Positions 1 through 64,000 of a DNA stretch of 64,000 nt are shown piece after piece; positions within the stretch are counted from its first letter, which is position 1; every line of letters begins with the position of its first letter. Source of the DNA: Pseudomonadota bacterium. GTDB lineage: Bacteria; Pseudomonadota; Gammaproteobacteria; Burkholderiales; Rhodocyclaceae. The translations under genes were made by a program, and so were the position numbers. The stretch is taken from the NCBI GenBank assembly GCA_018262195.1, contig JAGTRS010000006.1:1-64000 (forward strand), read 5' to 3'. The notes below the pieces were generated by a model, which was not told the origin of the DNA, searched no databases, and worked only from the letters and a program-made list of their open reading frames with translations.

Positions 1-1
1 A

Positions 2-262
2 TCGGCCGCCTTCGTCATGGGCTTCCTGCGCCGCGACTTCGGTGCGACCGGCTTGTTCGCGATGGCGCACAGCCTGAGTCCGATCCAGGCGGTCGTCGGC
101 ATGATCACCATCACCCTGTTCATCCCCTGCTTTGCCAGTCTGATGATGATGGTCAAGGAACAGGGCACCAAGGTTGCCCTCGGCATGGTCGCCGTGATCG
201 TGCCTTTCGCGTTTTTCGTCGGCGGTCTGTTCAACATCCTTCTCCGAGCCGTCTGGTCATGA
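2..262 (+). CDS. feoB: FeoB ferrous iron transporter, C-terminal fragment
   Basis: The last 86 codons of a gene that begins before the window. The reading frame is open from base 2. It shows two hydrophobic segments, one around the GMITITLFIPCFASL stretch (Feo membrane core, Cys in a Pro-Cys context) and one at the C-terminus. This matches the end of the FeoB Gate/C-terminal membrane domain that moves Fe2+ across the inner membrane; the GTPase domain lies outside the window. The stop overlaps the next start by 4 nt (ATGA), so it is translationally coupled to the FeoA-like gene. Confidence 0.85.
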   Translation, partial: SAAFVMGFLRRDFGATGLFAMAHSLSPIQAVVGMITITLFIPCFASLMMMVKEQGTKVALGMVAVIVPFAFFVGGLFNILLRAVWS

Positions 263-516
263 GTCCCGCCCACGAAGCCCGTATCCCCCTGGCCTTCATC
301 CCGCCCGGCAGCGAGGTTCGTCTCGCCGCGCTGGGTGAGGAAATTGATGCCTTGCAGCGGGAGCAACTGACCGCCTACGGTCTGGCCGAGAATCGCCCGA
401 TCAGGGTGCTGCAGCAGCGGCCTATGACCGTCATCCTGGCCGACGAGGTGGAACTCGCGCTCGAACATGCGGTCGCACGTTACATCTGGGTAGAAAAGCT
501 GCCCGCCGACGCCTAG
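259..516 (+). CDS. feoA: FeoA-like small protein
   Basis: An 85-residue protein. From about residue 18 it follows the FeoA SH3-like barrel pattern: G-S-E-V-R-L, a central Y-G-L turn (lELGl position), V-L-Q-Q-R-P, and a final A-x-x-I-x-V strand. FeoA is a cytoplasmic partner needed for FeoB-driven Fe2+ uptake. Here it follows feoB with a 4-nt ATGA overlap, whereas FeoA usually comes first, so another feoA may lie upstream of the window. The gene symbol is by domain only; a FeoC-type role is the alternative. Confidence 0.7.
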   Translation: MSPAHEARIPLAFIPPGSEVRLAALGEEIDALQREQLTAYGLAENRPIRVLQQRPMTVILADEVELALEHAVARYIWVEKLPADA

Positions 517-586
517 AATGGGCGCTCAGGCAAGCCAGCCGATCTCGCCAGCCAGCCGCCGACCCCCACGACTTCCGGAGAACGCC

Positions 587-1072
587 ATGAAGGGCGACAA
601 GAAAATCATCGATATCCTCAACGCATTGCTGGCCGGTGAACTGACCGCCGTCGACCAATATCTGATCCACGGCGAGATGTATGCCGACATGGGCCTCAAC
701 GAGCTGGCCCAGAAAGCCATCCACGAATCGGAGCACGAACGCCAGCATGCCCGTGCCCTGATCCAGCGCATTCTTTTCCTCGAAGGCAAGCCCGACCTTT
801 CGAAGCGCGAAGCCCTGAAAATCGGCAAGAACGTGCCTGACATGCTGAAGTCCGATCTCGCCGTCGAATACAAGGTTGTCGGCGAACTCAAGAAGGCCAT
901 GGCCGCCTGCGAAAAGGCTCAGGATTACGTGACCCGCGACATGCTCGGCATCCAGCTTGAGGATACCGAGATGGATCACGCCTACTACCTCGAGAAGCAG
1001 TTGAAGCTGATCGAACTGGTCGGGCTGGAAAACTATCAGCAGAGCCAGATGGGCTCGGGCACCCCGGCTTAA
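587..1072 (+). CDS. bfr: Bacterioferritin subunit with ferroxidase site, lacking the heme Met
   Basis: A 161-residue ferritin-like four-helix protein. The ATG at 587 is chosen because it starts with the family N-terminus MKGD and has CCGGAG just upstream; a longer frame from 518 adds unrelated residues. Di-iron ferroxidase ligands are all present: E18, E51, H54, E94, E128 and H131 (the last pair shifted by one). The heme-ligand Met52 of classical bacterioferritin is Arg here (E51-R52-Q53-H54). The protein should oxidise Fe2+ and mineralise it in a 24-mer shell but should not ligate heme itself. A second bfr with the opposite loss follows 12 nt downstream, so mixed shells are likely. Confidence 0.9.
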   Translation: MKGDKKIIDILNALLAGELTAVDQYLIHGEMYADMGLNELAQKAIHESEHERQHARALIQRILFLEGKPDLSKREALKIGKNVPDMLKSDLAVEYKVVGELKKAMAACEKAQDYVTRDMLGIQLEDTEMDHAYYLEKQLKLIELVGLENYQQSQMGSGTPA

Positions 1073-1084
1073 GGAGCGACGACG

Positions 1085-1567
1085 ATGAAAGGCGACAAGA
1101 AAGTCATCGAAGCCCTGAACAAGGTGCTGAAGAACGAGCTGACTTCGATCAACCAGTATTTTCTGCACGCCCGCATGTTCCGTAACTGGGGTCTGGAAAA
1201 GCTCAACGACTACCAGTACAAGCAGTCGATCCGCGTCATGAAGGAAGCCGACAAAGTGATCGAACGCGTCCTCTTCCTCGAAGGCCTGCCCAACCTGCAG
1301 AATCTCGGCAAGCTACTGATCGGCGAAAATGTCGTCGAGTGCCTGCAGGGCGACCTGAAGTACGAACGTGAAATCCAGCGCCCGCTACTGGTCGAATCGA
1401 TCGCCCTCTGCGAAGCGTTGCAGGATTACGTCAGTCGCGACTTGCTGGAAGAACTGCTCGAACATTGCGAGGAAGCCATCGACTGGCTGGAAACCCAACA
1501 AAGCCTGATCGAGAATGTGACGCTGCCGAATTATCTGCAGGCGCACATGGAGCCGGGCGGCGACTAA
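1085..1567 (+). CDS. bfr: Bacterioferritin subunit with heme Met, ferroxidase site lost
   Basis: A 160-residue bacterioferritin paralogue ([15 protein letters not shown] start, RBS AAGGAG). It keeps Met52, the inter-subunit heme ligand, and E18. It has V51 and E54 in place of the iron-binding Glu51/His54, and the C-terminal Glu/His pair is replaced (C-E-E-A before IDWLE). The di-iron site is therefore largely gone. It probably supplies heme-binding positions for reductive iron release in shells shared with the preceding subunit. Two-subunit bacterioferritins of this kind are known in Magnetospirillum and Neisseria. A terminator follows at once, closing a two-gene unit. Confidence 0.9.
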
Positions 1568-1578
1568 GCCCTCCCCCC

Positions 1579-1611
1579 AAAAAAGCCGCGGCGACTACCG
1601 TGGCTTTTTTT
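1579..1611 (+). terminator. Rho-independent terminator after the bfr pair
   Basis: AAAAGCCGCGG pairs with CCGTGGCTTTT around a 6-nt loop (one G-T pair) and is followed by a T run. It lies 12 nt after the second bfr stop. The A/T-flanked symmetry would also allow it to end the leftward gene that stops at 1621. Confidence 0.85.
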
Positions 1612-1620
1612 ACGCCTGAA

Positions 1621-2694
1621 TCATGGGCAAGTTGCCGGATCGCTGGCGTAGGCATCCAGGCCAAGATTGCGCAGGCGCTCCAGGTAGCAGCCATAGTGCT
1701 CTCGCCAGGCAAAAGCATGATCGTCAGCCAGCAGCCCAGGGAGATTGGTCAAATCGATTTCTGAGACCTGCAGGCTCTCTCCGCCGGTCGCCTGCAGCAG
1801 ACCTTCGACCAGCAGCATGTCGGAGAGCAACCAGGCCAGATGCCCCGAACCACCCAGTTCAGCGGCCGTCTCCTCCAGACTCAGGCGCGCCAGGCGCTCG
1901 ACGGCGGAGGAAAGTTCGGAACGCTGGAAGCTTTTACCCTCACCGTTCCCGGCAGCCAGCTTGCGCACGGCAGGCAGCACGCCCCGACTGACCGGGCGAC
2001 TGATTGCCGTCATGCTGACCGGCTCGGGTAGCGCGCTGGCAATACCTTCGAGTTTTTCGGCCAGCAGGGTGCGCGCAATGACCAACTCGTCGCCGGTCAT
2101 TGGCTGCAAGATACAGGGGGTCGATTCGGAATTTCGAATTTCCCGACAAAGATGACGGTGCCAGATCTTCTGGCCCAGTGTTTCACCGAATGTTGTCCGC
2201 TCCCCGGCAATCTGCAGGCTCCCGCCCCCGATATCGAGCACGTGCGTCGTTTTCAGGCCATCACCCAGCAGTTGGCGCGCCCCGAAATAGCCGTAGGCTC
2301 CTTCCTTCAACTGGGGAATGACCAGAACCGCGACACCGCTGGCCGACCAGATACGCCCTAGAAGCAGGGACAGATCGTCCGCCCCCTGTGCGATTGCCAA
2401 GCGCCAGGCCGAAAAGCCGCCGCCGACGCGCTCGCATTCCTTGGAGAAACCGGCTTTCTCCGGCAAATCACGGAGCGCCGTGATCGTCGGCGCTACCGTC
2501 TCTTCCAGATTACGCCCAGCCCACAGCGGACCAAGGTAATCGATATCCCCGCGCGCCGTCACGCTACTGTTGTCTGCCCCCGCACGGATTCCGGAGGAAC
2601 CGATATCGAAGGCAACGCGACAAGGCGGCTCAGCCGCAGCGGTGGTTGCCAGAACGGCCAGAGCCAGCCCGGCAAGGAAGTTTCGCGAGATCAA
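1621..2694 (-). CDS. Exported Ppx/GppA-like ASKHA-fold protein
   Basis: A 357-residue protein with an N-terminal signal peptide (hydrophobic stretch ending TAAAEP, about residue 22). Two motifs typical of the Ppx/GppA branch of the actin/hexokinase ATPase fold follow: DIGSSGIR near residue 31 (phosphate 1) and VLDIGGGSLQI near the middle (phosphate 2). Ppx/GppA enzymes hydrolyse polyphosphate or pppGpp in the cytoplasm, so a secretion signal is unusual. Several Cys residues (PPC, REC, TPC, YGC, final TCP) fit a disulfide-bearing periplasmic protein. Its start overlaps the DUF4337 gene stop by 4 nt. Substrate unknown. Confidence 0.65.
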   Translation of the reverse strand: MISRNFLAGLALAVLATTAAAEPPCRVAFDIGSSGIRAGADNSSVTARGDIDYLGPLWAGRNLEETVAPTITALRDLPEKAGFSKECERVGGGFSAWRLAIAQGADDLSLLLGRIWSASGVAVLVIPQLKEGAYGYFGARQLLGDGLKTTHVLDIGGGSLQIAGERTTFGETLGQKIWHRHLCREIRNSESTPCILQPMTGDELVIARTLLAEKLEGIASALPEPVSMTAISRPVSRGVLPAVRKLAAGNGEGKSFQRSELSSAVERLARLSLEETAAELGGSGHLAWLLSDMLLVEGLLQATGGESLQVSEIDLTNLPGLLADDHAFAWREHYGCYLERLRNLGLDAYASDPATCP

Positions 2695-3266
2695 AGGTGA
2701 AGATACCCCATCACCCCAGCCACCAGCCCAAAGCCGGTTGCGCCTAAAACACCGGCCAGCAACCAGCGCTTGCGGGTCAGCAGGGTGATCGCGGCCAATG
2801 CGATGGCAATTTGCAGCAAGGTCGTGGCCAACGCCCAGCGCTCATGCACATGCATTTCCGCTTCGCTCTTGTGGTCAGCTTCCTTGGCTGCGGCTTCAAG
2901 CTTGTCGGCCTCGGCCTTGATTTCTTCCTTTTCCTTCTTGTAGCGCTCGACGGCTTCCTTGAACTTTTCCTGCGCTTCGCCCGTCGTCAGCGTGACTGAT
3001 AACTCGGCCAGATTCTGCTTGTTGCTCTTGGCCTGGTAGTAGTTCCACTGGTTGGATGCCGAGGTTTTCTGGATTGCTGCCTCGTTCTTGTAGAGCAGCG
3101 CCGCGTTCTGCGAATGCCCGCCCATGTAGCCGAAGATGGCACCGACCGTGGACAAAATGGCTGTCAAAACAGCCAGGCGCGATGTGAAACTGTCGCCGCC
3201 ATGCTGGGCAACATGCTCGACCTCATGATCGTGCGGACCATGGACGTGAAAACCGTGTCCTGACAT
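2691..3266 (-). CDS. DUF4337-type membrane protein
   Basis: A 191-residue protein. The start at 3266 is chosen for the AAGGAGA site just upstream; a longer frame has no support. The N-terminus is His-rich (HGFHVHGPHDHEVEH). One TM helix lies at about 30-50, followed by a central Lys/Glu-rich coiled coil (about 105-145), then two C-terminal TM helices. This order is that of the DUF4337 family, whose function is unknown. The His cluster suggests metal binding, which is inference. It is first in a two-gene leftward unit with the exported Ppx/GppA-like protein. Confidence 0.7.
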   Translation of the reverse strand: MSGHGFHVHGPHDHEVEHVAQHGGDSFTSRLAVLTAILSTVGAIFGYMGGHSQNAALLYKNEAAIQKTSASNQWNYYQAKSNKQNLAELSVTLTTGEAQEKFKEAVERYKKEKEEIKAEADKLEAAAKEADHKSEAEMHVHERWALATTLLQIAIALAAITLLTRKRWLLAGVLGATGFGLVAGVMGYLHL

Positions 3267-3382
3267 TGAATTCTCCTTGTATCTGCGGGAGCCACTCAAA
3301 GTGGCAGGGCGAATTCTAGCGCCACCTGCCGAATATTTTCGGGAAAGGCAAAATGCGTATTGACATTCATTCTCATCCACCT

Positions 3383-3403
3383 ACAATGAGAACTGTTCTC
3401 AAT
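3383..3403 (+). promoter_or_regulatory. Fur box upstream of bfd
   Basis: An inverted repeat AATGAGAAC-T-GTTCTCAAT, very close to the Fur consensus core TGAGAAT-n-ATTCTCA. It sits 26 nt before the bfd start, where Fe-Fur would block RNA polymerase. A second partial half (CATTCATTCTCAT) lies just upstream at about 3364-3376, as in extended Fur sites. Confidence 0.85.
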
Positions 3404-3428
3404 AGATATCGTTCGTGGAGTTCCGTTC

Positions 3429-3632
3429 ATGTACGTATGCGTCTGCCAGGCAGTTACCGACCGCCAGATCCGCGAAGCCGCGCAAGATGGCGCTCGCACG
3501 CTGAAAGATTTGCGCCGCGATCTGGGCGTGACCCGCGACTGCGGGCGTTGCGCCTCCTGTGCCCACGAATGCCTGCGTGAAGCACATGGTGAGCAGCCAA
3601 AGCCAGGCAAGGTGATGCGCAAGGCGGCCTGA
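3429..3632 (+). CDS. bfd: Bacterioferritin-associated ferredoxin
   Basis: A 67-residue protein with the Bfd [2Fe-2S] ligand pattern C4-x-C6 and C38-x2-C41 (CGRCASC), plus the helix-turn-helix-like BFD core (VTDRQIREAAQDGARTL). Bfd donates electrons to the bacterioferritin heme so that stored Fe3+ is released as Fe2+. Family regulation is induction under iron starvation, which fits the Fur box immediately upstream. Its partner shells are encoded about 2 kb away at 587-1567. Extra Cys (C45, C49) follow the cluster ligands. Confidence 0.92.
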   Translation: MYVCVCQAVTDRQIREAAQDGARTLKDLRRDLGVTRDCGRCASCAHECLREAHGEQPKPGKVMRKAA

Positions 3633-3646
3633 TTAAGCCTTTGTTG

Positions 3647-4753
3647 TTACTTGTTGCACATCAACAACCTGGAGTCAAGCAAGCCGCGACCTTCAACGAG
3701 TTGGCTAAGCTCGGTACCACCAGCACTGAATAAATTGATTTCCAGAAGCACAGGCCCTTCATCTGTCATTGCGACATCCCAATGCTGGAATCTGAATTCG
3801 GGAAGCAGTTTTGCTGCTGCCAGTACGGTTTCTTTAATAGCCGCCCACTCAGGAAGCACAAGATTTTCAAAAGAAAGACCAGAATCCGGATGCAACCTCA
3901 GATTTCGCAAGGCCAATCCGTAACCATGGATCACTCTGAGGACTCGTCCGCTGCCAATATCCACGGCGGCCAATAGGTTACCGAGGCTACCTGATTCAAA
4001 ATTATCGATAATATTAAAACGTCGGGGAATTTTCCAAACAGCCCTGAAAATATAGGGTTCGGATTCCTCGGGCTGCAGAATCATCACGCGCAAGCTTGAA
4101 AGCTGGCCGCATTGCAACTCGGCCAGCATGGGGTGGGGCGCAAGTGCAGCTTGGAACAAATATCCCATACCCTCAGGATTTGTCAGATTTTCTACCCATT
4201 TTTCAATCCGGATGCGCTCCCCTGTCGGCCCGAGAATAAGGTTTTCCCTCGTTTCATCTAGACCTGCCAGCAAGAATGCCCCTCTGCCAAAGCCGGCATG
4301 CACAGGCTTAGCAAACAGCGGAAATTTCTCGTAGGCACGTAACCAAGTTACCAGTTCCTCGGGACTCTGCAACTGGTCGGCAGTCAAATTGACTGGTACG
4401 GTATTTTGGTAGACGGCGGCAAGGCCTGGATGCGGAAGTCCTGCCTTAGCGAGCATTGAAGCCAGGATTCTCTTGTCATCTGCATAGATATGCGTTGACT
4501 TGGCATTGCATTTATCAAGAGCATCCTCACCACGCCACCCGACAAATTTGCATTTCTCCCGCCAAGTCAGTTTTTTCTCGTAAAGGCGATAATCAAAATA
4601 CTCACTCAACCCAAGACGACTTGGCGGAGCGCGTAAAAGCAGCGCTTCGAAAAACTGTCGAAACCACGGCAAACCGCCTTGTCTGCTGGCTTCGTTAGCA
4701 TCCACCAGGAATTTTGTGAGGATGCCTATTTTTGATCTGAATTGCCGAAGCAT
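3647..4753 (-). CDS. Sugar-transfer-associated ATP-grasp protein
   Basis: A 368-residue cytoplasmic protein resembling the ATP-grasp family found in polysaccharide loci. The N-terminal region has YFDYRLY and a DDK...A-x-A-G-P switch. Central features are PLFAKPVHAGFGRGAF (ATP-binding Lys and Gly-rich loop) and IRIEKWV. The C-terminal metal-binding motifs are WDVAMTDEGPVLLEINLFSAGG (Asp, E-x-N). It would ligate or amidate a small molecule; the substrate is not visible. No sugar transferase is nearby. The gene and its upstream gap are more AT-rich than the neighbours, with many non-preferred codons, suggesting acquisition by transfer. Confidence 0.65.
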   Translation of the reverse strand: MLRQFRSKIGILTKFLVDANEASRQGGLPWFRQFFEALLLRAPPSRLGLSEYFDYRLYEKKLTWREKCKFVGWRGEDALDKCNAKSTHIYADDKRILASMLAKAGLPHPGLAAVYQNTVPVNLTADQLQSPEELVTWLRAYEKFPLFAKPVHAGFGRGAFLLAGLDETRENLILGPTGERIRIEKWVENLTNPEGMGYLFQAALAPHPMLAELQCGQLSSLRVMILQPEESEPYIFRAVWKIPRRFNIIDNFESGSLGNLLAAVDIGSGRVLRVIHGYGLALRNLRLHPDSGLSFENLVLPEWAAIKETVLAAAKLLPEFRFQHWDVAMTDEGPVLLEINLFSAGGTELSQLVEGRGLLDSRLLMCNK

Positions 4754-5112
4754 TTTTGCTGTCCCAGCGCGGTGATTGATACCTATATCAAAGTTAGAAC
4801 TTCAGGTAAAGATTCTCTCTTGAGAAAGATGTTCACACGATAAAACAGGAAAAATCTTGCACATGGCAACTTTTCACAAAGTCAGGGAAATACCTCCCGT
4901 CAAAAGCCCGTACATGTAGAAGCACTGCTTGCCGCCCGCGAAAAGTTCACACAAGCAATAACGGCAAACCAGAAATCGTTGTTCGCCGCGAACCTAATCA
5001 GGCGATGCCTCCCTAACTGTCCAGGCAAACGCGAACAATCGGGTTATATACTGGGCTGCGGCAATGAAAGCAATCTCCCACCAGCGCAAAATGTGCTGAC
5101 AAAAAGTCGTTC
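4754..5112. other. AT-rich intergenic gap, no gene seen
   Basis: 359 bp with no credible coding frame, no tRNA and no strong hairpin. It must hold the promoter of the leftward ATP-grasp gene. Base composition resembles that gene rather than the surrounding iron operon, so it may be part of the same transferred segment. Confidence 0.5.
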
Positions 5113-6252
5113 TCACGCCTCGCTGATCAGCGTCCAGTGGTTATCCAGCGCCATCGGTTTCGGCCAGGGCAGGAAGACTGCCTTGGCGGTCGGGTGCCAG
5201 CGCACCAGACCCAAGCCGGTGCCCACCAGCACGCCACCTCCGGGATTCGGCCCAGCCCATTCAGTCAGTGCATAGGCTTCCTGCAGCTCGACAATCGGCA
5301 CCAGCTTGTCGGGAGCACCCGGATGCCAGAGCTGCGCCAGGCCAACCTGGTTGCTGGATAGCGCAAAACCACCGTTGTAGGCGGCTGCGATATCGCCAGC
5401 GTAGCCCGCGCCATCGCTGGCCCGGGTCGGCATCAGCAGTTCATCACCATCCAGTACGGCAAGAATCGGCGCCGCAGCTCGCCGGGCAGGATCGTCATGC
5501 TCAGCCTGCATGGCCACACCGAGGTAAGCACGGCCTGCTGCGGAATGGCTCCAAGCCAGATGTCTGAGGCTAAGTCGGGAATCGTCCACCGTCCATTTGC
5601 GCAGGAGCTTTCCATTCGCGCCATCGAGCCTGACCAGCGAGGAATCCATGCGTTGCAGGTCGAATTTCTTGTCGGTCGGCGTTCGCGGAATGCCGCCGTT
5701 GGCGATCATCAGATGACCGTCAGCATCGAGCAGCAACTGGTGCGGCTCCATACCGTAGGTATCCCATTCGTCGATTTTCTTGAGCGATACACGATCACGT
5801 ACGCCGATCCTGCCACGGCCGCTCTTGAAATCGGTTTCGGTGGTGTAGATCACGTCGCCGCTCAGGCTGGTGATGGCGTGGCCATTCAGGCGTGCGGTGG
5901 AGGCATCGTCCTCAAGGCTGATCTGTCGGCTCACCGCGCCTTGAGCATCGATTCGCATTAGCCAGGCACCGGGACGAACTCCGGTCACCAGCAGGCTGCC
6001 ATCCGCTTCTGGCAGCAGGCCGTGCGGACGCGTCGGCAAGGGAACGGCATGGCGAATTTCCAGCTTTTTCTTCTGCCAGTCCGCCGCCAGCACCCCGCCA
6101 AAATACGTGTCGCCAGGATTCGGCCCACGCCATGCGGCAGCGATCAAAGCCGAACGTACTTCGCCCCCGGCGGCAGAGGCCAGCCCGATTTGCGGCAGCA
6201 CGCCGCAAACCCCGAGCATTTTTAGAAAGTGACGTCTGTTCATACTCATCAT
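5113..6252 (-). CDS. DUF1513 beta-propeller-like protein with Tat signal
   Basis: A 379-residue protein. The N-terminus carries a twin-arginine signal (N-R-R-H-F-L-K-M-L-G, then a hydrophobic stretch ending ASAAGG), so it should be exported folded. The body matches the DUF1513 pattern: RPHGLLPEADGSLLVTGVRPGAW, LNGHAITSLSGDVIYTTE, G-M-E-P-H-Q-L, and RHLAWS. This family is common next to periplasmic iron-uptake proteins; its biochemical role is unknown. GGAG lies 7 nt before the first ATG. It is last in the leftward operon: siderophore receptor, Fe3+-binding protein, DUF1513 (15-19-nt gaps). Confidence 0.75.
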   Translation of the reverse strand: MMSMNRRHFLKMLGVCGVLPQIGLASAAGGEVRSALIAAAWRGPNPGDTYFGGVLAADWQKKKLEIRHAVPLPTRPHGLLPEADGSLLVTGVRPGAWLMRIDAQGAVSRQISLEDDASTARLNGHAITSLSGDVIYTTETDFKSGRGRIGVRDRVSLKKIDEWDTYGMEPHQLLLDADGHLMIANGGIPRTPTDKKFDLQRMDSSLVRLDGANGKLLRKWTVDDSRLSLRHLAWSHSAAGRAYLGVAMQAEHDDPARRAAAPILAVLDGDELLMPTRASDGAGYAGDIAAAYNGGFALSSNQVGLAQLWHPGAPDKLVPIVELQEAYALTEWAGPNPGGGVLVGTGLGLVRWHPTAKAVFLPWPKPMALDNHWTLISEA

Positions 6253-6267
6253 TATTCGTCTCCCCGC

Positions 6268-7281
6268 TTAGCGATAGCCGGCTCGGTCGAGCAGCTTCTG
6301 GGCCGCCACGACATTTTTTGCCAGCGCGCCAATCGGCAGGGTGTCGGCCTTGAAACGGCCCATCGCCTCCAGCGCCGGGTTGCCGGTCACCACACTGGCC
6401 ACCACCGGCCATTCATTATTGCCATCGGCGAAGTAACGCTGAGCCTCATCGCTGGCCAGGTATTCGAGGAACTTGACTGCTGCTTCGACGTTCTTCGAAG
6501 TCTTGACCACGCCGGCACCAGAAATATTGATGTGCGTACCGTGATTCGCCTGGTTGGGCCAGACGATGCCGACCCGTTCCATCATCCGGCGCTCTTCGAC
6601 CTTGTCTGAACGGATCAGGCGTGCAAGGTAGTAGGTATTCGACACCGCCACTCCGCACTCACCCACGGCGACCGACTTGATCTGGTCAGTATCGCCACCC
6701 TTCGGCGCCCGGGCGAAGTTGGCGACGACGCCTCTGGCCCACTCTTCGGTCTTCGCTTCACCATCATGCGTAATCAGCGAGGCGACCAGCGACAGGTTGT
6801 AGGGATGTGAGCCCGAACGGCTGCAGACCTTGCCCTTCAACTTCGGGTCGGCCAGCGATTCGTAAGTCGCCACATCCTCGGCCTTGACCGCGCTGCGGTT
6901 GTAGATGATGACGCGTGCCCGGGTCGAGAAGGCAAACCAGGTATCGGTGTGCAGGTGCGCCGGGATGCGACTTTCCAACAGCTTCGACTTGACCGGTGCG
7001 AACAAGCCCAAAGCATCCGCATTGGCCAGACGCGCCGCATCGACCGTGATGAACACATCGGCCGGGCTGTTGGCGCCTTCGTTGCGGATACGCTCCATAA
7101 GCTCGTCTTCCTTGCCATCGATCCGGTTGATCTTGATGCCGGTCTGCCTGGTGAAGTTGTCGTAGAGTTTCTCGTCTGTCTGGTAATGGCGGGCAGAATA
7201 CAGGTTAAGGATTTTTTCCTGCGCCTGCACACCAACACTCGCCAGCACTGCCAGCGCGACCAGGGCCAATTGCTTTTTCAT
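6268..7281 (-). CDS. Periplasmic Fe(III)-binding protein of ABC type
   Basis: A 337-residue protein with a signal peptide cleaved after about residue 20 (VGVQAQ). It follows the FutA/FbpA ferric-binding fold: LNLYSARHYQTDEKLYDNF, DVFITVDAARLANADALGLF, SRSGSHPYNLSLVASLI, VAVSNTYYLARLIRSD, and GVVKTSKN. The tandem-Tyr motif that binds Fe3+ (Y-Y-L-A) is present in VSNTYYLARL. It would shuttle ferric iron released in the periplasm. No permease or ATPase gene is adjacent, so it must use one encoded elsewhere or serve another role. It sits between the receptor and the DUF1513 gene. Confidence 0.88.
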   Translation of the reverse strand: MKKQLALVALAVLASVGVQAQEKILNLYSARHYQTDEKLYDNFTRQTGIKINRIDGKEDELMERIRNEGANSPADVFITVDAARLANADALGLFAPVKSKLLESRIPAHLHTDTWFAFSTRARVIIYNRSAVKAEDVATYESLADPKLKGKVCSRSGSHPYNLSLVASLITHDGEAKTEEWARGVVANFARAPKGGDTDQIKSVAVGECGVAVSNTYYLARLIRSDKVEERRMMERVGIVWPNQANHGTHINISGAGVVKTSKNVEAAVKFLEYLASDEAQRYFADGNNEWPVVASVVTGNPALEAMGRFKADTLPIGALAKNVVAAQKLLDRAGYR

Positions 7282-7300
7282 GAACGTGACTCCGTTGCGA

Positions 7301-9466
7301 TCAGAATTTGTACTCAGTGCTCAGGATGAAACGACGAGCCTGTCCAGGCACGGTAAAGCCGCCGTTGTCATACAGGGCGTCGTAATACACCTTGTCAAAC
7401 AGGTTCTGAATATTGAACTTGACCGTGTATTTCGGCTGTTCGTAGGCCACCATGGCATCCCAGCGCGTGTAGGAGTCCACCCAGTTCGGGTTGAAGGCCG
7501 CCGTACCGGTCGGGGCACCGCCGTAGCGCCGGCTCTTGTACTCCATGCCGCCGCCGACCTTGAAGCCGTGTGGCAATTGGTAAGTCGTCCACAGGTTGAA
7601 CGTTTTGCGCGGCGTATTGCGCGGCGACTGGCCGATGAAGTTGGGATTGCCGTTACCTGGCGCCACCTCGAGAATTTCAGCGTGGATGTAGGAGATGCCG
7701 CTGAACACCTCCCAGTTGTCGGTAATCCTTCCGGCCATCTCAAGTTCGACGCCATCCGACTGGCGCTTGCGGGTCAGGATGCTTGCGGCGGACTCCAGGT
7801 CAGTATTGCGCTCCCAGTCCTTGATGGCGCGATAAAGCGAGGTGCGCAGAGAGAGGTTGCCATCGGCCAGTAGCCACTTGCTTCCCAGCTCCAGCACCTT
7901 GGAACGCTCGGCCGGATATTGGCTACCGGACAACTGGTAAAGGTCGGCCGTCGGGCTGAAGGAATCACTCCATCCGGCGTAGTAATGCTGTGCCGCCGTC
8001 GGTTGCCACGAAAGGCCAGCACGGTAGCTGTTTTCGCTGAAGTTGCCGCTAAAGGCTGCGTTGGTGAAATACTCCGAACGCATCATGTCGCGGCGGACGC
8101 CGACGGTCATCTTCCAGTCCGGAATGAACTCGACGCTGTCCTGCACGTAAGCGCTGTAGGTTTCGCCCTTGTAGGTCGCTGGCGCTGCCGTCGTATATTG
8201 ACCCGGCTTGTACAGCGGATTGGTTGCGGTTCCCAGGTTGCGCAGCGCCCAGCGAATCGAGTCTTCGTTGAGGTACTCGACACCGGTAATCAATTCGTTC
8301 TTGAGGCCGAATAGCGTAAAGGCCGTGTTCAGGTCGCTCTGCAATACATAGTTGTCAGTCTCGAACTGGCGAGTCTTGGCCTGTTGCTGCGTACTGTTGG
8401 CTGTCAACGTCCCTTGACCGGCCACCGCCCAGTAGGACCGCTTGTAGTTGGCCGCCCGCAGCACGGTGCGCCACTGGGTATCCGGCGAGATCTTGAACAG
8501 GTAGTTCAAGGTGGAGACATTAGTCTCGCTATCATCGAAATTGCCATCCACGCCGTAATAGTTTCCAGCCTTGGCCATCGCCTCGTTCGGACGCCGCCCA
8601 CTGAACGGGATCCCGTAATCCGCGCGGTCTTGCGTCTTGACCCACAAATGGCTCAGCGTCACCTCATGGTTGGTTCCCAGACCGAAGGAAATGCTCGGTG
8701 CGAAGCCCATGCGATGCACTTCCGGCTCGGTGCCGGTATAGGGATTGGTCCGTGAGCTGCCTTCATCACGATTCATCACGTTGATGCGGAAGGCCGTCGT
8801 ATCACCGATCCGCTGGTTGAGGTCAGCCTTGAGCTCCTGGAAACCGTCAGTGCCGATGCCAACACCCACCTTGTTGATGCCGTACAGCATCGGCGTCTTG
8901 CTGACCTGGTTGATCACGCCGCCGGCCTGACCGCGACCGAACAGCATGGCCGCCGCACCGCGCAGCACATCGACTTGTTCCAGATTGAAGACTTCACGGT
9001 TGTATTGGGCGGTATCACGAATGCCATCGAGATACATGTCGCCAAAGGTATAAAACCCGCGCAGGTTCATGTTGTCGCCGGAACGCCCACCTTCGGCGGC
9101 ATTGAAGGTCAAGCCAGAGACATTGCGCAGTGCCTCGCGCAGCGAGTTCGCTTCCTGCTCCTCGATCAGCGCCTGGGTCACCGTAGTGATCGCCTGCGGC
9201 ACATCGTGCGGATCCTGCAGCACCTTGCCGACGCGGGTCTTGGTTGCGCGATAGCCATCCGGCTGATCCTGCGTGGCGGTAACGGTCACCGCCTTCAGGG
9301 TCTTGTCATCCTCGGCCCAGGCGGAGCCGCTGATCGTGAACAGTGCTGTGGCAACAGCGGCTGCCACAGGCAGCATTTTACTGAACGGCAGGGGCACATC
9401 CGAGGGGGAGAAGGAGGAAGCAGACGAGGCCTTGCGACCCGGAGTTTTGGCAGTTTTCACAGGCAA
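7301..9466 (-). CDS. TonB-dependent siderophore receptor
   Basis: A 721-residue outer-membrane receptor. A long N-terminus (basic stretch, then a hydrophobic segment ending GSAWAED) precedes a TonB box-like segment (KAVTVTA). The plug domain follows: VPQAITTVTQALIEEQEANSLREALRNVSG, then MNLRGF, MYLDGIRD, VDVLRGAAAMLFGRGQAGGVINQVSK. A 22-strand barrel ends in the typical terminal Phe (STEYKF). The motifs are those of the catecholate/hydroxamate siderophore family (Fiu/BfrD-like). It heads a three-gene leftward iron operon behind a Fur-like palindrome. The exact siderophore cannot be read. Confidence 0.9.
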   Translation of the reverse strand: MPVKTAKTPGRKASSASSFSPSDVPLPFSKMLPVAAAVATALFTISGSAWAEDDKTLKAVTVTATQDQPDGYRATKTRVGKVLQDPHDVPQAITTVTQALIEEQEANSLREALRNVSGLTFNAAEGGRSGDNMNLRGFYTFGDMYLDGIRDTAQYNREVFNLEQVDVLRGAAAMLFGRGQAGGVINQVSKTPMLYGINKVGVGIGTDGFQELKADLNQRIGDTTAFRINVMNRDEGSSRTNPYTGTEPEVHRMGFAPSISFGLGTNHEVTLSHLWVKTQDRADYGIPFSGRRPNEAMAKAGNYYGVDGNFDDSETNVSTLNYLFKISPDTQWRTVLRAANYKRSYWAVAGQGTLTANSTQQQAKTRQFETDNYVLQSDLNTAFTLFGLKNELITGVEYLNEDSIRWALRNLGTATNPLYKPGQYTTAAPATYKGETYSAYVQDSVEFIPDWKMTVGVRRDMMRSEYFTNAAFSGNFSENSYRAGLSWQPTAAQHYYAGWSDSFSPTADLYQLSGSQYPAERSKVLELGSKWLLADGNLSLRTSLYRAIKDWERNTDLESAASILTRKRQSDGVELEMAGRITDNWEVFSGISYIHAEILEVAPGNGNPNFIGQSPRNTPRKTFNLWTTYQLPHGFKVGGGMEYKSRRYGGAPTGTAAFNPNWVDSYTRWDAMVAYEQPKYTVKFNIQNLFDKVYYDALYDNGGFTVPGQARRFILSTEYKF

Positions 9467-9599
9467 ACCTTTTTCTAGTCAGTCGGTAATGGCTGGCTGG
9501 CATAAAGGCTGGCTTGCCGAACGTTGGGTTCGTATCCGCGACAACCCTGGCGTGAAAAAGTCAGAATCACAATCCTGAACACACCGAGTTGTTGCAAAC

Positions 9600-9624
9600 G
9601 CAAATGCGAATATATCGCATTTGC
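9600..9624. promoter_or_regulatory. Fur-like palindrome before the siderophore receptor operon
   Basis: Perfect 10-bp arms GCAAATGCGA and TCGCATTTGC flank a 5-nt ATATA spacer. The core (AATGCGAAT...CGCATT) is a recognised variant of the Fur 7-1-7 arrangement with C in place of A in TGAGAAT. It lies about 135 nt upstream of the receptor start. The receptor and binding-protein context makes Fur the likely ligand; another dimeric regulator is possible. Confidence 0.6.
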
Positions 9625-9697
9625 AAATTAGAAACAACTTGCTTCTACCCACCGTTTATTAATACGGGCGCGAAGGGTTGTTTAGTGCATCAGAACG

Positions 9698-10744
9698 TCA
9701 GATGACGTCGATACCTGGCTCGCCTTCAGTCATTTCGCCGATGACCGAAACGTGTGAAAAGCCGTGCTGAAGGAACAGGGAGAGCACTTCGGTGACCGTG
9801 TCAGCCGAGCAGGAAACCAGCAAACCGCCCGATGTCTGGGGATCGCTCAGCAAAGTCTGGGCAATGTTTTCCAGACCGCCGACAATTCGTACGCCGTCTC
9901 CGTAGCTCGCCCAGTTGCGGCCGGACGCGCCAGTCACCAAACCGGCTTGCGCCAGCTCGCGAGCCCGCGGCAACATGGGCAAATCCGCGTATTTCACCGT
10001 CGCCCGCAGGCCACTGCCCTTACACACTTCCAGCAAGTGGCCGGCAAGTCCGAAGCCGGTGACATCGGTGACAGCATGCACCCCATCCAGACAGGCCAGT
10101 ACCGGTCCCGGCGTATTAAGCTGCGTCGTGGTCTCAACCATGGCTTCGTAATCCTTGGCCTGGAGTTGATCCTTTTTCAGCGCCGCGCTGTAGATACCGA
10201 CGCCCAACTGTTTGCCGAGCACCAGCTTGTCGCCCGGCTTGGCATCCGAATTGCGCTTCAGGTGCTCCGGATTGACCAAGCCAATGGCCACCAGACCATA
10301 GATGGGTTCTACGGAGTCAATCGTATGGCCGCCGGCAATCGGGATTCCCGCTGCCCGGCAGACATCCTCGCCGCCCTGCAGTATCTTGCCGATGGTTTCC
10401 AGTGGCAGGACATTGACCGGCATGCCGACCAAAGCCAGGGCAAAGAGCGGCGTCCCGCCCATGGCGTAAACATCCGAGATGGCATTGGTCGCTGCGATGC
10501 GCCCGAAATCGTACGGATCGTCGACAATGGGCATGAAAAAATCGGTGGTCGCGACAATCGCCTGTTGCGCGTTGATCTGATAGACCGCGGCATCGTCGCT
10601 GGTCTCGGTGCCGACCAGCAGCTGCGGCGGGATGATGCTACCCGTGGTTCCGGCCAGAATTTTCTGGAGGACGGCAGGCGCGATCTTGCAACCGCAGCCA
10701 CCACCATGGGAAAGCTGGGTAAGTCTGATTTTTTCTTCCGGCAC
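9698..10744 (-). CDS. selD: Selenide, water dikinase
   Basis: A 348-residue SelD making selenophosphate from selenide and ATP. The catalytic N-terminal loop is H-G-G-G-C17-G-C19-K20, with Cys (not selenocysteine) at position 17 and the essential Lys at 20. Downstream are DDAAVYQI, ATTDFFMPIVDDPYDFGRIAATNAISDVYAMGG, AGGHTIDSVEPIYGL and VTDVTGFGLAGHLLEV, all SelD signatures. No selA, selB or selU lies in the window, so the consumer pathway is elsewhere. It is last in a leftward run after copZ, with 35 nt between them. Confidence 0.95.
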   Translation of the reverse strand: MPEEKIRLTQLSHGGGCGCKIAPAVLQKILAGTTGSIIPPQLLVGTETSDDAAVYQINAQQAIVATTDFFMPIVDDPYDFGRIAATNAISDVYAMGGTPLFALALVGMPVNVLPLETIGKILQGGEDVCRAAGIPIAGGHTIDSVEPIYGLVAIGLVNPEHLKRNSDAKPGDKLVLGKQLGVGIYSAALKKDQLQAKDYEAMVETTTQLNTPGPVLACLDGVHAVTDVTGFGLAGHLLEVCKGSGLRATVKYADLPMLPRARELAQAGLVTGASGRNWASYGDGVRIVGGLENIAQTLLSDPQTSGGLLVSCSADTVTEVLSLFLQHGFSHVSVIGEMTEGEPGIDVI

Positions 10745-10779
10745 GGCTGTTCTTTCGGGAAATGCTTGTTGATCGTTGT

Positions 10780-10986
10780 TTATTCGGCGTCGAAGCCCGC
10801 ATCCTCGATCGCATTGACCAGCGCGTCGCGGGTCACTACCTGCTGATCATAGGCTACGCGGCCTTCGGCGGCCTCGAGCGAGACCTCGGCGCTACTGACG
10901 CCGGCCATGGCGCTGAGCACCCCGGTGATGTTCTTGACGCACCCCTGGCAGCTCATGCCGCTAATCTTGATCACGGTGTTTTCCAT
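10780..10986 (-). CDS. copZ: CopZ-like copper chaperone (HMA domain)
   Basis: A 68-residue single heavy-metal-associated domain. The metal site is GMSCQGC (M-x-C-x2-C) at residues 10-16, with the babbab pattern (VIKISGM, VKNITGVLSAMAGV, AEVSLEAAEGRVAYD, LVNAIEDAGFDAE). It should carry Cu+ in the cytoplasm to the CopA exporter encoded at 12763-14952. A GGDEF-EAL gene lies between them, ending only 5 nt before copZ starts in the leftward direction, so all three are probably co-transcribed. Confidence 0.88.
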   Translation of the reverse strand: MENTVIKISGMSCQGCVKNITGVLSAMAGVSSAEVSLEAAEGRVAYDQQVVTRDALVNAIEDAGFDAE

Positions 10987-10991
10987 TGCTG

Positions 10992-12749
10992 TTACCTGTT
11001 GATGAATGGTTGAAGACGCAGCATATCGGCCATTCCATCCGCCGACATCGGGCGACTGAAATAGTAACCCTGCGCCATGTCACACCCCATTTTACGCAAC
11101 AGCGCCAATTGTTCGACTTTTTCTACGCCTTCGGCCAGCACGGTCATGCGCAGACTGCGCCCCATGCTGACGATGGTCGAGGCGATCGCCCAGTCATCCG
11201 GATCGGTTTCGAGGTCATTGACGAAGGAACGGTCAATCTTCAGTTTGCCGACCGGGAAGCGCTTCAGGTAAGCCAGTGATGAATAGCCCGTGCCAAAGTC
11301 ATCGAGCGAAAGTTCAACCCCCATCCGATGCAGGGCCGACAGGGTTCCCATGTGAATCTCCGCATCGTGCATCACGGTGCGTTCGGTCAGTTCGAGCTCA
11401 AGGCGACTGGCGTCCAGCCCCGAGGTGGCCAGCGCGCCCGCCACCATCTCGACAAAACCGGCCTGACGGAACTGCACGGGAGCGACGTTGACGGCCATGC
11501 AGATCGGGGGAACCCCGTCGTCACACCACGCTTTTGCCTGTCGACAGGCTTCGCAGAGCACCCAATCGCCGATCGGATTGATCAATCCCGTTTCTTCGGC
11601 GACATGAATGAAACGATCCGGCATGATCAAGCCAAGCTCCGGATGCAACCAGCGGATCAGCGCCTCAACGCCGATGATCAGACCTGTTTCCAGATTCACC
11701 AGCGGCTGGTAGTGCAGGACAAATTCGTTCTGAACCAATGCCCGTCGGAGGTTACTTTCCATCAGCAAGCGATCGAGCGTGGTCGTGTTCATCTCGCTCG
11801 AATAGAACTGGAACGAGTTACGACCCATTTCCTTGGCCCGGTACATGGCGGTATCGGCATTGCGCAACAAGGCTTCCAAGTCACCGCCGTCGTTAGGGTA
11901 GATGCTGATCCCGAGCGATGGCGTCACCGTCAGCTCATGCCCTGCCACCTCGAAAGGCCGGGAGAAAACATCTACCAGACGCCGCGCCACTTCGGCCGCC
12001 GCACCGGTATGGAAGCCCGGCATGGCGAAAATGAATTCATCCCCCCCCAGACGGGCCAGCGTATCGATGCGTCGGACCACACCATCCAGACGCCGGGCGA
12101 CCTGACACAGCAATTCGTCACCAACGCTGTGCCCTAGCGAATCATTGACACGCTTGAAATGGTCGAGGTCGAGGAAGATGACAGCAATTTCGGATGCCTC
12201 TCGCTCAGCCGCAGCGAGCATCTGCTCAAAACGCTCGCGCAACAATCGGCGATTGGGCAAGCCGGTAAGAACATCGTAGTCAGCCAGCTCGCGGATTCTC
12301 TGTTCAGCAAGCTTCTGCGCCGAAATATCCAGCACGGTGCCGACAGAAGCCGGCAGCCCGCCGATCTCCGATGGCGACCCAAGCACCATGATCGGAAAGG
12401 TCGAGCCGTCCTTGCGTACTCCGGTCAATTCATAATTGTGGCCAACGACACCGGCAGCCCGTAACTGCATCTGCTCAATCACAAATGCATGCTGTTCGGG
12501 AATGATGAGATCAAGCGGCCCCAAGCGGTCAAGCAACTCCTCGCTGGAATAACCAAACATGCGCAGCAGGAACGGATTAACGTACTTGAAGCGCTGATTC
12601 TGGAGCACGAAGATACCGACCTGGGCAGCCTCCATCGTGCTCCGGAACATTGTTTCCTGCTCGGTCATTGCCGTAGCACTTCCCGTCGTTCCCGCATCGC
12701 CATCAGAAAGCAGTTGTTCAATTATCTTTTCCCCGACCCCTATGGTCAT
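10992..12749 (-). CDS. PAS-GGDEF-EAL cyclic-di-GMP enzyme
   Basis: A 585-residue cytoplasmic protein with no TM segment. The PAS domain (about 30-150: MFRSTMEAAQVGIFVLQNQ, ELTGVRKDGSTFPI) is followed by GGDEF (about 155-320). The active motif R-L-G-G-D-E-F is intact, with an RxxD (RRID) inhibitory site five residues before it. The EAL domain (about 335-580) has VEALIRW, the EL-x-E stretch (ELELTERTV), DDFGTGYSSL, KIDRSFV and AEGVE all intact. Both synthesis and breakdown of c-di-GMP are therefore possible. It is placed between copA and copZ. Confidence 0.92.
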   Translation of the reverse strand: MTIGVGEKIIEQLLSDGDAGTTGSATAMTEQETMFRSTMEAAQVGIFVLQNQRFKYVNPFLLRMFGYSSEELLDRLGPLDLIIPEQHAFVIEQMQLRAAGVVGHNYELTGVRKDGSTFPIMVLGSPSEIGGLPASVGTVLDISAQKLAEQRIRELADYDVLTGLPNRRLLRERFEQMLAAAEREASEIAVIFLDLDHFKRVNDSLGHSVGDELLCQVARRLDGVVRRIDTLARLGGDEFIFAMPGFHTGAAAEVARRLVDVFSRPFEVAGHELTVTPSLGISIYPNDGGDLEALLRNADTAMYRAKEMGRNSFQFYSSEMNTTTLDRLLMESNLRRALVQNEFVLHYQPLVNLETGLIIGVEALIRWLHPELGLIMPDRFIHVAEETGLINPIGDWVLCEACRQAKAWCDDGVPPICMAVNVAPVQFRQAGFVEMVAGALATSGLDASRLELELTERTVMHDAEIHMGTLSALHRMGVELSLDDFGTGYSSLAYLKRFPVGKLKIDRSFVNDLETDPDDWAIASTIVSMGRSLRMTVLAEGVEKVEQLALLRKMGCDMAQGYYFSRPMSADGMADMLRLQPFINR

Positions 12750-12762
12750 CGAAACTCCATTC

Positions 12763-14952
12763 CTACCGTCCAGTCTGGCTTTTAGGCCGCCAGCGCTTGA
12801 GCAGAAGCGAGTTCGAAACCACTGAAACCGAACTCATTGCCATCGCCGCTCCCGCCACCACCGGGTTGAGCAAACCCAAAGCCGCCAGTGGAATTCCCAA
12901 CACATTGTAGATGAAAGCGAAGAAAAGATTTTGCCGTATTTTCCCCAAGGTGGCCGCCGATAGGGCGATAGCATCCGACACCCCTAGCAGGTCACTGCGT
13001 ATCAATGTTAAATCTGCTGCCTCGATGGCTGCATCCGAACCCGCCCCGATGGCGAAGCTGACATCTGCCGCAGCAAGAGCCGGCGCATCGTTGATACCGT
13101 CGCCCACCATGGCCACGATCCCGCCGCCTGCCTTCAATTCCTGAACCGCCGCCGCCTTGTCACCGGGCAGGATGCCCGCCCGGAATTCATCGATGCCGGC
13201 CTCTGCCGCAATTGCCGCCGCTGTTGCGGCATTGTCGCCAGTCAACATCACCACCCGGATGCCGCGCTCGCGCAATCGGCTTACGGCGAGGCGCGAAGTT
13301 GGCCGCAGAGCATCAGCCACAGCAAAAATAGCCAGGGTCGATTCACCCTCGTTCAATGCCACGACCGTTTTGCCTGCCCTTTGCAACTCACCAACCACCG
13401 GGTCGGCCGCCAGCCCCAGCCACGTCGGCGAACCGAGGCGCAATGCCCGCCCGTCAATCTGGCCTTCGATGCCACAACCGGGAATTGCCTTGAAGCCAGT
13501 CACTTTTCTATCGTCACCCCCCGGTTGAACTGCAGCTCCGGCCGCCACAACAGCCTTGGCCAACGGGTGTTCGGAATTCTGCTCCAGCAAGGCCGCCAGG
13601 CAGAGCGCGTCGTTGCCAGCCAGAGCGCGCGGCACAACATCGGTCACCTGCGGCAAGCCACAAGTCAGCGTGCCGGTCTTATCCAGCGCCAGCACGGTGA
13701 TGCGTTCCGCCCGTTCGAGTGCCTCGGCATTCCTGACCAGAATGCCGGCCCTGGCCCCCTGCCCGGTTCCGACCATGATTGCGGTCGGTGTGGCCAGACC
13801 CAGCGCACACGGACAAGCAATGACCAGCACGGCCACGGCATTGACCAAGGCCTCGGCAAACTCGCCGGAATATATCCACCAGCCGACGAAGGTCACAAGC
13901 GCAATGGCACACACCGTCGGCACGAAGATCGAAGAAATCTTGTCAGCCAGACGCTGCACCGGCGCTTTCGATCCTTGCGCCTCGCCGACCAGCCGGATAA
14001 TGCCGGCCAGCAAGGTGTGCTCACCAACGCCGGTGGCCCGGCAACTCAAGGCGCCCTGGCCGTTGGCTGTGGCGGCAAAGACCTTGTCACCCGCCCGCTT
14101 GCCCAACGGCATGCTTTCGCCAGTCAGCATGGCCTCATTGACGCTGGACTCACCATCGATCACCTCCCCGTCAACCGGCACGCTTTCGCCCGGACGAACC
14201 AGGAAGACATCGCCCGGCATCAACGCCTCGACCGCCATCTCCACCCACTGGCCATCGCGCTCGACACGTGCCGTCTTCGGCTGCAAGCGGATCAATGACT
14301 CGATGGCTTCGGAGGTTCTGGCCTTGGCCCGCGCTTCGAGCAACTTGCCCAGCAGCACCAGCGTGATCACCGCCGCCCCGCCCTCAAAATAGACGTGCTG
14401 GTTGAGGCCAAACAAAGTCACCACCGTCGAAAAACCCCAAGCCATGCTGGTACCCAGGGCGACCAGCACATCCATGTTGGCGCCACCACCACGCAGGGCC
14501 TTATAGGCACCATCATAGAAACGCCAGCCAATCCAGAACTGGACCGGCGTCGCCAGCACCAGTTGCAGCCAGCGCGGCAATTCGTTTTCGTGACCATGCT
14601 CGCCAAACATGAACAGCATCTGGCCGACCAGCGGCAAGGTGAGCGCCACGGCAATCCAGAAGCGCCGGATTTCCCGGCGATAGACAACCAATTTCTCAGC
14701 CTTTTCGCGTTCGCGCGTCTGGCCATCGACCAACTCGGCCGTGAACCCGGCCTTCGCCACCGCCGCCACCACGGCAGCCTCATCGGCCGCGGCCGACAAT
14801 CGCACCCGGGCGCGTTCGGCCGCCAGATTGACATTGGCCTGCATGCCGGCCTGCCGGTTCAGAACTTTCTCGAGACGCGCCGAGCAAGCAGCGCAGGTCA
14901 TGCCACCGATAGCGAACTCGACAACCCGGCCCCGATCGGCCTCGTCGGTCAT
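12763..14952 (-). CDS. copA: Copper-exporting P1B-type ATPase
   Basis: A 729-residue inner-membrane pump. It has one N-terminal HMA domain ([14 protein letters not shown], about 16-30), the TGES loop, the Cu+ transit motif [12 protein letters not shown] in TM6, and phosphorylation site [17 protein letters not shown] follows, then C-terminal membrane motifs ([18 protein letters not shown]). The HMA signature and C-terminal Met/Ser-Ser motif favour CopA (Cu+ export) over CcoI/FixI (oxidase assembly), although the fnr-hemN-SafE context is where ccoI often sits. The start overlaps the uspA stop by 4 nt. Confidence 0.92.
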
Positions 14953-15374
14953 TTGACCAGCAACACCGGGCAGGGTGAAAGGTGCAACACACGCGTCGCC
15001 ACCGAACCCATCACCATGCCGGCCGCCGCACTGCGGCCATGCGTCCCCATGATGATCAGGTCGCAGGCCTGTTCGCCTGCCATCTTGCTGATCACCTCGG
15101 CTGGCTGACCGACATGGATATGCGTTGTATGAAAGCGCCCGGCCGCATCCAGCTTCCGCTGTGCCTCGGCGAGCTGCTCCTGCCCTTCTTCCAGATAATA
15201 GGCATGCAAGGTTTCCTTGCCGACGTGGGCCTGTACCCGGCCAATCGGAATCGGCGCATGGACATGCAACAAGTGAATTTCCGGCACATCGCGGAACCAG
15301 GCTGCATGGCTGATCAGGTGATCGACGGCGCGCAGCGCGCAGGCCGAACCATCAACCGGCAACAATATTTTCAT
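14949..15374 (-). CDS. Universal stress protein (UspA family)
   Basis: A 141-residue single Usp domain. [20 protein letters not shown] lies at the N-terminus. The C-terminal ATP-binding pattern is [36 protein letters not shown] (G-x2-G-x9-G-S/T). ATP-binding Usps act in stress survival, often under oxygen limitation. It is translationally coupled to copA and lies 13 nt downstream of the SafE-like gene. Confidence 0.9.
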
Positions 15375-15387
15375 GGTGTTTCCTATC

Positions 15388-16059
15388 CTAAAGCCCGCCT
15401 GACAGACGCATCAGGCCGAGGAATCCGTATAAGCCAAAGCCTAGCACCAACAGGCCGGAGAGGGTACGCACAATAGGACGACGGACGAACTCGTTGAGCC
15501 TGGCCAGCACTATGCCGGCCAGCAAAAGGTTGGGCAAGGTACCGAGCCCGAAGGCCAGCATCGTCAGGGCACCACGCTCGGCCGAACCGGTACTGAGCGC
15601 CGTTGCCAATGCGCTATAGACCAGACCGCAGGGCAGCCAGCCCCACAACACGCCCAGCGGAAAAGCCTGCGCCACGCTACGCACGGGAAGAAAACGACGG
15701 GTCAAGGGTTGCAAGCGTCGCCAAAGGCTCTGGCCGGCTCGCTCGGTAAAGGCCAGCGCCTTGGTGACACCGAGCAAATAGAGGCCCATCGCCACCAGCA
15801 TCAGGTTGGCAATGAAATAGAGAATCAGGCGAGCCGGCACCTGGCCTTCAAGCCCCATGCTGGCAGCCCCCAGCGCCCCGGCGATTGCGCCGGCCAACGC
15901 GTAGGAAAAAATGCGCCCGCCGTTGTAGGCAAGGTGCATGGACCAGCGCGCTTGCCCTCCCATCGAGAGGGCGCCAACAATGCCACCGCACATGCCGACA
16001 CAGTGTGTGCCGCCGAGCAGGCCAACAAGAAAAAGCGCGAGATAGCCGGAATCAGGCAT
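15388..16059 (-). CDS. SafE-like (TauE-related) membrane protein
   Basis: A 223-residue integral membrane protein with about six TM segments. The signature N-terminus is L-F-L-V-G-L-L-G-G-T-H-C-V-G-M-C-G-G, with paired Cys and His in the first helix. A second repeat in the middle has PLGVLWGWLPCGLVYSAL. This family is routinely encoded near cbb3 oxidase assembly and copper genes, and copper handling through the Cys/His residues is suspected. Here it lies between hemN and uspA-copA, consistent with that role. Confidence 0.82.
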   Translation of the reverse strand: MPDSGYLALFLVGLLGGTHCVGMCGGIVGALSMGGQARWSMHLAYNGGRIFSYALAGAIAGALGAASMGLEGQVPARLILYFIANLMLVAMGLYLLGVTKALAFTERAGQSLWRRLQPLTRRFLPVRSVAQAFPLGVLWGWLPCGLVYSALATALSTGSAERGALTMLAFGLGTLPNLLLAGIVLARLNEFVRRPIVRTLSGLLVLGFGLYGFLGLMRLSGGL

Positions 16060-16123
16060 CGTGCAAACCAGTAGTCACCGAAGCGGGCAGTTTACTCCGC
16101 CCACCCGGCACTACGCACGGCAA

Positions 16124-17527
16124 TCAGATGACTTTGGAGTAGGTCGCCCGTTGGCGTCCGGCCCGCAGATAGCGGTCGAAGACCATGGAGATGATGCGCA
16201 CCAGCAAACGTCCGGGCGGCAGGACAGTGATCCACTCGCGATCAATCTTGAGCAAACCGGCCCGCTCCATCTCCTTCATGTCTTCCAATTCAGCCTCGAA
16301 ATACTGGCGGAAGTCGATCAGGTGGGCGCTTTCAATGCTCTCGATGGACAACTCGAAATGGCACATCAGCGCCTGGATGATAGAACGGCGCAGGATATCG
16401 TCGGCCGTCAGTTCGATGCCACGGAAGACAGGCAAGGTATCGGTATCCAGACGATCGTAGTACTCGTCTGCCGTCTTGACGTTCTGGTAGTAGGTGGGCC
16501 CGACCTTGCTGATCGACGAAATGCCGAAAGACAGCATGTCGCAATCGGCGTAAGTCGAATAACCCTGGAAATTGCGGTGCAGGCGGCCCTGACGCTGAGC
16601 AACCGCCAATTCGTCGTCCGGCTTGGCAAAGTGGTCCATACCGATGAAGACATAACCCGCATCGGTCAGCTTCTTGATCGCCAGTGCCAGAATCTGCAAC
16701 TTGGTATCGGCAGACGGCAGATCAGACTCGTTGATCCGGCGCTGCGGCTTGAACATGCTGGGCATGTGTGCATAATTGTAGATCGACAGGCGGTCAGGAT
16801 CCATCGCCAGAACGCGCTCCAGCGTCCGATTGAAACCCATCACCGTCTGGAACGGCAACCCGTAGATCAGATCGACCGAAACCGACTTGAAGCCATTGGC
16901 CCGGGCATCGCGGATCACACTGTAAGTTTCTTCCTCGCTCTGCACGCGGTTCACCGCGACCTGAACGCGCTCGTCGAAGTCCTGAACCCCGACGCTCATG
17001 CGGTTGAAACCGAGTTCGCCCAGCAAGGCAACCGTCGCCGTATCCACCTTGCGCGGATCGACTTCAATCGAATATTCACCGCCATCGAGCAGCTTGAAAT
17101 GCTTGCGTGTTTCGCCCATCAACTGGCGCATCTCGCTGTGCGACAGGAAAGTCGGCGTACCGCCACCCCAATGCAACTGGATGACCTCGTGCTCACCATC
17201 ACGACCTTCCAGCGCCGCCGCCTGAATATCAAGCTCCTTGGCCAGATACTTGAGGTATTTGCCGCTCCGCCCGTGATCTTTGGTAATGATCTTGTTACAG
17301 GCGCAGTAATAGCAAATAGTGTTACAGAACGGGATGTGGAAGTATAATGAGAGTGGCCGGCTGATCCCGCCAATGTTGCGTTTGCCAAGCCAAAGCTTGG
17401 CAGCATCGGAGTCGAATGCCTCGACAAAACGATCGGCCGTCGGATAAGACGTGTACCGGGGGCCGTTGACGTCAAAACGGCGAATGATCTGCGGATCGAA
17501 GACGAGGTTTTCAGTTGCGAAATTCAT
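16124..17527 (-). CDS. hemN: Oxygen-independent coproporphyrinogen III oxidase
   Basis: A radical-SAM enzyme of about 467 residues converting coproporphyrinogen III to protoporphyrinogen IX without oxygen. Visible motifs are GPRYTSYPTADRF, the cluster-binding C-x3-C-x2-C (F-C-N-T-I-C-Y-Y-C-A-C-N-K), WGGGTPTFL (SAM loop), IEVDPR, G-V-Q-D-F and IYGLPFQT. ATG at 17527 begins M-N-F-A-T-E-N-L-V-F, like relatives; ATG at 17539 is an alternative. Divergent from fnr, with an FNR box between them, so anaerobic induction is likely. Confidence 0.95.
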   Translation of the reverse strand: MNFATENLVFDPQIIRRFDVNGPRYTSYPTADRFVEAFDSDAAKLWLGKRNIGGISRPLSLYFHIPFCNTICYYCACNKIITKDHGRSGKYLKYLAKELDIQAAALEGRDGEHEVIQLHWGGGTPTFLSHSEMRQLMGETRKHFKLLDGGEYSIEVDPRKVDTATVALLGELGFNRMSVGVQDFDERVQVAVNRVQSEEETYSVIRDARANGFKSVSVDLIYGLPFQTVMGFNRTLERVLAMDPDRLSIYNYAHMPSMFKPQRRINESDLPSADTKLQILALAIKKLTDAGYVFIGMDHFAKPDDELAVAQRQGRLHRNFQGYSTYADCDMLSFGISSISKVGPTYYQNVKTADEYYDRLDTDTLPVFRGIELTADDILRRSIIQALMCHFELSIESIESAHLIDFRQYFEAELEDMKEMERAGLLKIDREWITVLPPGRLLVRIISMVFDRYLRAGRQRATYSKVI

Positions 17528-17581
17528 TAGGCAAGCCATCAAAAGTTGTTCGGATTATGTTCGGATGGCATGGTTTTGCTG

Positions 17582-17595
17582 TTGACTTGGATCAA
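17582..17595. promoter_or_regulatory. FNR box in the hemN-fnr divergent promoter
   Basis: TTGACTTGGATCAA matches the FNR/Anr consensus TTGAT-n4-ATCAA at 9 of 10 defined positions. It is 18 nt from the fnr ATG and about 55 nt from the hemN start. For fnr it would lie downstream of or over the promoter (autorepression); for hemN it lies at a distance compatible with activation. Confidence 0.85.
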
Positions 17596-17612
17596 GCTAA
17601 CGCAGGTTGCCA

Positions 17613-18356
17613 ATGGCACAAACACACCCATTAAATCAGGAAATCTCGCTGTCCGTCATCAAGACGGCCTGCTCGAACTGCAACCTGCGCGAACTGTGCC
17701 TGCCCTTCGGGCTCAGCATCGAGGAACTTGAGCGCCTCGACGACATGGTTTCCACCCGTCGCCGTATCAAGCGAGGCGACCACCTCTACCGCGCCGGTGA
17801 GGGTTTTGACGCCATTTACGCCATCCGCAGCGGCTTCTTCAAGACAGACGTGCTGCTCGAAGATGGCCGCGATCAGGTAACCGGTTTCCAGATGGCCGGC
17901 GAATTGCTCGGCCTCGACGGGATCAGCACCGAACACCACACCTGCAACGCGATCGCGCTCGAAGACAGCGAGATCTGCGCCATTCCGTTTTCCCGCCTTG
18001 AGGTACTGTCGCGGGAAATCCACACGCTGCAACACCACTTTCACAAAGTGATGAGCCGGGAAATCGTTCGCGACCATGGCGTAATGATGCTGCTCGGCAC
18101 CATGCGCGCCGAAGAGCGGCTGGCTGCCTTCCTGCTCAACCTGTCGCAGCGCTTCACTGCACGGGGTTTCTCGCACGCCGAGTTCTACCTGCGCATGACG
18201 CGTGAGGAAATCGGCAGCTATCTTGGCCTGAAACTGGAAACAGTGTCTCGAGCCTTCTCAAAGTTTCAGGAAGAAGGCTATATCGCCGTCCAGCAGAAGC
18301 ACATCCGGATTCTCAACGTCAATGGCCTGAAGGCCTTGATGAATCACCGTAGCTGA
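17613..18356 (+). CDS. fnr: FNR-type oxygen-sensing transcription factor
   Basis: A 247-residue CRP/FNR regulator. With ATG at 17613 (rather than TTG at 17607) the [4Fe-4S] ligands are C20, C23 and C29 (A-C-S-N-C-N-L-R-E-L-C) plus C111 (HHTCNAI), the FNR arrangement. A cNMP-like beta roll, dimer helix and HTH with the FNR-specific recognition helix follow (TREEIGSYLGLKLETVSRAFSKFQEEG, containing E-x2-S-R). It controls anaerobic respiration and heme genes. The preceding FNR box suggests autoregulation. The 3' end overlaps the convergent DUF302 gene by 13 nt. Confidence 0.95.
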   Translation: MAQTHPLNQEISLSVIKTACSNCNLRELCLPFGLSIEELERLDDMVSTRRRIKRGDHLYRAGEGFDAIYAIRSGFFKTDVLLEDGRDQVTGFQMAGELLGLDGISTEHHTCNAIALEDSEICAIPFSRLEVLSREIHTLQHHFHKVMSREIVRDHGVMMLLGTMRAEERLAAFLLNLSQRFTARGFSHAEFYLRMTREEIGSYLGLKLETVSRAFSKFQEEGYIAVQQKHIRILNVNGLKALMNHRS

Positions 18357-18868
18357 ACTGGCGCGACTGTCCATCCGAAGCGCGCCAGTTCAGCGGCCCG
18401 CGCGGTGATTCGCCGCAACAATTCCGATGCCTGTCGGCGGCTTGGCGTGCCATCGCCGGGCGAGCGGTATGCAAGCATGATTTCGGCAGTGCCAACCCGG
18501 CTGTACAGGGCAATCGACAGCGGGCACACCGCCAGTTGCTCGACCGCTTCCTGGACCATCTGCCAGGCCAGTGCACCGCTGCAGAACTGAACAATTTCTG
18601 CTTCGCGGAACGGTGTCATTGCTCCCTTGTGCCCGGTACCCTGCAACATCTGGTTGAATGGCAAGATGGCCCCGACAACCAGCCCCTCTCCCTCGATGAC
18701 CTCGACCAATGCATCGCGTGTTGCGGCGTAGCTGCTATTGGCAACCAGGTAGGTGATGACATCGCCTGCAGCCCATGCCGGCACTGCCGATGAAACACAG
18801 AGACACAGGATGCAAGCAAAAAAAGGGGGCACCCCGCAGGACGCCCCAAACAGATGTAAGAATGACAT
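18344..18868 (-). CDS. Exported DUF302 protein
   Basis: About 174 residues. A Cys-rich hydrophobic leader ends at A-W-A-A-G. The DUF302 pattern follows: YAATRDALVEVIEGEGLVVGAILPFNQMLQ, then REAEIVQFCSGALAWQMVQ, CPLSIALYSR and ILAYRSPGDG-like end residues. DUF302 proteins form small dimeric folds of unknown role, often with sulfur or respiratory genes. The start is uncertain: ATG at 18868 or 18901 would place a terminator-like hairpin inside the leader, and a GTG or other downstream start is possible. The 3' end overlaps the fnr end. Confidence 0.65.
   Translation of the reverse strand: MSFLHLFGASCGVPPFFACILCLCVSSAVPAWAAGDVITYLVANSSYAATRDALVEVIEGEGLVVGAILPFNQMLQGTGHKGAMTPFREAEIVQFCSGALAWQMVQEAVEQLAVCPLSIALYSRVGTAEIMLAYRSPGDGTPSRRQASELLRRITARAAELARFGWTVAPVQLR
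18817..18848 (-). terminator. Possible terminator downstream of the porin, inside the DUF302 leader
   Basis: Read leftward, GGGGC and GCCCC arms with an internal GC-rich loop are followed by seven T. It lies about 90 nt after the porin stop, so it may end porin transcription. It also overlaps codons of the DUF302 signal peptide. Confidence 0.5.
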
Positions 18869-18935
18869 CTGACGCAAGAATAACTCCTGAACGAGGAGCA
18901 TCTACAACGATGCCCCCGTAATCCAGCCAAATGAT

Positions 18936-20096
18936 TTAGAAGGCGTGCTTTATACCCATAGCAAAGCCATTGACGCCCGTACCGGAAAGCCCGGCCGAAT
19001 TGCCCATCGGGTTAATCGTGAAAGAAGCGTTGCGCTCATTCTTGATATGCGCGTAATCGGCGTACAGTTCTGTACGCTTAGACAGCGCATAGCGGGCACC
19101 GATTGCCCACTTGCTGGCATCGGCTTCGCTGAGTGTCTTGTCCTTGACCTGGCCGTAGCTAGCAAGAAGCTTGGCCTTGCCAACCGGCACAGTAGCGCCG
19201 ACAAACCAGTTGCGGCGATCATACTCTTGCCCGGCCGCCAGTCCGCCCAGATTCTGCAAACCGGCGGTAGTGGCATCAAGATCGATATTGCCGCCAATCA
19301 GCGAGTTCTGCTGCCCCTTGATCACATCGTAAACACCACCGATCTTGACGACGCCGAAATCGTAGGATACGCCACCGGTAGCCACATACAGACGGCTATC
19401 CGATAGACCTGCCGCCTTGGTGGTTTCATAGTCCAAATCAACGCTCAAGGGGCCATTGGCGTAGATCAGGTTTACGGAGAACAAGCGGTCGTCGGCATTG
19501 CTGCTGCCGGTAATGGGGCTCACACCATTGGTATGAACGCCTTTCAGACTGCCTTCGTTGCCCTGGGTATTGGTGGCAGTCGCCAGAATCAGCGTAAAGC
19601 CGTTCCAGGCGGGAGAGATGTAGGCGATGGCGTTGGCCGCACGGTCGTACTGGGTGGTCATCGAGGCGAAATTGCCGACCGAGTAGTTGGTGAACGGGTT
19701 GTACTTGCCATAAATCCCGTATCGCAGGCCATCAAGATAACCGGCAACGACAGTACCGAACCCACCGGTCAGGCCAACGTAAGAGTGACCAGCCTGGTTC
19801 AGGCCACCGCCAGTGTCGGGATTAAAACGATATTGGATATCGAACAGAGCCTTTAGGCCATTTCCGAGATCTTCAACGCCCTTGAAGCCCAAGTGACTGA
19901 AGGATGCGGCTTGACCGGTGAAATTGCGAGCCTGGTTGGTCGTACCCACGTTGCCGCTGGCCGGCACGGCGCCGTTGCTGCCGCTGGTAGTCATCAATCC
20001 CATATCAATGTTGCCGTAGATGGTCACGTTGGATTGGCCAAAGGCAGCGCCGGAAGTGGCAGCGGCGATAGCCAGGGCGATAATTTTCTTCTGCAT
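18936..20096 (-). CDS. General porin (Neisseria/Burkholderia type)
   Basis: A 386-residue outer-membrane trimeric porin. The start at 20096 gives a standard signal peptide (MQKKIIALAIAAATSGAAFGQ) before S-N-V-T-I-Y-G-N-I-D-M-G. Typical 16-strand barrel features follow: SHLGFKGVEDLGNGLKALFDIQYRF, LTGGFGTVVAGYLDG, YALSKRTELYADYAHIKN, and terminal Phe (GIKHAF). It admits small polar solutes and anions. A 320-bp AT-rich region upstream suggests a strong, regulated promoter. Monocistronic, with a possible terminator at about 18830. Confidence 0.93.
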   Translation of the reverse strand: MQKKIIALAIAAATSGAAFGQSNVTIYGNIDMGLMTTSGSNGAVPASGNVGTTNQARNFTGQAASFSHLGFKGVEDLGNGLKALFDIQYRFNPDTGGGLNQAGHSYVGLTGGFGTVVAGYLDGLRYGIYGKYNPFTNYSVGNFASMTTQYDRAANAIAYISPAWNGFTLILATATNTQGNEGSLKGVHTNGVSPITGSSNADDRLFSVNLIYANGPLSVDLDYETTKAAGLSDSRLYVATGGVSYDFGVVKIGGVYDVIKGQQNSLIGGNIDLDATTAGLQNLGGLAAGQEYDRRNWFVGATVPVGKAKLLASYGQVKDKTLSEADASKWAIGARYALSKRTELYADYAHIKNERNASFTINPMGNSAGLSGTGVNGFAMGIKHAF

Positions 20097-20381
20097 GAAT
20101 TGTCTCCAGATATTTATACCGAAATACGCCCAACCCCCTCGGGCGCGGCGACTTCCCCCCAAGCACCGCAAGCGGCGGCAGCAAGGATGCACATCTATTG
20201 CGAAGCTCATGCCAGGGCGAGAAAAACGTCACAAATAAAACTAACCGATTGATATAAATAAGTTTTATACGTAGCCAACGGAAACACCTAAAAAATCCCG
20301 AACAACCGAATGCTCATTATTTGGACAGCACATGACCTATTGCCCCAAAAAACAACACCCAAAACGGCAGACAATAAAATG
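20097..20381. other. Porin upstream region, no gene seen
   Basis: AT-rich region between the porin start and the hairpin of the next gene. It contains no plausible short gene. It must carry the porin promoter; several A/T runs (about 20230-20380) are the only visible structure. Confidence 0.5.
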
Positions 20382-20400
20382 CCCGGCACACAGCCGGGCA
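20370..20400 (-). terminator. Terminator of the TonB receptor gene
   Basis: Leftward, GCCCGGC and GCCGGGC form a perfect 7-bp stem with a 5-nt loop, followed by ATTTTATTG. It lies 20 nt after the receptor stop at 20420. Confidence 0.8.
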
Positions 20401-20419
20401 AGTTGGGACATGAGGTAAT

Positions 20420-22576
20420 TCAGAAAACGTAGCGGGCACTGACCCCGGCCAACCAGCTCCGTCCCGGCGCCGATTCATAGAAGCGACTGTTGCTGTCGCC
20501 GACGATCACCGAACCGACGTACTGGCGGTCGAAAATATTGTCGAAGCGCAGGAAGCCACGCAGGCTGAGCGGGCCGTATTTGCGATCGATGCCGACGCGC
20601 AGGTTGGCGATGGCATAGCCCGGCGCTGCTTTCTGGAGGTTGCTGTCCTCGACATAGACCTTGCTGCGGATGATGCCTTCGACCGCGGCGTGGAAGCCGG
20701 TCGGCTGATGTTTCCAGGCCACTTCGCCAAACAGGTTCTGGGCGGCAACACCCGGCAGGCGGCTACCGGCACTGACCGCACCGGTCGAGGTGGTGAATCG
20801 CTCGGCGTAATGGGCATCAAGGTAGGTATAGGCCAGGCGACTGCTCAATTGCTCCGCCCAGCGCGTATCGAATGCCATCTCCAGACCGCGCCGCTCTGTC
20901 TTGCCAGCGTTCTGGTAGGCCGTCCGGCCACCACTGCTCGACAGCACTACCAGTTCATCCTGGGTCTTGATCTCGAACAGCGCCACATCGAGGCGGCTGG
21001 CAGCGCCGAGCATGGCCTTGAGGCCAGTTTCGTAGTGCATGCTGGTTGCCGGCTTCAGCGAGAAATTGAACGAGCCGCCGCCATCCGAATAAAACATCTC
21101 GTTGAAGGTCGGAGCCTCGAAGCCGCGCGCCGCACTGGCGTAGAAATTGACGCTGTCAGTCAGGCGGTAGAGGGCAGCGACGGTCGGCGTGGTCTTTTCA
21201 TAGCTAATGCGACCGCTGTCGTCGCCGTTGCCGGTCACCATGTAGCGGTCATCCACCTTGAAGGCGATGCGGCTATGACGCAGGCCGCCGCTGAAGGTCC
21301 AGCGCTCGCCCTGCCATTCGGCCTGAGCGTACTGATCGAAGGTCGCAACGCGATCCTCCTCGTTGCGTCGCAGGCGCCCCGTCACACCGCAAAGGTTGGC
21401 AATACAGTTGGCCGGCACACCACTACCGACAAAGTTCTCGTAGCCTTGCCGATCATCGGTGGCCTGCTCATAGTCAAAACCGACCGTGGTCGTCAGGCGA
21501 CCACCGGCCAGCCCGAAACGCCCGGTCCAGCGACCGGACAAACCGGCAAATTCGCGGTCGAAGTCGATGATGCCGCCGGACTGCTTGGCAGGCGCCTGCG
21601 CTCCGACCGGGATCGACTGGTATTGAGTGGTCGAGCGCTGCCCGGCATAGGCCGAAACCTGCACGGTGTGATCTCCAAAGCGATGCTCGTAGCTGATTCC
21701 CCCCTGCGCGTGGTCGATACTCTTGCGGGTGTCGTAAGCCAGCGCCGGGTAGTTGTTGCGAGCAGCATCCCAGGCCACACCACGCGGATTGGCCTGAAAC
21801 TCCTTCCACTGCAGGCCTTGCGGGTCCTGTGCATCCTGCCGGAAGGTGTTGGCAAGCAGCGTCAGCTTGCCATCCTGGCTCGGCCGGAAGGTGAGCTTGG
21901 CCATGGTCTGGTCGCGTTCGGCAGCACTGTGGTCGCGGTAGCCATCGGTCGCAAAACGCGAAGCATCGATGACGTAACCAATGCCCCCTGCCTCGCCTTG
22001 GGCGCTGATGTCGCTTTTCCAGGTGCCATAGCTGCCGGCGGCGAAGCTGCCTTCGACACTGGGCGCCCCCTTGCCATCCGGCGTGAACATCTGGATCACG
22101 CCGCCAGCATGGTTGCCGTAGATGGCCGACATCGGCCCGCGCATGACTTCGATCCGCTCGGCCCGGTCAAGATTGAAGGTGGCCGCCTGCCCCTGCCCAT
22201 CGGGCATCGAGGCCGGAATGCCGTCGCTGACCAGGCGAATACCTCGCACGCCAAAGGCCGAACGAGCGCCGAAACCGCGCGAGGAAATCTGAAGATCCTG
22301 CGCGTAGTTCTGACGGTTCTGCACCGTAACACCGGGCACCGAGGCAAGTGCTTCGGAAACATTGACCCGAGCCTGATCAGCGCCGATTCTGGCGGCATCA
22401 ACGACATCGACTGCGGCCGGCAGGTCGAAGCTATTGTGCTCGACGCGGCTGCCAGTCACGACGACCGAGTCCAGTGTCAGCGCAGCATCGGCCATGGCAA
22501 GACCGGAAAAAGCTGCGGCCAGCAGGCTGACAAGATGGCAAGGCCGGGCAAGTCGGGAAGGAAGGTGCTTTGTCAT
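20420..22576 (-). CDS. TonB-dependent receptor, substrate unknown
   Basis: A 718-residue outer-membrane receptor. The signal peptide ends near LAMADA, then LDSVVVTGSR (TonB box region). The plug follows: VNVSEALASVPGVTVQNRQNYAQDLQISSRGFGARSAFGVRGIRLVSDGIPASMPDGQG, then IEVMRGPMSAIYGNHAGGVIQMFT. The barrel ends in R-Y-V-F. The plug style (Q-D-L-Q-I-S-S-R-G-F) is that of FecA/OprC-like receptors rather than siderophore-only types. No ABC transporter or TonB gene is adjacent. A terminator follows at 20370-20400. It is separated from the tRNAs by a 250-bp region. Confidence 0.85.
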   Translation of the reverse strand: MTKHLPSRLARPCHLVSLLAAAFSGLAMADAALTLDSVVVTGSRVEHNSFDLPAAVDVVDAARIGADQARVNVSEALASVPGVTVQNRQNYAQDLQISSRGFGARSAFGVRGIRLVSDGIPASMPDGQGQAATFNLDRAERIEVMRGPMSAIYGNHAGGVIQMFTPDGKGAPSVEGSFAAGSYGTWKSDISAQGEAGGIGYVIDASRFATDGYRDHSAAERDQTMAKLTFRPSQDGKLTLLANTFRQDAQDPQGLQWKEFQANPRGVAWDAARNNYPALAYDTRKSIDHAQGGISYEHRFGDHTVQVSAYAGQRSTTQYQSIPVGAQAPAKQSGGIIDFDREFAGLSGRWTGRFGLAGGRLTTTVGFDYEQATDDRQGYENFVGSGVPANCIANLCGVTGRLRRNEEDRVATFDQYAQAEWQGERWTFSGGLRHSRIAFKVDDRYMVTGNGDDSGRISYEKTTPTVAALYRLTDSVNFYASAARGFEAPTFNEMFYSDGGGSFNFSLKPATSMHYETGLKAMLGAASRLDVALFEIKTQDELVVLSSSGGRTAYQNAGKTERRGLEMAFDTRWAEQLSSRLAYTYLDAHYAERFTTSTGAVSAGSRLPGVAAQNLFGEVAWKHQPTGFHAAVEGIIRSKVYVEDSNLQKAAPGYAIANLRVGIDRKYGPLSLRGFLRFDNIFDRQYVGSVIVGDSNSRFYESAPGRSWLAGVSARYVF

Positions 22577-22750
22577 TTTGTCTCCTGGATAAGCGAGGCA
22601 ACCCCTCAGTTGCCGTGGAGACCATTATTCTCAAACGTCGGGCCCGGCACATCGTGACAATCGCCCGAGTTGCCTACAGAAAATCATTAGAACAAAAGCA
22701 GCAGGCAACGATCCGGATTCCTTGTTGCCAGGAGGCGCTCGGCCAGGGCC

Positions 22751-22790
22751 TGAAAAACAAAAGGCCCACTCCGAAGAATGGGCCTTTTGG
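22751..22790 (-). terminator. Terminator of the tRNA-Asn/tRNA-Gly unit
   Basis: Leftward, AAAAGGCCCA and TGGGCCTTTT form a perfect 10-bp stem with a 10-nt loop, followed by GTTTTTC. It lies about 44 nt downstream of the tRNA-Gly 3' end. Confidence 0.85.
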
Positions 22791-22831
22791 CAGCATCGAC
22801 GACGATGAAGAATCGTCGCCAACGCGATGTC

Positions 22832-22907
22832 TGGAGCGGCAGAAGAGTCTCGAACTCTCGACCTCAACCTTGGCAAGGTTGCGCTCTACCAACTGAGCTA
22901 CTGCCGC
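22832..22907 (-). tRNA. tRNA-Gly(GCC)
   Basis: A 76-nt cloverleaf read leftward. The acceptor GCGGCAG pairs with CTGCCGC, discriminator U and encoded CCA follow. D-arm TAGCTCAGTTGGTAGAGC. The anticodon loop CTTGCCAAG gives anticodon GCC. The T-arm GAGAGTTCGAGACTCTT has the conserved TTCGA. Four nt separate it from the upstream tRNA-Asn, so both are processed from one transcript. Confidence 0.97.
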
Positions 22908-22911
22908 TTTT

Positions 22912-22987
22912 TGGCTCCCCGACCTGGGCTCGAACCAGGGACCTACGGATTAACAGTCCGGCGCTCTACCGACTGAGCTATCGAGGA
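22912..22987 (-). tRNA. tRNA-Asn(GTT)
   Basis: A 76-nt cloverleaf read leftward. The acceptor TCCTCGA pairs with TCGGGGA (wobble pairs), followed by G and CCA. D-arm TAGCTCAGTCGGTAGAGC. Anticodon loop CTGTTAATC gives GTT. The T-arm CCTGGTTCGAGCCCAGG is canonical. First gene of the two-tRNA unit. Confidence 0.97.
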
Positions 22988-23089
22988 AAAGGCGCGCATT
23001 ATAAATCGCTCTCGCAGCTTTGCAAGCCCCCAAGGTGAACAAAGTCATACTCGTTCGCCTGGGGTGAATCTTGCGAGTCAGCTTTCAGT

Positions 23090-23788
23090 CTATTCCGGCT
23101 GGTGCTGTTTCAATTTCGGCACGCTGGGAATGCGTATGCGCTTCCCTTCGACCACAATCAGGCCAAGCGAACTCAATTCGTGCAGGATGCGCGAAAAATG
23201 CTCCTGGGTCAGATTGAGGCGGGAGGCGATCACCCCCTTGGTCACCGGCAGTTCAATCACGACATTCTCGGCGCTGAGCTGACTTTCGGGCAGCGCATGC
23301 ATGAGATAGCCGATCACGCGCTGCGTTCCGGAATGCAATGAGTAGGACTCGACATCGTTCATCAGCTGATGCAGGCGCCTGGCCATGCCGGCCAGCATTT
23401 TCCGGACGAAGCCGTGGTCGTTCTCCAGTTCTTCGTCGATCGCCGACTTTGAAACATGCAGCACCAGCGAATCGTTCAGGGCCTGAGCGAACAGAAAATA
23501 AGACTTGCCCATCAGCATGATGGCCTCGCCGAAACTCTGCCCCGGCTGGATGATTTCGACGACTTTCTCAGCCCCTTGCGGAGACGAAATAGCCAGCTTG
23601 ATCTGCCCGTAAACCAGCACATGGAATCCGTTGCAAGGGTCGCCCGGATGGAACAGGGTGCCCCCCTTGCTGATACGCAGCTCGCGCGTGCTTTTGGCCA
23701 TTCTGCTGAGTTCTTCCGGCGAAAGCCCTTCAAACAAGGGAATGCGACTCAAAAGATTTTCAATCTGCATCGGCTGGTGGTCCTGCAC
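23090..23788 (-). CDS. CRP/FNR-family regulator, DNR-like
   Basis: A 232-residue regulator without the N-terminal FNR cysteines, so not an [4Fe-4S] sensor. The beta-roll region (about 20-125: IPLFEGLSPEELSRMAKSTRELRISKGGTLFHPGD, GEAIMLMGKSY) is followed by a dimer helix and a C-terminal HTH (VTKGVIASRLNLTQEHFSRILHELSSLGLI) with an S-R recognition helix. The pattern fits the DNR/NNR branch that responds to NO in denitrifiers, but no nitrogen-oxide gene is in the window. An FNR-type box 62 nt upstream suggests control by FNR or itself. Confidence 0.8.
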   Translation of the reverse strand: MQDHQPMQIENLLSRIPLFEGLSPEELSRMAKSTRELRISKGGTLFHPGDPCNGFHVLVYGQIKLAISSPQGAEKVVEIIQPGQSFGEAIMLMGKSYFLFAQALNDSLVLHVSKSAIDEELENDHGFVRKMLAGMARRLHQLMNDVESYSLHSGTQRVIGYLMHALPESQLSAENVVIELPVTKGVIASRLNLTQEHFSRILHELSSLGLIVVEGKRIRIPSVPKLKQHQPE

Positions 23789-23850
23789 GCTTCATCCTTC
23801 TCTAGGAATTTCAACAATCCAACGGGATTGGTTCTCGGGCATTGTGACTT

Positions 23851-23864
23851 TTGATATGAGTCAA
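23851..23864. promoter_or_regulatory. FNR/DNR-type box upstream of the DNR-like gene
   Basis: TTGATATGAGTCAA matches TTGAT-n4-ATCAA at 9 of 10 defined positions. It is centred about 70 nt upstream of the regulator start, between it and the DsbA-like gene on the same strand. This is a typical activation distance for an FNR-class promoter. Confidence 0.8.
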
Positions 23865-23899
23865 ATCAAGCAATGGGACTGCAAAAGGCATGGAAACGC

Positions 23900-24553
23900 T
23901 TATTTCAAGGATTCAGCCGCCAGCACTTCAAGGATAGCCCTGGCCAGCACCGACGGGTCTTCGGCACCGACGACCACCATTTTCCGGTCCACGACAAACG
24001 TCGGCACCATCGAGATGCCGGCAGCGCGCACTTCCGCTTCCATCTCCCGCACGGTATCGACATCTTCAGAGGACGCCAGGTAATCGGCGATCGTTGCCGC
24101 CGGATAACCGCATTCAGCCGCAATGCTGACCAGAACGCTAGGATCGCCAACCGGCTCGCCCCGCTGGAACTGGGCGACGAACAGGCGCTCGACCAATTGC
24201 GATGCATCGCCGCGCTGTTGCGCCCAGTGGATCAGGCGATGCGCCTGCAAGGTGTTGGCTCGTCGCGCGATCTTTTCAAAGGCGTATTCGAGGCCATAGG
24301 GCCGCCCGGCGGCGCGGACCCGCTCGAACAGCGCTTCGACCGGCGCTCGGCCGCCAAATTTCTTTTCGAGAAACGGCAGGTAGGGCTCACCCTCCGGTGG
24401 TGTATTCGGGTTGAGGAAAAACGGCCGCCAGCGTTTCTCGCAGACGAAACCCGGAACTTCCTGGCGCACCAGCGCGATGGCGGCATCGAGCCGGCGCAGT
24501 CCGATAAAGCACCATGGGCAAACCACATCCGAAACGATTTCGATTGTCAGCAT
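23900..24553 (-). CDS. FrnE/DsbA-family oxidoreductase
   Basis: A 217-residue thioredoxin-fold protein. The start at 24553 begins M-L-T-I-E-I-V-S-D-V-V and has no signal peptide, so it is cytoplasmic. The redox motif is C-P-W-C (residues about 12-15). The helical insertion follows, then the cis-Pro loop G-I-S-M-V-P-T-F-V-V. This is the DsbA-like/2-hydroxychromene-2-carboxylate isomerase-related subfamily (FrnE). It probably handles thiol/disulfide or isomerisation of a small substrate. A longer upstream frame (to 24745) is unsupported. Located upstream of the DNR-like gene. Confidence 0.88.
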   Translation of the reverse strand: MLTIEIVSDVVCPWCFIGLRRLDAAIALVRQEVPGFVCEKRWRPFFLNPNTPPEGEPYLPFLEKKFGGRAPVEALFERVRAAGRPYGLEYAFEKIARRANTLQAHRLIHWAQQRGDASQLVERLFVAQFQRGEPVGDPSVLVSIAAECGYPAATIADYLASSEDVDTVREMEAEVRAAGISMVPTFVVDRKMVVVGAEDPSVLARAILEVLAAESLK

Positions 24554-24645
24554 CAACCTGCTTCCGGTCGCTGCAACGTGGCACCGCACGACAGCAACCC
24601 TCCTGTTCGAGTGAAAACGCTGCCTGAATGGCCACTCCGGCCCAC

Positions 24646-24852
24646 CTAGACGGCACCTTGGGGTGCGTTGAGCGGCATCAGCGAACGGGCCGACACGATC
24701 AGTCGCTTTCGGCATCCCTCGCCGATCTTGCGCTCGACTTCCCACATGGGAAGACCTTTGACCACGCCAATTAGTTCGATCGCGGTCACGACATCACCCA
24801 GCTTGATGCAGAGGTACTCTGCGCCACGTTCAATGGAAGACTTCACTTTCAT
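24646..24852 (-). CDS. Small hypothetical protein
   Basis: A 68-residue protein. AGGAGAT lies just upstream of the ATG, which supports translation. No recognisable motif: mixed charged and hydrophobic (GDVVTAIELIGVVKGLPMWEVERKIGEGCRKRLIVSARSL), one Cys, no TM segment or signal. Function unknown. It precedes the FrnE-like gene by about 90 nt on the same strand. Confidence 0.5.
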   Translation of the reverse strand: MKVKSSIERGAEYLCIKLGDVVTAIELIGVVKGLPMWEVERKIGEGCRKRLIVSARSLMPLNAPQGAV

Positions 24853-25025
24853 TTGGCCAAATCTCCTGTGGGGTCGACAAGTAACCCATCCTACTGAAGT
24901 GCCGCGCCGATAGAAGCGTACAAATTCACAAACACACTTCGATAAAACCGAAGGACTCGATTGCCGTGTTGCGCCCGAGTTGGCGAACCGGGCGATCGGA
25001 AATTTCTGACTGGTGTGGCGCTGAC

Positions 25026-25994
25026 TCAGCCGACCGTCTCAACGCACTCGGCCACCCAGCCAAGGGCCTTGATGCAGGCCCTGGCAACCGCCGGTGCCAG
25101 GACGCCATTGCCGGCATTGGCAACCGGAAACCAGGTCGCTTCCGGCCAGGCGCGGTGCAACACTTCGGCAGAATGGGTCGTCCATAGCGGATCGGCCAGC
25201 CCCTGGACGATGGCGGCCGGCAAATGCCGCAGGCGCTCGACGCCGGCCAGCAATTGCCCTGACGCAATGAAGAAGCCGTGATGCAAATAGTGGAGCTGGA
25301 GCCTGGCCTTTGCCAGCCGGGCTTCGTCAGACAAATCCATCGGCGGCGCAGTGTCCAGCAAAGCTGCCTTGTAACTCAGCCAGGCCTTGCTGGCGTTGCC
25401 GGCTGCCAGCAGATCATCGCCAAGGATTCGCCTGGCGTAGGCTTCGAGCAGATCATCGCGCTCGTCACTCGGGATAAACGTGGAGAAGCGCTGCCAGGCT
25501 GGCCCAAAGCCGGTTGGTGGTGCCTGCAGCAGCGTCTGGACCTCCTGCCGCGAGCCGAGGAAGACGCTGCACAGCACCAGCCCGCAGACCCGTTCGGTGA
25601 ATAGCTGGGCATAGGCCAATGCCAGAACACTGCCCCAGCCACTGCCGATAACGAGCCACTGCTGAATGCCCAGCGCGTCGCGCACATGCTCCAGGTCACC
25701 GACCAGATCGGGCGTGGTGTTGGCGACCAGTTCACCGCTCGGCAAGCTGAGCCCGACACCGCGCGGGTCGACCATGATCACGCGAAAACGCTGGGGGTCG
25801 AATAGCCGGCGATGTTCGGGCCGGCTGCCATCGCCCAGGCCCTCATGCAGGAAAAGCACCGGCAGGCCATCGGCCGGACCACACTCCTCGACATGCAGGA
25901 TGTGCCCATCACCGACCGACATCTGCCGGATGCAGCGCGGCCGGCAGGCCGGGAACAACGGATCGCTGGTGGAGTGGTGCATGCTATGAGGCAC
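25026..25994 (-). CDS. Prolyl-iminopeptidase-like protein with broken catalytic triad
   Basis: A 322-residue alpha/beta-hydrolase clearly aligned with prolyl iminopeptidases: V-D-P-R-G-V-G-L-S, NTTPDLVGDLEHVRDALGI, W-G-S-V-L-A-L-A-Y-A-Q, and HRAWPEA. The oxyanion motif HGGPG reads H-E-G-L-G. The nucleophile elbow GGSWG reads G-S-G-W-G, putting Gly at position 119 where the Ser should be. The final catalytic His (A-G-H) is Asn (A-G-N). Asp of the triad seems kept. It is therefore probably not a peptidase; a binding role or different chemistry is possible. Monocistronic. Confidence 0.75.
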   Translation of the reverse strand: MPHSMHHSTSDPLFPACRPRCIRQMSVGDGHILHVEECGPADGLPVLFLHEGLGDGSRPEHRRLFDPQRFRVIMVDPRGVGLSLPSGELVANTTPDLVGDLEHVRDALGIQQWLVIGSGWGSVLALAYAQLFTERVCGLVLCSVFLGSRQEVQTLLQAPPTGFGPAWQRFSTFIPSDERDDLLEAYARRILGDDLLAAGNASKAWLSYKAALLDTAPPMDLSDEARLAKARLQLHYLHHGFFIASGQLLAGVERLRHLPAAIVQGLADPLWTTHSAEVLHRAWPEATWFPVANAGNGVLAPAVARACIKALGWVAECVETVG

Positions 25995-26136
25995 TCAATA
26001 AAACGGATGCATTTATCCCAGTGACAAAGCGAAAACCACAGCGATACCCAGTGCTATCGCGAGGATTTGCAACGCCGCCACGGGGGCAAAGGCACAGTTT
26101 TATGTGCCGAATAGCGTGCACCACACCACTTGACAC

Positions 26137-26784
26137 TCAGGCCTCGAGCAGGCCGTTGCGGACCGCGACCAGCGTCAGCTCGGCGGCATTCTGCGCATTG
26201 AGCTTCTGCTTGATGTGATAAAGGTGCGTCCCGACCGTACTCGGACTGAGGCAGAAATCCTCGGCCACTTCGTTGACCGTTCGTCCACCGGCCAGCTTGA
26301 GAAAAACCGCCAGCTCCTTCTCGGTCAGCGTTTTGACCGGATTGGCCGTACCGGAAAGCTGGGAAAGCGCGACGGCCTGCGCCAGTTCGGGATCGATGTA
26401 GCGCTGATCGGCGGCCACCAGACCGACCGCACGCAGGAACTCCTCCGGCGCCGCCCGTTTGCACAGGTAGCCACGCGCCCCGAGGCGCAGGGCGCGGACC
26501 GGGACGATGTTGTCGTTGTGTGCCGAGAGCATCAGCACGCTCGCCTTCGGCTCCCAGACGAGCAGACGCTCCAGTGCCGCCAGGCCGCCGATGCCGGGCA
26601 TCGAGACGTCCATCACCACGACATCCGGATTGGTTTCGGCGTAGAGGCGAACCGCGCTTTCGCCATTCTCGGCCTCGCCCACCACCGTCGCGCCGGCCCC
26701 TTCGAGCAGCAGGCGGAAACCGAGGCGAACCACCGCGTGGTCATCCGCGAGCAGGATGCGCTTGCCTTGCAGAGACTTGTTCAT
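26137..26784 (-). CDS. NarL/LuxR-type response regulator of the lanthanide-type ADH operon
   Basis: A 215-residue regulator. The REC domain (about 9-125) has D14-D15 and phospho-acceptor D59 (VVVMDVSMPG), with the conserved Lys near 110 (L-C-K-R). The LuxR-type HTH (about 148-205: LTEKELAVFLKLAGGRTVNEVAEDFCLSPSTVGTHLYHIKQKL) binds DNA. Its start overlaps the sensor kinase stop by 4 nt, so the two form a two-component pair. MoxX/PedR2/ErbR-like regulators of PQQ alcohol dehydrogenase genes have this architecture. Last gene of a six-gene operon. Confidence 0.88.
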   Translation of the reverse strand: MNKSLQGKRILLADDHAVVRLGFRLLLEGAGATVVGEAENGESAVRLYAETNPDVVVMDVSMPGIGGLAALERLLVWEPKASVLMLSAHNDNIVPVRALRLGARGYLCKRAAPEEFLRAVGLVAADQRYIDPELAQAVALSQLSGTANPVKTLTEKELAVFLKLAGGRTVNEVAEDFCLSPSTVGTHLYHIKQKLNAQNAAELTLVAVRNGLLEA

Positions 26785-28205
26785 GCGAATTGCTCCTGAA
26801 GATGCAGGGAACGAATGTCCGGCAAATGGACAGCGATACGAAAGCCCTGACCGGCCCGGCTGGAAAATTCGAGATGGCCACCCAGCGCGGCGATGCGTTC
26901 GCCCATGCCGGTCAGCCCCAGGCCGCAGCCGGCCTGCGCCGAGGGCTTTTCTCCCCGACCACGGCCGTTGTCGGCCAGCGACAGATGCAGGCAGCCGGCC
27001 GCGCGCTCAAGACAAAACTCGACCCGGCTGGCATCGGCATGGCGGAGGACATTGGTCAGCCCTTCCTGGACGCAGCGCAAAACGGCACAGGCCAGATCGT
27101 CGGCCACCGGCGCATCGCCAATCGCCACCCGGCTGACCAGTTCGATCTCGGGATGCTGCAGGCGCCAGTTGGCGAGGTGATGATCGAGCGCCATCGCCAG
27201 CGAACCACCTACCGACGGCCGCAGACGATGCAGGATATTGCGCACGCCGTCCTGCATCTCGCCGGTCACCGCGACGATGCTCTGCGCCGGAATATGCAGC
27301 GAGGGCTCATCCGGCGTGCGCTGGACAATCGCCCCGGCCAGGGCGCGAACGGCGGTGATGCCCTGGGCCAGTTCGTCGTGCAACTCACGGGTGATCACCT
27401 GCCGCTCGGCCTGCAGACCAGCCTGCATCCGTTCGGCGACTTCGCGCTCGGTATCGAGCCTGACGTTTTCATCGACGGCCGCGCGCAGGCGGTCGGCCAT
27501 GCCATTGAAGGCATGGGAGATGCGGCCGAGTTCCGGTGTGGCGAATTGCGGCAGGCGCGTATCGAAACGGCCATGCCCCATGCGATCAAGCGCCTGCATG
27601 ATCTGGTCAAGCGGGCGCAAGGCACGGGCCAGCGCGCCGCAGGCGGCGGCATACAGGGCAAGCAGCAAGAGCATTGCCCAGCCGGCCAACGCCAGCAATT
27701 CGTCCCAGGCATCGAGAACGGCGCGCGAGGCATCGGGGTGCAGGCTGAGCTGGAAATCGTCGATGCTGAAACTACGGGTCGGCAGATCGGCCGCCAGCAG
27801 GCTGGCAAACCATGCCGGAGCCTGTCGCCCGGCCTTGTAGGTCGGCGGTGGAGAAACATGGCGCAACTCGCCGGCACCATCATGAATCTGCAACACATTG
27901 GCGCGCACCCGGCCGATGGCCGTGGCCACGCCAAGCAGCCGCTCGCCTCGCTCGGCTACCGGCAGGTTGTGCAGATCGCCGATGACGACCTTCAGCCATT
28001 GCTCCGAAACCCGGGTCGCCGCCTCGACTTCTTCGTGGATCGCGTTGCGCGTGCCGTGTAACCAGAGAGCACCAAGCACCAGCAACAGGCTGGCGGCCAG
28101 CCCGGTCAGCACCAGGCCAACGCGGGTCCGCAAGCTTGGCCGATGACTCGCACGGTGCCGCACAAAGCGGAGCAGTGCGGCGAATGGCCTATATCGCATT
28201 TTCAT
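26781..28205 (-). CDS. MoxY-like sensor histidine kinase
   Basis: A 474-residue membrane kinase. TM1 lies at about 27-48, with a periplasmic domain (about 50-165) of the LapD/MoxY type (VSEQWLKVVIGDLHNLP...SIDDFQLSLHPDASRAV). TM2 is at about 170-195, then HAMP. HisKA_3 follows with phospho-His in T-R-E-L-H-D-E-L-A-Q-G, and an HATPase_c (EGLTNVLRHADASRV, G-L-G-L-T-G-M). ATG at 28205 overlaps the receptor stop by 4 nt; a longer frame is rejected. MoxYX-type systems control methanol/ethanol quinoprotein genes. What this periplasmic domain senses is unknown; metal availability is my hypothesis. Confidence 0.88.
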   Translation of the reverse strand: MKMRYRPFAALLRFVRHRASHRPSLRTRVGLVLTGLAASLLLVLGALWLHGTRNAIHEEVEAATRVSEQWLKVVIGDLHNLPVAERGERLLGVATAIGRVRANVLQIHDGAGELRHVSPPPTYKAGRQAPAWFASLLAADLPTRSFSIDDFQLSLHPDASRAVLDAWDELLALAGWAMLLLLALYAAACGALARALRPLDQIMQALDRMGHGRFDTRLPQFATPELGRISHAFNGMADRLRAAVDENVRLDTEREVAERMQAGLQAERQVITRELHDELAQGITAVRALAGAIVQRTPDEPSLHIPAQSIVAVTGEMQDGVRNILHRLRPSVGGSLAMALDHHLANWRLQHPEIELVSRVAIGDAPVADDLACAVLRCVQEGLTNVLRHADASRVEFCLERAAGCLHLSLADNGRGRGEKPSAQAGCGLGLTGMGERIAALGGHLEFSSRAGQGFRIAVHLPDIRSLHLQEQFA

Positions 28206-30508
28206 TTGCCGCCAAACACGTAGCGCACACCCAGCCAGGCGGCACGCGGCGCGCCGGGAGCGACGAAGGTCTGGCGACGCCAGTCGTCCGGATCGGCCTG
28301 GAAGCTGCCGCCGACGAAGGGGCTTTCGGCCAGCGCAGCAGCCGTGGCGTACTTGCGGTCGAAGACGTTGTTGATCTTGGCGAAAACTTGCCAACCGCCG
28401 CCGAGTTTCGCTTCGGCATTGAGATTCAGGATGGCGTAGCCGCCGACCTTGCCCGGCCCCTCAAAGGTACGCGTGTTACCCAGCGCATCGTTAAAGGTGC
28501 CGCTCTGGTGCTGGTTGTTTTCGTTGCCGCGGGCGTACTGGCTGGAGAAAGCCTGCACGTCGCCGCCGACGCGCAGCCAGCCAGTGGCACGCCAGGCCAG
28601 GCCGAACTTGAGGCTGTGCTCTGGCAGGCCGGTCAGGCGATGGCCCTTCTTCACGAAGATTTCGTCATCCTGGCCGCCGCTGGTGCATTCCGCCGCCGTG
28701 CCACGCGAGCTGTTGTTTTCGGCCAGCAGGCAGGCATCGGAGCGGAAGGTGGCGTGCAGCCAGTGGTAGCTGGCGAACCAGTCGATAGCCTTCAGGCTGC
28801 CGTTGAGGCCGAGCTCCAGGCCCTGGCGCTGCGTCTTGCCGTAATTGGTGAAATAGCCGGCGCTGGTCGAGGTGCCGACAAAGAGGATGTCATCGGTGTT
28901 CAGCGTGCGATAGACCCCGGCATTCCACTGGGTGTTGCCAACCAGGTTGCCGCGCAGGCCGGCTTCGACGGTGCGCGACACGACCTGCTTGAGGTAGGGG
29001 TCGGCAGCCATCGAATTGGGCAGGGTGCACGGGTTGGCCGGGTCGGCGCAGCCGAGTTCGATCGGCGTCGGGATGCGGTTGCCCTGGCTGAAACCGGCGT
29101 AGGCATTGAGCGCCGGCAGCACTTGCCAGCTAAGACCAATGGCCGGATTGAGCTTGCGGTAGTGGTGGTCGCCATCGAGATTGGGCGCTGTCAGCGTCAA
29201 TTCGTCATGCGTCGTTACCCGGCTCATGTTGTAGCGGGCCGAGGCAGTCAGGTGCAGCGCCGGGGTGATGGACCAGGTATCGGTGGCAAACAGGCCGGCG
29301 GTGCGTGTCGTGCCCCACAGGCGGTTTTCTTCTTCGATATCGAGCAGGTTGTCGATGCTGCGCGAGTCGGTCAGCGCCCCCAGTTGCTGCGTCTGCACGA
29401 AGCGCATGCGGGCCTGATCCCAGGAGGCGCCGACGGCCAGTTGATGCGCCTGAGTACTCAGGTTCCACTGCACAGCGGCGCCGGTGCCGAGCTGGCGGGT
29501 GCTGGTCCGGTTGTGGGCACCGTTCGGCGTGTTCGGATCGGTCGCCCAGTCGTTCTCGTAGTCGTCATTCATGTCGCCGTTCAGCGTGCGGGTGCGCGTT
29601 TTGCGGACATAGGCACTGCCGCTCAGGCTCTGCGTGTCGCTGAGCCACAGCTTGCCGCTGAGGGCGAGCTGGGTCAGGTCGTTGCGGGTCTCGTCGGGAC
29701 GGGTGAAGATCGCCTCGCGACGCTCAGAGAGCATGGATTGCGGCACCAGCCCGTTACCGATCAGCCGGGTTCGTGCCTGGGTCAACGTCAGGTCTGCCTC
29801 GCCGGCACTGTTGCGGAAGGACAGCTTGCCGAAGAACTGCTTGACGTCGGAGGGCGAGTAGTCGCGCCAGCCATCCTCGCGGAACCAGTCGCTGGCGACA
29901 TACCAGCCGAGCGTGCCGTTGTTGCCGCCGTATTCCAGCTCGGTGTTGCTGCGCCCGAAGCTGCCGCCGGACAACTCTATCTTGCCGCCCGGATGCGAGA
30001 AACCGCTCTTGGTGCGGATGGCCAGCGCCCCACCCAGGGTGTTGAGGCCAAAGGCCGGGTTGGAGCCGGGAATCAGGTCGATGCCGGCAATGGCCGAATG
30101 CGGGATCAGGTCCCAGTTCACCGTATCGCCAAAGGGTTCATTGACGCGCACGCCATCAACATAGATCGACAGCCCCTGCGCCGTGCCGAGCAGCGGCGAG
30201 GCGGTGAAGCCGCGGTAGTTGAGGTCGGCCTGATAGGGATTGCCCTGGATTTCGTTGAGCGTGACGCCCGGCACCTGGCGCTGCAACTGCTCGGCGATGT
30301 TCAGGCTTTCGATTTCTTCCAGCCGACGATCATCGAGCGACTGCACGTTGGCCGGCAGATGCAGGCGCGGCACGCCGATACCGGCCAGCGGGGTGGTGCC
30401 GACCACTTCAACAGTCGCGGTAGTAACAACCGGTTCGGCCCAGGCCGGGGCAAAGGCGGCGGCAATGGCAAGCGCCAGCAGGGAACGTTGGGGGCTTTGT
30501 CTCTTCAT
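28202..30508 (-). CDS. TonB-dependent receptor of the lanthanide-type ADH operon
   Basis: A 768-residue outer-membrane receptor. The signal peptide ends at F-A-P-A-W-A-E-P. The plug (about 30-160) has NIAEQLQRQVPGVTLNEIQGNPYQADLNYRGFTASPLLGTAQGLSIYVDGVRVNEPFG and IPGSNPAFGLNTLGGALAIRTKSG. The long barrel ends in R-Y-V-F-G-G-K. Cys pairs in extracellular loops (CADPANPC; DACLL...AAEC) are notable. It is locked by 4-nt overlaps between tonB and the sensor kinase and is divergent from a lanthanide-type dehydrogenase. By analogy to receptors near xoxF (LutH) it may import a lanthanide chelate; an iron or copper chelate is the alternative. Confidence 0.85.
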   Translation of the reverse strand: MKRQSPQRSLLALAIAAAFAPAWAEPVVTTATVEVVGTTPLAGIGVPRLHLPANVQSLDDRRLEEIESLNIAEQLQRQVPGVTLNEIQGNPYQADLNYRGFTASPLLGTAQGLSIYVDGVRVNEPFGDTVNWDLIPHSAIAGIDLIPGSNPAFGLNTLGGALAIRTKSGFSHPGGKIELSGGSFGRSNTELEYGGNNGTLGWYVASDWFREDGWRDYSPSDVKQFFGKLSFRNSAGEADLTLTQARTRLIGNGLVPQSMLSERREAIFTRPDETRNDLTQLALSGKLWLSDTQSLSGSAYVRKTRTRTLNGDMNDDYENDWATDPNTPNGAHNRTSTRQLGTGAAVQWNLSTQAHQLAVGASWDQARMRFVQTQQLGALTDSRSIDNLLDIEEENRLWGTTRTAGLFATDTWSITPALHLTASARYNMSRVTTHDELTLTAPNLDGDHHYRKLNPAIGLSWQVLPALNAYAGFSQGNRIPTPIELGCADPANPCTLPNSMAADPYLKQVVSRTVEAGLRGNLVGNTQWNAGVYRTLNTDDILFVGTSTSAGYFTNYGKTQRQGLELGLNGSLKAIDWFASYHWLHATFRSDACLLAENNSSRGTAAECTSGGQDDEIFVKKGHRLTGLPEHSLKFGLAWRATGWLRVGGDVQAFSSQYARGNENNQHQSGTFNDALGNTRTFEGPGKVGGYAILNLNAEAKLGGGWQVFAKINNVFDRKYATAAALAESPFVGGSFQADPDDWRRQTFVAPGAPRAAWLGVRYVFGGK

Positions 30509-31203
30509 GTTGTTTTTCTGAGTTTGTAGTTGATTGGAACGATGACCTGGATTTCGCTGCTTTCCAGCGACTCGGGCAATGGCGGCAGGCTGCCATGGCC
30601 TTCGAGCATGGCCAGCGCGTGCTGGTCGAGCACATCGAAGCCACTGGAACGATCGAGTACGACGCCGAGCAGGTTGCCCTTGCGCGCCACTTTCAGACGC
30701 AGGCGGACTTCGCCTTCCCAGCCACGCATGGCCGCGATGCGCGGGTATTCCTGATGGCGGGCCAGAAGCTCAGTCAGGCGCTGGCGATAGCTGTCGAGCA
30801 GATCGCTTTGCGGCCGTTGGGGGGCCGCGGCCTGGGCCGGCGGAGCTGCCGGCATGGCAACAGCCCCGCCGGTTTCCGCCGCCACCACGGCTGGCGAGGC
30901 GACGGATTGGGCCGGCACATTGGCCGGCCCGGCAGTCTGCGTAACGTGCGGAGCCGACCGTTGCTCAGCGCGCTGTGGATTCTGCCGGGCCTTCTGGGGG
31001 ACGGTTGCCGGCGCCGGCGAAGGCATGGCAGCGGCAACGGGTCCGGATTCGGAAACATTGAGCAGGCGAAGCGAGGCAACGATAGTCGGCAAGGTGGCCG
31101 GCACATGCTGGCGCTGCCACGACATGAAGGCGAACAGCGTGGCATGGAGAACGACCGACAGGCCGAACAGCAGCCAGAATTTGCGATGGCTTCTGGAATT
31201 CAT
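30505..31203 (-). CDS. TonB-family energy transducer
   Basis: A 232-residue protein with an N-terminal cytoplasmic Arg/Lys stretch, one TM anchor (FWLLFGLSVVLHATLFAFM, about 9-27), a Pro/Ala-rich periplasm-spanning linker (about 45-135), and a C-terminal TonB domain (YPRIAAMRGWEGEVRLRLKVARKGNLLGVVLDRSSGFDVLDQHALAMLEG). It transmits proton-motive energy from ExbBD (encoded elsewhere) to the receptor whose start it overlaps by 4 nt. A dedicated TonB implies that the receptor's import function matters to this operon. Confidence 0.9.
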   Translation of the reverse strand: MNSRSHRKFWLLFGLSVVLHATLFAFMSWQRQHVPATLPTIVASLRLLNVSESGPVAAAMPSPAPATVPQKARQNPQRAEQRSAPHVTQTAGPANVPAQSVASPAVVAAETGGAVAMPAAPPAQAAAPQRPQSDLLDSYRQRLTELLARHQEYPRIAAMRGWEGEVRLRLKVARKGNLLGVVLDRSSGFDVLDQHALAMLEGHGSLPPLPESLESSEIQVIVPINYKLRKTT

Positions 31204-32138
31204 CGATTCTCCCCTTCCAGCGCTTCCTGTTCGGCGGCCGGAAAAAGATGGCCGACCGAGCGGCGGTATTCGCTGGCCGCGACCGGCAAATTGGCGAACT
31301 CGGGAGGCAGCGGGCGGGCCAGCACTTCGTTCATGTCCAGCCCGGCCTTTGCCGCATCGCGCATGGCGGCAGTCAGCCAGGTCAGCCAGGCGCGAGTCTG
31401 GCGGATCGGTGCGGCATCTGCCGTCGGCGCGCCATGACCGGGCAACAGCGCCTTGAAGCCGGGCTCACGGGTCAGCGCGTCGAGCTGGTCGAGCGCCTTG
31501 AGCCAGTGCGCAACGTCGGCATGCGGCGTGGTCGGGGCGCGCCCGTTGAAGACAAGGTCGCCGGCGAACAGCACGCCGCTCGCTTCGTCGACGATGACGA
31601 GATCGGCCCCGGTATGGCCGTCGAGGGCCACCAGGCGCAGCTTGCGGCCGGCCACCTCAATATTGCCGGCAGCCAGCGTCTTGCCCGGGATCTGGACTTC
31701 GGTCCCTTTCATCCAGTCGCCACTCATCCGGAACAGGTTTTCGGCGAAGGCATTGCCCTCGGCCGCTATTCCGTTGCGCGTCTCGGCCAGCGCACCAATG
31801 GGCACATCGGCGAAGGCCTGGTTGCCAAGAAAATGATCGGGGTGATGATGGGTGTTGATGACCAGCGCCACCGGCTTGTCGGTCACCGCCGCAATGGCCC
31901 GGCGCATCTGCTGGCCGTAGCGCAGCGAGGGGCCGCTGTCGATGACGATCACGCCGTTCGGCGCAACGATGAAGGCGGTGTTGACGATATTGCCGCCGTT
32001 GCTGGTGTCGAAATCCTCGGTCTTGCCGATGAAGGCGTAGACGTCTTTGGCGATGGGACGGGCACTCAGGCGATAGTCGAAATCGGCCGCACCAAGCTGG
32101 CTGGCGACGAACAGCAGCAGAAAAGCCAGCCGCCTCAC
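31200..32138 (-). CDS. Quinoprotein-associated metallo-beta-lactamase-fold hydrolase
   Basis: A 312-residue exported protein (signal ending LGAADF). The zinc motif T-H-H-H-P-D-H-F (about 103-110), a further His in L-D-G-H-T-G-A-D, Asp in F-A-G-D-L-V-F, and G-H-G-A-P complete a two-metal MBL site. This matches the family called quinoprotein relay system zinc metallohydrolase, found beside PQQ dehydrogenases and SoxYZ-like carriers. The substrate is not established; a thioester on the carrier is a plausible guess. It overlaps both neighbours by 4 nt. Confidence 0.85.
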   Translation of the reverse strand: MRRLAFLLLFVASQLGAADFDYRLSARPIAKDVYAFIGKTEDFDTSNGGNIVNTAFIVAPNGVIVIDSGPSLRYGQQMRRAIAAVTDKPVALVINTHHHPDHFLGNQAFADVPIGALAETRNGIAAEGNAFAENLFRMSGDWMKGTEVQIPGKTLAAGNIEVAGRKLRLVALDGHTGADLVIVDEASGVLFAGDLVFNGRAPTTPHADVAHWLKALDQLDALTREPGFKALLPGHGAPTADAAPIRQTRAWLTWLTAAMRDAAKAGLDMNEVLARPLPPEFANLPVAASEYRRSVGHLFPAAEQEALEGENR

Positions 32139-32905
32139 GGCGCGATCCTCGCCTTGAAGGCATTGCCGTTGTTGTCGCGCCCGCTGGCTTCGACCGGACC
32201 ATCGGCCTTGTCACGCTGCAAGGTGAACACCGGGTTTTCGCTGACCGGTTCATAGGTCTGCACCCGCATCAGGCGCTGGCCGGCTGCATCGGCAATACTG
32301 ATTTCTTCCAGATAAAACGCCGGGGTGCCGGCGACCAGACCGGTATCCATCGGATGCACGATGCGCAGGCGAACACGCCCGGCGTTCGGCCCTTCGCTCC
32401 ACTGGCGACCACTTACTTCATTAAGCCGCTGCTGCCAATCCTTCGAAGCGCCAGCCGCCGAAGGTGCCGTACAGCCGCCACCCACTGTCGTCACCCAGGT
32501 ACCGCCGACATGCCAGACACCATCGGCTGTCCGCACCGCCGCCCGTACCGGTGTCGATTGCTGTAGCTTGACGCGAAAGCCGAGATAGGCCGGGGCGCTT
32601 TCGGGGAAGAAGCGCAGCACCTGCACGATGGGATTGAAATCGGCAAAGACCACGACCTCGACCACACCGGGCAGCGCCGTGGCGTCGACCGTCACCGGCA
32701 CCTGCATCGGGTTTTCCGCCGTCGATGGCGCGATGACCTTGACCCGGGGATCGAACAGCACCGGCGCCCCGGCCAGAAAAGCCTTCTGCATTTCCGACCA
32801 GCGGGCCGAAGCGAGCGGATCACCGCCTTCGCGCAGCGCTGCAGCTTCGGCCGGCGGCATCAGGGCCGCCAGGGCAATCGCTGCAATGGTCAGTGGGTAT
32901 TTCAT
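32135..32905 (-). CDS. Quinoprotein dehydrogenase-associated SoxYZ-like carrier
   Basis: A 257-residue exported protein (signal AALMPPAEAA). The first half is SoxY-like and ends in a Gly-rich swinging arm with a single Cys (V-G-G-G-C-T-A-P-S). The second half is SoxZ-like (RVRLRIVHPMDTGL, VFTLQRDKADG). In SoxY the arm Cys carries a covalent sulfur substrate. The fused SoxYZ form is a known companion of PQQ dehydrogenases and the following MBL protein. Start at 32905 (MKYPLTIAAIAL); a longer frame to 33082 is unsupported. First gene of the six-gene operon. Confidence 0.88.
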   Translation of the reverse strand: MKYPLTIAAIALAALMPPAEAAALREGGDPLASARWSEMQKAFLAGAPVLFDPRVKVIAPSTAENPMQVPVTVDATALPGVVEVVVFADFNPIVQVLRFFPESAPAYLGFRVKLQQSTPVRAAVRTADGVWHVGGTWVTTVGGGCTAPSAAGASKDWQQRLNEVSGRQWSEGPNAGRVRLRIVHPMDTGLVAGTPAFYLEEISIADAAGQRLMRVQTYEPVSENPVFTLQRDKADGPVEASGRDNNGNAFKARIAP

Positions 32906-33328
32906 CTTGTCTCGCTCCGTTTTTGCCACGTGGGCTGTTTGCGAGAATGGTTCGCAAGCCGCGTGCCAAACCCCGGGCAATTTCGGCAAAGCGCCTATTG
33001 GCAGGCATTCCCGGCCTGGACCACGACAATTCCGAACGAACTGAACAACCAGACTGTGCAACTTTGGAGCAGCTGATGACATTTGAAGCAGGCATCGGCC
33101 AGCCGACTGTTCAACCGTGACAAAACCCGATTTCCCCTGCCGCCCCCGGCCAACAGGCGAAAGCCGTATTCAGCCCGGGCATGGCACAGCCCTTGCAGAA
33201 CGGGTTCCCTGCCAGCGAGTCGATTCAGGGAAAGGAAGGCGACTCGCCGGTGCGTCAGTCCAATCCGCAGTCCACGCCCAGCGCGACCTGCGGATCAGGA
33301 AACATTGGATAACCAAGGAGACAAATCC
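32906..33328. promoter_or_regulatory. Divergent control region between the two arms of the PQQ island
   Basis: 423 bp with no coding frame of credit. It must contain promoters both for the leftward six-gene operon and for the rightward lanthanide-type dehydrogenase. An imperfect inverted repeat TTGCGAG-n5-TTCGCAA lies at 32939-32957, close to the leftward start. AAGGAG at 33314-33319 is the dehydrogenase RBS. The regulator binding site is not identified with certainty. Confidence 0.55.
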
Positions 33329-35110
33329 ATGCACAGTCATACCCCCAAGCGGAGTGCCCTCACACTTGCGCTGATCACTGCTGCCTTCGTGGCCGGCAGC
33401 CCGGCTCAGGCCGCCGTCACCGACGCCGACATCCTGAACGATGCCAAGACCACCGGCGACGTCGTCAGCTTCGGCCTCGGCACTCAGGGCCAACGCTTCA
33501 GCCCGTCTACACAGATCAACACCAAATCCGTGAAGAACCTGGTTCCGGCCTGGTCGATGTCCTTCGGCGGCGAGAAGCAGCGCGGCCAGGAATCGCAGCC
33601 GGTCATCCACAACGGCAAGATGTTCGTTACCGCTTCCTACAGCCGCCTGTTCGCCGTTGATGCCAAGTCCGGCAAGAAGCTGTGGAAGTACGAGCACCGC
33701 CTGCCGGACGGCATCATGCCCTGCTGCGATGTGATCAACCGCGGCGCCGCTCTGTACGACAATCTGGTCATCTTCGCCACGCTGGACGCCCAGCTGGTGG
33801 CTCTGAACCAGGACACCGGCAAGGTCGTCTGGAAGGAAAAGCTCGGTGATTACGCTGCCGGCTACTCCGCCACCGCCGCCCCGATCATCGCCAAGGGCAA
33901 GCTGATCACCGGCGTTTCCGGCGGCGAGTTCGGCATCGTCGGCCGCATCGACGCCCGCGACCCGCTGACCGGCAAGCTGGTTTGGACCCGTCCGACCGTT
34001 GAAGGCCACATGGGTTATGCCTTCGACAAGGAAGGCAACAAGACCGAAAACGGCATCTCCGGCACCACCAACGCCACGTGGACCGGCGACCTCTGGCAGA
34101 CCGGCGGCGCAGCCACCTGGAACGGCGCTACCTATGATCCGGAAACCAACCTGATCTTCGCCGGTACCGGCAACCCGGCCCCGTGGAACAGCCACCTGCG
34201 CCCCGGCGACAACCTGTTCTCGTCCTCCACCGTCGCCATCGACGCCGACACCGGCAAGATCGCCTGGCATTACCAGAACACCCCGCACGACGGCTGGGAC
34301 TTTGACGGCGTGAACGAATTCGTTTCCTTCGACTACAAGGATCCGAAGACGGGCAAGCTGATCAAGGCCGGCGGCAAGGCTGACCGCAACGGTTTCTTCT
34401 TCGTGAACGACCGCACCAACGGCAAGCTGATCAATGCCTTCCCCTTCGTCAAGAAAATCACCTGGGCAACGGGCTACAACCTTGAAACCGGCCGTCCGAA
34501 CTACATCGAAGAAGGCCGCCCGGGCGACCCGACGCAAGGTGCTGACGGCAAGAAGGGCAAGGTTGTCTTCTCGGCCCCATCCTTCCTTGGCGGCAAGAAC
34601 CAGCAGCAAATGGCCTACAGCCCGCAGACCGGCCTCTTCTACGTGCCGGCCAACGAGTGGTCGATGGACATCTGGAACGAACCAGTTTCCTACAAGAAGG
34701 GCGCTGCTTACCTCGGCGCCGGCTTCACCATCAAGGCCATCCACGACGACCACATCGGCGTGCTGCGCGCGATGGACCCGCAGACCGGCAAGATCGTCTG
34801 GGAAAACAAGAACTACGCGCCGCTGTGGGGCGGCGTCCTGACCACCGCTGGTGGCCTGGTGTTCTACGGCACCCCGGAAGGCTTCCTGAAGGGGGTTGAT
34901 GCCAAGACAGGCAAGGAACTGTGGTCCTTCCAGACCGGCACCGGCATCGTTGCACCGCCGGTCAGCTGGGAACAGGATGGCGAGCAGATGATCGCCGTGA
35001 CGACCGGCTGGGGCGGCGCCGTGCCGCTGTGGGGCGGCGACGTGGCCAAGCGCGTGAACTTCCTCGAACAGGGCGGTTCCGTCTGGGTCTTCAAGCTACA
35101 CAAGGGCTAA
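33329..35110 (+). CDS. PQQ alcohol dehydrogenase, lanthanide type (PedH/ExaF-like)
   Basis: A 593-residue periplasmic eight-bladed quinoprotein. Start at 33329 (RBS AAGGAG; signal AGSPAQAA). The adjacent-Cys disulfide is C132-C133 ([10 protein letters not shown]). Metal ligands are Glu in S-G-G-E-F and Asn in G-T-G-N-P-A-P-W. The catalytic Asp is D324 in W-D-F-D-G, followed two residues later by D326, the extra Asp that coordinates lanthanides in XoxF and PedH. Trp-docking repeats (T-G-K-x-V-W) recur. It oxidises primary alcohols/aldehydes to a c-type cytochrome. Monocistronic, divergent from the TonB/two-component operon; UUCG hairpin follows. Confidence 0.9.
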
Positions 35111-35122
35111 ACGACTCCCTGT

Positions 35123-35142
35123 GGGCGGTTCGCCGCCCTCTT
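35123..35142 (+). terminator. UUCG tetraloop hairpin after the dehydrogenase
   Basis: GGGCGG-TTCG-CCGCCC, a perfect 6-bp stem closed by the very stable UUCG loop, starts 12 nt after the stop codon. The following T content is modest (TCTTCC), so it may act as a terminator or as a 3'-end stabiliser. Confidence 0.65.
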
Positions 35143-35296
35143 CCCCACGGCTCGGCTGCCTCGGCACCCGGGCCGTTTTTTCTTTCACTCCGCCAACCGC
35201 CCCGGTATTCAAAGGCACGGCGCCACTCAAGTACAATGTCATTGGCGGGCAATGAACCTGCCTCCTCTATGACCCAGTGAAAGGAAATACTGACCG

Positions 35297-36037
35297 ATGC
35301 GTGTTCCGTCCGCAGTGAAATTCATCTCGATAATCATGGCCTGCCTGCTGCTTTCTTCTTGTGGCAGCGAAATGCGCCGTGCAGAAAAAAAGGTCCAGGA
35401 CCAACAACTGGATACGCCAGTCACGGTGAACGTCACTTCACCCCCCTTTGACGAGGCCTACGCCAAAGCGGCCCTGGTCAAGGGGAACAGCAGCATCAAG
35501 GGCGTGGTCTTCCACAAGATCATCAATGGCGGCAAACAGGCCGGGCGGGATGCGCCCATCCTGAATTTCTCCCAGGGATCGCCGATGTCCGGCGTGACGG
35601 TGTACCTCTACCCGGCGACCGAACACGTCAAGGAGATCGTTCGACTGGAAAGCGAAAACCGTTCTCAACGCTCCTGGCGGAAGGTTCAATTGAAGAGCTT
35701 CGTCGGCGACCCGCGTATTTCCAAATACGCCCTGTACACGAAGACCGACAGCAACGGCCTGTTTGAATTTACCGAGATGCGTCCTGGCAACTACCTGATC
35801 TATGTGGAAAACATGCTCATTTCGTCGAGCGGCCAGGAAACGGTTCCCGTCGGCACCCGCTACGAGACAGCCGGCTATGTCGTCAGCCGCTACGGCGCTA
35901 CCGAGATTCCGCGATTGGTCGTCCAGACCGAGGAACAGCACTTCAGGGTGAAAACCGAAATCGGGTTCAATGAAGTCGTCAATGTTCCAGCCAACAACAT
36001 GGTGGTCAAGATCGAAGCTCGCATGCGGCCATTCTAG
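35297..36037 (+). CDS. Putative lipoprotein with carboxypeptidase-regulatory-like domain
   Basis: A 246-residue protein. The lipobox L-L-S-S-C (Cys about 22) predicts a lipid anchor. A middle segment has SSIKGVVFHKII and SGVTVYLYPAT, then YTKTDSNGLFEFTEMRPGNYLIYVE, the Ig-like CarboxypepD_reg/transthyretin-like pattern. The end is a beta-rich tail. The role is probably structural or binding at the outer or inner membrane. It sits between the two PQQ dehydrogenases but has its own spacing of about 190 nt; a link to alcohol oxidation is not shown. Confidence 0.65.
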   Translation: MRVPSAVKFISIIMACLLLSSCGSEMRRAEKKVQDQQLDTPVTVNVTSPPFDEAYAKAALVKGNSSIKGVVFHKIINGGKQAGRDAPILNFSQGSPMSGVTVYLYPATEHVKEIVRLESENRSQRSWRKVQLKSFVGDPRISKYALYTKTDSNGLFEFTEMRPGNYLIYVENMLISSSGQETVPVGTRYETAGYVVSRYGATEIPRLVVQTEEQHFRVKTEIGFNEVVNVPANNMVVKIEARMRPF

Positions 36038-36172
36038 TGGTCTGCTTCGTAGTCACAGGGCCCGCACCAAGCGACCGGCGACCGGTCACTGTGAACACGC
36101 TCAAGAAATGAGCGGAGGAGACCGAGCGGAGTCGATACAATCGCATCGCCCCCTTTGCTGCCGAGAAACACA

Positions 36173-36481
36173 TTGGAACAACTCGTCCTGGCCGTTCTCG
36201 GCCCTTACGCCAACTGGATAATGACCCTGTCGCTGGGCCTGGTGATCTGGAAACGCAAGGTGATTGACCGACGCCACATCGTGATCCTGCTCGTGCTGAG
36301 CATTCTCTCCCTTGTCGGTTTTTTCGCCTTCCTGATATACGGCATGGCCCATTGGCCCGGCAGTCCGGAAGTATTCCAGCATCTGCTGGGCAGCATTGCC
36401 GCCCTCACGGTTGGCAGCAGTTCGGCCATCGGCTTCTGGGTGATCCTGAAATCATTCGGCCTGACGCGCCCCGAACAATAG
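36173..36481 (+). CDS. Small membrane protein
   Basis: About 102 residues with three hydrophobic segments (LEQLVLAVLGPYANWIMTLSLGLVIW; IVILLVLSILSLVGFFAFLIYGM; LLGSIAALTVGSSSAIGFWVILKSF). No ATG at the front: TTG at 36173 is the most natural start, TTG at 36155 possible. It ends 14 nt from the convergent pedF stop. No family recognised. Confidence 0.5.
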   Translation: MEQLVLAVLGPYANWIMTLSLGLVIWKRKVIDRRHIVILLVLSILSLVGFFAFLIYGMAHWPGSPEVFQHLLGSIAALTVGSSSAIGFWVILKSFGLTRPEQ

Positions 36482-36495
36482 CGGCTACCCGGCGT

Positions 36496-36978
36496 TTACT
36501 TTGCCGCCACCCGGCTTTCCACGAATAGCTGGATCGCCCAGGCCAGTTCCTGCTTCAAGACGTTTTCCCATGGCGGCATGTGGGTGACGCCGAGAATGAT
36601 CTTGCCGTTGCGCACGCTTTTCGCGAAGTAGGCATCGTTGTCGCGCTGGCACCACGCTTTAAGTTCGGCATCGGCGATGCGGCGGCAGCCACGATCCAGG
36701 TTGCGCAGGTCAGGCGCCGGGGCAGCGTTGGTGCTGGCATCGGCGCCGTGGCAGCGGGCACAGGCCTGGTTGTAGGCGTCGCGTCCGATGGCGACGGCCT
36801 CGCTGGCTGGTGCTTGATGGCGATATGGGTTGGCAGCGAGCCAGCTCGTACCAAGTTGCGGCAGGCGGCTGGCGTCAACTTGGGGAGCGATGGCAATTTC
36901 GTTGGCAGTCGCGGGAACAGACAGCAGGATGCCGGCAATGACCAGGACGGGAAGCAGATAGCGGCGCATGGCGATCAC
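36496..36978 (-). CDS. pedF: Cytochrome c-550 PedF
   Basis: A 160-residue periplasmic c-type cytochrome (signal ending P-A-T-A-N). Heme site C-A-R-C-H at about residue 74; distal Met probably in T-H-M-P-P-W. Additional Cys pair (G-C-R-R, W-C-Q-R) is typical of PedF. PedF-type cytochromes accept electrons from PQQ ethanol dehydrogenases. The start overlaps the pentapeptide gene by 4 nt; Met at residue 4 is an alternative start. It lies on the same strand as and just downstream of the calcium-type dehydrogenase. Confidence 0.85.
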   Translation of the reverse strand: MIAMRRYLLPVLVIAGILLSVPATANEIAIAPQVDASRLPQLGTSWLAANPYRHQAPASEAVAIGRDAYNQACARCHGADASTNAAPAPDLRNLDRGCRRIADAELKAWCQRDNDAYFAKSVRNGKIILGVTHMPPWENVLKQELAWAIQLFVESRVAAK

Positions 36979-37541
36979 CAGTCGGCCGGGCAGCCGGTGC
37001 AGCCCTCGAAATCCGCATCCTGAAAAACGGCGAAACGGCGGAACGTGCCGGTCAGGTCGGCACCGCGCAGATTGACGGTAAACATCTTGATCTCCTGCAG
37101 ATTGGCATTGGTCAGTCTGGCCCCCCGGAACCAGGCGAAGTTGGCCTTGGCCGCTTCGAGATTGGCGCCGGTCAGATCGGCGTTGCTGAAATCGGTGCGG
37201 AACAGCCTGGCAAACTCAAGGTCGGCCCCGACCAGCCTGGCTCCCCGGAAAGTAGCGGTGGGGGCTGCGGCCTTGGTGAGCCGCGCGGCGGTGAGATCGG
37301 CTCCGTCGAAATTAGCACCGGCCAGGTTGGCTCCCGTCAGGTTGGCACGGGCCAGATTGGCGCCTGAAAAATCAGCTCCGGCCAGGTTCTTGCCGGCGAG
37401 GTTGGCGTGGCGCAGATCGGCACCACGGCACTGGGTGTGCGGCCAGATGGCACAGCCGTTGATGACCGGCGGATCGCCGGATTCCTGGGCGAATGCCGCG
37501 GGAAGGTGGAGAAGCAGGGCAATGATGAGCAGGCGTCGCAT
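36975..37541 (-). CDS. Exported pentapeptide-repeat protein
   Basis: A 188-residue protein with a signal peptide (MRRLLIIALLLHLPAAFAQ; start at 37541, longer frames unsupported). About 20 A(D/N)LxX repeats follow (DLRHANLAGKNLAGADFSGANLARANLTGANL...), giving a right-handed quadrilateral beta-helix. Two Cys near each end (INGC, TQC; FEGCTGCPADW). It forms a unit with pedF through a 4-nt overlap. Pentapeptide proteins with PQQ ethanol dehydrogenase are recurrent, but the function is unknown. Confidence 0.8.
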   Translation of the reverse strand: MRRLLIIALLLHLPAAFAQESGDPPVINGCAIWPHTQCRGADLRHANLAGKNLAGADFSGANLARANLTGANLAGANFDGADLTAARLTKAAAPTATFRGARLVGADLEFARLFRTDFSNADLTGANLEAAKANFAWFRGARLTNANLQEIKMFTVNLRGADLTGTFRRFAVFQDADFEGCTGCPADW

Positions 37542-37704
37542 CGTGGACAGTTCCCGGTGAGGCGCGCCTTCCGCCATCGGCGGAGAGCACGTGTGGATGG
37601 CATTGCGGCGAAAAAGTGACAGGGCCGGTGTCCATGCAGCACCGGCCCCGCCAGGCACAACGCCTGGGGCGGGGAAAGGTCGCCCGAGGCGCGGGGGAAA
37701 ACGC

Positions 37705-39576
37705 TCAGTTCTTAAGCGACTTCGGCAGCTTGAACACCCACATCGAGCCACCCTGCGTCACCTGCTTGGTCAGGTCGGCCATGTCGCCGCCCCACAGCGG
37801 CACGGCGCCGCCGTAGCCGGACTGGATGCCGAGGAACTGCTCGCCGTCCATTTCCCAGGTAATCGGCACCGAGACCACGCCGGAACCGGTCTGGAATTTC
37901 CACAGCTCCTTGCCGTTCTTCGCGTCGAAGGCCTTGACGTAGCCGTCCGAGGTGCCGGTGAAGACGAGGCCGCCAGCGGTGGTCAGGGTGCCGGCCCAGA
38001 GCGGGAATTTCTCCTTGTGCTCCCAGACGATCTTGCCGGTCTTCGGGTCCATGGCGCGCAGGGTGCCGACGTGGTCATCGAACAGACGCTTGATGCGGAA
38101 GCCCTGACCGAGGTAGGCGGAGCCGGCCTTGTAGGTCAGCTTTTCAGTCCAGTAGTCCATCGCCCAGTGGTTGGCCGGGATATAGAACAGCTCGGTCTGC
38201 GGGCTGTAGCTCATCGGCATCCAGTTGGTGCCACCGAGGAAGGGTGGCGAGACGAAGATCGACTCACCCTTGTCGGCGCCCTCCTTCGGCTTGGGCGGAT
38301 GCTGGCCTTCGACGATGTTCGGCTTGCCGGTCTGCAGGTTCCAGCTCTTCGCCCAGGTGATGCCCTCGACGAAGGGCCAGGCGCCGATCAGCGAAGTCGG
38401 CTTGTTGGGATAGCCGGCGCCGTTGGTCAGCTTTTCGCGGTCGGTGACGAAAAAGTAACCGTTGCGATCGGCATGGGCCGAGGCCTTGATCAGCTTGCCA
38501 GTCTTCGGATCCTTGTACTCGAAGAGCACCACCGAGTTGTTGCCGGAGAAGTCCCAGGCATCGTTCGGGGTGTGCTGGAAGAAGCCTTTCAGCTCACCGG
38601 TGCTGGCATCGACATAGGCCTGGCCGGAGGTGAAAAGGCTGTCCCAGTTGCGCGGGTCGTCGCCTTCCTTGGTCCGGTGCCAGGTGTTCCACGGGGCCGG
38701 ATTGCCGGTGCCGATCACCACCATGTTCTTGTCCACGTCGTAGCTGGCGGTCTGCCACGGGGCGCCGCCGCCATGGTTCCAGGCATCGACCTTCTTGCCG
38801 TCCGGACCTTCCGGCCAGCTTGGCGCCTTGGCGTCGCCGGTCGGCGTGCTGTCCTTGCCGTTAAGGCGGCCCATGTGGCCTTCGACCATCGGGCGGGCCC
38901 AGACTTCTTCGCCGGTATCCGGATCGCGGGCAAACAGGTAGCCGACAACGCCGAACTCGTCACCCGACGAGCCGTGCACCAGCAGCACCTTGCCGCTCTT
39001 CTGGTCCTTCACGACGAACGGCGCGCCGGTCATCGTGTAGCCGATCTTGTGGTCGCCGAATTTCTTCTTCCAGACCACCTTGCCGGTGTCCTTGTTGAGG
39101 GCAACAACGGTGGCATCGAGCGTGCCGAAGTAGATCTTGTCGCCGTAGATGGCGGCGCCGCGGTTGATCACGTCGCAACAGGGGCGGATGTCTTCGGGCA
39201 GGCGGGCTTCGTATTCCCACAGGCGCTTGCCGGTGCGGGCATCGACGGCAAAAATGCGCGAATAGGAAGCGGTGACGTAGATCACGCCGTCGTGCACCAG
39301 CGCCTGCGCTTCCTGGCCGCGCTGCTTTTCGCCGCCGAAGGAGAAGCTCCAGGCCGGCACCAGGTGATCGACGTTCTTGGTATTGACCTTGGCCAGCGTG
39401 CTGTGGCGCTGCGCCTTCAGACCGAGGCCGTAGGACAGCACGTCCTGCGTCGTCTTGTCGTCGTTGAGAATATCTTCCCAACTCACCGTCTTGGATGCCA
39501 TCGCCGGCGAGCAGAATGTCGTAGCAACCAGCGCTGCGATGAGGGTCTGGCGGGGATTGAACCGGGTTGATTTCAT
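37705..39576 (-). CDS. exaA: PQQ alcohol dehydrogenase, calcium type (ExaA/PedE-like)
   Basis: A 623-residue periplasmic quinoprotein. Start at 39576 (AGGAGA upstream), signal C-S-P-A-M-A-S. It contains the adjacent Cys pair [10 protein letters not shown], Asn in [11 protein letters not shown], and catalytic D342 in W-D-F-S-G. S344 stands where lanthanide enzymes have Asp, so Ca2+ use is expected. It oxidises ethanol and related alcohols, passing electrons to PedF-type cytochrome encoded downstream. Strong codon bias toward C/G-ending codons suggests high expression. Divergent from a MoxY-like kinase gene about 208 nt away. Confidence 0.9.
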   Translation of the reverse strand: MKSTRFNPRQTLIAALVATTFCSPAMASKTVSWEDILNDDKTTQDVLSYGLGLKAQRHSTLAKVNTKNVDHLVPAWSFSFGGEKQRGQEAQALVHDGVIYVTASYSRIFAVDARTGKRLWEYEARLPEDIRPCCDVINRGAAIYGDKIYFGTLDATVVALNKDTGKVVWKKKFGDHKIGYTMTGAPFVVKDQKSGKVLLVHGSSGDEFGVVGYLFARDPDTGEEVWARPMVEGHMGRLNGKDSTPTGDAKAPSWPEGPDGKKVDAWNHGGGAPWQTASYDVDKNMVVIGTGNPAPWNTWHRTKEGDDPRNWDSLFTSGQAYVDASTGELKGFFQHTPNDAWDFSGNNSVVLFEYKDPKTGKLIKASAHADRNGYFFVTDREKLTNGAGYPNKPTSLIGAWPFVEGITWAKSWNLQTGKPNIVEGQHPPKPKEGADKGESIFVSPPFLGGTNWMPMSYSPQTELFYIPANHWAMDYWTEKLTYKAGSAYLGQGFRIKRLFDDHVGTLRAMDPKTGKIVWEHKEKFPLWAGTLTTAGGLVFTGTSDGYVKAFDAKNGKELWKFQTGSGVVSVPITWEMDGEQFLGIQSGYGGAVPLWGGDMADLTKQVTQGGSMWVFKLPKSLKN

Positions 39577-39784
39577 TTTTTGATGTGTCTCCTGAGTAGT
39601 GTCGTGATGCCCCCTGAACATCGGGCCAGCCCATCTATCCCGACAGGCAGACCGAGTATAGAAAGCCGATTTGTCCGAAGTCTCGGGACAAGCTCACCCC
39701 CAAACCGGGAAAAACTCCCGAGCTTTCGCGGGTCCGGTACGAAACCTGCTGAAACACCTGCATAGTCAAGAACAAGGTGGGGAC

Positions 39785-41077
39785 ATGGATCTACGAAAGC
39801 GACTGGTCACCTGGCTAGGCGGTTTGCTCGCCGGCCTGATGCTGCTGGCAGTGACGATCAATCTCCACTCTCTGCGCGGCGATATCCAGGCTGAAGTGGC
39901 CGCCTCGGAGCAACTGGTCACGGTGCTGCTCAAGGCCGGAGATGCCCGGGCCAGCAGCAAGGCCGAGCTGGAAGCCCTGCTCACGAATGCCCGCTTGCGC
40001 CACCTGAGCATCCACCTCGGTGAAACGCCGCCCAAAGCCGACGAAAACCCCCACTGGCTCGCCCCCCTGCTCGGCATTGCGACCAGCGCCACACCTGCCC
40101 AGAGCATGCGCCTCGGTGACCATACCCTGAGCATCGCCCCCAACCCGAACTCCGAGATTGAGGAGCGCCTGGGCGACACTGTTCGAATTTGCATCACCCT
40201 GTTGCTCTATTCTGGAGCAACCCTGCTCGTTGCCTGGTGGTCGGCCGATCGCGCGCTGACCCCGGTGCGGGAGCTGGAAGCCGGCCTGCAACGCCTGGCC
40301 GACAACGCCCCCGACGCCGCGATGCCGCCTTTTGCCCTGCGCGAATTTCGCCGCGTCGCCAGCGCCATTGACGCGCTGGCCGGCAAACTGGAGGAATCCC
40401 GCGCAGCCCAGCAACAGCTCGCCCGCCAGCTCATCGCCGTGCAGGAAGAAGAACGCCACGCTCTGGCAAGGGAATTGCATGACGAGATGGGGCAAACGCT
40501 GACCGCCATCGGGGTTACCGCCGCCTTTCTCGAACGCAACGCGACACGCCTGGCACCGCCAAGCATTGTTGAATGCGCCGAGGATCTGCGGCGCGACGTG
40601 CGCACCAGCGGCGAACAATTACGCGCCATGCTCAAGCGCCTGCGGCCACATGGTCTGGATGCGCTGGGCCTGGCCAGCGCCCTGCGCGAACTGGTGGCCA
40701 GCTGGCAGCAGCGCGGATCGGACATCGCGTTTGACCTCGAGATGCCAGCGGAACTGCCTGAGCTGGATGAAGCGACAGCCCTGGTGGTCTACCGCGTGGT
40801 GCAGGAAGGGCTGACCAATGTGGTTCGCCATAGCGAAGCACGGCACTGCCGGATCCGCATTGAACTGGCACGAAATACGCTGTACCTGAGCGTGGAGGAC
40901 GACGGGAAAGGTCTGCCCGAGGCCGGCCCGGCCCGTCGCGGCGGCCTGCTCGGCATGGCGGAAAGGCTGGAAATGGCAGGGGGAAGTTTGAAGATCGAGA
41001 GCAACGCGACAACCGGGCTGCAGCTTAGGGCCCGCTTGCCGATAGGCAGAAAAGAACAACAGGAGGAGCAAGCATGA
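39785..41077 (+). CDS. MoxY-like sensor histidine kinase (second)
   Basis: A 430-residue membrane kinase. TM1 (about 8-28), a LapD/MoxY-type periplasmic domain (about 30-125, ending LGDHTLSIAPNPNSEI), TM2 (about 133-153), HAMP-like linker, HisKA_3 with phospho-His in A-R-E-L-H-D-E-M-G-Q-T, and HATPase_c (EGLTNVVRHSEARH, GGLLGMAERL). Its layout mirrors the kinase at 26781-28205, so the two are probably paralogues. It overlaps its regulator by 4 nt and is divergent from the calcium-type dehydrogenase. Comparable to PedS2/MoxY. Confidence 0.88.
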   Translation: MDLRKRLVTWLGGLLAGLMLLAVTINLHSLRGDIQAEVAASEQLVTVLLKAGDARASSKAELEALLTNARLRHLSIHLGETPPKADENPHWLAPLLGIATSATPAQSMRLGDHTLSIAPNPNSEIEERLGDTVRICITLLLYSGATLLVAWWSADRALTPVRELEAGLQRLADNAPDAAMPPFALREFRRVASAIDALAGKLEESRAAQQQLARQLIAVQEEERHALARELHDEMGQTLTAIGVTAAFLERNATRLAPPSIVECAEDLRRDVRTSGEQLRAMLKRLRPHGLDALGLASALRELVASWQQRGSDIAFDLEMPAELPELDEATALVVYRVVQEGLTNVVRHSEARHCRIRIELARNTLYLSVEDDGKGLPEAGPARRGGLLGMAERLEMAGGSLKIESNATTGLQLRARLPIGRKEQQEEQA

Positions 41078-41721
41078 TCCGCATCATTCTGGTCGATGAC
41101 CACGCTATCGTCCGCACCGGCTATCGCCGCCTGCTCGACGCCGAGCCCGGCCTGCAGGTAGTCGGTGAAGCGGCCTGCGCCGACGAGGCCAATGCGCTGA
41201 TCATGCGCGTCGCCGTCGATGTCGCCGTGGTCGACCTCAGCCTGCGCGGCAGCAGCGGCATCGAAGCCATCCGCCGCATGCTGGCCCGCCAGCCCGGCCT
41301 CAAGGTGCTCGTCTTATCCATGCACGAAGGCGCCGGCCACATCACCCAGGCCCTGCGCAGCGGAGCGCTCGGCTACCTGACCAAATACAGCGAGCCTGGC
41401 GACGTCATCGACGGCATCCGCCGAGTCGCCACCGGCAAACGCATCTTCTCCCCGGAAATCGCCCAGGTACTGGCCGAAGAGGCGCTCGACGGCGACGGCG
41501 CCCTCGCCCACCTGACGCCACGCGAATTCGAAGTGCTGCGCATGCTGGCCCACGGCGAATCAGCCAACTGCATCGCCAGCTCCATGCACCTCAGCCCGAA
41601 AACCGTCCTCAACTACCTCACCCTGATCCGGCAGAAACTCAATGCCGACAACGATTTCAAGCTGCTTCACCTGGCTGCACGGCATGGCCTGGTGGACATG
41701 AGCAGAGCCATCAATGCCTGA
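41074..41721 (+). CDS. NarL/LuxR-type response regulator (second)
   Basis: A 215-residue regulator. REC domain with D8-D9, phospho-acceptor D54 (VAVVDLSLRG) and Lys in L-T-K-Y; LuxR HTH at about 148-205 (LTPREFEVLRMLAHGESANCIASSMHLSPKTVLNYLTLIRQKL). Partner of the preceding kinase (4-nt overlap). Likely activates a PQQ dehydrogenase promoter, either the divergent calcium-type gene or the small cytochrome downstream. It could cross-talk with the regulator at 26137-26784. Confidence 0.88.
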   Translation: MIRIILVDDHAIVRTGYRRLLDAEPGLQVVGEAACADEANALIMRVAVDVAVVDLSLRGSSGIEAIRRMLARQPGLKVLVLSMHEGAGHITQALRSGALGYLTKYSEPGDVIDGIRRVATGKRIFSPEIAQVLAEEALDGDGALAHLTPREFEVLRMLAHGESANCIASSMHLSPKTVLNYLTLIRQKLNADNDFKLLHLAARHGLVDMSRAINA

Positions 41722-41761
41722 AACCTGCCATCTTCCACAATCAACAAACAGGAGTACCGCA

Positions 41762-42139
41762 ATGTTCCGTCACCAAGCACTGGCCGCCCTGCTGGCCTGC
41801 AGCCTGATCACCCCGCTCGCCCTGGCCGACGCCAAGAAAGATGGCGAAATGCTCAAGTTGGCCAGCACCAGCGGCTGCATGACCTGCCACAGCATCGAAC
41901 CCGGCAAGCCCGGCCCGGACGGCATGAAACCGATCGGCCCACCGTGGACCGACGTTGCCAAGCAATACAAGGGCAAACCCGGCGCCTCCGAATTCCTGAC
42001 CCGAGTTGTCCTCGAAGGCTCCAACCCCTACAGCAGCCACTGGAAAGGCAAAGTCAGCGGCCTCTCCATGCCCCCCAACGCCGTGGCAATCACCGAAGGC
42101 AACGCCCGCCTGCTGGTGAACTGGATTCTGGCGCTGTAA
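41762..42139 (+). CDS. Small periplasmic cytochrome c
   Basis: A 125-residue class-I cytochrome c. Start at 41762; signal peptide ends P-L-A-L-A-D. Heme site C-M-T-C-H (about 39-43); probable Met ligand in L-S-M-P-P-N. Likely electron carrier for the alcohol dehydrogenases. Follows the regulator by 40 nt; a terminator follows. Confidence 0.9.
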   Translation: MFRHQALAALLACSLITPLALADAKKDGEMLKLASTSGCMTCHSIEPGKPGPDGMKPIGPPWTDVAKQYKGKPGASEFLTRVVLEGSNPYSSHWKGKVSGLSMPPNAVAITEGNARLLVNWILAL

Positions 42140-42161
42140 GCCGAAAAAATCAGCACCAAAC

Positions 42162-42190
42162 AAAAACCGGCCTGCGTGGCCGGTTTTGTT
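42162..42190 (+). terminator. Terminator after the cytochrome c gene
   Basis: AAAACCGGCC and GGCCGGTTTT form a perfect 10-bp stem with a 5-nt loop, then G-TTTTG. It closes the kinase/regulator/cytochrome unit and the PQQ island on this side. Confidence 0.9.
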
Positions 42191-42298
42191 TTGTGGATGC
42201 TGAAGCGTTGGCTTTCAGGGATTGGACGAGCCCTGGATGGAGACATCTTGTCGATGGGCGCTTGTCCGCTAGGTGCCCAAAGCGGACCTAAATCCACA

Positions 42299-43867
42299 TT
42301 AAAGGCTGTGGTAAAAGGCCGGCAGATCGAGAATGCAGCGTCGAACCGAACGCAGGTCAGTTTTCGGTACATCAACAACGAAATCTGGTGAGTCATCACC
42401 TAGATTAAGTACCCCTCTGGGAGCGCGGGCTGTATTGACCAAGTCCACGTAGCATCCGTAATCAATTCCATAGACCTGAAAGCGTTTGCCCGGTGAATCT
42501 TTGGCTGAAATCCCTTTGCGCAAGACATGCAAAACCCTTCCGTCGTACAAGAAGTCGATGAGCGCATCACGAGTGCCCGATTCAAGAAGAAACGCCTTTG
42601 CTTGGCGCTCCTTGATGACTCGCTCGACTACCCAAACCAGCAGTGCTCGTGCGTTTTCGTTGGATCCCACCGCTGCTTCCTTGGAGGCCAAATACCACTG
42701 TTGGGCTGCAGTCCGAATTTCACCGATTGAAATGAGTTGTTCGTTGGCTCGTTGCGCCGCATGGCTGAGTATGTGGATTGCGTCTCTGGGGACTCCTTCA
42801 CAAGCTCGCACAACTTCGTCAAAGGCACTGCCTTGGGTAAAGCCCTGCGAAATCAATTCCGTTTCGGTTGCGGGAACAGTCACCGATTCCAACTCAAGGG
42901 CAGCTTGAACGTGCTTCAGGACGAGTGTCTTAAAGAATTCGACAGCTTTCGCCTCGTCATTATCGAAGACCATGTAATCATCAAGCGTTATTGCTGTAGA
43001 AACATCTGCACCAAGTTCAAGTCCAATATTGCCCACAGTCGAGTCAGGAATCAGGAAGCGACTGCGTTGCTCAATCGCTGCAATCTTGACCGCAACACCG
43101 CGTATCGGCAGTACCGCCCGGCGAAGTAAATCTGCTAAAAATGGTTGCAGGTCTAAGGGTACTTCACTCCACTCGTCGAGAAGTATCCATAGTTGTCGAT
43201 TAGGAAGAGTATCCACAACCTTCCTGAGCGCAGAGCCAACGCTACCAAAATTGACCCGCAACGTTTCTTGCCCGGTCCTTACGATCTTCGCTGATTGCGC
43301 CTCACGTGCTGAATCTGCAACTTTTCCATCAGCTTTGAATGTGGCACCAGTTGCCGACATCGTGACCCCGATTGCTGATTCAAGTGAACCGCTGTTTTCT
43401 GCAGACTTAGAGGCCTCTTGCGTGACAGTACCCACAACTCTTACGGCCGTATGCGCTGAAAAAAACTCATCAAGAGCGCTCCCCGTAGTTCCCAGATTCA
43501 CAAGACCATCATTTTCGACGGCTTGTTCCAATAACGTGGAATGAATGGCGGCTAGGACATCGACGAGCAATCTGGTTGCTCGCTGAGCGAGCGGTATGGT
43601 TGGGTCGGCATAAATCCCCCCTGCAGACCCAAGGTTACGCATATCTAACTGAGTAGCGATGATCCCTTCTGCACTTTTCCTCTGCCGCAAGACGGTAAGC
43701 AGATGGGTCTTTCCTGTTCCACGGCGACCAAAGATGATTTGGTGGTCAACAGAAGAAAGAACTTCGAATACGGAACCGAAATTGACGAATGTTTTCTGCA
43801 GCACGCTGTCATCCTGACGCTCTGCTCGTTTGGCAATTCTCAGAAATGCGAGGTTCGTTGGCAGCAT
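42299..43867 (-). CDS. Orphan P-loop ATPase (ORC/Cdc6-like class)
   Basis: A 522-residue protein with no TM segment. Walker A G-R-R-G-T-G-K-T-H at about 47-55; Walker B LWILLDEWSEVP at about 226-237; an A-x-R-S-R sensor-like stretch later (IEQRSRFLIP). The C-terminal half is helical, with a winged-helix-like tail. The insert between the Walker motifs is rich in Ser/Ala/Gly (about 150-190). Families of this kind (ORC-CDC6-like or Sll1717-like) are often found in defence islands as single-gene units. Composition is AT-richer than flanks. Stand-alone; function unknown. Confidence 0.6.
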   Translation of the reverse strand: MLPTNLAFLRIAKRAERQDDSVLQKTFVNFGSVFEVLSSVDHQIIFGRRGTGKTHLLTVLRQRKSAEGIIATQLDMRNLGSAGGIYADPTIPLAQRATRLLVDVLAAIHSTLLEQAVENDGLVNLGTTGSALDEFFSAHTAVRVVGTVTQEASKSAENSGSLESAIGVTMSATGATFKADGKVADSAREAQSAKIVRTGQETLRVNFGSVGSALRKVVDTLPNRQLWILLDEWSEVPLDLQPFLADLLRRAVLPIRGVAVKIAAIEQRSRFLIPDSTVGNIGLELGADVSTAITLDDYMVFDNDEAKAVEFFKTLVLKHVQAALELESVTVPATETELISQGFTQGSAFDEVVRACEGVPRDAIHILSHAAQRANEQLISIGEIRTAAQQWYLASKEAAVGSNENARALLVWVVERVIKERQAKAFLLESGTRDALIDFLYDGRVLHVLRKGISAKDSPGKRFQVYGIDYGCYVDLVNTARAPRGVLNLGDDSPDFVVDVPKTDLRSVRRCILDLPAFYHSL

Positions 43868-44162
43868 ATTTCTCAGTCAAGGTTAATTCTGCGACATTCG
43901 TTGTCGCCCCCGTGAATCATGGCGATATTTGCTGGGATGGCAGCACAAATACAAGCCGACTGATCCTGTGCGTCAATCAAAAAGCATACTCTTTTGGCGT
44001 GCGCATGTCTGCTTACTGCTCACTGCCTCACCGGCTGCTTTTGGCCGATTGTCGCCTGATGCAAAATGGCTGGTCAGAACAACGATTACTAGCGGTCAGT
44101 CGTAATTAGATTTAGCGGGAAACGAAAGGGATGGATCTTTGCCATCCCCCTGCCCGCAGACT
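43868..44162. other. Intergenic gap, no gene seen
   Basis: 295 bp of mixed composition between the P-loop ATPase start and the FGE-like gene end. A short open frame crosses it but has no RBS and no family resemblance. It should contain the promoter of the ATPase. No tRNA, attachment-like repeat or integrase scar was seen. Confidence 0.4.
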
Positions 44163-45128
44163 TCAAATATCTCGCACCACCCGGAAACCGAGGTTGAGAC
44201 AGCGACTACTCGGCGAGTTGATATTCCGGAATGACGAACGCAGCCAGATCGGAAAGCTGTTCCAGCCCCCACCGCGACGTACTTTGGCATGGCCGGTACT
44301 CGGCCCTTGCGGGTCATCGACCGGGGAAGCTGCGTAGTAATCTTCACCGTACCAGTCGGAGACCCATTCCCAGGCGTTTCCGTGCATGTCGAAAATGCCC
44401 CAGGCATTTGGCTTGTAACTCCCTACAGATGCCGGAAAGGCCGTTGGGTCATCGGCTTCAATCACGAGGTCCTGAACGTGGCCAAAAGCCGAGTGGCGCG
44501 ACATGTCTATTGCCCGGGCAATTCTTGGCAACTCGGATGGAGCGTTCGTCCCGGAATATCTGGAATTGCTTCCCGCCCGGTTCGCATATTCCCATTCCGC
44601 CTCGGTGGGCAGCCGATAGTGCTTGCCTTCCTTTGCACTTAGCCACTGCAAATAAGCGAGCGCATCGTTATAGCTGACATTGACCACCGGGTGCCGGTCT
44701 GTTTGCGGATAGCCGGTATTTTTCCAATTGAAATGCGGTCGCCTTCCCTCGCTTTTTTTCGAGTCAAGGTTATAGCCCCATCCGCCCTTGCCATCGGTTT
44801 CGGCTTCGGTCTGATAACCGCTCGCTTCGGTAAAGCGCCGAAACTGCCCAACCGTGACTTCATATCGGCTCAACATGAACGGCTTGGTGATGCGAACCTT
44901 GTGGCGGGGATATTCATCGGCGAGGGCCGTTGGTGAAACGTCTGCGTCTGGAAACGCAGTCACGACATCTTGAGCCGACTCCGCACCTCCCATCATGAAT
45001 TCGCCTGCCTTGACCACGACCAATTCATGCCCCTCCGAGTCTTTGACAATATCCGGACCTTCGGCCAGGGCTGGACTCAAATGGATTGTTAGCGCAGCTA
45101 TGGCGATCAGCCTGGTGAGCAGCTTCAT
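44163..45128 (-). CDS. Exported FGE-sulfatase-domain protein
   Basis: A 321-residue protein with a signal peptide (ending P-A-L-A-E). Core motifs: FMMGG, HKVRITKPFMLSRYEVTVGQFRRF, P-V-V-N-V-S-Y-N-D-A-L-A-Y-L-Q-W, RLPTEAEWEYANRAG, G-I-F-D-M-H-G-N-A-W-E-W-V-S-D-W, VRRGGGWNS and NLGFRVVRD. This is the FGE/SUMF1 (NirV, PvdO-related) fold. True formylglycine enzymes use a Cys pair near the C-terminus; only one Cys (S-R-C-L-N-L-G-F-R) is visible, so sulfatase activation is doubtful. Substrate unknown. Monocistronic. Confidence 0.8.
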   Translation of the reverse strand: MKLLTRLIAIAALTIHLSPALAEGPDIVKDSEGHELVVVKAGEFMMGGAESAQDVVTAFPDADVSPTALADEYPRHKVRITKPFMLSRYEVTVGQFRRFTEASGYQTEAETDGKGGWGYNLDSKKSEGRRPHFNWKNTGYPQTDRHPVVNVSYNDALAYLQWLSAKEGKHYRLPTEAEWEYANRAGSNSRYSGTNAPSELPRIARAIDMSRHSAFGHVQDLVIEADDPTAFPASVGSYKPNAWGIFDMHGNAWEWVSDWYGEDYYAASPVDDPQGPSTGHAKVRRGGGWNSFPIWLRSSFRNINSPSSRCLNLGFRVVRDI

Positions 45129-45315
45129 CGTGTGTTTTCTCCCCGAGTATGGTTTTCAGCACTGTAACGCAGTCAGCATGACGATTTTGCAGAGCCGGAT
45201 TGGGGCGGTAAGCAAACGGCTTTCGACTGTCAAGTTGCCGCGACGAACGAGTGCTTATGGCTGAATGCGCAGCCCAACGATCTGTAGCCGAATATCCAGG
45301 CCGAACCGCCCCGGG

Positions 45316-45993
45316 TTATTGGGCCTTGGCGCGCATCTGTGCTTGCAGCCATGCCCCGATGGCGCTGACCTCTTCCAGACAGACCGAGTGGGGCATCGGG
45401 TAGGTTTGCCAGGCGATTTGATAGCCATTGGCCTCCAGCAAGGCTTTTGCCTTTTTGCCGAGTTCCAGCGAGACGACGTCATCGTGGATGCCGTGGGCGG
45501 CGTAAATGGGCAACTGGCGATTGGCTGCGGCAGCTTCTTCGATCTGCAGTTCCGGAGCGGGGATGTAGGTCGACAGCGCGATCAGTCCGGCCAGCGGCTG
45601 GTCATGGGTCAGCGCGGTGAGATAGGCGACGGCGCCGCCCTGCGAGAACCCGGCCAGAAAGATGCGCTCGGCCGGGATACCTCGTTCGACTTCCCGGGCG
45701 ATCAATTGCCGGACCGTGGCCCGCGATTCGAGCAGACCGGCGACATCGATCTCCCGGTTGGTCGGTTCCAGCGAAATGATGTCGTACCAGGCGCGCATTT
45801 CGTAGCCGCCATTGCAGGTGACCGCCCGATAGGGGGCATGCGGAAAGATGAAGCGAATGCCTTCGGCGCCGGACAGGCCAAGTTCGTCGATGATGGGAAC
45901 GAAGTCGCTGCCATCGGCCCCCAAACCGTGCAACCAGATGACGGCAAAGCGCGGCGCGGCGTTTGTTTGAATTTCAATGGGCAGTGTCGGCAT
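45316..45993 (-). CDS. Carboxylesterase/phospholipase-type hydrolase
   Basis: A 225-residue alpha/beta-hydrolase. Oxyanion region W-L-H-G-L-G-A-D; nucleophile elbow G-F-S-Q-G-G; catalytic Asp in H-G-I-H-D-D-V-V and His in P-M-P-H-S-V. All three triad residues are present. The family (YpfH/EstB type carboxylesterases) hydrolyses short-chain esters. No signal peptide, so cytoplasmic. Stand-alone. Confidence 0.9.
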   Translation of the reverse strand: MPTLPIEIQTNAAPRFAVIWLHGLGADGSDFVPIIDELGLSGAEGIRFIFPHAPYRAVTCNGGYEMRAWYDIISLEPTNREIDVAGLLESRATVRQLIAREVERGIPAERIFLAGFSQGGAVAYLTALTHDQPLAGLIALSTYIPAPELQIEEAAAANRQLPIYAAHGIHDDVVSLELGKKAKALLEANGYQIAWQTYPMPHSVCLEEVSAIGAWLQAQMRAKAQ

Positions 45994-46188
45994 GAGTCTT
46001 CCTTTGAGGCTGGAGTCGCTTGGGTAATGGCGGGATTGTGCAGGATTTACGGGAATAAGGTGCCAGTTTGAAAACCCTGCCCTTCAGCTTCAACCACTGT
46101 GACCAGACGCTACACCCAAAGCAAAGCCAGTCTTTCGGCAAACCAGACTGTAGCGCTGAAGGCCCTACAGTCTGCTCCCGGAAACCGG

Positions 46189-47508
46189 TTAGACAGCCTC
46201 CGCGTTGCCGGTATCGCCATAGACGCTGACGCGATTGCGACCGGCCGCCTTGGATTGGTACATCGCGACATCGGCGCGCTTGAGGATTTCGTCGATAGTG
46301 TCGCCATCCCCGGAAAACATGGTCAGGCCAACGCTCGGCGTGCTGTGATAGGACAACTCACCCAACTGGTAGGGCTCGTTGAGCGACCGCAGGAGCTTGC
46401 TGCTGACGACCTGGGCATTGATCAGGGCTTGTGATGAAGATGCTGACAGCCCTTCCAGCAGCACGATGAACTCGTCACCCCCCAGGCGGGCAACGGTATC
46501 CTGCTGCCGTACGCAAAGTTTCAGGCGGTGCGCGACCTCCTGAAGCAACAGGTCGCCCATGGCGTGCCCGTGCGTGTCGTTCAGTTCCTTGAAGCGATCC
46601 ATGTCGATGAACATGACCGCCCCCACCAGCTTGCTGCGAGCCGACTTGAACAGCGCCTGCTGCAGGCGGTCATTCATCAGGCGTCGATTGGGCAATTCTG
46701 TCAGGGTGTCGTAGAAGGCAAGCTGATGGATTTCGGCCTCGTTGCGCTTGCGTTCATCGATATTCCGAATGCTGCCGACGAGCCGTACCGGCGCCCCATA
46801 GGCATCGCGCTGGACGACCTTGCCATGGTCCGAGACCCAGACGTAATGTCCTTCGGCATGCTGTATCTGGTACTCGCAGGTGTAGTAGTCCACGCCGATA
46901 AATGCTGCATCGAGTGCAGCCCGCACGCCCTCGGCATGTTCCGGATGAATCCGCTCGCTGTACTTGCCCAGCGAATGTTCGAGGTAATCCGGTGAAAGCC
47001 CGAGAATATGACACCACATGGCATTGTGGATCACCTTGCCTGTCGCCACCTCCCAGTCCCAGATTCCATCGCCGGTGACTTCCATGACGAGGCTCAGGCG
47101 CTGCTCGCTGCGCTGCAGTTCGAGCGACAACTGGGTGAGCTTGAGAATGTTGCGTATGCGCTGGCGGACCAGTTCGATACGGATCGGCTTGGTAATGAAA
47201 TCCGCCCCGCCCTCCTTGAGTCCCGTGACCTCGGATTCCACATCCGACAATGCCGTGATGAAGATGACCGGAATAGCCGCCAGCACCGGATTCGCTTTCA
47301 AGCGCCGGCAGGTCTCGAAACCATCCATCTGGGGCATCATGACATCGAGCAGGATCAGGTCAGGGGGCGAAGCTTCAGCCAGTACAAGTCCTGCCGCGCC
47401 AGAAGCTGCCAACTGGAAATCGAACTCTTTTTCGAGTGCCGTCGCCAGCAGGACGAGGTTCTCCGGCGTATCGTCGATAGCGAGAATTTTCGGTCGTGAA
47501 ACTGTCAT
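46189..47508 (-). CDS. REC-PAS-GGDEF response regulator (diguanylate cyclase)
   Basis: A 439-residue protein. REC at 1-125 with D12-D13 and phospho-acceptor D55 (LILLDVMMPQ), Lys in T-K-P. A PAS/PAC domain lies at about 140-265 (VMEVTGDGIWDWEVATGKV...EYQIQHAEGHYVWVSDHG). GGDEF at about 270-430 has R-L-G-G-D-E-F intact and an RxxD (RQQD) five residues before it, so it makes c-di-GMP with product inhibition. Its start overlaps the stop of the CHASE hybrid kinase by 4 nt, so the kinase probably phosphorylates it. Confidence 0.92.
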   Translation of the reverse strand: MTVSRPKILAIDDTPENLVLLATALEKEFDFQLAASGAAGLVLAEASPPDLILLDVMMPQMDGFETCRRLKANPVLAAIPVIFITALSDVESEVTGLKEGGADFITKPIRIELVRQRIRNILKLTQLSLELQRSEQRLSLVMEVTGDGIWDWEVATGKVIHNAMWCHILGLSPDYLEHSLGKYSERIHPEHAEGVRAALDAAFIGVDYYTCEYQIQHAEGHYVWVSDHGKVVQRDAYGAPVRLVGSIRNIDERKRNEAEIHQLAFYDTLTELPNRRLMNDRLQQALFKSARSKLVGAVMFIDMDRFKELNDTHGHAMGDLLLQEVAHRLKLCVRQQDTVARLGGDEFIVLLEGLSASSSQALINAQVVSSKLLRSLNEPYQLGELSYHSTPSVGLTMFSGDGDTIDEILKRADVAMYQSKAAGRNRVSVYGDTGNAEAV

Positions 47509-50396
47509 TGGTCTTTCGCCCCTCCAAGCCCATCGGCCAGCCTGTTCATGGCCTCAATCACCTGATTGAACTCCATGCGATTGAGCAATGCGCCAGCTTT
47601 TTCCACTTCGTCCGCCAGCGCCGTACCGGCCACAGCTGATTTGAGTCGGCTGAAGCAGGCAAAGGCATCGAATTTGTGCTCGGACAGCAAAGGCATCAAC
47701 TGCCCAATCAAATCAAGGACCAACTCGCGGTCAACCCGATGCTCCATCCGGCACCTGGATGATGTATTGGCTTCAGGCAAGTATTCCGCCAGGGTTCTGG
47801 TGAAACTATTGAAGTCGACAGGTTTGGTGATCACCCCAACCATCCCGGCGGCAAGACATTGCTCACGGTCTGAATCAAAAGCCTTGGCTGTAATCGCCAA
47901 TACCGTCGGCATGGCAAGCTGCTGCCCCTCACACCAGTCACGAATTTTCACAGTTGCCGTCAGACCATCCATGGTCGGCATCAGCAAGTCCATCAGGATC
48001 AGGTCGAACCTTGATCCGGAGGTCACCGCATCCACGGCCTGCTGTCCATTTTCGACCTCAATAGCGAGTAGCCCAAGACGGGCCAGCGCCGAGGATATGA
48101 CCAGCCGGTGGGTTGCATTGTCTTCCGCCACCAGAACATGTCCAACCAGGTGAGGGACTTGCTCCCCATCCCGCTGACCATATGCATGTTTTTCCGATGC
48201 GGCGTCTGCTATTGCAGCATTCGTATCGGGTTTGACCAGAACCCTGAACCAGAATCGCGAACCACTGCCCGGCGTAGAGTCGACACCAGCCTCGCCCCCC
48301 ATCAGGCGGGCCAATTGCCGTACGATGGACAGCCCCAGCCCGGTGCCACCGTGTTGGCGGGTTGCTGAGTCGTCGACCTGTGAGAAGGGCTCAAACAGCT
48401 TTAGCTGTTCCTCGACCGAAATCCCCGGGCCGGCATCATGGATGGAAAACTCAAGAAGAACGCCTTGTGCAGACTCTTCGTGGGTATCAACGACCACCAG
48501 AATCTCCCCATTCACGGAGAATTTGATCGCGTTGCCAATCAGATTGGACAGCATCTGACGCAGGCGATCAGTGTCCCCCTGAAAACGTTGCTTGCCTGGA
48601 ATCGATGAGCGCCAGTTGAGGAGCAGTCCCTTGTTGTTAGCCGCTGCAGCGAAAAGGCGAATCGTCTCCTCAACCAGACTAACTGGTGAGAAGGAGACCG
48701 GAAACAATTCGAGGCGGCCGGCTTCAACCTTGGACAAATCGAGAATGTCGTTGAGCAAGGAAAGGAGCGCCTGTCCAGCGCGCAGGATGGTTCGCACATG
48801 CTCTTCCCGCTTGTCCGCCGGAATTTCCGGATCCAGAAGGATCTGGGCCATGCCAAGAATCCCATTCATCGGCGTCCGGATTTCGTGGCTGACCGTTGCC
48901 AGGAAGCGGCTCTTGGCACGGCTGGCCGCTTCTGCAGCTTCCTTGGCCCGATAGACCTCGGTCAGATCCATTCGGATACCGATGATGTGGCCATTGGTCG
49001 TCCGCCGCTCGCGAATTCTGATCCAGCGGCCGTCATCAAGCTGCTGCACGAGTTCGGAATTGGCTGCCCGATGTCGTTCCATCCGTTCGGCGACCCATTC
49101 ATCGACCCGCCCTACGGCTGCCACGTACTGGCCACGTTCGGCGCCATAGCGAATGATCTCTTCGAAAGTCCGCCCGACCTCGATGACCGGTGCGGATACT
49201 TCGTAGATCTCCCGGTACAGCTCATTGCAATAGATCAGACGGTCATCCGCGTCATAGATGACAAACGCTTCACCCATCGCTTCCACGGCTGAACCAAGCA
49301 CTTGTTCACTTGACGTCAGCTGCTCCTTCAGATTCTCGGACAACTGCTCAAGATGCTGACGATTGCGCCCGAGCGCCCAGACAGTCAGGAACAACAGAAA
49401 ATCAATGACGAGACCACCAATGGCGACCATCAGTGGCAAGAAGCGCTCGGAAGAGGTCCAGAACTCAGGCCTTGCCTGAATAAACACCCCCCAGGAACGC
49501 GGGCGGTTCGGAATTTCGAACATGGCAGACAATGCGCCACGACGGGCTGGAGCCAGTGCTTTTACCCCATCGTCCGACGAGTTTTGGAAGAGCAGACCAC
49601 CAGCACGGGGGGCTGGCGCATCGTAGACCTCAAGATCGATATTCTCGTGATCGCCGAGTCCGATTCCCTTGAAGAATACGTCTGCGCGAAAAGCGTTCAA
49701 GGTGTAACCCCGGATCGCCAGGCGGCGTTCTGCCATGCTCTGTGTTGGCAATCCGGAAACATATATCGGCATGTAGAAGACAAAACCGGCCCTGTCCTCC
49801 CCCTTGTCTAATACTAATTGCACGCGTGGTGATATCGCCGGCTCGGCGATATCCCTTGCATGCTCCATGACTGCGCGCCGCACCGGGTCGGAATAAGCGT
49901 CAAAGCCAAGCCCAGCCTTGTTCGACTCGGTTTCCGGACCGATATAGGCAATCGGAGCGTAGAGTTCGCGATCCCCCTCGGGCCATACCTTGTAATCCGT
50001 CGCGCCCCGAAGTCCAAGCTCAAGGATGTGATCCTTAAGTTGATCCCTGGCAATCAGCGGCAGATAAGCAAACCCCTGCATTCCCGGGAATGTTTCCGGA
50101 ATATTCAGGACATCGACAAATCCACGCCATTCGTCGGTGGTCACTTCATCTGAATAATGAATGAAAGCGGCGGTAGCCCGTAATACTGTCTGTGACTCTT
50201 TGAGACGTTTTGAAATGGATTGCCCGATCTCATTAACCCGAAAATCGAAGCGCTGGCGTACGGAGTTCTCGATGTAGCGATCGGTGATAAACCAGGCAAC
50301 GCCCGTCACCATCAGCGAGACGAACAGAACCAGCCAAGCCACACGTTGGTTCTTGAGCAAATCGGATATATGCAGTGGTCGTGTCAATGCCAGCAT
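47505..50396 (-). CDS. CHASE-domain hybrid sensor kinase
   Basis: About 963 residues. Start at 50396 chosen for GGAAGAG upstream; longer frames (to 50453 or 50597) lack an RBS. TM1 (about 18-38), periplasmic CHASE domain (about 65-260: FPGMQGFAYLPL, PIAYIGPETESNKAGLGFDAYSDPVRRAVM), TM2 (about 310-335), PAS (AVEAMGEAFVIYDADDRLIYCN), HisKA ([11 protein letters not shown]), HATPase, and one REC (LILMDLLMPTMDG). CHASE binds small molecules in the periplasm. Coupled by overlap to the diguanylate cyclase regulator. Confidence 0.9.
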   Translation of the reverse strand: MLALTRPLHISDLLKNQRVAWLVLFVSLMVTGVAWFITDRYIENSVRQRFDFRVNEIGQSISKRLKESQTVLRATAAFIHYSDEVTTDEWRGFVDVLNIPETFPGMQGFAYLPLIARDQLKDHILELGLRGATDYKVWPEGDRELYAPIAYIGPETESNKAGLGFDAYSDPVRRAVMEHARDIAEPAISPRVQLVLDKGEDRAGFVFYMPIYVSGLPTQSMAERRLAIRGYTLNAFRADVFFKGIGLGDHENIDLEVYDAPAPRAGGLLFQNSSDDGVKALAPARRGALSAMFEIPNRPRSWGVFIQARPEFWTSSERFLPLMVAIGGLVIDFLLFLTVWALGRNRQHLEQLSENLKEQLTSSEQVLGSAVEAMGEAFVIYDADDRLIYCNELYREIYEVSAPVIEVGRTFEEIIRYGAERGQYVAAVGRVDEWVAERMERHRAANSELVQQLDDGRWIRIRERRTTNGHIIGIRMDLTEVYRAKEAAEAASRAKSRFLATVSHEIRTPMNGILGMAQILLDPEIPADKREEHVRTILRAGQALLSLLNDILDLSKVEAGRLELFPVSFSPVSLVEETIRLFAAAANNKGLLLNWRSSIPGKQRFQGDTDRLRQMLSNLIGNAIKFSVNGEILVVVDTHEESAQGVLLEFSIHDAGPGISVEEQLKLFEPFSQVDDSATRQHGGTGLGLSIVRQLARLMGGEAGVDSTPGSGSRFWFRVLVKPDTNAAIADAASEKHAYGQRDGEQVPHLVGHVLVAEDNATHRLVISSALARLGLLAIEVENGQQAVDAVTSGSRFDLILMDLLMPTMDGLTATVKIRDWCEGQQLAMPTVLAITAKAFDSDREQCLAAGMVGVITKPVDFNSFTRTLAEYLPEANTSSRCRMEHRVDRELVLDLIGQLMPLLSEHKFDAFACFSRLKSAVAGTALADEVEKAGALLNRMEFNQVIEAMNRLADGLGGAKDQ

Positions 50397-50558
50397 TCTC
50401 TTCCGCAAATTCTTCCGACAAAAATACCCAGCCATTATAATGGCATTTTTCATACTTTGGTTGATTTTGGGATTTGAAATCTCTTCCTTTTCGTAAAGAT
50501 AGAAAGATTTCCTCTGTTGCAGATTGATTCTGGCGCTGCAAATATTTTGTTCTACACA

Positions 50559-50590
50559 ACAAAAAAACCGGCCTTTTGGCCGGTTTTTAC
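50559..50590 (-). terminator. Terminator of the RCC1-repeat gene
   Basis: Leftward, AAAAACCGGCC and GGCCGGTTTTT form an 11-bp stem with a 4-nt loop, followed by TTGTTG. It lies 22 nt downstream of the stop at 50612 and separates it from the CHASE kinase. Confidence 0.88.
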
Positions 50591-50611
50591 TGCCCATTCA
50601 GGTGTCAGAAC

Positions 50612-52423
50612 TCAGCGTAAAAGATCCGGCCGCGTCGGAACAATCGACCTCATCACGCTGACCTGGGCACTCTTGCTCTGGGCTGAAACCCCGTTCTGAT
50701 CCTTCACGACGACATAGTACGAACCGCTATCGCCGGCCTGCACCCCCGACAGAGTCAGTTGCGGCGTCAATGAGCCGGCAATGCCGGTGCGGGTACCCAG
50801 CTTGGTGATCATGCCGCGCTGATCGGTCAGTTGAATCTTGTCGCCGGCCGCGTTCGTCTTGTACCACTGGTAAGTCAGCGTACCGCTGCCCTGGGCGATG
50901 ACCTTGAGCGTGATGCTGCCGGCCGGGAAGACTTTGCCGCCCACAGGATCAAGCACGAACACCGGCCCGTTGCCGGCAGTACAACTCACAGTTTGCCCGC
51001 CTGCAGGACCGCAGCTCCAGTTCCATGGCCCGGCACCGGTGACTGCCGAAGCCGCACCGATCAGGCACAGATTGGCTGCCGGCGTGCTCGGGAAGGATCG
51101 CCCTTGGGCGCTGCCACAAACTGGCGCAGCAGACACGCTGCCGACACCGATCTGCTCGGGTGGCACCGGGCGGTAGTTCGGGCCATTGCAATTAACGCCC
51201 CATTCCCAGACCGTGCCGTCGTTTTTGATCGCCACCGAGCAATTCTTGGCCGCATCGATTGCCGTGATGCCGCTCAAGCCCGGAATCTGGCGCGGCACCA
51301 GACTGCGCACCACGCTGTTGTCGGCCGCCAGGGCACCGCTGCCGTTGTAACCCATGCCCCAGACCGTGCCGTCGACCTTGAGGATGGTCGTATGGCTGTC
51401 GCCCATGGCCACAGCGGCCACCCCGTTCAGGTTATTGACTGGCTCTGGCAGGCGCTCACACAGGATATTGGCGTTTGAGCCCCAGTCGATGCCATCGCCC
51501 AGCTCGCCACTCTGGTTGCAGCCCCAGACCCACAGTGTGCCGTCGTTCTTAACCGCAGCGGATTTGTAGAGGCCGGCGGCAATGCTGCTGACGCCACTGA
51601 TCGCCGTCATCGCCGGCCAGTCGGTCCACGCAAATCCACTCCAGTACGGGTTGGCCCCGGTACCGTAAGCGCCACTGCCGCGCTCGCCATATTGGCCGCC
51701 ACCCCACGCCTTGATATTGCCGTCGTAGAGCAAGGCCAGCGTATGCGTATCGCCGGAGGTCAAGGCCATCGGCGGTGTGGCCGGCGGCCAGGCACCGGCG
51801 GTGCTGATCTTGAGATGGGCGACCTGCAGCGGCTGGGCAATGTTCTGGACGCTGGCGCCCGGTTTGGTGGTGCGGGTCGTTTGCGCCGGAGCATAGGCCC
51901 CCAGCTTGTTCATTTCATTGTTGCCCCAGGCCCAGAGCGAGCCATCGGTTTTGCGGGCGAAGAAACTGCCGGAACGCGCCCAGATGGCTGCCACGTTCTG
52001 CAGCGGGCCGGCAGCTGCGGCAACCTGGGTTGGCGCGCTGGCAATGGAACCGCTTGGACAACTGGCCAGCAATTGGGCGTTCAACCCCCACTGCCAGACT
52101 GTTCCATCGCTCTTCAGGGCAATGCTGTTTCGCCCGGTCGCAGCCACGGCAACGATACCTGCCAAGCCACTTACGGCGGCCGGTGCCGCCTTGGGCGCGC
52201 CCTGCGCATAGCAGTTACTGCCCGGCGAAGTTCTGGCGCCGACAAAATCGACCACCCCCCATTGCCAGACCGAGCCATCGGCTTTGAGGAGTACCGTGTG
52301 CTCGGGCGCCATGGACACTTGCGGGGTGGCGGCGATTGCATCGACGGCAGCCGAACACAGCAAGGCGATGGCGGATAGTGCGAACAGGTTTCGACACTTG
52401 ACTTGTTGTCGTGACATGACCAT
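50612..52423 (-). CDS. Secreted RCC1-repeat protein with Ig-like C-terminus
   Basis: A 603-residue exported protein (signal ending A-I-A-A-T). Multiple RCC1-like blades share the motif H-T-x-x-L-K-x-D-G-T-V-W-x-W-G (about residues 40-420; at least seven copies), which form a beta-propeller. An Ig-like or bacterial adhesin-type region follows (VGGKVFPAGSITLKVIAQGSGTLTYQWYKTN...GVQAGDSGSYYVVVKDQNG). Probably cell-surface or extracellular binding. ATG at 52417 is an alternative start, GGAGAGG lying just upstream. Followed by a terminator. Confidence 0.85.
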   Translation of the reverse strand: MVMSRQQVKCRNLFALSAIALLCSAAVDAIAATPQVSMAPEHTVLLKADGSVWQWGVVDFVGARTSPGSNCYAQGAPKAAPAAVSGLAGIVAVAATGRNSIALKSDGTVWQWGLNAQLLASCPSGSIASAPTQVAAAAGPLQNVAAIWARSGSFFARKTDGSLWAWGNNEMNKLGAYAPAQTTRTTKPGASVQNIAQPLQVAHLKISTAGAWPPATPPMALTSGDTHTLALLYDGNIKAWGGGQYGERGSGAYGTGANPYWSGFAWTDWPAMTAISGVSSIAAGLYKSAAVKNDGTLWVWGCNQSGELGDGIDWGSNANILCERLPEPVNNLNGVAAVAMGDSHTTILKVDGTVWGMGYNGSGALAADNSVVRSLVPRQIPGLSGITAIDAAKNCSVAIKNDGTVWEWGVNCNGPNYRPVPPEQIGVGSVSAAPVCGSAQGRSFPSTPAANLCLIGAASAVTGAGPWNWSCGPAGGQTVSCTAGNGPVFVLDPVGGKVFPAGSITLKVIAQGSGTLTYQWYKTNAAGDKIQLTDQRGMITKLGTRTGIAGSLTPQLTLSGVQAGDSGSYYVVVKDQNGVSAQSKSAQVSVMRSIVPTRPDLLR

Positions 52424-52640
52424 TCCTCTCCTGAAATTATTGGATTGATGCGAATGACCGGACGGCCTTGTAGTGACCTGAATTCGGGATGCGTTTCAAA
52501 CAGCCGCCCTACTCCATCAGCATAGGCACTGAATGCTGAAATCTCCAGCGTCATAACAAAATTGGGTATCGAGGTCTGCGGCCATTGCGGGAGAGTCACG
52601 GCGCAGCAAAGCGCCATGAGCGGGCTCGATTGCAGATAAC

Positions 52641-54641
52641 TTACCGGGCTTGCCTGTCCGCCCGTTCTGCATCCGCCAGTTTCAGCCATTTCAGAATCTT
52701 GCCAAACAGCAATTCGGGCTCGACAGGTTTGGCGACGAAATCGTTCATGCCCGCCTCGGCGCAGCGCTGGCGGTCATCTTCGAAGGCGTTGGCGGTCATG
52801 GCAATGATCGGCACCTGGCGAATATCGTTCAGGGAACGAATTGCCCGGGTGGCCCCGAGGCCATCCATGACCGGCATTTGCATGTCCATCAGGATCAGGT
52901 CGTAACTTGCCTTGCCGACGGCCGTTACCGCCTGCTGTCCATCGGCGGCGATATCGACCATCAGGCCGACGTCGCCAAGCAGGGAAACAGCAATTTCCTG
53001 ATTGATCAGGTCATCTTCGACCAGCAGGATCCGCCGGCCGCGATAATGGTTTGCCAGCACATGCTCCGCGCAATCCTCATCATGGATCAGCACGGCCAGA
53101 CTGCTAAGGTTCGATTTTTTCAAGCGGGCAGAGAACCAGAAGAGGCTGCCTTTTCCGATCGTGCTGCTTGCTCCTGCCTCGCCGCCCATCATTTGGGCGA
53201 TCCGCCGGGTAATCGCCAGCCCGAGACCCGTACCACCATGTTGCCGGGTCGATGAATTATCAATCTGCCGGAATTCGGAGAACAGGGTCGCCAATTCTTC
53301 CGGTGCGATACCCATTCCGGTATCCTCGACTTCAAATCGCAGCAGCACGGCAGCCTCGTCCTGCTCGAGCAGGCGTACACGCACAACGATGGCGCCCACT
53401 TCGGTAAATTTGATGGCGTTGCCGACATAGTTGAGCAGCGCCTGTTGCAGTCGCACGGCGTCGCCAGTGAGCACTTCCGGTACCGCCGGATCGATCTCGG
53501 TGCTCAGGACCAGATGGCCTGCCAGCGCCCTGGCCTGCTGCATCGAGACGATATTGCCGATCACGCTGCGTACGGAGAGCGGGCTTTCGGCCAGCACGAA
53601 CTTGCCTGCTTCGATCTTGGAGAGATCAAGAACCGAATTGATGATCTCAAGCAAATGCCGGCTTGCCGTATCGATCTTGTCCAGTTGTTCCGCCTGCCCC
53701 GGCACCAGGCCGTTGCGCCGGATCAGATGCGCCACGCCGGAAATGGAGTTCAGTGGCGTGCGGATCTCATGACTCATATTGGCCAGGAAGGTGCTCTTGG
53801 CCTGATTGGCTGCCTTTGCCGCATGGGCAGCGTCGGAAAGCGCGGCCGTGCGTTCGGCGACCTGGGTCTCCAGATCGTCGCGATGGCGCTCCAGCTCTTG
53901 CTGCACACGATCACGCTCCTGCGCCCACCCCCTGCCCAGCCAGTTGCCCCAAAGGATGCCGCCGAGACCGATCAGCCAGATGATCACATGTGTCATACCC
54001 AGAACGACCTGGCTGGCTGCAATCTGTTCGAGATAGGGCGCAAGCGGCAGGTTCAGGCCGGTTGCACCGCGCATGTCGCCAGTCTTGTAGCCAAGAATGG
54101 CATGGCATTTGTCACAACCGGGCTCCATGAACATGGCCCGCAGGTAACGAAGATGTGGCTTGCCATCGAAAGAGTTCACTGCCCAGACCTCGTCAGCCTC
54201 GCCGCGGGTGAATCGTTCGAGCTGTGCCTTTTCCCAGTCATCCGGTGCATTACCCGGATTCAGCTGCCGCAGCCCGGTGATCCGGCCGCGCACACCGTAG
54301 GTGCTGGCATAGACATCCATCATCTGGCGCAGCATGGACGCCGGATTGAGCAGCGTCAGCTTTCGTCCATCAGTTGTCTCCACGTCACGCCCGGGCACGT
54401 GCGACAGCCAGGGAACGGATTTCTGGGTTTCGGTAATCGGCACATACACCCCACCATGCATCGTGCCCCAGCGCCGAAAACTGATGTCCTTGTTGAGATT
54501 GGCCCGTGCTTCGGTATAAGCCATGTTCATGGCCTGCTGCTTGGCATTGCTCAGATTCCAGGCCATCGACGTACCCAGCGCACCGGTCCATAGCACGATG
54601 GCCAGAACAAGAAGGCGACTTCGCAGGTTGCGTTGGGCCAT
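52641..54641 (-). CDS. DUF3365 heme-motif hybrid sensor kinase
   Basis: A 666-residue membrane protein. TM1 (about 8-28), then a DUF3365 (Tll0287-like) periplasmic domain (about 35-210) carrying a c-type heme motif C176-D-K-C179-H180, TM2 (about 220-245), coiled coil, HisKA ([10 protein letters not shown]), HATPase and REC ([13 protein letters not shown]). A heme c-like sensor of redox state, NO or O2 is implied. The start at 54641 is chosen (M-A-Q-R-N); longer frames look unreal. No Hpt domain. It lies upstream-divergent of the aldehyde dehydrogenase. Confidence 0.9.
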
Positions 54642-55071
54642 GCCAATTCCGAAATTGAAATATTGATTAAATCTAGCACATTTGAATAAAAACACATTGA
54701 TCAAATGCCCAATATTCAAATTAAATCAGCAAGATAATCAGCTGGCGAAATCCATGAGATCGGGTCGTCAAAAATGACATCCCCAAAAGTACCGACCGGG
54801 GTGTGGCAGTTGGATGGTTGCTCCATAACTGAACAGTTGTTCAGTGCGGGAGCACCCCCGCAGTTGCCAGCATGTCGCCACAGGCCGCAGCGCGAACAAC
54901 AGGCCATTGAAAAATAAACGTTTTCCCATTTTCAGCATGCCATGCGCGCGGCTGGCACGCGCCATGCACCTTATCTGGCACGAGTCACGGCAGGTCATCA
55001 CGAGCACCAACAGAATCTGCCGGCCTTGAGTTACCCGTTCGCAACTTCATTCAAGAACACTGGAGACAAAC
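54642..55071. promoter_or_regulatory. Divergent region before the aldehyde dehydrogenase, with palindrome
   Basis: 430 bp without a gene. Perfect inverted repeat ACTGAACA-GT-TGTTCAGT at 54828-54845, about 227 nt from the aldehyde dehydrogenase start. Such a dyad suits a dimeric regulator. It would serve the dehydrogenase operon or the heme-sensor kinase gene. AT-rich near the kinase start, GC-rich near the dehydrogenase. Confidence 0.6.
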
Positions 55072-56592
<1,521 letters not shown>

Positions 56593-56705
56593 GCACCATC
56601 TTCGGCGCCGACCGGCTATCGCGTCCTTCCCCGGGGCGCGCTGGCGACTGGCCGGTGCCAAGGAGCATCTCCTCCACTGCCCCATATTTTTGCGGGCAAC
56701 TCTTC

Positions 56706-56732
56706 GGGGGCGGGCGACCGCCCCCCTTTTTT
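56706..56732 (+). terminator. Terminator or attenuator between exaC and the DUF779 gene
   Basis: GGGGGCGG-GCGA-CCGCCCCC, a perfect 8-bp stem with a GNRA loop, followed by C and six T. It sits 114 nt after exaC and 25 nt before the DUF779 start, so it may cut expression of the downstream genes relative to exaC. Confidence 0.75.
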
Positions 56733-56756
56733 AGATTTCGTTTTCAGGAGAAAACC

Positions 56757-57128
56757 ATGGTCGACCGCGTTACTGCCACACCGGCCACGCTGGAATTGAT
56801 TCAGCTCCTGAAAGATCAATACGGACCGGAACTGCTCTTCCTCCAGTCCGGCGGCTGCTGCGACAACAGTTCTCCCAATTGCTACCTGCCCGGCGAGCTG
56901 ACCATCGGCGCCTACGAAATCCACCTCGGCGACATCGGCGGCGTGCCGTTCTACATGACCGCCGCGCAATACGAGTACTGGAAGCACACGCAACTGATCA
57001 TCGACGTCATTCCCGGCAACGGCGATACCTTTTCGCTCGAAGGCGGCACGGGGAAATCCTTCATCACCCGTTCCCGACTGTTTACCGATGCCGAATGGGC
57101 CGAACTGCAGGCGGCCGGCCTCGTTTAA
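56757..57128 (+). CDS. DUF779 protein
   Basis: A 123-residue protein. RBS CAGGAG. Motifs: L-F-L-Q-S-G-G-C-C-D-N-S-S-P-N-C-Y (adjacent Cys and nearby Cys), IHLGDIGGVPFYMTAAQYEYWKHTQLIIDVIPG, and G-K-S-F-I-T-R-S-R. DUF779 proteins almost always follow AcoD/ExaC-type aldehyde dehydrogenases; function is unknown, the Cys cluster suggesting metal or redox chemistry. Separated from exaC by a hairpin. Confidence 0.9.
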   Translation: MVDRVTATPATLELIQLLKDQYGPELLFLQSGGCCDNSSPNCYLPGELTIGAYEIHLGDIGGVPFYMTAAQYEYWKHTQLIIDVIPGNGDTFSLEGGTGKSFITRSRLFTDAEWAELQAAGLV

Positions 57129-57142
57129 CCAAAGGAAAATTC

Positions 57143-57475
57143 ATGAACCAGCAACTGACCAATTCCCTGCTGCTTGGCCTTGCCGCGGCGGTCATCCTCA
57201 TCTCTACACCACAGGCCCAGGCCTCCGAAGCCATTGTCAAGAAAGCCCGCTGCGTCGCCTGCCACGCCGTCGATGCCAAGCGCGTCGGCCCGGCCTATAA
57301 GGAAGTCGCCGCCAAATACAAGGGTGATGCCAAGGCGCCGGCCATGCTCTTCGACAAGGTTCGCCATGGCGGTTCCGGCAACTGGGGCCAGGTCCCGATG
57401 ATTCCCCACCCGGCCGACAAGATCAGCGACGAAGACCTCAAGGCGGCGATTCACTGGGTTCTGTCGCTGGAGTAA
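57143..57475 (+). CDS. Cytochrome c-551/552-type protein
   Basis: A 110-residue small class-I cytochrome (signal A-A-V-I-L-I-S-T-P-Q-A-Q-A-S). Heme site C-V-A-C-H at about 32-36; Met ligand in V-P-M-I-P-H-P (Pro-Met-x-Pro pattern of c8 cytochromes). A soluble electron carrier, plausibly linking the quinoproteins with a terminal oxidase or nitrite reductase. Third gene of the exaC operon, 14 nt after DUF779. Confidence 0.9.
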   Translation: MNQQLTNSLLLGLAAAVILISTPQAQASEAIVKKARCVACHAVDAKRVGPAYKEVAAKYKGDAKAPAMLFDKVRHGGSGNWGQVPMIPHPADKISDEDLKAAIHWVLSLE

Positions 57476-57563
57476 AGACCACCGCGCCCCGGTTTCGGCG
57501 CGACAAAGGGAGAACAGCAACTCCCCGACAAGAATGGCCTCAGGCCATCGTTATGAAACCAGA

Positions 57564-57595
57564 GGGCGTCCGGACTGATAGCAGCCCGGACGCCC
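57564..57595. terminator. Strong hairpin between convergent genes
   Basis: GGGCGTCCGG and CCGGACGCCC form a perfect 10-bp stem with a 12-nt loop. T runs are poor on both strands, so it may act as a bidirectional block without a U tract. It lies between the cytochrome c gene and the convergent kinase. Confidence 0.55.
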
Positions 57596-57622
57596 CTCCC
57601 GATTCAATCGCTGTAGCTGCGC

Positions 57623-59116
57623 CTAACTCTGGTTCAGCGCAGATGAACGGGCCGAAGCGGTACTCGAATCCTTGAGCAGGCGAACCGTGAACCAGAAGGT
57701 GCTGCCAACGCTCGGCTTGCTGACCGCCCCCACCTTGCCGCCCATCAGTTCAGCCAGTTGTTTGCAGATGGCCAGGCCAAGGCCAAGACCGCCGTAGGCA
57801 CGCGAAAAGGAACCATCAACCTGCTCGAACGAGTTGAAGACCCGGTCCAGTTTCGCCGCGGAAATGCCTATTCCGTTATCGGAAACCGCAAACCGGCACA
57901 GAACGGCATCACCGGGAACCTCCACCACCTCGCAAGCCACCTTTACCCGGCCAGCACGCTCGGTAAACTTGATGGCATTGGCCGCGAACTCGCTGACGAT
58001 CTGACCGATGCGCCCTGAATCACCAAAGAACTCGACGCCATCCCAGCCCGACAGATCTGCCACCACCAACTCGATCTCCTTTTCATCGGCGAGTGGGCGA
58101 AGATGCGACGAAACGCGCTTGAGAATTGAGTCGAGAGAAAAAGCGTTGCATTCCAGGGTCAGGCGCCCGGCTTCCAGCTTGCTGTGCTGGAGAATGCCGT
58201 TGATAACGTGCAGCAAACGGTTCTGGGCATCGCCCATCTTGAGCAACTGATTCTGGCTTGTTTCGTCAGTTGCATTGCGCTTCATCAATTCGGTAATACC
58301 CATGATGCCGCTGAGCGGTGTCAGCAATTCATGGCTCATCGTCGCCAGGAAGGCATTCTTGGCCCGATTCGCGGTTTCCGCCGCCTCCTTGGCGATGGAC
58401 AGCGCCCGCGTCCGCTCGGCAACGAGCTCTTCAAGATGCAGGTGGTGCCGTTCCAGTTCTGCCTCCATGCATTTTCGCTCGGCAATCTCTTCAGCCAGAT
58501 TGACGTTCTTCTTGAACATGCGGATCCGCAGTTGCGACGCATAGTAACCAAGCAGGATGCAGCGCAGCAGAACCAGCGCAAAGCTGGTCAGGATGACAAC
58601 GGACTCGAAAGTGGACGGATGCGCGACGCCGATCCGCTCGCCGCGAAAGATCACCAGCACGGCACCGGTGGCCACAATGGCCAATGCCCACATGATGACG
58701 GCGCTACGGAGCGAAATGCGCAGGGCACCAAAACCGAAGATGATGAAAATGATCGACAGGAAATAGGTGGCGATCGACGGCACCCAGACGACGAAGCAGA
58801 GCTGGACCGCAATGGCGTAGATCATCTGCCATTCCGTCATTTGCGAGCTTCTGACCCGATCGCTGACGCCGGTCCAGTGCAATATCGAGAAGATCAGGAC
58901 ATGGCCCAGCCCCGCCAGGCCATAGACCACCGGCACTTGCGCCGGAACGGTTCCCGCGGCGGCAAACAGGGCCAACAGCAGGAAATCGATCAGGTAGCTG
59001 ACGCCAACAGCCGACATCATTCGGACCCGATACCGATGCTGCCGTTCACGCATCGCTTCATTCCGGTCGGTGATTCCCGGAGCAATCGACAAAATGTCGT
59101 CCAGAGTCGAATTCAT
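57623..59116 (-). CDS. Multi-TM sensor histidine kinase
   Basis: A 497-residue kinase. Start at 59116 (M-N-S-T-L-D-D). About six TM segments (about 35-190) form a membrane-integral sensor without a periplasmic domain. A coiled coil follows, then HisKA (M-S-H-E-L-L-T-P-L-S-G; phospho-His) and HATPase (NGIGISAAKLDRVFNSFEQVDGSFSRAYGGLGLGLAICKQL). No receiver domain. The partner regulator is not adjacent. It belongs to the group of kinases around the aldehyde dehydrogenase. Confidence 0.88.
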   Translation of the reverse strand: MNSTLDDILSIAPGITDRNEAMRERQHRYRVRMMSAVGVSYLIDFLLLALFAAAGTVPAQVPVVYGLAGLGHVLIFSILHWTGVSDRVRSSQMTEWQMIYAIAVQLCFVVWVPSIATYFLSIIFIIFGFGALRISLRSAVIMWALAIVATGAVLVIFRGERIGVAHPSTFESVVILTSFALVLLRCILLGYYASQLRIRMFKKNVNLAEEIAERKCMEAELERHHLHLEELVAERTRALSIAKEAAETANRAKNAFLATMSHELLTPLSGIMGITELMKRNATDETSQNQLLKMGDAQNRLLHVINGILQHSKLEAGRLTLECNAFSLDSILKRVSSHLRPLADEKEIELVVADLSGWDGVEFFGDSGRIGQIVSEFAANAIKFTERAGRVKVACEVVEVPGDAVLCRFAVSDNGIGISAAKLDRVFNSFEQVDGSFSRAYGGLGLGLAICKQLAELMGGKVGAVSKPSVGSTFWFTVRLLKDSSTASARSSALNQS

Positions 59117-59242
59117 CTCATCTCGCCGCGCAGACGCCACAAAGCCCAAAATGCTTACTCCTTCACAGCGCCGTCAAACATGGATCGCCGCCCCGGCTTT
59201 CCACCAGAAAAGATCATTTTGGATGACATTAAAATTGAATTA

Positions 59243-59258
59243 TATGACATAAGTCATA
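59243..59258. promoter_or_regulatory. Palindrome upstream of the multi-TM kinase
   Basis: TATGAC-ATAA-GTCATA with perfect 6-bp arms lies in AT-rich DNA 127 nt before the kinase start at 59116. The TGAC-n4-GTCA layout resembles CRP/FNR-class half sites, but the sequence departs from the FNR box. Confidence 0.5.
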
Positions 59259-59343
59259 GCGCGGATAAGCACCGGATTGAAATCAATGCACCAGGATAAG
59301 CGCCAACGCGGCTCTCCGCTCACTCCCTCCGGGTGGCCGCCTG

Positions 59344-61731
59344 CTATACAGCGACCGGAACAGGGGCGCTTGTGGCCAACGCTTCGACGAGCGCCCGAAA
59401 TTCAATATCAATGACATCCAGAGCAGGACGCAGGAGATCAATCTGCACGCCCGTCTCCTGACGCAACGCCTCTTCCAGCCGGGCTGCTTCGGCCGCCAGC
59501 TTCACTGCACCCAGCGTTGCCGCAACGCCCTTCAGACTATGGGCCAGGTGCTTTGCCTCGGTTTGCTCTCCTGCGGACAGGCAGGCGGCCACTTTCGCCG
59601 TTACATCGATATTCGATGTGACAAAACGGTTCAGGAGCTCCACGTATTTCGCTTTTCTCCCGTGCAAGACCGCCAGTCCCTGGCGCAAATCCAGGCCTGA
59701 AAGACCGGCCAGCCGCTCCAGAACAGACTCGATAGCCGCATCGGGAAGCTCGTTCCGGACAGGAGCCGGAACCTGCTCAGGCTTGGCAAGCGATTCCACT
59801 CGCGGCTCCGGAGTAGCGGGCATCAGCCATTTCAGCAATTTTGCATAGAGCACATCCGGATCGACCGGTTTGGGAATGAAGTCATTCATCCCGGCCTCGC
59901 TGCAGGCTCGCCGGTCTTCCTCGAAGGCATTGGCGGTCATCGCCAGAATCGGCACCGTTCGGCCCGTCGGCAGGGCACGAATCGCCTGAGTTGCCTCCAG
60001 GCCATCCATGTTGGGCATCTGCATATCCATCAGGATCAAGTCATAGGGGAGATGCCTGGCCTTTTCCAGCGCCTCGAGACCATCGACCGCCGTATCGACG
60101 GCCAGGCCGACCGCATGCAGCAATTCGAGCGCCACCTCCCGGTTGATGATGTTGTCCTCTGCCAACAGTAAGCGGGAACCAAGATGAGCCTCTCGTAACT
60201 GCATTTCGGCACTACTGGTGTCAATGTTCAAATTGACAGGCATGACGCCGTGTCCACGCTGCAAACGTGCGGTAAACCAGAACGTGCTGCCCTCGCCCAG
60301 GACACTCTCGACACCAACCTCACCATCCATCAATTCGGCCAATCGCCTTGTGATCACCAGGCCGAGGCCAGTTCCGCCGTACTTCCGGGTGGTCGAAGCG
60401 TCGACCTGTTCGAAGGCATGGAACAAGCGCGCCTTCTGCTCCGGCGCAACGCCAACGCCGGTATCGGAAACCTCGAAACGCACCAGCAGCCGGTCGCCAT
60501 CGTCCTCCAGCAAGTTGGCACGCAAGGCAATGGAACCGCTCTCGGTGAACTTCACCGCGTTGCTGGCAAAGTTGAGCAAAGCCTGCCGAAGCCGCAGTGG
60601 ATCGCCGCGCAACCAGAGCGGAACATGGTCACCATCCAGATCCATACTCAAGCCCTTGTTCCGCACCGAGTCGGAAATCATTGACTGGACATGATCGAGA
60701 ACCGAACCCAGGGCAAAGTCGCTTTGCTCCAGCTGCAATTTTCCGGCTTCGATTTTCGAAATATCAAGAATGTCGTTGATGATCGACAAAAGGTGGCGAC
60801 CTGCGCCGTCGATCTTGGACAGGCGCTCGGCCTGTTCCGGCGCAATTCCTGCGCGCAGCAGGTGAGTCAGTCCGAGTATGGCATTCATCGGCGTGCGAAT
60901 TTCGTGACTCATATTGGCGAGAAAGATGCTCTTCGCCTGGTTGGCCGATTCAGCCTGACTCTTCGCCATCGACAAATCGGCCGTACGCTGAGCCACCTCG
61001 GCCTCCAGATGTTGCCGATGCTCGAGCAACTGCTGCTCGGCTTGCTGGCGTTCGCGGATTTCACCCAGCAACTCGTTGTGATACTTCTGCAAATCCTCGC
61101 GCATCACCGAAAAATTCCTGACCAGCGCCCCAACCTCATCGCTGCCGGCCTCTGGCAGCGGCAAATCGTAACGGCGCCGGGCAACGGCTTCAGCGGCCAG
61201 GGACAAACGACGCATGGGACCGACCACAACGCCTTCGACCATCCCGATCCAGATCACGGCCAGCAGGGCAATAGCCCCGGCAAACAGCAAGGTCAGCTGA
61301 GCGTGCTGTTCCTTCCGCTTTTCCAGCCAATCTGAGAGGTCCAGCTGAACGCTCAGCCGGCCGATCGGTTGCTCAAGGTAGCCGATCGGCTTTTCCAGAG
61401 TCAGCAAGCCAGCATGCTCCTCGGCAATGAGGGGGCTGCCGACCATCGGCGGATAGATTTGCCGCCCACGACCATCGCGGAGCACTATCTGCCTCCACTC
61501 CTGATTCTTCTTTATCAGCTCGCCCATATTCTCGTTGATGATGTCGAGCTGACTCGCCAAGATCAGTGGAATCAGACCTTCGATCACGCTGTCGAGGTGA
61601 TGATCGACTTCATGCAGATATTCGGTTTTCTGGGTGGCGAGGTAACGCGGACTCCAGACAAAATTGAGATAGGCCAGTACCACGGCACTGGCAATCAGGA
61701 GGGGTAAAAGAAGTTTCCAGCGCAGGGACAT
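59344..61731 (-). CDS. HAMP-type hybrid sensor kinase with REC and Hpt
   Basis: A 795-residue kinase. TM1 (about 6-24), periplasmic sensor (about 28-150), TM2 (about 150-170), HAMP ([12 protein letters not shown]). Coiled coil, HisKA ([10 protein letters not shown]), HATPase, REC ([13 protein letters not shown]), and a C-terminal Hpt domain with phospho-His in A-H-S-L-K-G. A complete multi-step phosphorelay without the final regulator. Next to the PhnD-like binding protein (7-nt gap), which likely feeds a signal to it. Confidence 0.92.
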
Positions 61732-61738
61732 GGAAGGC

Positions 61739-62614
61739 CTATTTCCGCTCGCTGACCCAATAGCTTTCGAGCCCCCACTTGCGCATCACCAGATAGTCAT
61801 CCAGCGAGGTGCTGACCGGGATGGCCATCGGCACTTCATTCAGCAAGGCTTTTCCGGACGTGGTTGCAGCCATCTCAAGAATGGCCTTTCTCACCCGCTC
61901 GCGAATTTCCGGCCTGAGCCTGGGATGTGCCGCCACTGGGTGCGAAGGCATGTCCCGGGTCGTGTAAAGAATCCGCAAGCCGTCCCGGATAGCCGGGTTC
62001 TGCTCAGCCAGGGTCTTTTCGACGCCACCACCCGCATCGACCAGGCCATTCAGGACATTCAGGTACACCGAACTATGCGTTCGCACATTCACGGTCGACA
62101 TGCGCACACCGTAAAGACGCTCAAGATCGGCCTGGAGGAGCAGACTGGCACCGAGCGCATTCGGCGAGGGTATTGCCAGTGTCTTGCCCGCCAGTTCCTT
62201 GATGGTCTTTACCGGACTGTCCCGATGCACGACCAGAATGCCGTGCAAGGGCTCCTGATCCCGAACCAGTGGAATATAGCCTGGAGATTCACTGACCCGC
62301 AGGATGTGATACGGGTTGGCATAGACCAGATCGAATGCCCCCTTCTCCAACGCCTGCTCGAACTCGGGAACAGTCAGCGTTACGGCAAGCCGAATTTCAA
62401 TACCGGTGCGCCGGCTGAGTTCGTCAACAATCGGTTTCCAGATGGAGAACAGCTTTCGCTGCTCGAACTGGGGTACGACACCCAGGGTGATTGGCGCTTC
62501 GGACGAAACCGCAATCGATGCTTCCAATAGCAGCACAATGGCCGCCATGAACAGCACAATGGCTCGCCCCCAAGGCGCAAGCATGACGGAAGCCCGTCCT
62601 CGCCTGTTTTTCAT
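61739..62614 (-). CDS. PhnD/SsuA-like periplasmic binding protein
   Basis: A 291-residue protein. N-terminal hydrophobic signal (ATG at residue 11 may be the true start: [28 protein letters not shown]). Type-2 periplasmic binding fold like phosphonate-binding Phn[76 protein letters not shown]. No transporter is adjacent; it precedes the hybrid kinase by 7 nt. It therefore probably presents a small anion or other ligand to that kinase. Confidence 0.85.
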
Positions 62615-62819
62615 TCTCCCTCTTCCATCCGAGTTCGCGTCAAATCCACACGACAGATGGGGCCATTATAGGATTCCGGACTGGATTTACTACCTTTTCA
62701 ACCCTAGGTCCGGAGGTATCGGAAAATCAAAAATGGCGATTATCTGAGATGCATGAGCATGTTCCATGGACAAACCATTACTTTGGCCAGGGATACGTGC
62801 TCTACCATGGAGCAGTTGT

Positions 62820-63353
62820 TCAGTTTTTGAACAACCCGCCGGGCAACATGCGCTGAACTGTCCCATCGCGTTTGAGCACATGCTTCAGGGCGCCGGCCAC
62901 ATGCAGGACGATCAGGCCGGCACCGCCCCAGACGAAAGCGACGTGCAACAGCTTGAAGGTGCCGTTCAGCGATTCGTCCGGCCAGCCTGCCTTGGCGATT
63001 TCAAAGCCAAAGAACTTGAGCGGATATGAGGTGAAGGACGAGGCGAGGTAGCCGGCCAAGGGCGCCATGACCAGGAAGACATAGAGCAGGTGGTGGGCGC
63101 CGGTCGCCAGCTTGCCTTCCCAGCCACTGGAAACGGCCGGCGGCGCGGGATTCCGGGCGCGCCAGAGCAGACGAATGGCGACCAGCAACAGCATCAGCAA
63201 GCCAAGTGACTTGTGCAGGCCGTAGGCGGCACTGCGCTCGGCGCCCTTGGGCAGATCGGTCATCGTCCAGCCCAGCCAGAGCAGCCAGACGACGATAAGG
63301 GCCTGCCCCCAGTGCAACAAAATGGCCGGCAGGGTATAGCGTTGGGTGCTCAT
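62820..63353 (-). CDS. Cytochrome b561-type membrane protein
   Basis: A 177-residue four-TM protein: H-W (TM1, L-L-H-W-G), L-H-K-S-L-G-L (TM2), G-A-H-H-L-L-Y (TM3), V-L-H-V-A-G-A-L-K-H (TM4). These His pairs would bind two b hemes. Bacterial b561 relatives pass electrons between quinol and periplasmic partners. It overlaps the following beta-propeller gene stop by 4 nt in the leftward direction, so the two are co-transcribed. Confidence 0.88.
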   Translation of the reverse strand: MSTQRYTLPAILLHWGQALIVVWLLWLGWTMTDLPKGAERSAAYGLHKSLGLLMLLLVAIRLLWRARNPAPPAVSSGWEGKLATGAHHLLYVFLVMAPLAGYLASSFTSYPLKFFGFEIAKAGWPDESLNGTFKLLHVAFVWGGAGLIVLHVAGALKHVLKRDGTVQRMLPGGLFKN

Positions 63354-64000
63354 TGGATGCTCACTCCCCAGGGTAATTCGCCAACGGCAATGTCGGCCAA
63401 TTTCTTGTAGCTGGCGGTGTCGATGACCGAGACGCTGCCGGAACGGCCGTTGGCCACATAGAGCTTGCTACCGTCTGGCGTGATCGCCATATTCCACGGG
63501 CGTTTGCCGACTTCGATGGTAGCGATGACGGCATTGCTGGCCACATCGATGGCCATCACTGACGGGTCACGGCCATTCGAGACGAACACCCGCCGGCCAT
63601 CCGGATGTACTGCGATCCCGTTCGGATACTGGCCGGCGGTGATTTCGGCAATCACGCTGCGCGTTGCCACATCAATGGCGTAGACCTTGCCGGCCATTTC
63701 GCTGGCGACGTAGGCGCGGCTGCCGTCAGGCAAAAAACCGATGCCGCGCGGCCGCTTGCCAACCGGAATGCTGGCCACCTGCTGGCGGGCAGCGACATCG
63801 ACGACATCGACCTGCTCCGCCTCTTCGGCGCTGACGTAGAGCCAGCGGCCGTCGGGGCTGAACACGGCATGCTCGGGGTTCTTGCCCTGCACCTTGATGC
63901 GGGCCAGCTCCTTGCCCTGTGGCGCCGCCAGCAGAACGACAGCGTTATCGTCCTCGACCGCCACGGCGAGCAGCTTGCCATCGGTCGACAGGCTGACGCC
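63350..64000 (-). CDS. YVTN beta-propeller protein of PQQ catabolism (partial)
   Basis: The C-terminal part of a gene whose start lies beyond the window (frame open to base 64000). YVTN/PQQ-style repeats recur about every 42 residues: S-P-D-G-R-W-L-Y-V-S, L-P-D-G-S-R-A-Y-V-A-S-E, H-P-D-G-R-R-V-F-V-S-N-G, T-P-D-G-S-K-L-Y-V-A-N-G. This matches the beta-propeller family associated with PQQ-dependent alcohol catabolism, but other YVTN proteins share the repeats. It precedes the b561 gene with a 4-nt overlap. Confidence 0.8.
   Translation of the reverse strand, partial: GVSLSTDGKLLAVAVEDDNAVVLLAAPQGKELARIKVQGKNPEHAVFSPDGRWLYVSAEEAEQVDVVDVAARQQVASIPVGKRPRGIGFLPDGSRAYVASEMAGKVYAIDVATRSVIAEITAGQYPNGIAVHPDGRRVFVSNGRDPSVMAIDVASNAVIATIEVGKRPWNMAITPDGSKLYVANGRSGSVSVIDTASYKKLADIAVGELPWGVSIQ

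Follow-up and report, generated by a model that had tools for sequence, protein, structure and literature searches.

A six-gene operon of a Dechloromonas-like bacterium most likely imports a rare-earth metal across the outer membrane and senses that metal. The operon lies in a stretch of 64,000 nucleotides (the window), and judging from sequence there is a reasonably good case that it represents an addition to a ped-like cluster: a lanthanide uptake module of the outer membrane, built round a LutH-type receptor and equipped with a TonB and a two-component sensor of its own (Table 1). A preliminary description of this DNA had proposed a lanthanide uptake and signalling module; homology to LutH, best matches in both directions, co-occurrence with PedH-type enzymes and lanthanide-type neighbours speak for the proposal, while its substrate and signal are what we infer.

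Table 1. Features of the operon and its surroundings (positions in the window)
Feature	Position	Strand	Basis
NarL/LuxR-type response regulator	26137..26784	-	Pfam Response_reg + GerE
Sensor histidine kinase: HAMP, HisKA_3, HATPase	26781..28205	-	Pfam, conserved residues, AF2 model
LutH-family TonB-dependent receptor, plug + barrel	28202..30508	-	LutH homology, best-match searches, conservation, AF2
Operon-encoded TonB protein	30505..31203	-	TIGR01352 54.9 bits (cut-off 27.1); Pfam TonB_C
Quinoprotein relay system zinc metallohydrolase 1 (MBL fold), GTG start	31200..32138	-	TIGR04558 430.5 bits (cut-off 300)
Fused SoxYZ-like carrier, first operon gene	32135..32905	-	NCBIfam TIGR04557 224.7 bits (cut-off 140); Pfam SoxY, SoxZ
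PqqU-type PQQ receptor, separate gene downstream of operon	20420..22576	-	NF041535 671 bits (cut-off 1200); PQQ-site residues
PedH/ExaF-like PQQ alcohol dehydrogenase, motif HDGWDFD, divergent from operon	33278..35110	+	TIGR03075 779 bits; 6zcv/6zcw 853/843 bits
PedF-like cytochrome c550	36496..36978	-	TIGR04494 111.7 bits, just below cut-off 122; recurs with cluster
Pentapeptide-repeat protein (repeat by eye), positional counterpart of PedD	36975..37751	-	ORF; recurs between PedF-like and Ca-type dehydrogenase genes
Ca-type PQQ alcohol dehydrogenase (PedE-like), motif NDAWDFS	37705..39576	-	TIGR03075 716 bits; ORF motif
Second histidine kinase + NarL-type regulator, divergent from Ca-type dehydrogenase	39785..41721	+	NCBIfam/Pfam; recurring position

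Layout and recurrence of the operon

All six operon genes are clean open reading frames on the minus strand (26137-32905), in the order SoxYZ, MBL, TonB, TonB-dependent receptor, kinase and NarL/LuxR regulator, and direct reading of these frames confirmed the coordinates and gene order given in the preliminary description. Its five identical ATGA overlaps need amendment: the overlap is 4 nt at all five junctions, ATGA at four of them and GTGA at SoxYZ/MBL, because the MBL gene starts at GTG. Overlaps of 4 nt are frequent in tight operons, so that the overlaps alone are unremarkable here. They are partly kept in the 19 loci examined (window included), namely in 14/15 cases between SoxYZ and MBL, 5/9 between MBL and TonB, 11/13 between TonB and receptor, 9/18 between receptor and kinase and 13/18 between kinase and regulator.

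Conservation of the gene order, suggested earlier as a check, was found: all six genes occur in order in 7 of 60 other family neighbourhoods (44 chosen for the receptor, 16 for SoxYZ) and in 14 of the best 80 named loci among the matches listed, counts that are not frequencies since both sets were picked for holding the receptor or SoxYZ, and some genomes are common to both. The six-gene order exceeds chance. Neighbourhood genes were named by similarity to those of the window, and an absent TonB may be a missed one. No description of the operon as a unit was found in the open-access literature searched.

The recurrence bears on whether an unrelated generic receptor was inserted into a ped cluster in one lineage. 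Three loci (L135, L140 and L141) have the TonB-kinase-regulator part without a receptor in it, as such an insertion would allow, but their genomes hold a receptor relative elsewhere. Moreover, several genera of the family sample have the receptor at the operon position, as do named loci of Dechloromonas, Azonexus and Denitromonas (the last without a TonB match), and in Burkholderia, Sphingobium and Variovorax its relatives also occur together with quinoproteins. A one-lineage insertion is thus already disfavoured by recurrence and has very little probability.

A ped-like neighbourhood

The cut-offs of both TIGR04557 and TIGR04558 are exceeded, and by these models the SoxYZ-like carrier and the MBL hydrolase classify as the known quinoprotein relay pair. 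The operon is divergent from a lanthanide-type dehydrogenase gene, as had been described. The best solved match of this PedH-like enzyme is the quinoprotein ethanol dehydrogenase 6zcv, with HDGWDFD identical in the aligned stretch. Lanthanide-type enzymes have an additional Asp two residues past the active-site Asp (Asp-x-Asp); HDGWDFD contains the additional Asp of PedH/ExaF, and the enzyme is predicted from this motif to be lanthanide-type.

The locus resembles the ped cluster of P. putida KT2440, as far as this is set out in the sections of PMC12997753 and PMC6839425 cited here, in its PedH-like and PedE-like enzymes, PedF-like cytochrome and pentapeptide protein, and further in the SoxYZ carrier, the zinc hydrolase and a kinase/LuxR-type regulator. 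In amendment of the preliminary description, both the relay pair and the lanthanide switch are already known from the P. putida cluster (PMC12997753, in part). According to the same sections (PMC12997753; PMC6839425), KT2440 possesses PedA1A2BC but lacks a LutH homologue, whereas the window has receptor and TonB, and its genome no PedC lanthanide ABC permease over the cut-off. By the same PedC search of the genome, the PedA1A2BC transporter of a ped cluster appears to be lacking; a beta-propeller at the window edge scores 220 against 287.

The operon receptor and its link to LutH

A plug and a TonB-dependent barrel were recognised in the operon receptor by Pfam, fold search and the AF2 model (mean pLDDT 84.9). 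The protein also has a C487-x6-C494 loop and NGDxND and RGNENN motifs. It shares 32% identity (375 bits) with LutH, represented here by the receptor from the lut-type cluster of locus L332 and not by the M. extorquens LutH sequence. The receptor gene of L332 follows LutA/LutB/LutE/LutF-type genes (TIGR03863, 03866, 03864 and 03861, all over cut-off) and precedes an EF-hand (lanmodulin-like) gene. When the L332 LutH was searched into the window's genome, the operon receptor was recovered in two pieces of 190.9 and 181.7 bits, the next match reaching 32.7. Conversely, the window receptor finds only two relatives in the genome of L332, the lut-linked gene and an unlinked copy, C9, which slightly outscores the lanmodulin-linked LutH. 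The two appear to be best matches in both directions, reciprocal for the family level and not for a single gene.

Among 20 neighbourhoods round EF-hand/lanmodulin-type matches, three show a receptor matching the queries, all three of this LutH-type family (446-528 bits), and the receptor search added M. nodulans pMNOD02 as a fourth case of receptor and lanmodulin-type gene. A window-receptor relative is present in 15/15 searched genomes with a lanmodulin-like match (of 22 such genomes; lanmodulin-positive set only). Matches on plasmids of M. fujisawaense and M. extorquens CM4 (the latter to lanM) have an uninformative context. In a tree with outside receptors, for which the frame was taken from the match and the fragment L344 left out, the lanthanide-linked receptors form one branch side with a support of only 38/78, which is low because of one very long row (L014). 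No relatives of the operon receptor were found among solved sequences at E<=0.001. TonB receptors readily switch substrate, and 32% identity to LutH does not fix a ligand.

The likeness to the lut cluster of Methylorubrum extorquens, in the parts described in PMC7391723, lies in the receptor family, the link to a lanthanide-type quinoprotein and the lanmodulin-like gene beside relatives. Unlike that cluster, the window's receptor stands in an operon with TonB, kinase, regulator and SoxYZ-MBL and beside PedH, not XoxF, and the window's genome has neither a PedC/LutF permease over the cut-off nor a lanmodulin-like match. In Methylotuvimicrobium buryatense, the receptor LanA is reported to be required for the lanthanide switch (PMC12482762; PMC6839425, both in part) and is likened here by description, not by sequence; its identity to the receptor of M. 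extorquens is given as <20% (PMC6839425). A specific TonB-dependent receptor and a TonB-like protein are also cited as conserved with Ln-dependent methanol dehydrogenases (Keltjens 2014 and Wu 2015, via PMC6839425), an association that concerns methanol dehydrogenases, so the general link of receptor and TonB to lanthanide enzymes has been noted before.

Receptor, TonB, kinase and regulator share one operon, and they form a unit without SoxYZ-MBL in four loci (L090, L091, L124 and L126), an arrangement that would also suit a FecA-type surface signalling transducer which addresses the kinase and does not transport. An N-terminal STN domain is the defining feature of FecA-type signalling, however, and Pfam finds plug and barrel only in the operon receptor, with no STN domain at E<=0.001, on which ground this candidate was rejected. 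Its partner, furthermore, is a two-component pair and not a sigma/anti-sigma pair, and LutH mutants are described as impaired in La uptake (PMC7391723, in part); a mere transducer is highly improbable.

Co-occurrence with PedH-type dehydrogenases

In a family sample of 150 related genomes, whose counts are not independent, the receptor (E<=1e-30) is found in 44/52 genomes with PedH, scored as a match to the window enzyme of 66% identity or more (for G056 and G095 on the basis of partial genes), and in 4/98 without it. Judged by the refuting condition named in the preliminary description, the tie to lanthanide-type dehydrogenases stands with exceptions: three of these four genomes carry a different PQQ dehydrogenase (E<=1e-100), and G022 has none at that threshold. 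Of the 45 family stretches with a receptor (window included), 28 have a lanthanide-type enzyme as the closest PQQ dehydrogenase and 3 a Ca-type one, while in 2 its motif is unreadable and 12 contain no PQQ dehydrogenase; for the best 80 named loci the corresponding numbers are 30, 3, 2 and 45. Among seven plasmid regions with a receptor relative, three have a PQQ dehydrogenase within 8 kb (all DxD) and four do not.

These numbers also weigh on the reading of the receptor as one for an iron or copper chelate, recruited for instance through an interplay of iron and lanthanide supply or the metal need of the partner cytochromes. Most solved receptors among the fold matches listed carry iron complexes, iron is reported to modulate the P. 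putida rare-earth switch (PMC6839425, in part), and MbnP/MbnM methanobactin genes lie near the receptor and its two-component pair on a plasmid of Ideonella dechloratans. Against this, the occurrence of the receptor follows that of the PedH-type dehydrogenase, lanthanide-type enzymes outnumber Ca-type ones as nearest PQQ dehydrogenase by 58 to 6 in two locus sets that share some genomes, and a homologue belongs to a lut cluster, next to a gene of the EF-hand/lanmodulin type. We consider an iron or copper receptor unlikely.

Among the 52 PedH-positive genomes, 38 have the receptor only, 7 PedC only (over cut-off), 6 both and 1 neither (p 9e-5, phylogeny ignored), so that PedC and receptor are mostly complementary. 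For receptors strictly in the operon, a set of 19 chosen by eye, the trend is weaker, PedC being present in 1/19 versus 12/33 (p 0.018, phylogeny ignored).

PQQ supply

In the draft genome PqqC was not found, nor was any PqqE match above the cut-off, and the window's genome seems unable to make PQQ. With no synthesis gene detected, the cell probably obtains its PQQ from outside by way of the nearby PqqU-type receptor. The preliminary description had not connected this receptor with the locus; if it is overlooked, the operon receptor could be taken wrongly for an importer of PQQ. In this PqqU-type receptor, 5.6 kb from the operon receptor, 10 of 11 PQQ-site positions match E. coli PqqU exactly and the remaining one (Y99) is a permitted Phe; all three positions of the signature given in the cited part of PMC12124388 (equivalents of Y/F/W99, R304 and R365) are present.

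A second importer of PQQ, or of a PQQ-metal complex, for the same dehydrogenases would agree with the apparent lack of PQQ synthesis, with PQQ-bound PqqU as top fold match of the operon receptor, with PqqU (NF041535) as its best NCBIfam match by E-value, albeit at 114.7 bits far below the cut-off of 1200, and with the metal co-transport modelled for some PqqU variants (PMC12124388, in part). Fold and service to quinoproteins are indeed common to both, but the profile alignment places Leu107, Thr304 and Phe370 at the signature positions carried by the window's other receptor, with no aromatic residue at or next to position 107; Arg305 and Arg369 are one residue off, where a register slip could matter, and neither is invariant in the family. 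In a tree of receptor rows with >80% coverage and >300 bits, all 44 operon-type rows fall on one branch side, apart from all 13 PqqU rows (support 100/100). The frequency of the operon-type receptor hardly differs between PedH-positive genomes with pqqC (30/35) and those without it (14/17), PqqC being scored over its cut-off of 36 and three weaker matches, one of them a contig-end fragment in G089, left out. With the signature absent and occurrence independent of pqqC, the PQQ importer was rejected and is decidedly unlikely.

A proposed lanthanide supply line

Under the preferred reading of a lanthanide uptake module, the locus would be a ped-like one for periplasmic alcohol oxidation in which the lanthanide branch is supplied through a dedicated outer-membrane route. 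The LutH-family receptor, energised by the operon's own TonB, would move lanthanide, probably chelated, into the periplasm, where lanthanide and PQQ, the latter probably taken up through the PqqU-type receptor, would be loaded into the divergent PedH-type dehydrogenase, with the SoxYZ-MBL pair as the usual accessory of such enzymes. The co-encoded kinase may sample the periplasm, and its NarL-type partner may regulate the operon and/or PedH in the style of the PedS2/PedR2 lanthanide switch. We infer the substrate, the signal, the regulated promoters, and periplasmic sensing and loading; gene content, order, homology, co-occurrence and the active-site motif are observed.

The AF2 model of the kinase has a domain of ~80 residues between two long N-terminal helices, which should be periplasmic. 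The fold search was uninformative on the signal, as the placeable rows among the 50 matches listed were mostly kinase cores, and a LapD/MoxY periplasmic domain was hinted at in one of seven kinases scanned (L216, E 0.12). With no PedC over the cut-off, the metal need not enter the cytoplasm by the PedC route, and sensing is probably periplasmic. A bolder version, to which we give rather less than even credence, is a cytoplasm-independent lanthanide module in which LutH-type receptor, own TonB and periplasm-sensing kinase replace the PedABC/LutAEF import-and-sense route, so that lanthanide and PQQ would be gathered from outside by two dedicated receptors in one locus and the enzyme assembled in the periplasm.

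In P. putida, which among bacteria with a PedH-type enzyme has been studied best, the outer-membrane route of lanthanides is termed unresolved in the cited part of PMC12997753. The locus described here is a testable candidate for this step with PedH-type enzymes, with a kinase in the same operon, and close relatives of it occur in cultured Dechloromonas. The complementarity of receptor and PedC suggests two alternative strategies for metal supply and sensing.

Organisation of the operon and the surrounding ped-like locus

The preliminary description had placed six genes in an operon joined by five identical ATGA overlaps. Direct reading bears out its coordinates and puts the genes on the minus strand, and 4-nt overlaps are present at every junction, but the first is GTGA and only the other four are ATGA. 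NCBIfam assigns genes one and two, both over cut-off, to the quinoprotein-associated families of the SoxYZ-like carrier and of zinc metallohydrolase 1 (MBL). A TonB protein is third, the plug-barrel receptor fourth, a kinase of HAMP-HisKA_3 type fifth and a regulator of the NarL type last (NCBIfam/Pfam). The divergent dehydrogenase is most like PedH-type enzymes (853 bits to 6zcv) and carries the motif WDFD, which we take to mark the lanthanide type; the second dehydrogenase carries WDFS, the Ca type. The locus also holds a pentapeptide protein, a cytochrome resembling PedF and, besides the operon's own, a second kinase/regulator pair; as a whole it parallels the Pseudomonas putida ped cluster outlined in PMC12997753.

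The small ORF listed below had no match in 60 other neighbourhoods and no NCBIfam family. A PedA2-like beta-propeller adjoining a substrate-binding protein, seen at the edge of the window and in the stretch L340, scores 220 bits, under the cut-off of 287, and PedB/PedC are absent from the 8 ORFs scanned around it. The genome to which the window belongs is a draft assembly of 4.23 Mb in 89 contigs, with completeness of 99.8% and contamination of 9.95%.

Coordinates and assignments of the features discussed
Feature	Position	Strand	Remark
Six-gene operon	26137..32905	-	SoxYZ-MBL-TonB-receptor-kinase-regulator
Operon receptor	28202..30508	-	fourth gene
PedH-type dehydrogenase	33278-35110	+	divergent from operon
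ORF, 246 aa	35297-36037	+	lipoprotein-like by eye; between PedH-type and PedF-like genes
PedE-like dehydrogenase	37705..39576	-	Ca type
PqqU-type receptor	20420-22576	-	likely PQQ scavenger
Third receptor	7301-9466	-	probably siderophore system, by eye
Binding-protein-like gene	6268-7281		adjoins third receptor; probably same system
PedA2-like beta-propeller	63350-64000; L340:1351-3159		adjoins substrate-binding protein

Relationship of the operon receptor to LutH

Against solved structures the operon receptor gave no sequence match at E<=0.001. On a Methylobacterium nodulans plasmid record, a relative of it is followed by a response regulator gene and then by one for a protein, presumably lanmodulin-like, that has four EF hands with loops of the DPDxDGT kind. 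With this protein as query, 22 of the 398 genomes of a phylum sample gave a match at E<=1e-8; in three of 20 neighbourhoods fetched around such matches, a receptor matching the queries used adjoins the EF-hand gene, and each of these receptors is a member of the same family as the operon receptor (528, 523 and 446 bits). A relative of the operon receptor was found in all 15 genomes searched out of these 22, a set made up solely of genomes with a lanmodulin-like match, which scored at least 116 bits in 14 and 66 bits in the other (G244).

Upstream of the receptor in locus L332 lie four genes of the PQQ alcohol dehydrogenase system, all over cut-offs: those for the ABC permease, ATPase and substrate-binding protein and for the beta-propeller. 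These genes form the lut arrangement, and the L332 receptor is LutH as judged by position. It shares 32% identity with the operon receptor at 375 bits, whereas the two window receptors compared with each other reach 76 bits in their best segment. When it is used as query against the window genome, the operon receptor comes first, in two pieces of 190.9 and 181.7 bits, followed by a match of 32.7 bits.

In a tree, 44 receptors of the operon kind and 13 PqqU-type receptors each fall on one side of a 100/100 branch. With outside receptors added, three PqqU and nine other receptors group against the rest (96/92), but a branch setting off the 20 lanthanide-linked rows has only 38/78 support, a very long row (L014) falling between. 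The third receptor of the window was ruled out by tree as one of the operon receptor's kind.

A C-x6-C loop at residues 483-510 of the operon receptor (ELGCADPANPC-LPN) recurs in its relatives; both cysteines are invariant in alignments of 34 and 40 rows, each of the six plasmid relatives examined has the loop, and it is a possible family marker.

Conservation of gene order

The six-gene order, whose conservation the preliminary description had proposed to check, recurs both in the family and in named loci. Among 60 further neighbourhoods from family genomes, it is complete in seven (L087, L088, L089, L094, L100, L101, L102) and kept without a TonB match in six (L093, L095, L106, L120, L121, L122), while four have TonB-receptor-kinase-regulator without the SoxYZ-MBL pair (L090, L091, L124, L126). 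The kinase and regulator are missing from L125; in L135, L140 and L141 TonB, kinase and regulator remain together but this receptor is not in the operon, and in L140 a PqqU gene comes next. All six genes are found in 14 of the best 80 named loci (L208-L217, L219, L220, L224, L242), among them loci from Dechloromonas strains whose records describe them as isolates (L208, L213, L217). The receptor of Dechloromonas denitrificans is about 74% identical to the operon receptor. Elsewhere, the receptor is frequently beside a different two-component pair, and in Methylobacillus and Methylophilus it is followed by a gene that is NtrC-like by eye.

Stutzerimonas kunmingensis (L235), a relative of Pseudomonas, has a LutH-family receptor with a two-component pair; some 3.6 kb away are SoxYZ-like, PedE-like and PedF-like genes and a pentapeptide gene. 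On an Ideonella dechloratans plasmid (L289), a relative of the operon receptor has its own two-component pair, and a second receptor and methanobactin-type genes (MbnP/MbnM) lie roughly 3.3 kb away.

Co-occurrence with PedH-type dehydrogenases

Receptors in genomes lacking a lanthanide-type dehydrogenase had been named as evidence against the lanthanide reading. In 150 family genomes, the receptor (E<=1e-30) occurs in 48 and a PedH-type enzyme (at least 66% identity) in 52, with both in 44, the receptor alone in four, PedH alone in eight and neither in 94. Of the four genomes with the receptor alone, three have another PQQ dehydrogenase match and one (G022) none. Near the receptor in plasmid regions, a PQQ dehydrogenase with a DxD motif is found in three of seven (Burkholderia multivorans, Variovorax boronicumulans and Sphingobium indicum, where it adjoins a SoxYZ-MBL pair) and no PQQ dehydrogenase in four, among them M. 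nodulans, whose plasmid carries methanol dehydrogenase subunit and cytochrome genes about 11 kb away. No PQQ dehydrogenase lies within the stretch in 12 of 45 family stretches and 45 of the best 80 named loci.

PQQ supply

In the draft genome, neither a PqqC match nor a PqqE above its cut-off was found; across the 150 family genomes, PqqC passes its cut-off in 36, and two of these share the window's genus. Aligned to E. coli PqqU, the PqqU-type receptor is identical at 10 of 11 examined PQQ-site residues, the eleventh being a permitted Phe, and the complete binding signature given in PMC12124388 is present. Such receptors occur in 15 of 17 PedH-positive genomes without PqqC over cut-off; the two lacking one are G089, where a fragment of PqqC is present, and G095. 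They are not confined to auxotrophs, being common with PqqC also (33/35). In a profile alignment the operon receptor lacks the PQQ-importer signature, and its presence in PedH-positive genomes is independent of pqqC (30/35 with, 14/17 without).

PedC and sensing

A PedC above its cut-off was found in 13 of the 150 family genomes, all PedH-positive; the window genome is not among them. Among the 52 PedH-positive genomes, 38 have the receptor alone, seven PedC alone, six both and one neither (p 9e-5, phylogeny ignored); the trend weakens when only receptors lying in the operon itself are counted, with PedC in 1/19 versus 12/33 (p 0.018). Because PedC and the receptor are mostly complementary and PedC is not over cut-off here, sensing in the periplasm is proposed. 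In the kinase model, two long helices flank an alpha/beta domain predicted with confidence, and acidic residues that are invariant (E58, E59, D158, D165, D168) lie on or near both helices.

Taken together, the operon is best read as a LutH-type receptor module within a ped-like cluster, for which we infer the ligand, signal and target promoters. Each part is of a known kind, and PMC6839425 cites earlier publications that link a TonB receptor and a TonB protein in general terms with lanthanide methanol dehydrogenases. Three features appear to be new and were not met with in the open-access literature searched: the combination of parts, its extent beyond methylotrophs and its complementarity to PedC.
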